Virus record (IMG/VR): IMGVR_UViG_3300044621_002533
Coordinates: 1-31,552 of that record
Length of the DNA: 31,552 nt
Origin: a virus
Reading direction: 5' to 3' (one strand)
The notes beneath the pieces are model-generated. The model saw nothing but the letters and a program-made list of their open reading frames with translations. It ran no database searches and was not told the origin of the DNA. Shown here in pieces: positions 1 through 31,552 of this stretch. The translations under genes were made by a program, and so were the position numbers. The first letter of the stretch is position 1, and the number at the start of each line of letters is the position of its first letter.

Positions 1-573
1 CGATTCATCATTGGTCCTCAGATCTTTCAGATTATCAAAGGCGCACTTATGGATCCTGAACTGGAAGAACTGCCCACTGACTTCATGCATGGTCTGGACT
101 TCCGCATCACCAAAACACAAAAAGGTGGCTATGCTGACTACAACACTTCCAAGTGGAGTCGCAAAGAGTCTGCGCTAACAGCGGACGAGCAAGGCGCCAT
201 TGAAAAGTTTGGCCTATATGATCTTGGCACATTCTTGCCCAAGAAGCCCACAGAAGTTGAACTGCGTGTGATCAAAGAGATGTTTGAAGCATCAGTGGAT
301 GGTCAGCCCTTTGACATGGAGCGTTGGGGTCAGTACTATCGTCCAGCTGGCACACAAGCACCTGCTGGCACTGCCAGTCCCACAGCCGATGTGGATGAAG
401 ACACTCCTGCGCCAGCAGCCCGACCTGTTGTGAAACCTGCGCCAGCAGCCAGCAGCTTCGACGAGGATGAGCACACTCCGGTGGCAGCAGCCCCAGTGGC
501 CAAACCCGCTGGCAACAGTCAAAAGGCCGAAGACATTTTGGCCATGATTCGCGCTCGTCAAAACAAGGCATGA
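1..573 (+). CDS. 32: gp32-like single-stranded DNA-binding protein, C-terminal part (5' end outside window)
   Basis: The frame is open from the first base, so the gene begins upstream; the ATG at 49 is internal. The product would coat single-stranded DNA during replication and recombination and load partner proteins. The visible part starts with RFIIGPQIFQIIKGAL, followed by a segment like the end of the T4 gp32 core (GLDFRITKTQ..GYADYNTSKWSRKESAL; T4 has a similar 'NY.ESKF..QSAI' stretch). Then comes a low-complexity Ala/Pro/Asp/Glu linker and a short tail rich in acidic and polar residues, ending in a helix-like EDILAMIRARQNKA. In the gp32 family the acidic C-terminus recruits UvsY, helicase and polymerase. 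The following uvsX-uvsY context supports the call. The Pro/Ala-rich linker (about residues 118-175 of the visible part) differs from the Ser-rich T4 tail. Confidence 0.8.
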   Translation, partial: RFIIGPQIFQIIKGALMDPELEELPTDFMHGLDFRITKTQKGGYADYNTSKWSRKESALTADEQGAIEKFGLYDLGTFLPKKPTEVELRVIKEMFEASVDGQPFDMERWGQYYRPAGTQAPAGTASPTADVDEDTPAPAARPVVKPAPAASSFDEDEHTPVAAAPVAKPAGNSQKAEDILAMIRARQNKA

Positions 574-580
574 TTTGAAA

Positions 581-1114
581 ATGACGCATGCCCAACGCTT
601 CTTTTTTGATGATTCAAGATGGAAATTTTCTGAGACCTTAATTTCTTTGCATCGTAATATTCTCTTAGAATTTGAAAATATTCCAAGAGAGCTGTGGCGA
701 GCAAGTAACTCTGATTATAACAATCTTGATATCTCTCAAAAGAGTTGGTATATGTTTCCATTTATAACCAAAGGGATCCGTCATGAATCAAATATTTCTT
801 TATGCCCTACTATCTCTTTTTTATTAGAGACTGTGCCAATCTACGATAACTGTATATTCAGTATTATCAGCGGGGGGACCAAAATTCCTCCGCACCAAGG
901 TTTCTGTGACCATCATTATAGAGTCCATCTGGGATTGAAAACAGATGGAAAATCCTGGATCCGAGTAGGGGATCAAGTCCGTTATTGGAAAAATAAAGAA
1001 ATTTTAATTTTTCATGATTGGGACGTTCATGAAGTGGAAAATCCATCTCAAGAAGAACGTGCGGTATTATTATTTGATATAGAAAAAAAATCTTATCATG
1101 ATAATATCATCTAA
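581..1114 (+). CDS. Aspartyl/asparaginyl beta-hydroxylase-type 2-oxoglutarate oxygenase
   Basis: Probable Fe(II)/2-oxoglutarate-dependent dioxygenase of the Asp/Asn beta-hydroxylase (AspH) fold, about 177 aa, the normal size for a lone catalytic domain. Visible motifs are PPHQG (H105, first iron ligand), R114 in the HHYRVHLGL strand, then F..D....HEVEN (H150, second iron ligand) and R160 in ERAVLLFD, the expected 2-oxoglutarate-binding arginine. The family uses a two-histidine iron site, which matches. The ATG at 581 was chosen; an in-frame TTG lies at 575, two bases after the gp32 stop. The gene looks clearly AT-richer than gp32 and uvsX on either side and overlaps the next gene by 17 bases, suggesting a two-gene cargo insert. 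The substrate cannot be told; protein side chains or small molecules are both known in related enzymes. Confidence 0.75.
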   Translation: MTHAQRFFFDDSRWKFSETLISLHRNILLEFENIPRELWRASNSDYNNLDISQKSWYMFPFITKGIRHESNISLCPTISFLLETVPIYDNCIFSIISGGTKIPPHQGFCDHHYRVHLGLKTDGKSWIRVGDQVRYWKNKEILIFHDWDVHEVENPSQEERAVLLFDIEKKSYHDNII

Positions 1115-1697
1115 AAAAAATCTTTTTGCTATATCGTTTGATACTTCTACATATAATGTTTTATCTTGTTTTGTGAAGGAACACAAAGGTTATACTTTAT
1201 GTAGAATTGATCCGTTAGAATTTTTATCTACAGAAATTTTTCCAGATGGTTGTTTTATAAATCTAGTAATTAAAGATACTAGCATCAGGAAAAAAGTTTC
1301 TTTTTGTCTTGACAAAAATTTGTTGAGTCGGTTTACTTTGATTCATCATACCAGCTATGCTGATCCTAAAAGTGTAGGCAACGGGTGTATGATTTATCCA
1401 TTATCATCAATATATCCAACATCAAAATTAAAAAAGGATGTAATATTACACTCTAATTGTTTGATAGCAGAACAATGTCAGATTGGTACAGGAGTTTTTA
1501 TAAGCGGAGGAGTCACGATAGGAGGGTCAACTATTATTGGTGATTACTGTCAAATTAACATTGGTAGTGCTCTCTATGATAAAATACAGATTGTAGAAGA
1601 TGTCGTTATTGGAGCAGGCAGTGTGATTCGTAAAAGTGTGCTGCTGCCTGGTACTTACAGTGGACTTATTAATAATAAGATAAAAAAAATTAAATGA
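1098..1697 (+). CDS. Left-handed beta-helix acyltransferase (NeuD/PglD-like sugar O/N-acetyltransferase)
   Basis: A 199-aa protein with a short alpha/beta N-terminal half (about residues 1-80, resembling the small Rossmann-like domain of NeuD/PglD) and a C-terminal hexapeptide-repeat helix from about residue 90 (GNGCMIYPLSSIYP, VILHSNCLIAEQCQIGTG, VTIGGSTIIGDYCQINIG, VVIGAGSVIRKSV). These [LIV]-G-x-x-x-x repeats form the left-handed beta-helix of trimeric acetyl-CoA-dependent acyltransferases. It overlaps the hydroxylase by 17 bases and is equally AT-rich. The likely role is acetylation of a sugar or amino-sugar precursor, which would fit the glycan module further on, but the nucleotide-binding glycines of a true PglD N-terminus are not obvious. 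Family assignment is firm; substrate is unknown. Confidence 0.75.
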   Translation: MIISSKKNLFAISFDTSTYNVLSCFVKEHKGYTLCRIDPLEFLSTEIFPDGCFINLVIKDTSIRKKVSFCLDKNLLSRFTLIHHTSYADPKSVGNGCMIYPLSSIYPTSKLKKDVILHSNCLIAEQCQIGTGVFISGGVTIGGSTIIGDYCQINIGSALYDKIQIVEDVVIGAGSVIRKSVLLPGTYSGLINNKIKKIK

Positions 1698-1878
1698 TAG
1701 TTTGCTATCCTTATAGAGAAATTCTCAACTCAGACAAAGATTTTCCAAATCAACTTTCTCCGTGCTATCGTCAGATGATTGGCGAGATCTTTACGAAATA
1801 GAAGCAGACACTATTGAGTTCAACTACGATCACTATTTCAGCAAAGATTACCTAAAACATCTTGAAAAGTTTCATTGA
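1694..1878 (+). pseudogene. Small frameshifted ORF remnant
   Basis: An ATG at 1694 overlaps the acyltransferase stop (ATGA) and opens a 35-codon frame (MIVCYPYREILNSDKDFPN...) that stops at 1799-1801. A second frame covers the rest: from about 1762 to the TGA at 1876-1878 it encodes SSDDWRDLYEIEADTIEF followed by NYDHYFSKDYLKHLEKFH, which looks like the C-terminus of a real protein. The two frames overlap between about 1755 and 1801. I read this as one small gene broken by a frameshift, or the fused ends of two deleted genes. No family is recognised. Base composition resembles the preceding AT-rich cargo genes. Confidence 0.4.
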
Positions 1879-1890
1879 TTCAAGTATAAT
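1862..1890 (+). promoter_or_regulatory. Sigma70-type promoter upstream of uvsX
   Basis: TTGAAA at 1862-1867, a 17-bp spacer, then a perfect TATAAT at 1885-1890. Transcription would start near 1897 and leave a leader of about 20 nt containing AGGA (1906-1909) before the uvsX ATG at 1917. Unlike the leaderless-type promoters elsewhere in the window, this one leaves room for a ribosome-binding site. Confidence 0.7.
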
Positions 1891-1916
1891 AGCCAAAATT
1901 TACATAGGACATAATC

Positions 1917-2972
1917 ATGGCAAAACCATTTGACGTTTCAAAATTCCGCAAGGAAATTACAAAGTCGATTGATGGATTATCAATCGGTTTCAACGATCCA
2001 ACAGATTGGATCTCCACGGGCAACTATGCCTTGAACTATCTAATCTCGGGCGACTTCAATCGCGGCATTCCCTTGGGCAAGGTCACTGTGTTTGCCGGAG
2101 AATCAGGTGCTGGCAAAAGCTACATCTGCTCTGGCAATATCATCAAGAACGCACAAGAGCAAGGCATCTTTGTGGTGCTGATTGACAGTGAAAACGCCTT
2201 GGACGAAGACTGGCTCAAAGCTTTGGGTGTAGACACCAGCGAAAGCAAGTTACTAAAGTTGAGCATGGCCATGATTGATGATGTGGCCAAGACCATTTCA
2301 ACATTCATGAGTGACTACAAGGCCTTGGCCGAAGGCGAGCGTCCCAAGGTCATGTTTGTGATTGACTCACTGGGCATGCTTTTGACTCCCACTGATGTGA
2401 ATCAGTTTGACGCAGGCGAAATGAAGGGTGATCTAGGACGTAAGCCCAAAGCTCTCACTGCCTTGGTGCGTAACTGTGTGAACATGTTTGGTTCATACAA
2501 TGTGGGGTTGGTTTGTACTAACCATACATACGCATCACAGGATATGTTTGACCCTGATGATAAAATCTCTGGCGGTCAAGGTTTCATTTACGCCAGCTCA
2601 ATTGTGGTGGCCATGAAGAAGCTCAAACTCAAAGAGGACGAGGACGGCAACAAGATCTCAGAAGTCATGGGTATCCGTAGTGCCTGTAAGGTCATGAAAA
2701 CTCGTTATGCCAAACCCTTTGAAGGTGTGCAGGTCAAGATTCCCTATGAGACAGGTATGAACCCTTACTCGGGCCTAACAGACTTGGCTGAGAAAAAAGG
2801 CTTTCTCAAGAAGGACGGCAATCGTCTTGCTTACACTACCTTGGATGGAGAAATTATCAAATTCTTCCGCAAAGGCTGGGAATCAAACGAAAACGGTTGT
2901 CTGGATGTTGTGATGGCTGAATTTGGAAAACGCAAGGAAGAGGTAACTACAGTTGAGGAGGACGCAGAATGA
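1917..2972 (+). CDS. uvsX: UvsX-like RecA-family recombinase
   Basis: Strand-exchange ATPase of the RecA/UvsX family, 351 aa against 391 in T4. It forms filaments on single-stranded DNA and drives recombination-dependent replication and repair. Walker A is GESGAGKS at residues 61-68; Walker B is VMFVIDSLG at about 145-153. Other family signals are the LSGDFNRGIP-type lead-in before the P-loop (positions 43-53), a catalytic-Glu region SENALDEDW (91-99), and VCTNHTY with a downstream ISGGQGFIYASS, equivalent to the loop and sensor region of UvsX. The C-terminus is acidic. The start is supported by AGGA 8 bases upstream. The stop overlaps the next gene (ATGA at 2969-2972), so translation is probably coupled. 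Confidence 0.93.
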   Translation: MAKPFDVSKFRKEITKSIDGLSIGFNDPTDWISTGNYALNYLISGDFNRGIPLGKVTVFAGESGAGKSYICSGNIIKNAQEQGIFVVLIDSENALDEDWLKALGVDTSESKLLKLSMAMIDDVAKTISTFMSDYKALAEGERPKVMFVIDSLGMLLTPTDVNQFDAGEMKGDLGRKPKALTALVRNCVNMFGSYNVGLVCTNHTYASQDMFDPDDKISGGQGFIYASSIVVAMKKLKLKEDEDGNKISEVMGIRSACKVMKTRYAKPFEGVQVKIPYETGMNPYSGLTDLAEKKGFLKKDGNRLAYTTLDGEIIKFFRKGWESNENGCLDVVMAEFGKRKEEVTTVEEDAE

Positions 2973-3223
2973 TGGAACAAGTGGTAAGTGATATCTGGGG
3001 CGAATTAAAACGATATATCAACACTGTTGACCGTACTGAGGCAGCTGAAACAGTGGTACAGTTACTGATGGACAATGACTGTGACGCAGAACAGATCAAA
3101 GAAGCGTTTAAAGGTGATCGTGATATTAAAACTGCTTTGACAAATTATCTAGACAACGACAACGACTATGCTGAAGACGAAGAGTCAGAAGAAGATTACA
3201 ACGAAGACGAATGGGATGAGTAA
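2969..3223 (+). CDS. Small strongly acidic protein between uvsX and uvsY
   Basis: An 84-aa protein of unknown function. The first ~60 residues look helical (SDIWGELKRYINTVDRTEAA.., AEQIKEAFKGDRDIKTAL); the last ~25 are almost all Asp, Glu, Asn and Tyr (NDNDYAEDEESEEDYNEDEW). It overlaps the uvsX stop by four bases and its own stop overlaps the uvsY start codon, so the three genes are translated as a unit. GAGGA lies just upstream of the start. A second ATG immediately follows the first. The acidic tail resembles the tails of single-strand-binding proteins and DNA mimics, so a role in loading or restraining UvsX/UvsY is plausible; this is inference only. Confidence 0.7.
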   Translation: MMEQVVSDIWGELKRYINTVDRTEAAETVVQLLMDNDCDAEQIKEAFKGDRDIKTALTNYLDNDNDYAEDEESEEDYNEDEWDE

Positions 3224-3675
3224 TGTGGTATAGTCGCGTAGTTGCTAGGTTGGATGCTATCCCTGACTTTATAGCCCACTATGAACGCGAACTAGAAGAA
3301 GCCAAGCGCCAATGTAGTATTGGTGGCTTGGTTGAACACAATATTAAAGAATTACCTGGAGTCACTGAACATAGATTCAATCAACTACAAGAGATTGAAG
3401 CAGTGCTTCAATATTTGAATATACAGTTACGCAAAATCCGACGAAAACATTTTCAAAAATACCTAGAATCTTATGCTAGAGCACTGACCAGCAGAGATGC
3501 TGAAAAATATGTAGACGGCGAAGATGAGGTCATTGATTTTGAAACTATAATTAATGAAGTAGCTTTACTGCGCAATCGTTGGTTAGGTATCATGAAAAGT
3601 TTAGAAAGTAAAAACTTCATGCTTGGTCACATTGTTAGACTAAGATCAGCTGGCATGGAAGATATTTCTGTCTAA
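3223..3675 (+). CDS. uvsY: UvsY-like recombination mediator
   Basis: 150 aa, close to the 137 of T4 UvsY. UvsY displaces gp32 and loads UvsX on single-stranded DNA. The call rests on position (gp32-uvsX-X-uvsY) and on the C-terminus: NRWLGIMKSLESKNFMLGHI followed by VRLRSAGMED parallels T4 'YWGILLDFCSGALDAIKSRG' and its following 'FAIKHIQDMRAFEAG'. The middle is helical and rich in charged residues (LQYLNIQLRKIRRKHFQKYL), as expected for the hexamerising helical protein. The 3' end runs 30 bases into the 3' end of the opposite-strand gene at 3646-4494, so the two transcripts converge with no terminator between them. Confidence 0.75.
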   Translation: MWYSRVVARLDAIPDFIAHYERELEEAKRQCSIGGLVEHNIKELPGVTEHRFNQLQEIEAVLQYLNIQLRKIRRKHFQKYLESYARALTSRDAEKYVDGEDEVIDFETIINEVALLRNRWLGIMKSLESKNFMLGHIVRLRSAGMEDISV

Positions 3676-4494
3676 GAGTTTTTTCTGGGGCATGCCAGCG
3701 GCAAGTTCGCTGATAGACCACTCAGTGTGCGCTATGTCACAAATCCATTGATTGCGATCTGGCCGATTTGGATTTTCAATCTGAGTTAGGTCAAGATTGC
3801 CCACCGGAGCTGCCAAGCTTGACTGGTCCACAAAAGCAGGCACTCCGTTTATTATAGCTTGACTGCCTGGCCCGCTGTTGAAATTGACCACAGCCCAGGC
3901 TTTGCCAATGGCATTGTCAAAGTCATAGCTATCATATGTACCTGCCAATCGTCGTGGTCGTTGTTGTTGAACCTTTTCACAACTGGGTACAGGAAATCGT
4001 GGATGAGGACGAAACAACAATGGACGGTCAGAGTATTGCTGAATTGCAGACAGCTTTGACTGATACCATTGCGTGGGGTCAGTGGATCCCCATTGTCCAC
4101 TGTCGCCTCTTTGTCCCATTACCACAATTTCTTGGCCTCGAGTACGCCAAGGTTTGACCACAAGCCCTAATTTTCTGGGTCGATCGAGGTCATAACTAGG
4201 GACCCACACAGCATTGGCTGTGGTTCCGTTTACGCCCAGTTTCCAGGTGCGATCTCGGTGAATCATACCAACCTCTAACACAAACACTGGCAGTTGGCGC
4301 TGAATATACGATTGATAAATTTCAAAATTTTTTGCCATACGGCCAGACCATACCATGCTCCATATCACAGCAGCATCGCAGTCTAGACTGTTTTCCACAG
4401 TGGTAATACCAAGAGTTTGACATCCAGTGAGAAATGCCTGTAACACTGGCTGACCATTGAGAGCAACTTGTTTTGTAAAATAGGCCAATCGCAT
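3646..4494 (-). CDS. KpsC/S-like putative glycosyltransferase, paralogue 1
   Basis: 282 aa, one of three related minus-strand proteins. Shared signatures are KPWRTRGQEIVV (114-125; compare KPWRNTGSHILI in the 10010 gene), a basic/His motif RPHPRF (162-167; WHPGDW in the paralogue), a C-terminal nucleotide-sugar-type motif NSGPGSQAIINGVPAF (206-221) and an ending IENPNRPDRNQW....W. The 'GS..EA...G.P.' arrangement is typical of GT-B and capsule-type (KpsC/KpsS, TagF-like) glycosyltransferases. It would transfer a sugar or sugar phosphate to a surface or virion glycan. It is divergent from the plus-strand sugar operon, with only 17 bases between the starts. I am fairly sure of the paralogy and less sure of the enzymology. 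Confidence 0.55.
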   Translation of the reverse strand: MRLAYFTKQVALNGQPVLQAFLTGCQTLGITTVENSLDCDAAVIWSMVWSGRMAKNFEIYQSYIQRQLPVFVLEVGMIHRDRTWKLGVNGTTANAVWVPSYDLDRPRKLGLVVKPWRTRGQEIVVMGQRGDSGQWGSTDPTQWYQSKLSAIQQYSDRPLLFRPHPRFPVPSCEKVQQQRPRRLAGTYDSYDFDNAIGKAWAVVNFNSGPGSQAIINGVPAFVDQSSLAAPVGNLDLTQIENPNRPDRNQWICDIAHTEWSISELAAGMPQKKLLDRNIFHAS

Positions 4495-4511
4495 GGGTTA
4501 AATATTTAACT
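4495..4511. promoter_or_regulatory. AT-rich palindrome between divergent glycan genes (candidate two-way promoter)
   Basis: The 17 bases between the two start codons contain TTAAATATTTAA, a perfect palindrome. On both strands it supplies TAAATA, the last six bases of the late consensus TATAAATA. A symmetric late-type promoter firing both ways would explain expression of both glycan genes, but the first two consensus bases do not match on either strand. Confidence 0.3.
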
Positions 4512-5303
4512 ATGCTACTACCACCCATTCAAGGAAAATTCAAACAAGATAAGTTTTTTATCTATGTAGCTGCTGACTCTGTTTATTTTGATCGGTTTGG
4601 TACAGCACTGATCAACAGTGTGATGCGCAACACTGACTTTGGAGTTCATGTTCATCTTTACAATCCATCACAATCTCAAATAAAGTTTGTACAAAAAAAT
4701 CCACGTACCAGCGCCACGTGGGAAATTGTTGCCCCCAACCAATTTGATTCCGCTATAGAATTTTGGAGTCAATCTTCTTTGCCTGAGCCTTATGCTGGAC
4801 GTAGAAACAAGATGTTAGGGCTCAAGCAATTTTCAGACAGTGCGGATTTGGCAAATTGGATTCGCAAAACTTACTATGCTTGCATGCGATTTGTTCGTCT
4901 GGCTGAATTTGTGACCACACCAACATCTTTTTTAGAAATAGACATTGACGGTATAGTGCGAAAACCATTTGTCACTGTGTTCAATGACGGCAAAGATTTT
5001 CATCTCTATCAAAAAGAAAAAGGTGGACACTTGGCTGGTAGCATCTTGTTCAATCAAAGTTCCAACAGTTTGATGTTTATACAGCAGTTGGCCGCTGCTA
5101 TCAAACGTGAAATTGAAGCAGACAATATCTATTGGTTCCTGGACCAGCACTGTTTGGACAGACTCATACCTGGATTCAATCGCGGACTATTACCAATCAG
5201 CTATGTAGACTGGCACATGCGCCCAGACAGTGCCATATGGTCAGCCAAAGGCAAACGCAAAGAATTAGAAATATTTAAAAAAGAACTTGGTCGATATCTA
5301 TGA
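4512..5303 (+). CDS. GT-A fold glycosyltransferase
   Basis: 263 aa. The N-terminus FFIYVAADSVYFDRFGTALI is a Rossmann-type nucleotide-sugar-binding start, and LEIDIDG at 141-147 holds the DxD metal/nucleotide motif (D144-I-D146). The stretch RFVRLAEFV before it is typical of GT8-like and phage-borne GT-A enzymes, where an arginine-rich helix precedes the DxD strand. It is the first gene of the plus-strand sugar operon, with its ATG 17 bases from the divergent minus-strand start. I see no good ribosome-binding site. The stop overlaps the next start by four bases (5300-5303). Donor and acceptor are unknown; the UDP-aminosugar made downstream is a candidate donor. Confidence 0.7.
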   Translation: MLLPPIQGKFKQDKFFIYVAADSVYFDRFGTALINSVMRNTDFGVHVHLYNPSQSQIKFVQKNPRTSATWEIVAPNQFDSAIEFWSQSSLPEPYAGRRNKMLGLKQFSDSADLANWIRKTYYACMRFVRLAEFVTTPTSFLEIDIDGIVRKPFVTVFNDGKDFHLYQKEKGGHLAGSILFNQSSNSLMFIQQLAAAIKREIEADNIYWFLDQHCLDRLIPGFNRGLLPISYVDWHMRPDSAIWSAKGKRKELEIFKKELGRYL

Positions 5304-5878
5304 TTTATATCAAGAACTGGATTGATCAAGAATGGTTCACTGATATCTATCAGCAACACAAACGAGAAAACTTTGAGATACTTGATCAATATTTAGATAC
5401 ACCGCCATTGGCCATATTAGACATAGGCTGCGGACTGGCCTGGGAAAGTAGATTGTTCAATCAAAAATATGGCAGCACTCTTTGGTTAATTGATGGCGAC
5501 AGTGAATCACAGACACTGACCAGTCACAGCAGTCAAGCCAGATACCACAGCCAGGCAGATACATTTATGTACTACTACCCGTTGGACCATCTCAAAGGTG
5601 AGCTTGACAAATTGAACACAAAAAACTACCGTTTATACGGTGCCGACAACTTTGATGTGCCTGAACATGTAAAGTTTGACTTGATAACCAGTTGGGTCAG
5701 CTGTGGATTTCATTATCCTGTTAGCACTTATAGAGAATTGATACTGAAACACTCTAACCAGCACACCAAAGTTGTCATGGATTTGAGAAACACAGTGCCA
5801 TTGGAGTCAGGTGTCACAGTGGTCAACGCTGTGAACCAGCGAAAAAAATACACAACATGCGAGATAAAAATATCATGA
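5300..5878 (+). CDS. Class I SAM-dependent methyltransferase
   Basis: 192 aa. Motif I of the SAM-binding Rossmann fold is LDIGCGLA (40-47), followed by an acidic strand end LWLIDGDSES (motif II). A DLITSWVSCGFHYPV stretch (about 135-150) corresponds to motif IV. Length is at the short end for a free-standing methyltransferase. It overlaps both neighbours by four bases, so it is translationally coupled within the glycan operon, which suggests O-methylation of a sugar. DNA or protein methylation is not excluded, but no DNA-methyltransferase catalytic motif (DPPY/NPPY) is present. Confidence 0.75.
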   Translation: MIYIKNWIDQEWFTDIYQQHKRENFEILDQYLDTPPLAILDIGCGLAWESRLFNQKYGSTLWLIDGDSESQTLTSHSSQARYHSQADTFMYYYPLDHLKGELDKLNTKNYRLYGADNFDVPEHVKFDLITSWVSCGFHYPVSTYRELILKHSNQHTKVVMDLRNTVPLESGVTVVNAVNQRKKYTTCEIKIS

Positions 5879-6642
5879 TCAGCGTGGTTATGGCCTATTA
5901 CAACAGGCGTAGACAGTTGGATTACACTTTGAAAACCATTGCGGCCAGCAAACAGTATGCCAACACAGAAATTGTGATCGTAGATGATTTCAGCAGTGCT
6001 GAACACAGGCTTGACAATCTCTGTCATCAGTGGCCGCAATTGAAAATCACTGTGATTGAAATGCGTGGCTTGGTAGATAAAAAAAACTACTGTAATCCTT
6101 GCGTGCCATACAACGTGGGTTTTAGAGCCAGCCAAGGCAATCACATTGTGATACAGAATCCTGAATGCTGTCATGTGGGTGATATTTTGAATTACGTGGC
6201 CAACAATTTGTCTGACAGCAACTATCTCAGTTTTCATACCTATGGCTGTACCAAAGAAGATTTGACAGATCTTTATGCCAAAGGATCTATCACTATGTTC
6301 AGTCACAGCAAAAAAGCAAGATGGTACAATCACCAAACTGAACGACCTTCAGCATTTCATTTTTGTAATGCTATTACCAGGCACAATTTGATCAAGCTAA
6401 ACGGATTTGATGAATCATACAGTCAAGGACACAACTACGATGATGCTGAGTTGGTGGCTCGAGTCAAAGCATTGGGAGTATCCATACAGTTTGTGGCCAA
6501 TCCTTGGAGTATCCATCAATATCATCCCAAAAGCTATGGGCATCCTGACAACCCTGCGCCATCTGTGGATAATCGAGCGCTGTACCAACAACTGCTGGAG
6601 CATCCTATGGTCACAGCACCAAATACCAAAGTTATAGAATGA
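5875..6642 (+). CDS. Family 2 (GT2) glycosyltransferase
   Basis: 255 aa from the ATG at 5875, preferred because it overlaps the preceding stop (ATGA) exactly as the other junctions do; an in-frame ATG at 5857 would add six residues. The N-terminus ISVVMAYYNRR is the classic GT2 opening, and IVIVDDFSS (about 33-41) carries the conserved acidic nucleotide-binding pair. YNVGFRASQGNHIVIQNPE is the region where GT2 enzymes normally have the DxD motif; here it reads QNPE, a known kind of variant. HNLIKLNGFDESY followed by DDAELVARV is the typical acceptor-side GFDE..ED-like motif. An inverting glycosyltransferase acting on the same glycan as its neighbours is likely. Confidence 0.85.
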   Translation: MISVVMAYYNRRRQLDYTLKTIAASKQYANTEIVIVDDFSSAEHRLDNLCHQWPQLKITVIEMRGLVDKKNYCNPCVPYNVGFRASQGNHIVIQNPECCHVGDILNYVANNLSDSNYLSFHTYGCTKEDLTDLYAKGSITMFSHSKKARWYNHQTERPSAFHFCNAITRHNLIKLNGFDESYSQGHNYDDAELVARVKALGVSIQFVANPWSIHQYHPKSYGHPDNPAPSVDNRALYQQLLEHPMVTAPNTKVIE

Positions 6643-7166
6643 AAGTCAAAGTCAAACAAGGTCGCAGAGCCAGTCGCAATGATCAATTGCTGACATGGAT
6701 TGAACAACAGATTGATCCAGATTCAACAGTGTTGGATCTAGGATGTGGACCCAAACTTTATAGCACGCCGTTGAAACAAACTGGTTCCACGGTGGTCACT
6801 GTGGATGCGTGGGACTGGGTAGAGCCAGACATCGTAGCTGACTTAGAAATAGTGGCGTTGAATAGCATTTCAGGGCCAGTGGATTACATCTTGATGATAG
6901 ATTTCATTGAGCACTTGACTCGTGAATCTGGACTGCGATTGCTGGGTGAATGTGAACAACTGGTTTGCAAAAAAATATTTTTGTTGACTCCCATGGAGCC
7001 GTTGTGGACTGACAACACAGAAAACGTCAATGATCCCAGGCTTTGGAGCTATGGTAATCAATGGGACGTTCATCGCAGCCTTTGGAGGCCAGAAGATTTT
7101 GAACACTGGACCCGAGTAGAATTGTCCAGTTTGAAAGATTATTGGGTAGGATATTATGCGGCGTAA
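6639..7166 (+). CDS. Class I SAM-dependent methyltransferase, second
   Basis: 175 aa. Motif I is VLDLGCGPK (31-39), with an acidic motif II VVTVDAWD (about 53-60) and motif IV DYILMIDFIEHL (about 82-93), the D.....D..EHL form common in small-molecule and sugar methyltransferases (Methyltransf_11/25 type). It overlaps the GT2 stop by four bases and runs 11 bases into the epimerase gene. It is not closely similar to the 5300-5878 methyltransferase beyond the fold, so two different methylations are implied. The N-terminus is very basic (MKVKVKQGRRASRN). Confidence 0.75.
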   Translation: MKVKVKQGRRASRNDQLLTWIEQQIDPDSTVLDLGCGPKLYSTPLKQTGSTVVTVDAWDWVEPDIVADLEIVALNSISGPVDYILMIDFIEHLTRESGLRLLGECEQLVCKKIFLLTPMEPLWTDNTENVNDPRLWSYGNQWDVHRSLWRPEDFEHWTRVELSSLKDYWVGYYAA

Positions 7167-8229
7167 AGTTTTGACCATTCTGGGTACCAGGCCCGAAATC
7201 ATTCGCCTCAGTGCTGTGTTGCCCAAGTTGGACAAGCGGTGTGAGCATTGGGTTCTACACACAGGACAGAATTACGATCCAAACTTACATGACATATTTT
7301 TTCAGCAGCTGGGTCTGCGGCCGCCTGACCAACAACTGACCAGTCGGGGAAGTTTAGCGCAGCAGCTGGCAGAAACTTTTGTTGGTGTTGAACAGTGTTT
7401 GATGTCTGTCAAACCAGATGCTGTGTTGGTATTGGGAGATACCAATTCTGCGCTGGCAGCCATTGTGTGTGAGCGTCACGGTGTGCCAGTGTATCACATG
7501 GAAGCTGGCAATAGATGCTACGATAAGTCTGTGCCCGAAGAAGTCAATCGCAAATTGATTGATTCAGTCAGCAGCTTAAACTTACCATACACCGAACTCA
7601 GTCGACAAAATTTGTTGCGTGAAGGTGTGGCCAATGATCGTATTGTGGTTGTTGGCAACCCCATTGGTGAAGTCATAGCACAGCAACAACACAGAATCGA
7701 AGCCAGTGACATTTTACAAAAATTGAATCTGATTCCAAACAGTTATGTGGTTGCCACTTGTCACAGAGCTGAAAATGTCGACAATCCGCAAAGGTTGAAC
7801 AGTATTGTACAGGCTCTTGAACAAATCTCAAAAACTCTGCCAGTGATTTTCAGTTGTCACCCCAAGACCAAGCAACGTTTGAGCAACATTGAATTTGACA
7901 GCAGCAGGATCACTGTACTGGAGCCTCAGGGATTTCATGATTGGGTCAAACTGGAGCAGCAAGCCAAGTTGGCCATCACTGATTCAGGCACAGTTCAAGA
8001 AGAAATGTGTCTGTTCAAAAAACCAACACTAACTATAAGACACAGCACAGAACGACCAGAAACAGTTTGGTGCGGCAGTAATATTGTGACAGGGCTAGAC
8101 ACTGCGGCAATTTTACAGGCGTTTGACACAGCACTGGTCATGCCCACTGATTGGAACTTGCCAGAAGGCTATGCTGTGAGCAATACCAGTTCCAGAGTAA
8201 TCAATGTTTTGATGGGAAATCATGTTTGA
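7156..8229 (+). CDS. UDP-N-acetylglucosamine 2-epimerase family enzyme (CapG/WbjD/WbvD type)
   Basis: 357 aa, the normal length for the non-hydrolysing UDP-GlcNAc 2-epimerase family (WecB/MnaA). Visible motifs are GTRPE (10-14), TGQNYD (36-41), GDTNSAL (94-100), HMEAGNRCYDKSVPEEVNRK (114-133), CHRAEN, and a C-terminal DSGTVQEEMCLF. The 'EAGNRC.D..VPEE.NRK' variant, rather than the 'EAGLRT' of WecB, is what I associate with enzymes that epimerise UDP-2-acetamido-2,6-dideoxy-L-hexoses (CapG, WbjD, WbvD). With the next two genes it completes that three-enzyme pathway. It overlaps both neighbours (7156-7166, 8222-8229). Confidence 0.85.
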   Translation: MRRKVLTILGTRPEIIRLSAVLPKLDKRCEHWVLHTGQNYDPNLHDIFFQQLGLRPPDQQLTSRGSLAQQLAETFVGVEQCLMSVKPDAVLVLGDTNSALAAIVCERHGVPVYHMEAGNRCYDKSVPEEVNRKLIDSVSSLNLPYTELSRQNLLREGVANDRIVVVGNPIGEVIAQQQHRIEASDILQKLNLIPNSYVVATCHRAENVDNPQRLNSIVQALEQISKTLPVIFSCHPKTKQRLSNIEFDSSRITVLEPQGFHDWVKLEQQAKLAITDSGTVQEEMCLFKKPTLTIRHSTERPETVWCGSNIVTGLDTAAILQAFDTALVMPTDWNLPEGYAVSNTSSRVINVLMGNHV

Positions 8230-9199
8230 TAATCAACGAATTTTTGTCAGTGGTGCCACTGGCAGTTGGGGACAGACGTTGGTCAAACAGTTGTTGGCCA
8301 AATATAACCCCAAAGAAATTGTGTGTTTTAGCCGCGGAGAACTTCAGCAAGTATTGATGCAACGGCAGTTCAATGACTCAAGACTGCGATTTGTCATTGG
8401 CGATGTGCGTGATATTGACAGTGTTTCAATGGCCATGCGAGCAGTGGACACAGTGTTTCATTTGGCAGCACTGAAACATGTGCCCATCTGTGAAGATCAT
8501 CCGCAAGAAGCTATCAAAACCAATATCACAGGCACTGTGAATATCATCAATGCTGCGCTGGCCAATCAAGTTAAAAAAGTCATTGATGTCAGCACTGACA
8601 AAGCAGTAGAACCAGTGAACACCTATGGTATGACCAAATCCGTGGGAGAAAAATTGATAATTCAGGCCAACAATCTTGGCTCAACCAAATTTGTTTGTGT
8701 CAGAGGCGGCAATGTCATGGGATCCAATGGCAGTGTTATCCCTTATTTTATTCAACAAATCAAAGCAGGAGGTCCAGTGACCATCACTGACCAGCGCATG
8801 ACACGTTTCTTTCTCACTCTGGAAGAAGCCATTGAACTGCTGTTCAAAGCTGCCACAGTGAGTCTGGGCGGCGAAACTTTTGTGATGCGTATGCCCAGTT
8901 GTTATATTCGTGAAATAGCTGCCACACTGATGAGCTACTATGGATCAGTTAACCTCAAATCAATTGGTGCCAAGCCTGGTGAGAAATTGGATGAAATTTT
9001 GATAGGCCGCAACGAAAGTGAAATGGCATACTGCTATGACGATACGTACTATGTGATTTTGCCCAGCAGTGCGCCGCAGCAAGTAAAATCACACTACTGT
9101 CATTTACCTCAACTGCCCTGGTCAGAATACAGCAGTCGCAGTTCAATGATGAACACAGCGGAAATTGACAAAATGTTAAAAAAAGGTGGATTCGTATGA
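8222..9199 (+). CDS. UDP-GlcNAc 4,6-dehydratase/5-epimerase (CapE/WbjB/FlaA1-like extended SDR)
   Basis: 325 aa, the size of the short, soluble CapE/WbjB/PseB class (no membrane segments as in CapD/WbpM). The NAD(P)-binding Rossmann motif is GATGSWG (11-17). LAALKHVP (81-88) and STDKAVEPVNTYGMTK (124-139) contain the Asp-Lys of the FlaA1-type active site and the YxxxK pair. These enzymes remove water at C4-C6 of UDP-GlcNAc and, in CapE/WbjB, also epimerise C5 to give L-sugars. Its position directly between the 2-epimerase and the RmlD-like reductase supports the L-sugar route over the flagellin pseudaminic acid route, since no PseC-type aminotransferase is present. It overlaps the next gene by four bases. 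Confidence 0.85.
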   Translation: MFDNQRIFVSGATGSWGQTLVKQLLAKYNPKEIVCFSRGELQQVLMQRQFNDSRLRFVIGDVRDIDSVSMAMRAVDTVFHLAALKHVPICEDHPQEAIKTNITGTVNIINAALANQVKKVIDVSTDKAVEPVNTYGMTKSVGEKLIIQANNLGSTKFVCVRGGNVMGSNGSVIPYFIQQIKAGGPVTITDQRMTRFFLTLEEAIELLFKAATVSLGGETFVMRMPSCYIREIAATLMSYYGSVNLKSIGAKPGEKLDEILIGRNESEMAYCYDDTYYVILPSSAPQQVKSHYCHLPQLPWSEYSSRSSMMNTAEIDKMLKKGGFV

Positions 9200-10020
9200 A
9201 AGCATTGGTTTTAGGCAGCACCGGCATGGCTGGACACATGGTTGCCAGATATTTGAGTGATCACGGTCACGACGTGATCACTGTGGCTAGGCAACAAGCC
9301 GACATTGGCTTGAACATAGAAAACTTCAATCAAGTCAAAAAGTTCTTTGACAGTTCGCAATCTCACTGTGACTTCATGATCAATTGTGTGGGCTTGCTGG
9401 TCAAAGAAAGTGCGGACTGTCCAGACCGAGCCACATGGGTCAACGGATGGTTTCCGCAATATGCTGCCACTAGATTACAAGACAGAGATACCAGACTGGT
9501 TCATCTCAGCACTGATTGTGTGTTTGATGGTGCCGAACAAGGCAACTATGAAGAACATCATGTACCAACTGAAAGCAACATGTATGGTCGCAGCAAAGCC
9601 ATGGGCGAAGTGCGCAACAACAAGGACATTACTTTTAGAATGAGCATCATTGGACCCGAACTGAAACGACACACAGGTTTGTTGGACTGGTTTGTGAAAA
9701 ATTCAGAATCGCAATTGCCCGGATGGACCAATGCTTATTGGAATGGCATCACTACGCTGGAGTTGGCTCGCTGTATCAACGTATACATGAATGCGCCCAA
9801 TATCAGCGGGCTGTATCACTTGGTCAACAACAGCAACAGAATCAGCAAACATGATCTGCTGTGGAAGATCAACACAGCTTATAAATTGGGAAAAACTGTG
9901 AAAAAAGTCAAAGCACCCAAGGCCGTGGACAAAGTGTTGATTGACACTCGTCAAGAAATTGATTTTGGAATACCCAATTACGATCGTATGTTACAGCAAT
10001 TGGCTGATTTCAAGATCTAA
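9196..10020 (+). CDS. RmlD-like NDP-4-keto-6-deoxy-L-sugar reductase (WbvR/CapF role)
   Basis: 274 aa short-chain dehydrogenase of the RmlD subfamily. Cofactor motif G7-x-x-G10-x-x-G13 (LGSTGMAG), INCVGLLVKESADCP where RmlD has its INCAAYT..D.AE motif, STDCVFDG (105-112) and the catalytic YGRSK (130-134). It would reduce the 4-keto group of the dehydratase product. CapF of Staphylococcus also has a C-terminal cupin domain and is about 370 aa; this protein ends without one, which points to the WbvR-type branch and hence UDP-L-RhaNAc/L-QuiNAc rather than L-FucNAc. This substrate call is inference from family knowledge. The 3' end overlaps the convergent minus-strand gene by 11 bases. Confidence 0.8.
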   Translation: MKALVLGSTGMAGHMVARYLSDHGHDVITVARQQADIGLNIENFNQVKKFFDSSQSHCDFMINCVGLLVKESADCPDRATWVNGWFPQYAATRLQDRDTRLVHLSTDCVFDGAEQGNYEEHHVPTESNMYGRSKAMGEVRNNKDITFRMSIIGPELKRHTGLLDWFVKNSESQLPGWTNAYWNGITTLELARCINVYMNAPNISGLYHLVNNSNRISKHDLLWKINTAYKLGKTVKKVKAPKAVDKVLIDTRQEIDFGIPNYDRMLQQLADFKI

Positions 10021-10954
10021 CATAATTGCGCATGTGGCTCCAGCAGCGGCCTGATTTGAGATCTTCAAAACTCCAGTGACACTGTGCCAACTTTTGTATC
10101 CAAAAGTCTCGATCAGGCATCACTGGATTTTCCAGCTGCGAAAAGTTGGTGTTGGCAACATCTCCGGCCTGACAGTACCCTGGATCATCAGTGATAAAAG
10201 CAGGCACACCTTCTATCATTGCCACACTGCTGGGCGTTGAGTTGTGACATACCAGTGCCCAACAGTCTTGGAGATCTTCAAGAATATGTCTTTCCTGCGG
10301 ACTCACAGTGATTTTTTTTAAGCTTCTTATTTCTTTGGCAAATTGCGGATAGTTTTTCCAATCGCCAGGGTGCCACCGCACTCGCAATGGTCTATCACTG
10401 TGAGCTCTGATTTTTTTGATAGTGGTTTTTAACCAGGACACAAGATTTTGACCTCGCATGCTCCATCCCATTGGACGCTGTAAAGTAATCAATATGTGAC
10501 TGCCTGTGTTGCGCCAAGGCTTGAGATCAATGTTATAGTGCTGGCGAATGTTGTTCCAATTGTCTGGACCAGGTTGATCGTTACAGTAGATACCAGTGGC
10601 AGGAAACACACCATTGAAACTGTATCGCAAATACTTGTGTGGATTGGCACGATCCAAGTATATGAACACATTGCTGTCTATACTGAGCCAGTAACGACCT
10701 GCTGCGATCTGCTGATCCATCACTGCTTTTCTAACATTGTAGTGTCTTAGACCAACTTTGCCTGGATTGGCATTGAAAGCATTGCCAATGATAACGCCAA
10801 CATCACACGGTTCGTAACCGTTTTCAGTGACAATTGCGCGATCTCCTACGTGATTGACACCCTCAGCAAAATATTTCAACGCTGAACTTTTTTCGTCACC
10901 ATTGATCCATTTTGGCAAACTGCCTAGAAAACAATTAACAGTTAATGTACTCAC
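10010..10954 (-). CDS. KpsC/S-like putative glycosyltransferase, paralogue 2
   Basis: 314 aa from a GTG at 10954; no ATG is available near the start, and GGAAAA lies about 10 bases upstream. Motifs match those of the 3646-4494 gene: KPWRNTGSHILI (145-156), a WHPGDW basic motif (194-199), CHNSTPSSVAMIEGVPAF (236-253) and LENPVMPDRDFW near the end. This is the arrangement of GT-B or capsule-type transferases in which a 'S..EG.P' loop holds the donor nucleotide. It is the last gene of a four-gene minus-strand operon and overlaps the preceding gene by 20 bases. The segment before KPWR (SFNGVFPATGIYCNDQPGP) is also partly shared with the other paralogues. Confidence 0.55.
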   Translation of the reverse strand: MSTLTVNCFLGSLPKWINGDEKSSALKYFAEGVNHVGDRAIVTENGYEPCDVGVIIGNAFNANPGKVGLRHYNVRKAVMDQQIAAGRYWLSIDSNVFIYLDRANPHKYLRYSFNGVFPATGIYCNDQPGPDNWNNIRQHYNIDLKPWRNTGSHILITLQRPMGWSMRGQNLVSWLKTTIKKIRAHSDRPLRVRWHPGDWKNYPQFAKEIRSLKKITVSPQERHILEDLQDCWALVCHNSTPSSVAMIEGVPAFITDDPGYCQAGDVANTNFSQLENPVMPDRDFWIQKLAQCHWSFEDLKSGRCWSHMRNYVRS

Positions 10955-11984
10955 GTTGGCGATTTTCCTGTACTAATGCCCAGGCGCGACCAGTGATGAT
11001 CTCGTCTAAGCTGAACTGGCCATAGGCTATGCTACACAACCACGCCATTACCAAGTCTGTGTCTGGTCTATAAGGAGTTTCAATCTTGGTCAAATCATTG
11101 GATGCCACTGGTTCGGCCGCAGTGGGTGCCAACGCAAATGCTGGTATTCCTGCAGCCACTGCTTCCACAGCAGCAATGGAGTTGTAGCACACCACAGCAT
11201 GAATATCTTGTTGAAACGCATCATAGATGGTGTCATTGGTACGCTCTTGACGACCGGCTTTGTCTCTCACAATGATTGGTCTATCAGTATGCTGTCTTAT
11301 GGTGGCTATGGTTGAATCAATCCAGGCCTGACGATCTTGGCCGTAAAATTTAAATGGTTTTTCAGTGTTCAACACCAGCAGTATGTTTTTACCTGGGTGA
11401 CGCCAGCCACGATATCGCAAATAAGGAACGACGTTCCAGAGTTTTTCCAATCTATCAGCTGGCACATTCCAAATTTTTCTATGTTGCATATCATTGCGTA
11501 CTATGCGATGGTAAATTTTTCGGCCTGTGCGATTGTTGGCACTGGGGTAATTGCCCAAGTATCCAGTTTCAATAAAATAAAAATCTCTTTGATTTGTTTG
11601 ACACCACTGTATGACTTTGCCTTTGCTGATGCCTCTGATCAGTACTGAATTTGTGAGCTGATCTCGTTGTTCAAACCAGTCATCGTAGGTCATAAACGTA
11701 CTTTGTGGCCAAGCTGCCATGATCATTGCTGAATAATCACTGAATTTGATAAGACGAAACAGCCGTTCTTCTTTTTCTGTGATCAGCGGAGCCAGACGTT
11801 TGTCTCTTATTTTTTCAACTTTGTCATCGATGCCAGTGATTTGACCTCGGAGTTTTTCCAGCTCAGACATTATCAACAACGCATCGCTGACATTGTGTTT
11901 AAGCGCACTGACCAACGACTGATGTTGTAGTCGGTATTCATCCATGGGCCAACGTTCGACCAATGCCAGTGGTAGTTCAATCAT
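10935..11984 (-). CDS. KpsC/S-like putative glycosyltransferase, paralogue 3, with N-terminal coiled-coil extension
   Basis: 349 aa. The C-terminal half matches the other two paralogues: YRGWRHPGKNILLVLNTEK (like KPWR..G..I), TDRPIIVRDKAG, CYNSIAAVEAVAAGIPAFA and IETPYRPDTDLVMAWL. The 'RPHP' histidine is missing here (IVRDKAG), so the active site may differ. The first ~75 residues are an extra helical segment (KHNVSDALLIMSELEKLRG then ITGIDDKVEKIRDKRLAPLI) with coiled-coil character. It overlaps the GT gene upstream by four bases (11981-11984) and the next gene by 20. Whether it is a glycosyltransferase or a partner subunit is not settled by the sequence. Confidence 0.5.
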   Translation of the reverse strand: MIELPLALVERWPMDEYRLQHQSLVSALKHNVSDALLIMSELEKLRGQITGIDDKVEKIRDKRLAPLITEKEERLFRLIKFSDYSAMIMAAWPQSTFMTYDDWFEQRDQLTNSVLIRGISKGKVIQWCQTNQRDFYFIETGYLGNYPSANNRTGRKIYHRIVRNDMQHRKIWNVPADRLEKLWNVVPYLRYRGWRHPGKNILLVLNTEKPFKFYGQDRQAWIDSTIATIRQHTDRPIIVRDKAGRQERTNDTIYDAFQQDIHAVVCYNSIAAVEAVAAGIPAFALAPTAAEPVASNDLTKIETPYRPDTDLVMAWLCSIAYGQFSLDEIITGRAWALVQENRQREYINC

Positions 11985-12664
11985 GGTAAATTCTGTTGAC
12001 AGTATTCAGTGTAAATTCTTTCACGATGCCATTCATCATTTTGTGGAGTGTTGGCATATTCGTGAAAGCATGGAGTTCCTAGAGTGTAGTGAAGCAGTTT
12101 GGCATTGGGATTTGGGCCATATTCGTCAGGCAACCAGTTCCATTCAGGAGGCAGTTCCTGGATCCTAGCATCTTCTAACCATGTGAATCTATGGAGAAAT
12201 GCCCCAGTGCTGGCCATGACAAATTCAGGAGTTAATTTTCGATTGGGAAAACTGGCACAGTTCCACACAATCACCGAACTCCAATTTTTTCTCGGGTAGT
12301 TTTCGTTTTTGGCACCCATGTATTTTTCAGTCTGTTTGGTTTGATAGTCATGCTTGACCACTGCCACATCTTTGTCAAGACCAAGACTGTTGTACAGTTC
12401 AATGATGTCTCCACGCACTATCATGTCGCCGTCAATGAAGATAGCTCTGCCTTTCCAGCCCATTAACCAAGGCACTAAAAATCTAGTGTAGATAAAATGG
12501 TTGCTGCCATCTGTGTGTGTTTCTTGATAGTCTGAAAACAAATTCAGTGCCACTGGCACAATGGCCACGGGAGCAGAAGCATTGCGTATGATGCTGTTAC
12601 AGCACACATGATAGGCTATGGCTTCTCTGGGATCGTAACCTACAAATACAGGAATGGGTTTCAT
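11981..12664 (-). CDS. GT-A (GT8-like) glycosyltransferase
   Basis: 227 aa. The N-terminus PIPVFVGYDPREAIAYHVC is a GT8-like opening and FIDGDMIVRGDI (77-88) carries the DxD motif (D78-G-D80). The arginine before it (IYTRFLVPWLMGWKGRAI) is typical of this family. LLHYTLGTPCFHEY near the C-terminus resembles the conserved 'HY.....P' metal-ligand segment of GT8 enzymes. Four-base overlaps on both sides (12661-12664 and 11981-11984) place it firmly in the minus-strand operon after the cytidylyltransferase-cupin fusion. Confidence 0.75.
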   Translation of the reverse strand: MKPIPVFVGYDPREAIAYHVCCNSIIRNASAPVAIVPVALNLFSDYQETHTDGSNHFIYTRFLVPWLMGWKGRAIFIDGDMIVRGDIIELYNSLGLDKDVAVVKHDYQTKQTEKYMGAKNENYPRKNWSSVIVWNCASFPNRKLTPEFVMASTGAFLHRFTWLEDARIQELPPEWNWLPDEYGPNPNAKLLHYTLGTPCFHEYANTPQNDEWHRERIYTEYCQQNLP

Positions 12665-13422
12665 CTGCGTTGAATATCATCTTCAACACAGTTTTCACCG
12701 TATTGAATTTCTATCAGTTTCAAAGGTTGATCAGTTTCATTACACAGCATGTGCCATTGCGATTGAGCAATAAAAATATGTTGATGTTGAGTGTATGTTC
12801 CCACAAGGTCATGATCACTGCTGTTGTTGAGAGTGTACACAGCAGCTTCGCCTTCGGCCACAAACCAAAATTCTGCTCGTTTTTGATGTTGCTGCATGCT
12901 CAAACAAGTTTTGGGATTCACAGTGAGCTCTTTGAGTTTGGTGTTAGCTCCCACTTGGTGTACCACGCGATAGTATCCCCAGCTGCGATCAGTTCTAGGT
13001 GCTCGCCATTGATCCAGTATCCAACTGCTGCTGTTGGCTTTGTCTGTGCCGCCCACTGCAAACATAAATGAAACTTGATCATCCTTGATGGACATTTCTG
13101 GCACATTGTTGTGATCGCGATCGCCACCATTGGCAAACACAATTTCTGCGTCGGGCCACATACGACGACATTCTTTTATGGCGTTGATGCTGGTGTTGTC
13201 AGAATCGTCAAATTCAATCACATAGTCCACTGATCGCAAGTTGCTGATAATGCCGGCTCGCTCCTGCCATGACATAAATGGTTGTCCTTTTTTGCGAGTA
13301 AGCCACGCATCAGAATTCAATCCCACTGCCAATTTGTTGCCAAGACTGCGAGCAGAGTTAAAATAGTTCATGTGACCCGAGTGAAGCGGGTCAAAACCAC
13401 CAGTTACAAGTACGATTTTCAT
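12661..13422 (-). CDS. Fused cytidylyltransferase-like nucleotidyltransferase and type II mannose-6-phosphate isomerase-like cupin
   Basis: 253 aa, two domains. Residues 1-~135 are a RfaE2/TagD-like nucleotidyltransferase: GGFDPLHSGHMNYF (8-21) has the HxGH nucleotide-binding motif (H14, H17), and GLNSDAWLTRKKGQP (34-48) matches the 'SD....K.KGRP' motif. Residues ~147-245 form a cupin like the C-terminal domain of GDP-mannose pyrophosphorylase/PMI: SWGYYRVV, LKELTVNPKTCLSMQQHQKR and AEFWFVAEGEA, with metal ligands expected at H179 and E184. The first half would activate a sugar or polyol phosphate with CTP or ATP; the second would isomerise or bind a sugar phosphate. The fusion suggests two consecutive steps of one pathway. 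It is the first gene of the minus-strand operon, directly behind a late promoter. Confidence 0.75.
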   Translation of the reverse strand: MKIVLVTGGFDPLHSGHMNYFNSARSLGNKLAVGLNSDAWLTRKKGQPFMSWQERAGIISNLRSVDYVIEFDDSDNTSINAIKECRRMWPDAEIVFANGGDRDHNNVPEMSIKDDQVSFMFAVGGTDKANSSSWILDQWRAPRTDRSWGYYRVVHQVGANTKLKELTVNPKTCLSMQQHQKRAEFWFVAEGEAAVYTLNNSSDHDLVGTYTQHQHIFIAQSQWHMLCNETDQPLKLIEIQYGENCVEDDIQRR

Positions 13423-13427
13423 AGCGA

Positions 13428-13435
13428 TATTTATA
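13428..13435 (-). promoter_or_regulatory. T4-type late promoter for the minus-strand glycan operon
   Basis: Plus-strand TATTTATA, which reads as a perfect TATAAATA on the minus strand, five bases upstream of the minus-strand ATG at 13422. In T4 this octamer is recognised by the late sigma factor gp55 with the sliding clamp. The distance to the ATG is very short, so either translation is leaderless or nearly so, or transcription starts inside the gene. Confidence 0.5.
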
Positions 13436-13464
13436 GAACTGCCTTTTGCTGGCTAATTAAAAAC

Positions 13465-14280
13465 ATGGACAGGCAAAACCGTGAATGGCGACAGCAACGC
13501 AAAGAAGAATTGAGAGCACTCAAAGCTCAAACACAACCAAAAATTTCAACTGAAAAAGCCAAGCCTGTTGATGTAGTAGATTGTGCCTGTGTGATTCACG
13601 GAGATGCGTACAGTTGGACCTATGTAGAAAAATTGTATAACATGATAGGTCGTAATTTGAATCGGCCTTTTAGATTTCACGTGTACACTGAGAGCAAAAG
13701 AACTGTGCCTGCGCCCTGGATCAAACACGAACTAGAACCTTGGCCAGGGTTTGAAGGTGCCAAACGAGCATGGTGGTATAAGATTCAATTGTTTAATCCG
13801 GCCTATCACAGTGGACCCATGTTGTACTTTGATTTGGACACAGTGATTGTCAACAGCATAGATTGGATACCTCAGCTTTCCACCCAGTATTTTTGGGCTA
13901 TCAAAGAATTCAAGTCCCTGTGGCGTCCCACAATCAACACTGTCAACAGCAGTGTGATGTGGTGGGACACTGCCAAATTTAGCCTGGTGTGGCAGGATTT
14001 TGCTCAAAAAAACATGATCAATATTGCTAGACAATACCACGGAGATCAAGACTATATCAGTGCCAAGATTCATCCCAAACGTCGCAGATTTTTTGATTCA
14101 AATCAAATTCTAAGTTGGCGTTGGCAAGCACATGATGGAGGCTATAATTTTAAAAAAAGAACCAGTAACAACCCAGGTTTAGGAACCAAAATTGACAAAA
14201 CTTGTAGTGTGTTGGTTTTTCATGGACACCCTAAACCGCAGCAAGTTTCTGACCCAGTGATCAACACCCATTGGATTTGA
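13465..14280 (+). CDS. GT-A fold glycosyltransferase
   Basis: 271 aa from the ATG at 13465; the frame is open further upstream, but a start there would overlap the divergent minus-strand operon. After a charged N-terminal leader (about 1-35), the domain begins VDCACVIHGDAYSW. YFDLDTVIV (121-129) carries the DxD motif (D123-L-D125), and SSVMWWDT and HGDQDYISA are typical acceptor-side motifs of phage and bacterial 'sugar transferase' GT-A families. HGHPKPQQ at the end resembles the C-terminal 'FHG.PKP' motif of this family. It is the last gene of the glycan module before a virion-type gene with its own late promoter. Confidence 0.75.
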   Translation: MDRQNREWRQQRKEELRALKAQTQPKISTEKAKPVDVVDCACVIHGDAYSWTYVEKLYNMIGRNLNRPFRFHVYTESKRTVPAPWIKHELEPWPGFEGAKRAWWYKIQLFNPAYHSGPMLYFDLDTVIVNSIDWIPQLSTQYFWAIKEFKSLWRPTINTVNSSVMWWDTAKFSLVWQDFAQKNMINIARQYHGDQDYISAKIHPKRRRFFDSNQILSWRWQAHDGGYNFKKRTSNNPGLGTKIDKTCSVLVFHGHPKPQQVSDPVINTHWI

Positions 14281-14288
14281 TTTTTTGA

Positions 14289-14296
14289 TATAAATA
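14289..14296 (+). promoter_or_regulatory. T4-type late promoter
   Basis: A perfect TATAAATA, followed by AGGAG (14302-14306) and the ATG at 14314. Spacing is normal for T4 late genes and fits the virion-like product downstream. Confidence 0.7.
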
Positions 14297-14313
14297 ATGT
14301 TAGGAGAACCGAG

Positions 14314-14823
14314 ATGACTTTAAAACCAACTCAATTTAGATTTCAAGTAGCTGCGACCAACAGTGTTAGCGTTCAAGCTAATATTGTCATGGACGGTGTA
14401 CCATTGTGGGCAGGTACTTTGGCCCACACTCAATCCAGTGTGGATATTGGCCCGTGGACCAACGACGAAACGCCTTACAGCACTGCAGCCTGTGAAATAA
14501 ACACCCCAGAGGTTGTGACCAATCCGCAAAAATTAACCAAAATTTTTACAATTTCAGTCACTGGCGGCGACATTGTGTTAGTTGGAATCAATCAAACTAA
14601 CAATCCTGTGTTTTTGAACAATGTATATGCTGGTGGCAATCCAGATTTTTCTGATATGTGGGATGTGGACACTCAGCCATTGTGGAATGGACAGGCAATT
14701 TTGTCAAGGTACACCATTGGCAATAATTTGGGAATAACAGGACCTGGCTCAATATTGATCAAATCTGGCGAGACATGCGAATTTACAGCTGAGCTTTGGC
14801 AGTATTGCCCTGTGATTACATAA
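14314..14823 (+). CDS. Small beta-rich late protein, probably a virion component
   Basis: 169 aa, function not recognised. The sequence is rich in Thr, Asn, Gly, Val and Trp and low in Lys and Arg, with alternating patterns typical of beta-sandwich virion proteins (FRFQVAATNSVSVQANIVMD, FTISVTGGDIVLVGINQT, GPGSILIKSGETCEFTAEL). There is no signal peptide or membrane segment. It has a strong ribosome-binding site (AGGAG), a T4-type late promoter directly upstream and a terminator directly downstream, so it is a single-gene late transcription unit. A head or tail decoration protein or a fibre-associated protein is the most likely role. Confidence 0.6.
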   Translation: MTLKPTQFRFQVAATNSVSVQANIVMDGVPLWAGTLAHTQSSVDIGPWTNDETPYSTAACEINTPEVVTNPQKLTKIFTISVTGGDIVLVGINQTNNPVFLNNVYAGGNPDFSDMWDVDTQPLWNGQAILSRYTIGNNLGITGPGSILIKSGETCEFTAELWQYCPVIT

Positions 14824-14841
14824 TTTATAATGATTCTAAAC

Positions 14842-14870
14842 AAACCCTACTCATGGTAGGGTTTTTTTTT
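14842..14870 (+). terminator. Rho-independent terminator
   Basis: AAACCCTAC (14842-14850) pairs with GTAGGGTTT (14856-14864) around a 5-nt loop, followed by an unbroken run of T to 14870. It closes the late gene that ends at 14823. The left arm begins with A's, so it could act on the minus strand too, but nothing is transcribed from that side. Confidence 0.85.
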
Positions 14871-14875
14871 GGCAG

Positions 14876-14904
14876 TTGACAAAGATCCTTTGTGCTGCTA
14901 ACAT
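14876..14904 (+). promoter_or_regulatory. Sigma70-type promoter (distal) of the AAA+ ATPase operon
   Basis: TTGACA (14876-14881), 17-bp spacer, TAACAT (14899-14904) preceded by TGC, an extended -10 element. It would give a 5' leader of about 100 nt running through the proximal promoter, with two copies of AAAATACAACA near 14932 and 14958. Confidence 0.5.
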
Positions 14905-14977
14905 TATGACTTGAATGTACAAGATTGTGTAAAAAATACAACACCACTGTGTGGCAAAAATACAACAACAAAATGAG

Positions 14978-15006
14978 TTGACCAAAAAACCCAATTTTGC
15001 TACAAT
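14978..15006 (+). promoter_or_regulatory. Sigma70-type promoter (proximal), leaderless-type spacing
   Basis: TTGACC (14978-14983), 17-bp spacer, TACAAT (15001-15006) with an extended -10 TG (14998-14999). Exactly six bases separate the -10 box from an ATG at 15013 that is in frame with the ATPase, so the transcript may begin at the start codon. A second ATG with a strong ribosome-binding site follows at 15037. Confidence 0.7.
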
Positions 15007-15036
15007 AATGACATGTTAAACAAAAAGGAGTTGGCA

Positions 15037-16062
15037 ATGAGCACTATTCGCGTCATCAATGGTAACTACCGCGGCACCCCTGTCATTGACACTGTGTTTG
15101 AACTGGTGTCCGGTTTTCAAACCGGTGCCCGTGGCGGATATGTCACTGTCAAGAACAACGGCATCTTCCCTCGTTGTCCCGAAACGATTCGAGTCAGGGT
15201 TGAAGATATCTCTGACATTGAATATACCACTGGAGAGAGTGTGAAAAACAACACTGTGAAATTTGAAAAGCCTGTGGCTGCGGTTGAAACTGATGAGCAA
15301 GCCATGGATCGTATTCGTGAGCGTTTTGAAATTCTCACTGAAATGACCAAAGCATGTGTCAGCGGCGATATCCGCGCCATGATTGTGTCGGGCCCTCCTG
15401 GTGTGGGCAAGAGCTACGGTGTTGAGCAAGAAATTGACAAGGCCACTCTGTTCGACAAAATGGCTGGCAAACGACTGCGAGCTGAAGTTGTCAAAGGCAG
15501 TGCCACTCCTATTGGCCTGTATCAGACTCTGTACAAATACAGTGATACCAACTGTGTGGTTGTGTTTGACGACTGCGACAGCATCTTGCTGGATGACGTG
15601 GCACTGAACTTGCTGAAGGGTGCTCTGGACTCTGGCAAGAAGCGCAAGATTTCTTGGCTGAGTGAGAGTTCCACTCTGCGTCGCGAAGGCATCCCAGATC
15701 AGTTTGAGTTCAAGGGTTCAGTGATTTTCATCACCAACTTGAAGTTCGATACCATGAAGAGTCAGAAGCTGCGCGATCACTTGGATGCTCTCCAAAGCCG
15801 CTGCCACTACTTGGATCTGACCTTGGACACCATGCGTGACAAGCTCCTGCGTATCCGTCAGATTGCCAAAGATGGCGTGCTGTTCGCAGACTATGATTTT
15901 GAGCCTGCGGTACAAGACGACATCATTGACTTTATGAATGTCAACAAAGATCGTCTGCGTGAAGTCAGTCTGCGCATGGCGCTGAAGATTGCGGATCTGC
16001 GCAAACTCAGTGTCTTGAACTGGAAGCGCCTGGCAGAGACTACCTGCATGAAAGCAGCCTAA
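15037..16062 (+). CDS. AAA+ family ATPase
   Basis: 341 aa from the ATG at 15037, which has AAGGAG six bases upstream. An in-frame ATG at 15013 would add eight residues and sits at the predicted transcription start. The first ~85 residues are a separate beta-rich domain. The ATPase part has Walker A GPPGVGKS (119-126), Walker B VVVFDD (174-179), sensor 1 VIFITN and a helical lid at the C-terminus. It is shorter than a MoxR or clamp-loader protein, and no clamp-loader signature (SRC) is seen, so I do not call it gp44. AAA+ proteins of this type occur in T4-like phages without a settled role. It opens a five-gene unit that ends at the 17151 terminator. Confidence 0.8.
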   Translation: MSTIRVINGNYRGTPVIDTVFELVSGFQTGARGGYVTVKNNGIFPRCPETIRVRVEDISDIEYTTGESVKNNTVKFEKPVAAVETDEQAMDRIRERFEILTEMTKACVSGDIRAMIVSGPPGVGKSYGVEQEIDKATLFDKMAGKRLRAEVVKGSATPIGLYQTLYKYSDTNCVVVFDDCDSILLDDVALNLLKGALDSGKKRKISWLSESSTLRREGIPDQFEFKGSVIFITNLKFDTMKSQKLRDHLDALQSRCHYLDLTLDTMRDKLLRIRQIAKDGVLFADYDFEPAVQDDIIDFMNVNKDRLREVSLRMALKIADLRKLSVLNWKRLAETTCMKAA

Positions 16063-16072
16063 GGAGCACAGC

Positions 16073-16255
16073 ATGAATTGGATTTTGATTCTGTTTGTTC
16101 ATGCTGGTCCGCTGAGCAATGCTGACTCAATGGCACTGACATCGGTGCCAGGATTTCGCAATGAAGCTACATGTCAGACAGCTGGGCGAGCCAGTGAAGC
16201 ATTGACCAAGACCACAACCAAAAACACCCGCTGGGTGTGTGTGAAACAAGACTGA
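16073..16255 (+). CDS. Small protein with N-terminal hydrophobic segment
   Basis: 60 aa, function unknown. The first ten residues (MNWILILFVH) are hydrophobic, possibly the start of a secretion signal; the rest is Thr/Ala-rich with two cysteines (C34 and C56). AAGGAGCACAGC directly precedes the ATG, a strong ribosome-binding site that supports real translation. It lies 10 bases after the AAA+ ATPase stop. Small proteins of this kind in T4-like phages are often host-takeover or envelope-targeted factors, but nothing here identifies one. Confidence 0.55.
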   Translation: MNWILILFVHAGPLSNADSMALTSVPGFRNEATCQTAGRASEALTKTTTKNTRWVCVKQD

Positions 16256-16256
16256 C

Positions 16257-16361
16257 ATGAGCAGCGACAAGGCCTTTTTTGGCACTTTACTTGCCTTGAT
16301 GGCCTTGTTTTTTGGGCATCCATTCATTGCATTTTTGATTTTTTGTATAGCAGTGCTCTAG
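16257..16361 (+). CDS. Possible 34-residue membrane protein
   Basis: An ATG one base after the previous stop opens a 34-codon frame: MSSDKAFFGTLLALMALFFG followed by HPFIAFLIFCIAVL. After a short polar start it is almost wholly hydrophobic, compatible with one or two membrane passes. It ends 16 bases before the next gene. No ribosome-binding site is clear, and a terminator-like hairpin overlaps it, so the open frame could be a by-product of that structure. The consistent hydrophobicity favours a real gene. Confidence 0.4.
   Translation: MSSDKAFFGTLLALMALFFGHPFIAFLIFCIAVL
16267..16313 (+). terminator. Hairpin with T run, candidate attenuator inside the operon
   Basis: ACAAGGCC (16267-16274) and GGCCTTGT (16301-16308) are perfect inverted repeats followed by further T's to 16313. 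The 26-nt loop contains its own small stem, GGCA (16281-16284) with TGCC (16292-16295). The large loop makes it a weaker terminator than the one at 14842; partial readthrough to the next gene is likely. Confidence 0.4.
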
Positions 16362-16377
16362 ATTTAGGAGCAACATC

Positions 16378-17106
16378 ATGGCACAAATCACAGCATGGAA
16401 AAGCGAAGCAGACGGCAAGATCTTTGAGGACAAATCAAAGTATCAAGCTCACCTGCGCAAGCTGGCACGCTATCGCTTGGCTCAAAAGAAGCTGCGGCTG
16501 GATCGTGAGGCCAAGGACGCTGTGTGGACCGAAATGTACAACCGTGAGCAGAGTCTTGAGCAATGGGCGCAGATGGTGATTGACAACCAGCATCTGTTCT
16601 GGGCCGAAGCAGCCGCAGGTGATCCACGCGACTGGGACAGTGTTGGAAAGAAAATCGGCCGTGGCAAAACGGCCACTGTCATGCCCTGCCCTGAAATCTT
16701 GGAATTCACCAAGTTTGATCTGCGCTGGAGTGACTCGGTCAGCAACACACACTCATGCCCACACAACGGTGTCACAAACTGGGGCGGACGTGACGAAGGA
16801 GCACCACAGGGTTACCCTGGCTGGCATGGTAACATTGAGTGGTTGGTTCGCTGGCCCAAAGAGTTTGACTACATCTATCTGGGCAGTGATCTATTCTCAC
16901 ACGGCAGCTTTCGCACCGGTCGTCAACGTGCCCACACTGGCACAGGTGGCGGCGCTGGCGGACACTTGAACAAGAAGTGGAACACTTGGTGCCATCGTGT
17001 GCAATACGGTTTCAGCATCTATACTGCGGATTGGCCTGGAATGGCTCGCTACCACGAAAAACAACGAGTGTGGCATACGCTCAGCGATGGTGTTCAGTTT
17101 GCATGA
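16378..17106 (+). CDS. Hypothetical phage protein
   Basis: 242 aa, not recognised. The first ~70 residues are a charged helical region (HLRKLARYRLAQKKLRLDRE then AKDAVWTEMYNREQSLEQWA); the rest is rich in Trp, Gly, His and aromatic residues (HNGVTNWGGRDEGAPQGYPG; FSHGSFRTGRQRAHTGTGGG), suggesting a compact globular domain. TTAGGAG lies eight bases before the ATG. Strong ribosome-binding site, high-GC codon use and its place behind the AAA+ ATPase suggest a well-expressed early protein. It is the last gene before the 17151 terminator. Confidence 0.7.
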   Translation: MAQITAWKSEADGKIFEDKSKYQAHLRKLARYRLAQKKLRLDREAKDAVWTEMYNREQSLEQWAQMVIDNQHLFWAEAAAGDPRDWDSVGKKIGRGKTATVMPCPEILEFTKFDLRWSDSVSNTHSCPHNGVTNWGGRDEGAPQGYPGWHGNIEWLVRWPKEFDYIYLGSDLFSHGSFRTGRQRAHTGTGGGAGGHLNKKWNTWCHRVQYGFSIYTADWPGMARYHEKQRVWHTLSDGVQFA

Positions 17107-17150
17107 TAACTAATCTTGATCGCAACTAGCCAACTCCGCGATCATTTTCG

Positions 17151-17175
17151 CAGGCACAGCAGTGCCTGTTTTTTT
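17151..17175 (+). terminator. Rho-independent terminator
   Basis: CAGGCAC (17151-17157) pairs with GTGCCTG (17162-17168) around AGCA, followed by seven T's. It ends the AAA+ ATPase transcription unit, 45 bases after the last stop. Confidence 0.85.
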
Positions 17176-17202
17176 GACTATAAATGTTGTGGTATATATA
17201 TT
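17174..17202 (+). promoter_or_regulatory. Promoter region upstream of the 17205 gene (overlapping motifs)
   Basis: Three signals overlap directly after the terminator. A TTGACT (17174-17179) is 17 bp from TATATT (17197-17202). An extended -10 TGgTATATA (17193-17198) lies exactly six bases before the ATG at 17205. A near-late motif TATAAATG is at 17179-17186. Which is used cannot be decided by eye. Confidence 0.4.
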
Positions 17203-17204
17203 GT

Positions 17205-18068
17205 ATGTTTTCAATATTGCGATTGGTATTTGGACACAAAGCAGACTTTGAACTGAGTTTTCGTATCAAATCTACACCCATAGCTGAACTTTGGGTAGAT
17301 CGAATGGCTAAAAGAACATCATGGCCATTGGATCATCCAGACCGATTCTATGGATTCGGCTCAGAGCAGCAAGAGCGTGATCGAGCACAGATACAAATTT
17401 TACAATGTATCAACACAATAAATGATCACATAAAGATCATAGACAGACCATTTGAATATTCACAGGAGTGTTTGAATTACCTACATCATGTGTTTGAGCA
17501 ATATCATGGATTGTTGGATCAACAGAATACCAAATATTGGCACGAAGCGCCGCAATCAGTTCGCAAAGCATTGGCCGAACTGAATCTGTGTGTTCATCGT
17601 TGTGAAAGTGTAATGCGAGGCAACAGTCCTAGATTGGTCTGTACATGGTTTGGTATGCCCAAAACTCATACATTGGATCGCCAACTTCAATCTACGTATG
17701 GTACCAATCAAATAAGTTTTGGTACAGTGTATCTTAACTATTGCGAAATAGGCAAAACACTTGAGGATCTTGAGTTTGACAACGACCAATACATCAGCGA
17801 TGATGCGTTCATACCTTTCAGTCATTACAGTGCCGATTTCAACATTCAATTTTTTGATTACAATCTAACAACCAAATTTGATAGAATACAAAAATATATA
17901 GATCTACATCACAATTTTTTTGTTGCTCGTGGAATAGAAAGTGTGTATAATGTTCAAGCACAACCATTGCGATTTCCTGTGGCTGAACTTGAATACAACG
18001 GCAATAGGAATGATTTGTTGACCAATCTTGCGTCAAGACAATGGGTACATCAGGTATCACTGGAATGA
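17205..18068 (+). CDS. Hypothetical phage protein upstream of uvsW
   Basis: 287 aa from the ATG at 17205, chosen because an earlier in-frame ATG (17184) lies inside the promoter motifs. No family recognised. The protein is rich in aromatic residues, His and Gln, has no membrane segment beyond a weakly hydrophobic N-terminus (MFSILRLVFG), and shows helical stretches (AQIQILQCINTINDHIKII). It overlaps the uvsW start by four bases (ATGA at 18065-18068), so it is probably translated together with UvsW. It looks slightly AT-richer than uvsW. Confidence 0.65.
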   Translation: MFSILRLVFGHKADFELSFRIKSTPIAELWVDRMAKRTSWPLDHPDRFYGFGSEQQERDRAQIQILQCINTINDHIKIIDRPFEYSQECLNYLHHVFEQYHGLLDQQNTKYWHEAPQSVRKALAELNLCVHRCESVMRGNSPRLVCTWFGMPKTHTLDRQLQSTYGTNQISFGTVYLNYCEIGKTLEDLEFDNDQYISDDAFIPFSHYSADFNIQFFDYNLTTKFDRIQKYIDLHHNFFVARGIESVYNVQAQPLRFPVAELEYNGNRNDLLTNLASRQWVHQVSLE

Positions 18069-19525
18069 AACAGGCCACTATTGTTATCAAAGATGAAGTC
18101 AATATCAAAATAGAAGGATTAGATCTTGACACTCGTCGCGACCTAGTAAAAAAATTCAAATACGATGTGCCCTATGCTAGATACCTGCCGGCAGTGAGAC
18201 TGGGACGTTGGGATGGCAAAGTAGCCTTTTTTCAAATGGGTGGAAGTACTTACACCAACCTGCTGCCCGAAATACTGCCAGTGCTGGAAAGTCAGAACTA
18301 CGACATTGAACTGGACGACCAACGCACATACACCACAACTTTTGATTTCAAAAGTGTGACCGAAGAGCACTGGGCTGATCGATCCTGGCCCACTGGACAT
18401 CCTGCTGCTGGTGAACCTGTGATGTTGCGTGACTATCAGGTAGAGATTGTCAACAACTTTTTGTCCAATCCGCAGTGTATTCAAGAAGTGGCCACTGGTG
18501 CTGGCAAGACCATTATGACTGCCACTCTTAGCGCCGCAGTAGAACCTTATGGCAGATCAATTGTGATTGTGCCTAACAAGAGTCTTGTGACTCAAACAGA
18601 AAAAGACTATCGCAACGTAGGCCTAGATGTGGGTGTTTACTTTGGCGATCGTAAAGAGCACGGGCATCAGCACACCATCTGTACCTGGCAAAGTCTAAAT
18701 GTTCTGCTCAAAAATACCAAAAACGGCACTGCTGCCGACACCATTGGCGACTTCATCGAAGGTGTGGTCTGTGTGATTGTGGATGAAGTACACATGGCCA
18801 AAGCTGACGCACTCAAAAGCCTGCTGACAGGTGTGATGAGTCATGTGCCCATTCGTTGGGGGCTTACTGGCACTGTGCCCAAAGAAGCCTTTGAGTTCAA
18901 AGCCTTACATGTAAGCCTGGGCCCTGTGATTGGCCGACTCACTGCCAACGAACTACAACAACAAGGCGTGCTGGCGCAGTGTCATGTCAACATTGTTCAG
19001 TTGGTAGATCATGTTGAATATACCAACTATCAAAGCGAACTGAAGTATCTGCTGGAGGAACCTGGCAGACTGGATGCTATGGCTGAACTGGTACAGCATG
19101 TAAACGAAACTGGCAACACATTGGTACTGGTTGATCGTGTGGCTGCAGGGCAAGCCTTGGTTCAGCGACTGGGGCATAGAGCAGTATTTGTATCTGGAGC
19201 AACCAAGGCCAAGGACAGACAGGATGAATATGATGAAGTGGCGGAATCTAGCGACAAGATTATTGTGGCGACTTATGGTGTGGCCGCTGTGGGTATTAAT
19301 ATCCCTAGGATTTTTAATCTGGTTTTGGTGGAACCCGGAAAGAGCTTTGTTAGGGTTATACAAAGCATTGGACGCGGAATCCGTAAGGCTGAGGATAAGG
19401 ACCATGTCCAAATCTGGGATGTTACCTCCACGTGTAAATTCTCAAAACGACACTTGACCAAACGCAAGGCTTACTACAAAGAAGCCAACTACCCTTTCAC
19501 TCAGGACAAATTAGAGTGGCAATAA
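18065..19525 (+). CDS. uvsW: UvsW-like DNA/RNA helicase
   Basis: 486 aa, close to T4 UvsW (about 500). It is a superfamily 2 helicase that unwinds R-loops and branched DNA and shifts replication from origin-dependent to recombination-dependent mode. Motifs: Q-motif-like LRDYQ (121-125), Walker A ATGAGKT (143-149), DEVH box (240-243), WGLTGT (motif III) and QSIGRGIRKA (motif VI). The N-terminal ~100 residues with LGRWDGKVAFF match the UvsW double-strand-mimicking domain. The ATG at 18065 was chosen over 18041 because it overlaps the preceding stop. The gene ends 36 bases before the next ATG, with a promoter in between. Confidence 0.93.
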   Translation: MKQATIVIKDEVNIKIEGLDLDTRRDLVKKFKYDVPYARYLPAVRLGRWDGKVAFFQMGGSTYTNLLPEILPVLESQNYDIELDDQRTYTTTFDFKSVTEEHWADRSWPTGHPAAGEPVMLRDYQVEIVNNFLSNPQCIQEVATGAGKTIMTATLSAAVEPYGRSIVIVPNKSLVTQTEKDYRNVGLDVGVYFGDRKEHGHQHTICTWQSLNVLLKNTKNGTAADTIGDFIEGVVCVIVDEVHMAKADALKSLLTGVMSHVPIRWGLTGTVPKEAFEFKALHVSLGPVIGRLTANELQQQGVLAQCHVNIVQLVDHVEYTNYQSELKYLLEEPGRLDAMAELVQHVNETGNTLVLVDRVAAGQALVQRLGHRAVFVSGATKAKDRQDEYDEVAESSDKIIVATYGVAAVGINIPRIFNLVLVEPGKSFVRVIQSIGRGIRKAEDKDHVQIWDVTSTCKFSKRHLTKRKAYYKEANYPFTQDKLEWQ

Positions 19526-19526
19526 A

Positions 19527-19555
19527 TTGCGTTTGTTACGCTATCAATGTATAAT
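19527..19555 (+). promoter_or_regulatory. Sigma70-type promoter, leaderless-type spacing
   Basis: TTGCGT (19527-19532), 17-bp spacer, perfect TATAAT (19550-19555), then GAGATC and the ATG at 19562. The expected transcription start falls on the start codon. An earlier in-frame ATG at 19547 lies inside the spacer and so cannot be used from this promoter. Confidence 0.65.
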
Positions 19556-19561
19556 GAGATC

Positions 19562-20062
19562 ATGAGAATACTGACCCTCGATAATCGCGCCTACGAGCTC
19601 GACAGCCTTCCAGAAGAAGTTGATGACATGAGATTTGCCATCTTAGACAATTCTGATCCTGCCAATCCAGACTATCACTACATACCACTGATATTTTTAG
19701 AAAGCTTCAATGCTCCGGCTCTTGTACTGCAAATAGGCAGTCACAGAATTCGCATGCCACTAGACTGGCAGATCTTGATCGGCGAACACGATCTTGGTGA
19801 CCTTGAAATGTTGTCTTTGACAGCAGTCAATGACCGAGGATTTTCTGTGTTTGAATTCAATCCACTCAGCAGCTTCCGACCCAGCTTTCCTCGAATAGAA
19901 ATTGTGGATGTGTATCAAGAAGTGGCATGGTATGCGCCCAAACTAAAAAATGGTCAGATGCTGTGTGTGCCACTTACCGACGATCCCAACCCACCATGTG
20001 TGTACTTTGTCAAAGACATCAGTCGCAATTGCGAAATTGTAGACTACAATCGAGCATGGTAA
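19562..20062 (+). CDS. Hypothetical phage protein downstream of uvsW
   Basis: 166 aa, function not recognised. It looks beta-rich with short strands (YIPLIFLESFNAPALVLQIG; HRIRMPLDWQILIG) and a Pro-rich C-terminal part. It has no signal peptide or membrane segment. The ATG at 19562 is chosen because it sits six bases after a TATAAT; the frame also contains an ATG at 19547. No ribosome-binding site is visible, consistent with a leaderless message. Its place between uvsW and a possible clamp-loader subunit suggests a replication or transcription accessory role. Confidence 0.6.
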   Translation: MRILTLDNRAYELDSLPEEVDDMRFAILDNSDPANPDYHYIPLIFLESFNAPALVLQIGSHRIRMPLDWQILIGEHDLGDLEMLSLTAVNDRGFSVFEFNPLSSFRPSFPRIEIVDVYQEVAWYAPKLKNGQMLCVPLTDDPNPPCVYFVKDISRNCEIVDYNRAW

Positions 20063-20069
20063 TGACATC

Positions 20070-20318
20070 ATGGGTAGTTTGAAACCCGGAGCCACTTACA
20101 TTTACGAACGAGCCAATGGTCGTATCTATGCCAGAGAGTTTGGCAGCAGTGAGCGACAATTGGTTGGCTATGATTCACAAGTACAGGCACACAGGGAACA
20201 GCGCTATTACATGAATCATATCAATGACGTATTGACCATGTGCGAGTCAGATCTGGCCATGAAACAGTTGCTGGAACAATTGTTTGTGCTGTATAATCTA
20301 AAGAAAAACCATGAGTGA
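20070..20318 (+). CDS. Small hypothetical protein
   Basis: 82 aa. The N-terminal half is a small beta-type unit (LKPGATYIYERANGRIYARE); the second half is helical (EQRYYMNHINDVLTMCESDL). It begins seven bases after the preceding stop and overlaps the next gene by eight. A similar 'LKPGA.YIYERA' opening is, to my recollection, common in small T4-like and jumbo phage proteins, but I cannot name a function. Confidence 0.6.
   Translation: MGSLKPGATYIYERANGRIYAREFGSSERQLVGYDSQVQAHREQRYYMNHINDVLTMCESDLAMKQLLEQLFVLYNLKKNHE
20268..20297 (+). promoter_or_regulatory. Possible sigma70-type promoter inside the 20070 gene
   Basis: TTGCTG (20268-20273), 18-bp spacer, TATAAT (20292-20297), 13 bases before the ATG at 20311. 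The leader would be about seven bases with AAAGAAAA. Weaker -35 than the others. Confidence 0.35.
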
Positions 20319-20751
20319 CAAGCTTAACATTGGCAATGAAATGCGGCAGATGGATCAAAAAAATCGAAGCTTTTTTGATCAACTTACATCTGAAGAAAAG
20401 AAAAAATTTAGCACTTATCTCATGATACGCTGGGGCAGTTGTGTGGATGGCAGTCGCGAATTACAGGAATACTATGTTCACAGTGTCAATCACTATCTCA
20501 ATCGACATTTTTTCACAGTCAGCAAACATCCCAAACTTCAGTGGTTGATGGCCACAGCAGCCAGTCCAGGGCTTGGCACACCCAGGCACAATTGGATCAG
20601 TCCCAAAAAAGCCAAAGCCAATGCCAAGCAAAAACAGTTGGCTTCCCTGTTTCCGCATTTACGCGAAGACGAATTGACTGTGCTGTCAGAAATCACAGAC
20701 AACAAAGATATTGAACAATACAAAAAAGATCTTGGCAATCCTGATCAATGA
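20311..20751 (+). CDS. Possible gp62-like clamp-loader small subunit
   Basis: 146 aa, short of T4 gp62 (187). After a charged start it has KFSTYLMIRWGSCV, YYVHSVNHYLN, KHPKLQWLMATAA, a basic RHNWISPKKAKANAKQKQ and an ending ELTVLSEITDNKDIEQYKKD. This order (hydrophobic N-x-LS-like strand, a helix ending in N, 'K.QYDFL'-like helix, basic KW-like patch, 'LSILT.EQL..IK' end) is what I recall from gp62-family proteins of T4-like phages. gp62 works with gp44 to load the sliding clamp on DNA. Neither gp44 nor gp45 is in the window. The match is by pattern only, so treat as tentative. Confidence 0.45.
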   Translation: MSDKLNIGNEMRQMDQKNRSFFDQLTSEEKKKFSTYLMIRWGSCVDGSRELQEYYVHSVNHYLNRHFFTVSKHPKLQWLMATAASPGLGTPRHNWISPKKAKANAKQKQLASLFPHLREDELTVLSEITDNKDIEQYKKDLGNPDQ

Positions 20752-21422
20752 CGCATCAATGTAAATTTTGTCAAAAAAGTTTTCAAAAAGAAAACTCGCT
20801 GTCAGTTCACTTGTGTGAACCCAAACTGCGTTTTCAACAGCGATCTGAACCAGGTGTAATTTTGGCGTTTCAGGGCTATTTGAAGTTCTATGAATATACA
20901 CAAGGGTCAGCCCGACTCAAAACACACGATGACTTTGATCGCAGTTCTTACTATCGTGCTTTTGTAAAATGGGGACGATACTGTGTGGATGTGCGAGTGA
21001 TAGCACCAGCTAGATTTCTAGAATGGTTGCTGAAGAACAACAAAAAAATTGATCGTTGGTGTTTGGATACTGTGTACACAGAATATCTTGTGGAATATCT
21101 TCGTGTTGAAGCAGTGTCGGACGCACTGACCAGAGCCATTGAATACGGAATTCAATGGGCAGAGCAAACTGGCAATCCTGCGCATGACTGTGTGCGTTAT
21201 GGCAATCGCAACGCTTTGTGTCATGCTGTGACCACTGGTCGAATTTCGGCCTGGGTAATTTACAATTCAGAATCGGGACAGAAGTTTTTGACTGACCTTG
21301 ATCCCACACAGATCAAAATGATTTGGTCTTATATTGATGCTGACATATGGCAAAAGAAATTTGCGGATCGGACCGGAGATCAAGCCTACGCTCAAGAAAT
21401 TTTGGTCAAAGCAGGTTGGTAA
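20748..21422 (+). CDS. Protein with N-terminal C2H2-type zinc finger
   Basis: 224 aa. Residues 4-23 read QCKFCQKSFQKENSLSVHLC, a C-x2-C-x(12)-H-x-C zinc finger (the final ligand is Cys instead of His). The rest is an alpha-rich domain (FVKWGRYCVDVRVIAPARFL; EYLVEYLRVEAVSDALTRAI) ending in helices (DLDPTQIKMIWSYIDADIWQ). Function is unknown. Four-base overlap with the preceding gene. In T4-like phages small zinc-finger proteins act in transcription or endonuclease roles, but no catalytic motif for either is visible. Confidence 0.65.
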   Translation: MTHQCKFCQKSFQKENSLSVHLCEPKLRFQQRSEPGVILAFQGYLKFYEYTQGSARLKTHDDFDRSSYYRAFVKWGRYCVDVRVIAPARFLEWLLKNNKKIDRWCLDTVYTEYLVEYLRVEAVSDALTRAIEYGIQWAEQTGNPAHDCVRYGNRNALCHAVTTGRISAWVIYNSESGQKFLTDLDPTQIKMIWSYIDADIWQKKFADRTGDQAYAQEILVKAGW

Positions 21423-21423
21423 A

Positions 21424-21783
21424 ATGGATCTAATTTTTTCTTTGTTGGTGCTGCTACAAATCAAACACTGGTTGGTAGATTTTGTGCTTCAAACTGATGA
21501 AGAAATACGTTGGAAAGGGCAGTATCTTGACTGGCGCGGGGCCAAGCACAGTGTCAAACATGGAGTGACCACTGGCCTGGTGTTGACAATCATGGGCATT
21601 GATCTGTCATGGGTATTGTGGTTGTCGCTGTTGGATTTTGTGGCACACTATCACATTGACTGGATCAAGATGAATTGGGGCAATCAAGACATACGCACGC
21701 CACAGTTTTGGCAGCATCTTGGCCTGGATCAATTGGCACATCAGTTGACTTACATTGGTATTGTAGCTATAATTCAAATATGA
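21424..21783 (+). CDS. DUF3307-like membrane protein
   Basis: 119 aa. It opens with a hydrophobic helix IFSLLVLLQIKHWLVDFVLQ containing the 'KH..VDFVLQT' motif I associate with the DUF3307 family. A conserved-type HSVKHG follows (about residues 42-47), then membrane helices around 48-75 (GLVLTIMGIDLSWVLWLSLL), then DFVAHYHIDWIK and a C-terminal LDQLAHQ with more hydrophobic residues. The repeated His/Asp pattern is characteristic. The start at 21424 is chosen because it follows the preceding stop by one base. The promoter of the mini-DnaE gene lies inside its 3' end. Confidence 0.65.
   Translation: MDLIFSLLVLLQIKHWLVDFVLQTDEEIRWKGQYLDWRGAKHSVKHGVTTGLVLTIMGIDLSWVLWLSLLDFVAHYHIDWIKMNWGNQDIRTPQFWQHLGLDQLAHQLTYIGIVAIIQI
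21745..21773 (+). promoter_or_regulatory. Sigma70-type promoter of the mini-DnaE gene, leaderless-type spacing
   Basis: TTGACT (21745-21750), 17-bp spacer, perfect TATAAT (21768-21773), then TCAAAT and the ATG at 21780. It lies inside the 3' end of the DUF3307-like gene, so the polymerase-like gene can be expressed independently of its upstream neighbours. Confidence 0.7.
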
Positions 21784-22334
21784 GTGCCGACATTGACATT
21801 GACGTACCAGACAGAGATGCTGTGCTAAAGCTGATACAGCATGTACCAGCACGACTCAGCAATGGACGTCGACACAATTCAGGCATCTATGTTACAGAAA
21901 TTCCCACCGATCCAATGGCGCAATGTGCTGCTATTGATCATGAAACTGCTGAATCGCGTGGATATTTCAAAATTGACATACTGAATATGAGTGTGTACAG
22001 TTTGGTAACCAGCCCTGCTCACTATCAACAAATGCTGGCCACTGAACCTCCATGGTCAAGACTGTGGTCAGATCCAGCTTGGGCATCGCAGTTGGTACAT
22101 GTGGGCAACTACACTGATCTACTGGCAGACATGCGTCCAGACTCAATTACCAGAATGGCTGCGTTTATTTCTGTGATTAGACCAGGCAAAGCACATTTAC
22201 AACGCCAGCCTTGGTCAGAAGTATTTGCTTCGGTATGGAACGGAGATGGTAGTCGCGGGTACTCTTTTAAGAAAAGTCATGCAATCTCGTATGCGGCATT
22301 AGTAACCCTACACATGAATTTAATCAATAAATGA
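21780..22334 (+). CDS. Miniature DnaE-like (C-family DNA polymerase palm) protein
   Basis: 184 aa from the ATG at 21780, against about 1,000-1,160 for DnaE. It carries, in the correct order, the C-family motifs: ADIDIDVP (3-10; D6 and D8 match the first two catalytic aspartates of 'PDxDxD'), RHNSGIYVTE (31-40; 'HAGGVVI' region), GYFKIDILNM (61-70; D66 matches the third catalytic aspartate), MRPDSITRMAAFISVIRPG (118-136; 'L.P......A..RPG') and YSFKKSHAISYA (161-172; 'F.KSHA..YA'). The PHP domain, most of the fingers, the clamp-binding and OB domains are absent. It could be a reduced active polymerase, a processivity or regulatory decoy, or a partner of the larger DnaE at 29950. Own leaderless-type promoter. 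Confidence 0.75.
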   Translation: MSADIDIDVPDRDAVLKLIQHVPARLSNGRRHNSGIYVTEIPTDPMAQCAAIDHETAESRGYFKIDILNMSVYSLVTSPAHYQQMLATEPPWSRLWSDPAWASQLVHVGNYTDLLADMRPDSITRMAAFISVIRPGKAHLQRQPWSEVFASVWNGDGSRGYSFKKSHAISYAALVTLHMNLINK

Positions 22335-22999
22335 AAACTTTATATGTCAATGGCTGTTCTTTTGTATCAGATCATACTGTTAACAATGACAATCTTTATC
22401 CGTCAATTTTAGCAAAAAAATTAAAGACCAATATTGTTAACAAAGGAATGCCCGGATGTTGTAATAGACGGATAATTAGAACCACTGTCAAAGACAGCAT
22501 GTGTTTTGATTCAGATACATTTGTGTTAATATCTCTCACTCAGACAGTGCGAACAGAAAAAAATGTAAGAGAAAATTGGGACCCGCAGGACCCTATGATG
22601 ATTGATGAAGATTTTTTCCAGAGTATAAAGCCAAATACTCAAGACAATCATTTACGACCTTATGGTGATTGGTTTTTAAAATATTTTGATGAAACTGCTG
22701 AAATATTAAATTTGGCAACTGACGTTGTAATGTTGTCGGGCTACTTGAAAAGTTTAAGTGTGCCGCATCTAATTTATAGCCATAGGCCAATGGTCAACAA
22801 TCTAAATCTTCACAATCACACCATCTTGGATTCAATGGTTAAAAGAGCAGAAGTATTGAATTTTTTAAAAACTAATTTTTGTGATTTGATTCAAGCCAAT
22901 CAGAAAGATTTTTATGACGGCATTTATGGCCATTTCAATGAACAAGGACATGCCAAAGCAGCATCTTATCTTGAAAATTTAATCAACTCTTCTCACTAA
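22331..22999 (+). CDS. SGNH-hydrolase-like protein, copy 1
   Basis: 222 aa. It opens LYVNGCSFVSD (block I; the Ser is at residue 10, in GCS instead of GDS) and ends with a block V-like GHFNEQGHAKAASYL. The family is esterase/lipase or acetyltransferase-like, often acting on carbohydrate O-acetyl groups. It looks AT-richer than the surrounding genes and overlaps the mini-DnaE stop by four bases. Its 3' end runs 21 bases into the minus-strand gene at 22979. Two further SGNH-like genes lie at 24463 and 29268. Confidence 0.6.
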   Translation: MKTLYVNGCSFVSDHTVNNDNLYPSILAKKLKTNIVNKGMPGCCNRRIIRTTVKDSMCFDSDTFVLISLTQTVRTEKNVRENWDPQDPMMIDEDFFQSIKPNTQDNHLRPYGDWFLKYFDETAEILNLATDVVMLSGYLKSLSVPHLIYSHRPMVNNLNLHNHTILDSMVKRAEVLNFLKTNFCDLIQANQKDFYDGIYGHFNEQGHAKAASYLENLINSSH

Positions 23000-23356
23000 A
23001 GTGATACTCTTTCTTTTAGACTTCTTGCGGGCAATGTCGGCCAGGCTACACACATGGCCTTGAACAATTTCTAGATCTTTGTTGGCAAAAGTTCGCAGTG
23101 TGGTTCGAAATTCGTCCCACTCGCCGCGTAGAAAAATGTTTATGGGTATGCTGCGATTGGATTCCCACCACCAAACATTGGCCAGTTCTAAAAATCTTTG
23201 TTTGTCAGCACTGGTAACCAGTATGCCAAAATCGTAGATTGTGGTCACCGAGTCGTCACGATTTTGAACTATTCCAACATATTCATTGCTGGCATACACA
23301 CACAAAGTGATAAAAGGATATTTTTCTGCTAATTTTTGTAATCTTGTACTGCCCAT
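22979..23356 (-). CDS. Hypothetical late protein
   Basis: 125 aa on the minus strand, function unknown. The N-terminal half resembles a small beta-rich unit (FITLCVYASNEYVGIV, SVTTIYDFGILVT), followed by a Trp-rich segment (ELANVWWWESNRSIPINIFL) and a basic C-terminus (DIARKKSKRKSITLVRRVD) that could bind nucleic acid. It starts behind a perfect late promoter (23403-23396). I considered RegA (122 aa in T4) by size, but sequence motifs do not fit. It is the only minus-strand gene between the glycan operon and the DnaE gene. Confidence 0.6.
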   Translation of the reverse strand: MGSTRLQKLAEKYPFITLCVYASNEYVGIVQNRDDSVTTIYDFGILVTSADKQRFLELANVWWWESNRSIPINIFLRGEWDEFRTTLRTFANKDLEIVQGHVCSLADIARKKSKRKSITLVRRVD

Positions 23357-23361
23357 AAATA
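23354..23361 (+). promoter_or_regulatory. Late-promoter variant for the 23378 gene
   Basis: CATAAATA, one base from the TATAAATA consensus, 16 bases before the ATG at 23378 with TGGAG in between. Its first three bases are also the start codon (read on the minus strand) of the divergent gene. Confidence 0.45.
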
Positions 23362-23377
23362 TTTGTTGGAGTTTTTC

Positions 23378-24466
23378 ATGTACGCAACCCCAGCATATTT
23401 ATATCAGCAAATTCAGCGTGTACTTTTGATCGATACCTCTGGGGCAGGCGCTGTGTTTCAACGGAGGTGGGATCCTGTGTACGCTAAAAAATTAACCATC
23501 AACAAAGGTGTAGACAACGTAATATTGTTTGAGTTTGTGAATCAAGATCAAAAACCTGTGAACATCACTGGCAGCACTTTTTTCTTTAGACTCATTGACT
23601 TGGCCGGCGACGAACTGCTGTATGAAACAGAACTGGTAACTTTAAATGCCGCCACTGGGCGGGCCAAAGCCACAATCTTGGCAGCAGACAGCACTGAATT
23701 GCCAACTCAGCCAGCCAGCTATAGCATTGAACGCTTCAGTGGCAATCTATATGAGACTGTGTTTGTGAATGCGCAGGCCCAAGGCAGAGCTGATGTTGAC
23801 ATTGTGGATTCAGTGTTTCCTGCGTTTGAACAAAGTCAAACCCTGACCATACCAAACATTTACGGACCTGTGAACTATCCACAAAATGTACAGCCCAGCC
23901 AAGCACCTGACTGGGCCTTGCCGCCCAATGCTGGTAATATCAATGTCAATGTCCAGCGCTACAGCAGTCATGTGCCTACCAATGGTGCCAGTCTGACCAC
24001 ATTTCAACTAGAAATGGATCATTTCACAGGCAACATCAAAGCCGAAGCAGCTGAAGATTACGAAGCTCTGTGGTACAATGTGGGCAATGTATTCAGTTAC
24101 TATGATCAGTCCAACACAGTGTACATCAATGTGGAAGGCTATCATCCCTTGATCAGATTGGCTGTGGATCAGTACAACGGAAACTATGCTGCCACAGCAG
24201 CCACAGCCAATGCCATTGTGCTCAACGGTACTGTGGACAGCATTGAAGTAACATATGCGGGCAGCGGATATTTGGCGGCACCCAAGGTGTCCATTGGCGG
24301 CACAGGTGCTGGTGCCGAAGCAGTGGCAATATTAGGACCAGGTGGCAGTGTTGCTGAGATAAATGTAATAAACGGTGGCAGTGGCTACGTGATACCGCCT
24401 TCGGGCAATCTTGCGGCCACAGTTCAAATCAACACCGGATTTATTACTGATATCATTTATCGATGA
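23378..24466 (+). CDS. Probable virion structural protein (tail, baseplate or fibre-associated)
   Basis: 362 aa from the ATG at 23378, chosen for the TGGAG seven bases upstream; an in-frame TTG at 23363 has no such support. The protein is rich in Asn, Gly, Thr, Ala and aromatic residues with beta patterns: a first domain (KLTINKGVDNVILFEFVNQD; FFFRLIDLAGDELLYETELV), a middle domain (YNVGNVFSYYDQSNTVYINV) and a Gly-rich C-terminal repeat region with two similar units (VTYAGSGYLAAPKVSIGGTG and INVINGGSGYVIPPSGNLA). The 'GSGY..aP.v.i' unit recurs in phage structural and fibre proteins. Late-type promoter upstream. An exact role is not determinable. Confidence 0.65.
   Translation: MYATPAYLYQQIQRVLLIDTSGAGAVFQRRWDPVYAKKLTINKGVDNVILFEFVNQDQKPVNITGSTFFFRLIDLAGDELLYETELVTLNAATGRAKATILAADSTELPTQPASYSIERFSGNLYETVFVNAQAQGRADVDIVDSVFPAFEQSQTLTIPNIYGPVNYPQNVQPSQAPDWALPPNAGNINVNVQRYSSHVPTNGASLTTFQLEMDHFTGNIKAEAAEDYEALWYNVGNVFSYYDQSNTVYINVEGYHPLIRLAVDQYNGNYAATAATANAIVLNGTVDSIEVTYAGSGYLAAPKVSIGGTGAGAEAVAILGPGGSVAEINVINGGSGYVIPPSGNLAATVQINTGFITDIIYR
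23396..23403 (-). promoter_or_regulatory. T4-type late promoter for the 22979-23356 gene
   Basis: TATTTATA on the plus strand gives a perfect TATAAATA on the minus strand, 40 bases before the minus-strand ATG at 23356. It lies inside the 5' end of the divergent virion-type gene, so the two late transcripts overlap. Confidence 0.6.
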
Positions 24467-25203
24467 AATTTAAAAAAATTGTAGGGTTCGGCGACTCGTG
24501 GATGTATGGCGACGAGTTGTTGGATCCAGAATTGCCCAAACGTTGGCCAGATGCTCACAGTTGCTGGACGCAAAATGACCCATATCGACAGACCAATTGC
24601 TTTTTGGGCCTGCTGGGACAACACTATGGTGTGCCCACAGAAAACTTTGGCATAGCTGGCGGCAGCTTACAAAGTTCAGTGTGGACTTATCTATGGTGGT
24701 TTGAACACGAACCAAATCCACAAGACTGTTTGGTGCTGGTTGCGCACACTGACAGCGATAGATTGAGTTTTTACAATCCCAATCATCGAAGCTTTGCCAA
24801 TGATCCTCCGTGGAACAAGTTTGTTCACAGCACCTGGGTTGAGTATGGTAGTTCAGTGGTGCCAGAACCCTTTAGAGATCTCAGCAAACGTCATTTGGTG
24901 CTGACCAATTGTGCCGAACTATGTAGATTGAATTATATTCAAACTGCTATGTTTTTTGATGGTCAAGCTGCCAGGCACAACATACCAATGATGCAATTTC
25001 ACATCATGCCTGCTGATCAAACACTGGATTTACCGACCATGATCTGGCCCAACTTTGCCACCACAATGTGGTTCAGGGATCATCCTGCTAACCAACGTAG
25101 GCAATTGATCATGCCTGGCGGTCATCCCAATGAACAAGGACACAGAATGATCGCAGACAAGTTGATTTCCGCCATAGATCCTGCTATAATGAGAGGATGC
25201 TAG
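24463..25203 (+). CDS. SGNH-hydrolase-like protein, copy 2
   Basis: 246 aa. It opens KIVGFGDSWMYGDEL, a good SGNH block I (GDS at 10-12), has FGIAGGSLQSSVW (block II-like GGS, about 65-77) and a Cys/Asn-containing middle. It ends PGGHPNEQGHRMIADKL with the block V histidines (H221, H227). This is the most complete of the three SGNH-like proteins here. A TATCAT with an extended -10 TG (24448-24456) lies six bases before the ATG. Four-base overlap with the structural gene; the primase promoter lies within its 3' end. Role may be de-acetylation of a surface glycan, or of the phage's own glycan. Confidence 0.65.
   Translation: MKFKKIVGFGDSWMYGDELLDPELPKRWPDAHSCWTQNDPYRQTNCFLGLLGQHYGVPTENFGIAGGSLQSSVWTYLWWFEHEPNPQDCLVLVAHTDSDRLSFYNPNHRSFANDPPWNKFVHSTWVEYGSSVVPEPFRDLSKRHLVLTNCAELCRLNYIQTAMFFDGQAARHNIPMMQFHIMPADQTLDLPTMIWPNFATTMWFRDHPANQRRQLIMPGGHPNEQGHRMIADKLISAIDPAIMRGC
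25162..25190 (+). promoter_or_regulatory. Sigma70-type promoter of the primase gene, leaderless-type spacing
   Basis: TTGATT (25162-25167), 17-bp spacer, TGC then TATAAT (25185-25190), then GAGAGG and the ATG at 25197. The extended -10 and full TATAAT make this one of the strongest in the window. Confidence 0.7.
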
Positions 25204-26165
25204 ACATCCTTGGTTATCTGCCTGTTAAACGCAAACAGACTCCGTCAGGATGGATCAGTTTCAATGCGCCCTGTTGTAATGATCGAAGAAGTCGCGGCGG
25301 TATAAAATTCAACGATCAAAGTTGGACCTATCATTGTTTCAATTGCGGTACCAAAGCTAGCTTTGTATTGGGTAGATCTGTCACATACCGTGCTAGATCA
25401 TTGCTCCAGACTCTCAGTGTTCCAGAATCAGAAATTGAACAACTAAATTTGGAAAGTCTGAGACATCGCAGTGTACATGGTATATTGGATGATCGAATCA
25501 AAACAGCCAATTCAGTAAGCAATATAGAATTCAAAGAATTTGATGACTTTCCGCCAGGCTGTGAGTTGATTACGCCAGAGTTGCCGTTGTATTGGAAATA
25601 TCTCAGAGACCGATGTGTGCCTGAAGATTTTCCAGCCATGACAGCCATAAGAAATGACGGAGTACACTGGACCAGACCATTTGTGCTGATACCATTTAGC
25701 TTTGACAATGCCATGGTGGGCTATACTGTGAGATTTTTGGATAATCGAGCACCCAAGTATATCAGCAACAGTCAACCAGGTTATGTATTTGGAATTGATC
25801 AGCAACACTCTGATTGGCAGTATGTGTTAGTGACGGAAGGCATTTTTGATGCCTTAAGCATAGGTGGTGTGGCTGTGATGCACAACACTGTCAGCGATGC
25901 TCAGGCCAGACTGATTAGAAACCTTGGTCGAGAGATCATTCTGGTGCCAGATCAAGACACAGCTGGTATTGAATTGATTGATCGTGCTTTGGAATTGGGC
26001 TGGTCGGTTAGCATTCCTAATTGGGATACATGTAAAGACGTCAATGATGCTGTGGTAAAATACGGACGTTTGGCAACATTGTTGACCATACTTCAGGCAC
26101 GTGAGACCAGTCGAATCAAAATAGAATTAAGGAAAAAGAGTCTTGTTAAAAAATTACTGTCCTGA
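25197..26165 (+). CDS. 61: DNA primase (gp61/DnaG-type, zinc finger plus Toprim)
   Basis: 322 aa, close to T4 gp61 (342). It makes RNA primers for lagging-strand synthesis together with the gp41 helicase. The zinc-binding domain has C26-C27 and the HCFNCG pair C47/C50. The Toprim catalytic core is VLVTEGIFDALS (210-221, catalytic E214) and ILVPDQDTAG (248-257, metal-binding aspartates). The start at 25197 follows a leaderless-type promoter; GAGAGG immediately before the ATG is too close to be a normal ribosome-binding site. Its 3' end overlaps the radical SAM gene by 23 bases. The helicase follows one gene later. Confidence 0.9.
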   Translation: MLDILGYLPVKRKQTPSGWISFNAPCCNDRRSRGGIKFNDQSWTYHCFNCGTKASFVLGRSVTYRARSLLQTLSVPESEIEQLNLESLRHRSVHGILDDRIKTANSVSNIEFKEFDDFPPGCELITPELPLYWKYLRDRCVPEDFPAMTAIRNDGVHWTRPFVLIPFSFDNAMVGYTVRFLDNRAPKYISNSQPGYVFGIDQQHSDWQYVLVTEGIFDALSIGGVAVMHNTVSDAQARLIRNLGREIILVPDQDTAGIELIDRALELGWSVSIPNWDTCKDVNDAVVKYGRLATLLTILQARETSRIKIELRKKSLVKKLLS

Positions 26166-27231
26166 AATATATCATGGACTGTTTGTTGATCGATGGAACG
26201 ATACACACGTAAGAATCGCGCCGTGCTGTCAATCCCACACAGCCATTGAAGCAGTTGACACGTTTTCTTTTGAAAACAGTCAATACCTTACTAAATTGCG
26301 AAAGGAATTTGATAAAGGAAATCAACCCACAGAATGTCAAAGATGTTGGGACGCAGAAAAGGTGGGATTGAAAAGTCGTCGACAAAGTGCAATTGAATTT
26401 GAAGAAGTCACAGATACACAACTTCAATTACGAGGCTTAGATCACAGTGCTACTTGGGCCTGTAATTCAGCATGTATTATGTGTAATGCTAAAAACAGCA
26501 GTATGTGGGCCAATGAGTTGAATTTTGATAGCGCTAGACTAAATCAAATTGGTAGAAAATTTCAAAAAGGTAACCACTTTGAAACAAAACTAAATTTTAA
26601 ACATCTTAAAAAATTACACTTCAACGGCGGTGAGCCCTTGCTCAACAACGATCATGTTGATCTATTAAAAAAAATTGATCTAAGTAATATTCAGATCAGC
26701 TACAATTCAAACGGTACATGCTATCCTTCAGATCAACTGATACAGCAGTGGCAAAGAGCCAGATTGGTAAAAATATTTTTCAGTATTGACGCAATAGGCT
26801 CGGCTTTTGAATACATAAGATGGCCAGGAAAATGGGAACAAGTCAACCACAATATTTGTTTGTTGAGAGATAATTTCAGTAACTTAATGTTTGGAATCAA
26901 CTTATCCGTTGGCAACTACAACGTACTGGAATTGTCTCAACTGTGGCAGTGGTTCCAAAATACTATTTCTATCAACAAACAAGGAGACCCCAGCGACTTT
27001 AATTGGCAACTAGTAAATAACTTTCCTATTGCGGTCTTGCCTCAAACAATTAAGAATGATGCCATTGACAAACTTGATGGTATTGAACCAATGAATGGAA
27101 TAGCAACAATTCTAAAACAAGAGCACACCATCAATGATGATTGGTATTTGGAGCTTGATAAAATAGATCAACGTCGCGGAACCAACTGGAAAAATAGTTT
27201 GGCCATTGGCAATTACTACAGAAATTTGTAA
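26143..27231 (+). CDS. Radical SAM protein with twitch-type C-terminus
   Basis: 362 aa from a TTG at 26143, preceded by AAGGAAAAAGAG; no ATG is available before the conserved core. WACNSACIMC (about residues 105-114) holds the CxxxCxxC motif that binds the [4Fe-4S] cluster and S-adenosylmethionine, and LHFNGGEPLLN is the following GGEP motif. Extra cysteine pairs lie N-terminal (APCCQSH, CQRCWDAE), the usual layout of phage 'twitch domain' radical SAM proteins. The target of the radical chemistry is unknown; candidates are a nucleoside, a peptide or a cofactor. It looks AT-richer than the primase and helicase genes it separates, which suggests an insertion into the core replication set. Confidence 0.8.
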   Translation: MLKNYCPEIYHGLFVDRWNDTHVRIAPCCQSHTAIEAVDTFSFENSQYLTKLRKEFDKGNQPTECQRCWDAEKVGLKSRRQSAIEFEEVTDTQLQLRGLDHSATWACNSACIMCNAKNSSMWANELNFDSARLNQIGRKFQKGNHFETKLNFKHLKKLHFNGGEPLLNNDHVDLLKKIDLSNIQISYNSNGTCYPSDQLIQQWQRARLVKIFFSIDAIGSAFEYIRWPGKWEQVNHNICLLRDNFSNLMFGINLSVGNYNVLELSQLWQWFQNTISINKQGDPSDFNWQLVNNFPIAVLPQTIKNDAIDKLDGIEPMNGIATILKQEHTINDDWYLELDKIDQRRGTNWKNSLAIGNYYRNL

Positions 27232-27233
27232 AA

Positions 27234-28640
27234 ATGTTAAAAGAATACAACATTGAAGTTCAAAAATTGTTTTTGGAAATGATGCTAGAGGATGCGGCTA
27301 GTTATGTTCGCGTTCAAAACATCTACAATCCAGACAACTTTGATCGCAGTTTGAGATCCGCTGCCAAATTTATCAAAGAACATTCAGACCAACACAAGAC
27401 ACTGCCGGATCGCACACAGATTGCAGCCACTACTGGTGTGAAACTGGAATCTGTGCCCGATCTCAATGAAGGACACTATGAGTGGTTCATGACTGAGTTT
27501 GAGGCGTTTACTCGGCGCCAAGAACTGGAACGTGCTATTCTCAAGTCAGCAGACTTGTTGGAAAAGGGTGAGTTTGAGCCAGTAGAAAAACTGATCAAGG
27601 ATGCTGTACAGATATCGCTGACCAAAGATCTTGGCACAGACTTTTGGGCTGATCCTGAAGGCATGTTTTCCAAGTACTTTGATGCTGGTGGACAGGTCAG
27701 CACAGGTTGGGGGCAACTGGATCGACTGCTGTACGGTGGATTCTCTCGAGGTGAACTTAACATCTTCGCGGGCGGGTCAGGTTCAGGCAAAAGCCTTGTG
27801 ATGATGAACATTGCCTTGAACTGGGTACAGCAGGGCCTACATGGTGTTTACATCACCCTAGAACTTTCGGAAGAGTTAACAGGTCTACGTACAGCAGCCA
27901 TGTTGACCAACATGAGCACCAAAGAGATTCGCCGTGACAAAGAAACAGCAGCTCTCAAAGTGAGAATGGTGGGCAAAAAAGCCGGCAGCTATCAGGTCAA
28001 GGCCTTGCCAGCACAGAGCAACATCAATGACATTCGTGCGTTCTTGAAAGAGTATCAGATCAAGACTGGACACCGGGTGGACTTTATCATGGTAGACTAC
28101 TTGGACTTGCTGATGCCTGTGAGTGCCAAGGTTAGTCCCAACGACTTGTTTGTCAAAGACAAGTATGTTTCAGAAGAATTGAGAAATCTAGCCAAAGAGC
28201 TGGGTATCTTGATGGTCACTGCATCGCAGTTGAACCGATCGGCTGTGGAGGAAATTGAGTTTGATCACTCGCACATATCGGGTGGTATCTCAAAGATCAA
28301 CACAGCAGACAATGTGTTTGGTATCTTTACGTCGCGGGCCATGAAGGAACGCGGCAAGTATCAAATACAGTGTATGAAGTCGCGCTCGTCAACGGGCGTG
28401 GGGCAAAAAATTGACTTGGAGTATAACATTGAAACCATGCGCATTACTGACCTGGCCGAGGACGAACAGTATCAAGAGTTCAAGAAACGAGCACCGTCAA
28501 TCTATGAATCAATCAAGGCCAAAAGCCAGATTGCTCCAGGCGAACCCACTGCCACTGAACCTGACGAGCCAGGCAAAATAACAGCTGATGTGCAATCAAC
28601 TAAGTTGAAGCAGTTACTAGGTAAGATCAAACAAGCATGA
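27234..28640 (+). CDS. 41: Replicative DNA helicase (gp41/DnaB-like)
   Basis: 468 aa, close to T4 gp41 (475). A ring-shaped 5'-3' helicase that moves the fork and partners with the primase. The N-terminal helical domain spans about 1-125. The RecA-like motor has Walker A GGSGSGKS (180-187), Walker B VDFIMVDYLDLL (282-293), a H4-like TASQLNRSAVEE and a C-terminal KSRSSTGVGQKIDLEYN, the arginine-finger region. The C-terminus is charged and Pro/Thr-rich, ending KLKQLLGKIKQA. The stop overlaps the next start by four bases. Confidence 0.93.
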   Translation: MLKEYNIEVQKLFLEMMLEDAASYVRVQNIYNPDNFDRSLRSAAKFIKEHSDQHKTLPDRTQIAATTGVKLESVPDLNEGHYEWFMTEFEAFTRRQELERAILKSADLLEKGEFEPVEKLIKDAVQISLTKDLGTDFWADPEGMFSKYFDAGGQVSTGWGQLDRLLYGGFSRGELNIFAGGSGSGKSLVMMNIALNWVQQGLHGVYITLELSEELTGLRTAAMLTNMSTKEIRRDKETAALKVRMVGKKAGSYQVKALPAQSNINDIRAFLKEYQIKTGHRVDFIMVDYLDLLMPVSAKVSPNDLFVKDKYVSEELRNLAKELGILMVTASQLNRSAVEEIEFDHSHISGGISKINTADNVFGIFTSRAMKERGKYQIQCMKSRSSTGVGQKIDLEYNIETMRITDLAEDEQYQEFKKRAPSIYESIKAKSQIAPGEPTATEPDEPGKITADVQSTKLKQLLGKIKQA

Positions 28641-29281
28641 AAATTGTTAGTTTTCCACACTACACCTGTGGCGGTTTACTCTGTGATATTCTTAACAATA
28701 CCTTTAGTTCCATTGGCGCCAACGGTGGCATAGAATCAATAGCCCATAGTCTAGGGAAAATTGGTGATACAGATACAGTTTTAGTTGACTTTGATGTAAG
28801 CGTGCTTTTCAAAAGATTAGGTGAAAATCCCACTGACAAGTGGCTAGGAACACATTGTTGGTTAGGCAAGGTCGATTGTAATCGTTTTGAAAAATTAGTC
28901 AATGTTACAGTAACCTCTTACAGAAGTAAACTCTATAGGTGGCTTAGATCATATCATTTATACTTCAGCAAAAGTGTAGAATTTGCCAATTTATCAAAAA
29001 TGGAGTGCATTGATAAACAACGAGAAACTGCAAAAAACTATACCATTCCTTTTTTGCCTATCAATCATCCCAACGTTGTAAATTTAGAATTTGCCGATGT
29101 AGTTGATAACAAACAAAGTTTTAAATCATTGGCTGGTGTTGATTATCAAAGACATTTGGATCGATGGAAAACAACAAACTCTTTTTTATATAATGAAAAC
29201 ATTTGGAACAACGAGCTGAGCCTGAGATTTTATGAAGCCGAAGTAGAGTTAGTAAGCGGAAAATATTATGTCTATGAATAA
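28637..29281 (+). CDS. Unknown phage protein, possible sulfotransferase-like P-loop fold
   Basis: 214 aa. The N-terminus FPHYTCGGLLCDILNNTFSS is a strong, distinctive motif in which 'YTCGG..CD.L' takes the place where sulfotransferases carry a phosphosulfate-binding loop. This resemblance is loose, and there is no canonical GTxxSGTT motif. The middle is basic and aromatic (YRSKLYRWLRSYHLYFSKSV). A conserved-looking KSLAGVDYQRHLDRWKT follows, and the ending ELVSGKYYVYE is compact. It looks AT-rich compared with the helicase before it. I have a vague recollection of similar openings in marine phage proteins, but no function. Confidence 0.6.
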   Translation: MKIVSFPHYTCGGLLCDILNNTFSSIGANGGIESIAHSLGKIGDTDTVLVDFDVSVLFKRLGENPTDKWLGTHCWLGKVDCNRFEKLVNVTVTSYRSKLYRWLRSYHLYFSKSVEFANLSKMECIDKQRETAKNYTIPFLPINHPNVVNLEFADVVDNKQSFKSLAGVDYQRHLDRWKTTNSFLYNENIWNNELSLRFYEAEVELVSGKYYVYE

Positions 29282-29963
29282 AATTTTCTGTGTAGGAGAT
29301 GGCTACGCCCATGGGCACATCTGGCCCGAATGGCCGCAAATTTTACAGTGTTTGTGTCCAGATCACAAAATAGAAGTTGTATCTGCTATAGGTGCTGGAT
29401 CTGAATTTTTAGTCAGTGAGCTGCTGACAAGGTCGGTTGAAAAAACCACAGTCATATTTCAGTGGCCACAATCTAATCGATTAGATAAGCTTTTGGTGGA
29501 TAACAGTTGGGACACAATTATCGAAAGTGACAATGTATATAGGTCAAATGTATACACAGGGTTGTCTGGAAAGTGGTGGTGCAGTAGCGCCAGTCAAGTT
29601 GCAAGTGTCGTTGCATACCATCAAGATTATATTACACGAGAACAATCTGAACTTAGAAATCGTAACTTTAGAGTCTTAGTTCAGGCCTGGTTAGAAAAAA
29701 AACAAACTACATGGATGTTTACTTCTACGCGAGAACAAGCACAGTACGCACAACAACCGCGATTCAGAGATATTAGAAGTAATGAGGTGCAGCCTCATCC
29801 CATGGTGCATTATTGGTTTTTGGTAGAAAAAATAGCTCCTGCTGTAAATCTCGTGTTTGATCCACAAAGACAAATGATTGTAAAACAAAGGCTTGAAGCT
29901 ATTAACTGGGAACCATATCATCCAGACCGGCAAGAGATGTTAGAATCTATCATGGCAGTTTAA
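29268..29963 (+). CDS. SGNH-hydrolase-like protein, copy 3 (degenerate)
   Basis: 231 aa. It opens FCVGDGYAHGHIWPEW, where GDG replaces the usual GDS, so the catalytic serine may be missing. A SAIGAGSEFLVSELL (block II-like) follows and HPMVHYWFLVEKIAP near the C-terminus resembles block V. It begins inside the preceding gene (14-base overlap), with GGAAAA just before the ATG. The 3' end overlaps the DnaE gene on the other strand by 14 bases. Codon use and AT content resemble copy 1. The lost serine could mean a binding rather than a hydrolysing role. Confidence 0.55.
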   Translation: MSMNKIFCVGDGYAHGHIWPEWPQILQCLCPDHKIEVVSAIGAGSEFLVSELLTRSVEKTTVIFQWPQSNRLDKLLVDNSWDTIIESDNVYRSNVYTGLSGKWWCSSASQVASVVAYHQDYITREQSELRNRNFRVLVQAWLEKKQTTWMFTSTREQAQYAQQPRFRDIRSNEVQPHPMVHYWFLVEKIAPAVNLVFDPQRQMIVKQRLEAINWEPYHPDRQEMLESIMAV

Positions 29964-31552
29964 GATAATCATCAATGTCCACAGCAGATATGTCTTTGCG
30001 GTCCACTTGTAAAAACTGCGAACCATCTCGGCTGTAACGTCGACCCTGCCCCACAATAACCGAACCATTTGAGTATTTGACAGGTCGATCCACAATGAGG
30101 TCTACATATTCGCCTTCGCCCACACCCAGGGTGATAAAGTGAATGTACTGCTGCCGGTCACGTCGGAACACTCGGCTGTTGGCTACAATTCCGGCAAATT
30201 GATAGTATTCTGAATACAGACTTTGTACGCCCATGCCGGGCAAGAAGCCGGGAGAGTTCCAGGCACCGTGTTCCTTAAAACTTTCTACAGGATCTTCAGT
30301 GATCCAGTTGTCGAAGCCCAGTTCACGCAGGTCCCAACCTGCTCTTTTGGCTTCGTTGCGATAAACCCAACGAGCATATGAACCTTGGCAGTGCATGAGA
30401 GCTGCTCGCCAAAACTCGCGAGGATTGTGGGCCTTTTGATAGGCCAAGGCCCAGATCAGCCTGCCAAGATTCACAGCATGAGCACGACACAAGCCAAAGC
30501 CTGACAGGTTCAACATCTCCCTATAAATGTCGTCTTTCAGGGGATGATCGCCCAGTCGGTTCATGAACTCCATGACTTTTTCTTCGTTCTTTTTGGCAAA
30601 CGCACGACGATACATGTCAGCTTCGTATGCGTTGACCCCAATTAGTTTCATGATGCGTTCTATGGCATCGTCCTCGCACACAATGGCACGTTCTTTGGTG
30701 CCTTCGGCAGTCCAGTCACGAAACCAAGCTGCCTTGCGCCGACCTTCCATGGCCACAGGCCGCACCAGTGCAGTGGCAAACACACAATCAGCAACGGACG
30801 TTGGCTTGATGGCTCGGAACAGCCGCCGCATGGCTGGTGATTCGCCTTGTGTAACACCCAACACATCACCACGAGCCAGCAGGTCTGCTGTGGCTTCGTC
30901 TTCGGTGGGATATTCGTGTATCATGCGTGTGGGGTCAATTTCCATGAGCTGGCTCAACCCACGATTGGCCAAGATGTCTACTTTGAGGTGTTCTAGATCT
31001 TCAACTTCGTTTTTGTCCAGCAGGATAAGATTGTCTTCGCGGAACAGGCTTTTGGGTAGCTGACGATCAAACACAATCACACCGCCGCAGTGTTTGCTCA
31101 AGCAACGTGTTTTGCCCATGAGCTTTTTCTCTATGCGGCGTGCTTCAGTTTCGTCCACACCCAGTTTCTTGTAGTCAATTTCTCGAGGCAAGCGCCCTCG
31201 AGCACCCAGTCTACGTGCTGCTTCACGACGTGCTGACTTTTCTTTGTATAGCACATAGTTGGATATTCGGGCTGTGCGTCCGGGCCAAGCGTCAAATATA
31301 CGCTGCATGGCCAGTTCTTGTTTGTGATGTGGCACATCAATGTCCACGTCAGGCAAGTCATCACGCAGGGGATTGAGAAAGCGAGCGAAAGGTATGTTCC
31401 ACTCTATGGGATCCACATCAGTGATACCCATGAGATAGCACACCAAGCTAGAGCCTGCTGATCCACGAGTCATGTGGGGAATGTCCGAGTTGAGATCCAG
31501 CACACGCCGGATTTTGAGAAAGTATTCTGTGAAGCGTTGAGCTACTATTACT
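29950..31552 (-). CDS. dnaE: DnaE-family DNA polymerase III alpha subunit, C-terminal part (5' end outside window)
   Basis: Reading on the minus strand, the frame stays open to the window edge, so the N-terminus (expected PHP domain) is missing. The visible ~534 residues contain the C-family core in order: a TRGSAGSSLVCYLMGITDVD match to the 'GRGS.AGSLVAY.LGIT.VDP' motif, FARFLNPLRDDLPDVDIDV (palm aspartates at about 31344 and 31338), KHCGGVIVFD, HLKVDILANRG (third aspartate at about 30976-30978), an RPVAMEG region, then CRAHAVNLGRL with AYQKAHNPREFW equivalent to 'KSHA..YA......YP.EF'. The C-terminus looks OB-like. This is probably the replicative polymerase. T4 itself uses family B gp43, so this is a notable replacement. 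Confidence 0.88.
   Translation of the reverse strand, partial: VIVAQRFTEYFLKIRRVLDLNSDIPHMTRGSAGSSLVCYLMGITDVDPIEWNIPFARFLNPLRDDLPDVDIDVPHHKQELAMQRIFDAWPGRTARISNYVLYKEKSARREAARRLGARGRLPREIDYKKLGVDETEARRIEKKLMGKTRCLSKHCGGVIVFDRQLPKSLFREDNLILLDKNEVEDLEHLKVDILANRGLSQLMEIDPTRMIHEYPTEDEATADLLARGDVLGVTQGESPAMRRLFRAIKPTSVADCVFATALVRPVAMEGRRKAAWFRDWTAEGTKERAIVCEDDAIERIMKLIGVNAYEADMYRRAFAKKNEEKVMEFMNRLGDHPLKDDIYREMLNLSGFGLCRAHAVNLGRLIWALAYQKAHNPREFWRAALMHCQGSYARWVYRNEAKRAGWDLRELGFDNWITEDPVESFKEHGAWNSPGFLPGMGVQSLYSEYYQFAGIVANSRVFRRDRQQYIHFITLGVGEGEYVDLIVDRPVKYSNGSVIVGQGRRYSRDGSQFLQVDRKDISAVDIDDYLKLP

Follow-up and report, generated by a model that had tools for sequence, protein, structure and literature searches.

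A mini protein of T4-like jumbo phages as the probable C-terminal part of a reduced DNA polymerase III alpha core divided over two genes

Introduction

What purpose could a phage have for a protein that carries the catalytic motifs of a bacterial replicase in about one sixth of the usual length? This question is raised by an open reading frame of 184 codons (21780-22334, plus strand) in the IMG/VR virus record IMGVR_UViG_3300044621_002533, of which the whole stretch of 31,552 nucleotides was analyzed (hereafter the window). An initial annotation, made from the sequence alone and correct in the position and length of this frame, considered the product to be either a minimal polymerase or nucleotidyl transferase, or a partner or decoy acting on DnaE or the clamp. 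It further took the gene for a second, reduced copy of a larger DnaE in the same window, equipped with its own promoter, and suggested profile and homologue searches as well as a test for purifying selection at three aspartates.

A similar arrangement has been described before. For group 2.2 jumbo phages, Iyer et al. (2021; PMC7824862) reported Pol III alpha in a ‘phage-specific minimal version’, which consists of two proteins from distant loci: an N-terminal one that binds NTP and a C-terminal one that binds Mg2+ and the template. The pair, which is devoid of PHP, OB and any further Pol III domains, occurs beside a family B polymerase and was suggested to perhaps serve one strand or repair; phages with the split version were said to carry no other Pol III domains (PMC7824862). 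The split Pol III is not mentioned in the review ‘The biology of jumbo phages’, and no biochemical study of it was found in the open-access literature. The split DNA polymerase of phage MIJ3 is a different case, namely a family B enzyme with an intein.

Results

The product of the open reading frame is a derivative of the C-family polymerases (Pol III alpha), as had been proposed from its motifs. Among the PHROGs it matched phrog_11778 (‘DNA polymerase’; 197 positions in PHROGs v4) over residues 3-183 with an E-value of 1.7e-48, a full-length match that provides a family name only, while phrog_405 and other DnaE-type families gave weak matches over the last motif. Pfam and PDB searches with the single sequence yielded no match, so the relation to Pol III has to be regarded as remote; it was reached only by profile or fold searches. 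A profile of 39 homologous sequences aligned with residues 509-642 of E. coli DnaE at an E-value of 2.8e-4 (hhalign). The best AlphaFold2 model calculated from the 39-sequence alignment had a mean pLDDT of 88 and a pTM of 0.78 (lower-ranked models: 65-68), and a Foldseek search of the PDB with this model returned Pol III alpha chains on all of ranks 1-15 (best match: E-value 7e-4, probability 1.00), followed by noise. According to the model, the protein is predicted to carry the palm fold. In the following it is referred to as the C-unit, as it appears to comprise the metal-binding half of a split palm together with a shortened fingers region.

The homologue search (tblastn) found the C-unit in 65 annotated phage records of INPHARED, mostly from jumbo phages, with 30-42% identity over nearly the full length. 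These include PA5oct, Paride, Phosso, Atu_ph07, RaK2, 121Q, GAP32, Munch and CBB, and the protein is labeled in such records as ‘hypothetical protein’, ‘putative membrane protein’ or ‘DNA polymerase’. In IMG/VR, at least 595 stretches encode a C-unit.

All five motifs named by the initial annotation are present and follow the order of the C-family (DnaE residues are numbered as in E. coli; all positions are on the plus strand). In the first motif, ADIDIDV (residues 3-9; 21786-21806), A3-D4-I5-D6-I7-D8 aligns with P400-D401-F402-D403-V404-D405, both by motif and via fused DnaE-type proteins, which places D4, D6 and D8 at D401, D403 and D405. RHNSGIYV (residues 31-38; 21870-21893) corresponds to ‘GKHAGGVVI’ of DnaE (about 509-517) and stands directly after the excised thumb. 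GYFKIDIL, MRPDS..RPG and FKKSHA align to 553-557, 624-641 and 756-761, respectively. Within these, K64-I65-D66 (21969-21977) contains the equivalents of K553 and D555, R134-P135-G136-K137 (22179-22190) corresponds to R639-P640-G641 of ‘LVALFRPG’, and F163-K-K-S-H167 (22266-22280) to F756-H760. In models of Pol III alpha (DnaE), H760 serves as the steric gate, and the residue is reported to be invariant in this enzyme. As D4 and D6 match D401 and D403 in the motif alignment, the metal pair of the C-unit is most likely D4 and D6, complemented by D66 in the position of D555. The catalytic residues had initially been named as D6, D8 and D66, of which D66 was placed correctly and all are invariant, whereas the pair has to be moved one step earlier. 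In the predicted structure, D6 and D8 lie in the strand formed by residues 5-9 and D66 in that formed by residues 65-69.

With the bacterial enzymes (DnaE of E. coli, Thermus and Mycobacterium) the C-unit thus has the palm aspartates, the K553, RPG and H760 motifs and their order in common. It differs in its length of 184 instead of 1160 residues and in the lack of PHP, GRGS segment, thumb, most of the fingers, clamp-binding region, OB and C-terminal domain from its chain; the absence of the PHP, clamp-binding and OB regions, which had been noted before, follows from both the length and the alignment to E. coli DnaE. The thumb (about 421-507) is missing between C-unit residues ~24 and ~30, and a second gap, which lies between RPGK and GYSFKKSH, removes about 100 finger residues (about 645-745).

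Such large deletions relative to DnaE would also be found in a decaying remnant of a DnaE gene. This explanation is rejected by the pattern of conservation, and we see next to no chance of it being correct. In a set of 145 distinct homologues, taken from the tblastn matches with no motif filter (144 of them full-length), D4, D6, D8, K64 and D66 are present in 145 of 145 sequences, and R134, P135, K137 and H167 are invariant in all 144 full-length rows, even though the most distant members share only about 31-36% identity. The codons at the catalytic sites vary synonymously among relatives (GAC/GAT, AAA/AAG, CGN/AGA), dN/dS between relatives ranges from 0.06 to 0.18, the frame is intact in all relatives examined and the synteny described below is fixed across diverse phages. 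Purifying selection at the aspartates is thereby evident: the protein is a real C-family derivative under strong selection at its catalytic positions.

The GRGS segment was looked for in the 184-residue chain and is absent. It is encoded elsewhere. The larger, fused DnaE of the window matches the PHROG families 13169, 7513 and 11127, the profiles of which end just past the GRGS region, and a search with these three families revealed a gene that ends just after GRGS in Paride, Phosso, Atu_ph07, RaK2 and one IMG/VR genome (G001). The product of this gene (hereafter the N-unit) is about 160-200 residues long, typically ~170. In 88 of 88 motif-matched loci its stop lies 33-35 residues past the G of GRGS, and its C-terminus always reads EFLK/R or EFIK/R with up to two further residues (EFLN in Phosso). 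The distance from G361 to N393 in E. coli DnaE is likewise 33 residues. Alignment with DnaE (hhalign) covers residues 320-393 with an E-value of 2.5e-6. The AlphaFold model of the N-unit reached a moderate pLDDT of 76, with residues 29-55 poorly predicted, and 16 of its 18 Foldseek matches in the PDB are Pol III alpha or PolC, none of them below an E-value of 0.001. The conserved arginine of the DnaE ‘ERFL’ motif (R390 in E. coli) is a glutamate in the N-unit. A gene for a GroES-like co-chaperonin is a close neighbor of the N-unit gene in several phages (loci L088-L092), and in Paride and RaK2 a gene for an RFC-like clamp loader is also found nearby, both as judged from translated open reading frames.

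The two proteins are complementary. The N-unit ends at the match of N393 and the C-unit begins at about M399 (of 142 distinct C-unit sequences, 140 have their start codon 2-8 codons ahead of the first aspartate), which puts the break at E. coli residues 394-398. It is thus the palm that is divided, with the nucleotide-binding segment on one side of the break and the metal-binding strand on the other, and a complete active site is present in neither half alone. This bears directly on the idea of a self-sufficient miniature polymerase that works without any N-unit. The three metal aspartates are indeed united in one chain of 184 residues that was modelled confidently on its own. However, the GRGS segment, which is needed by every DnaE, sits in a separate gene that ends where the C-unit takes over, is conserved and co-occurs with the C-unit gene almost without exception. 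A self-sufficient enzyme, one of the options of the initial annotation, is accordingly not supported and appears very improbable.

The co-occurrence was found in both databases. INPHARED contains 65 records with a C-unit and 62 with an N-unit; among the matches listed, 59 of 60 C-unit records also have the N-unit, the exception being PP728206, a partial record of 109 kb. From IMG/VR, records with a length of about 300 kb or above were picked by the presence of either unit or of the large DnaE, and 17 of 17 (G003-G005, G009, G010, G019-G030) contain both units. Shorter IMG/VR fragments often contain only one, as expected, and one record of 286 kb (G007) has an N-unit and no C-unit. Genes of one lineage co-occur anyway, which limits the weight of these counts. 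A family B DNA polymerase was found in 12 of 12 relative genomes tested. The window itself, a fragment of 31.5 kb, contains neither a family B polymerase nor an N-unit. It can be assumed that the genome of the window phage does encode an N-unit, judging from the near-complete relatives G009 and G010, which have one and also carry the large DnaE.

The gene for the C-unit is part of a T4-like replication and recombination region, in which genes for SSB, UvsX, UvsY, a UvsW-type helicase and members of phrog_11279, phrog_11758 and phrog_11058 are followed by the mini gene, phrog_11637, primase and DnaB. The UvsW-type helicase (18041-19525, plus strand) is encoded on the same strand in 118 mini-bearing loci, the DnaG-type primase with its Toprim domain (25197-26165, plus) in 140 and the DnaB-type replicative helicase (27234-28640, plus) in 119. 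A radical SAM protein (PF04055, phrog_14086; 26143-27231, plus) is encoded between the latter two. The phrog_11058 protein p224 (20748-21422, plus), which has a C2H2-like N-terminus below the Pfam cut-off, precedes the mini gene in 165 of the 195 loci that match the mini protein and is a possible partner and candidate third subunit. A convergent gene for a 125-residue protein of the unknown family phrog_11637 (22979-23356, minus) lies just downstream in 188 of 195, a placement that spans very diverse jumbo phages; in the window, an open reading frame of 222 codons with weak similarity to DUF6071 (22331-22999) lies between the two. The window also harbors a block of sugar-metabolism type (7156-14280) between recombination and replication genes, with two matches to nucleotide-sugar epimerases, a heptose kinase/adenylyltransferase-like protein and a glycosyltransferase.

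The mini gene overlaps with both neighbors in an ATGA, with the upstream stop at 21780-21783, consistent with operon coupling, and with the next start at 22331-22334 (both plus strand), and is for this reason probably translated within an operon. The promoter ascribed to it could not be substantiated. The match of the form TTGACT-17-TATAAT (21745-21773) belongs to the coding sequence of the upstream DUF3307 gene and is retained only where this gene is present; promoter-like matches in the region are also fewer (7) than in shuffled sequences (mean of 9.4).

An operon of replication proteins would also suit a non-catalytic partner or decoy, that is, a Pol III fold which binds the host or phage polymerase, the clamp or the fork, and it is doubtful whether a protein deprived of its thumb and most of its fingers could synthesize DNA on its own. 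Yet a scaffold needs none of the metal aspartates, K64, R134 or the steric-gate H167, all of which are invariant, nor would it require the GRGS half to be kept as a separate, invariant gene. In addition, the DnaE regions which bind the clamp, tau and epsilon are absent from the mini protein. Because metal site, lysine and steric gate are invariant, catalysis with dNTPs is favored over a decoy, which we regard as unlikely. A somewhat lower probability is assigned to a template-independent nucleotidyl transferase for end-tailing or modification, rebuilt from N- and C-unit. A thumbless Pol beta-like core from which most of the template-holding fingers are gone would be compatible with such an activity, but PDS...RPG and FKKSHA, which in Pol III alpha pack around the newly forming base pair, are retained, the dNTP steric gate is invariant, and the genomic setting is one of replication and recombination, not of RNA repair.

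The larger DnaE of the window is real. It is encoded on the minus strand at 29950-31551, where 533 residues of about 566 are visible (PF07733 and PF17657), as the window end cuts off only about 33 residues at the N-terminus. The protein lacks a PHP domain and contains a GRGS-like motif, PDVDIDV, KVDIL and a histidine at the position of H760. Its gene and the mini gene are separated by 5-8 kb and run towards each other in all 19 loci whose flanks are long enough. The near-complete relatives G009 and G010 contain this fused DnaE, N-unit, C-unit and family B polymerase, whereas many genomes (G001, G003-G006) have the mini protein and the N-unit without a large DnaE, and LR756508 has the fused DnaE without the split pair. 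To call the mini gene a second, reduced copy is therefore misleading, as it constitutes its own family in many phages without the larger protein; an origin from the large DnaE of the window was rejected as a general explanation. PHP-less DnaE-like proteins of phages, such as the fused DnaE of the window or the ‘DnaE-like DNA polymerase III alpha’ of Streptomyces phages, are phage-encoded C-family polymerases like the C-unit, but each combines GRGS, thumb and fingers in one chain, whereas the mini protein amounts to half a core.

Discussion

The homology to Pol III alpha, the complementary split, the conservation of catalytic residues, the co-occurrence and the synteny are all direct observations. 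With a probability of roughly 70%, the 184-residue protein represents the C-terminal part of a strongly reduced Pol III alpha core that T4-like jumbo phages encode in two pieces, and the heterodimer of N- and C-unit acts as an auxiliary dNTP nucleotidyl transferase. The C-unit would supply the three metal aspartates, the motif lysine, the RPG element and the steric-gate histidine, and the N-unit, which is encoded tens to hundreds of kilobases away in relatives, would contribute the nucleotide-binding GRGS segment. Both may assemble to a thumbless, dNTP-specific nucleotidyl transferase of low processivity. Most likely it would synthesize short stretches of DNA during recombination, repair or fork restart, in proximity to UvsX/UvsY/UvsW, primase and DnaB, with the family B enzyme presumably performing bulk replication and the split Pol III being auxiliary. 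As thumb and fingers are missing, processive synthesis is disfavored, and with about 100 finger residues gone besides the thumb, it is also uncertain whether synthesis by the split Pol III is templated. The initial interpretation therefore stands in so far as the protein is a C-family derivative under selection, but neither as a self-sufficient minimal polymerase nor as a reduced copy of the larger DnaE.

As PMC7824862 already described the split minimal Pol III, the 184-residue protein is a new member of this family only. Like the C-unit of Iyer et al. (2021), it is short, stands alone, starts at the DxDxD strand and ends in F-K/N-K-S/A-H, and near-complete relatives of the window likewise contain a separate GRGS N-unit and a family B polymerase. 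Unlike in their set, a fused PHP-less DnaE of ~566 residues is present in the clade of the window and in G009 and G010. This coexistence of a fused DnaE with the split pair makes the clade an exception to the 2021 description and is apparently new. It appears conceivable, with the odds somewhat against it, that the chains of ~170 and 184 residues form a thumbless C-family polymerase of ~355 residues, and that this split mini Pol III is one of three DNA polymerases with divided tasks in a single phage, next to the family B enzyme and the fused PHP-less DnaE.

Should the two halves indeed make up a working enzyme, this would be a natural split polymerase of far smaller size than the known Pol III alpha enzymes. 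It would reveal which portions of the bacterial replicase, with its 1160 residues, nucleotide addition can do without. The presence of fused and split Pol III in one clade departs from what was described in 2021, and with the split Pol III occurring in phages that infect common laboratory hosts (relatives of RaK2, 121Q, PA5oct and Paride), the question of its activity and role that was raised then becomes directly testable.
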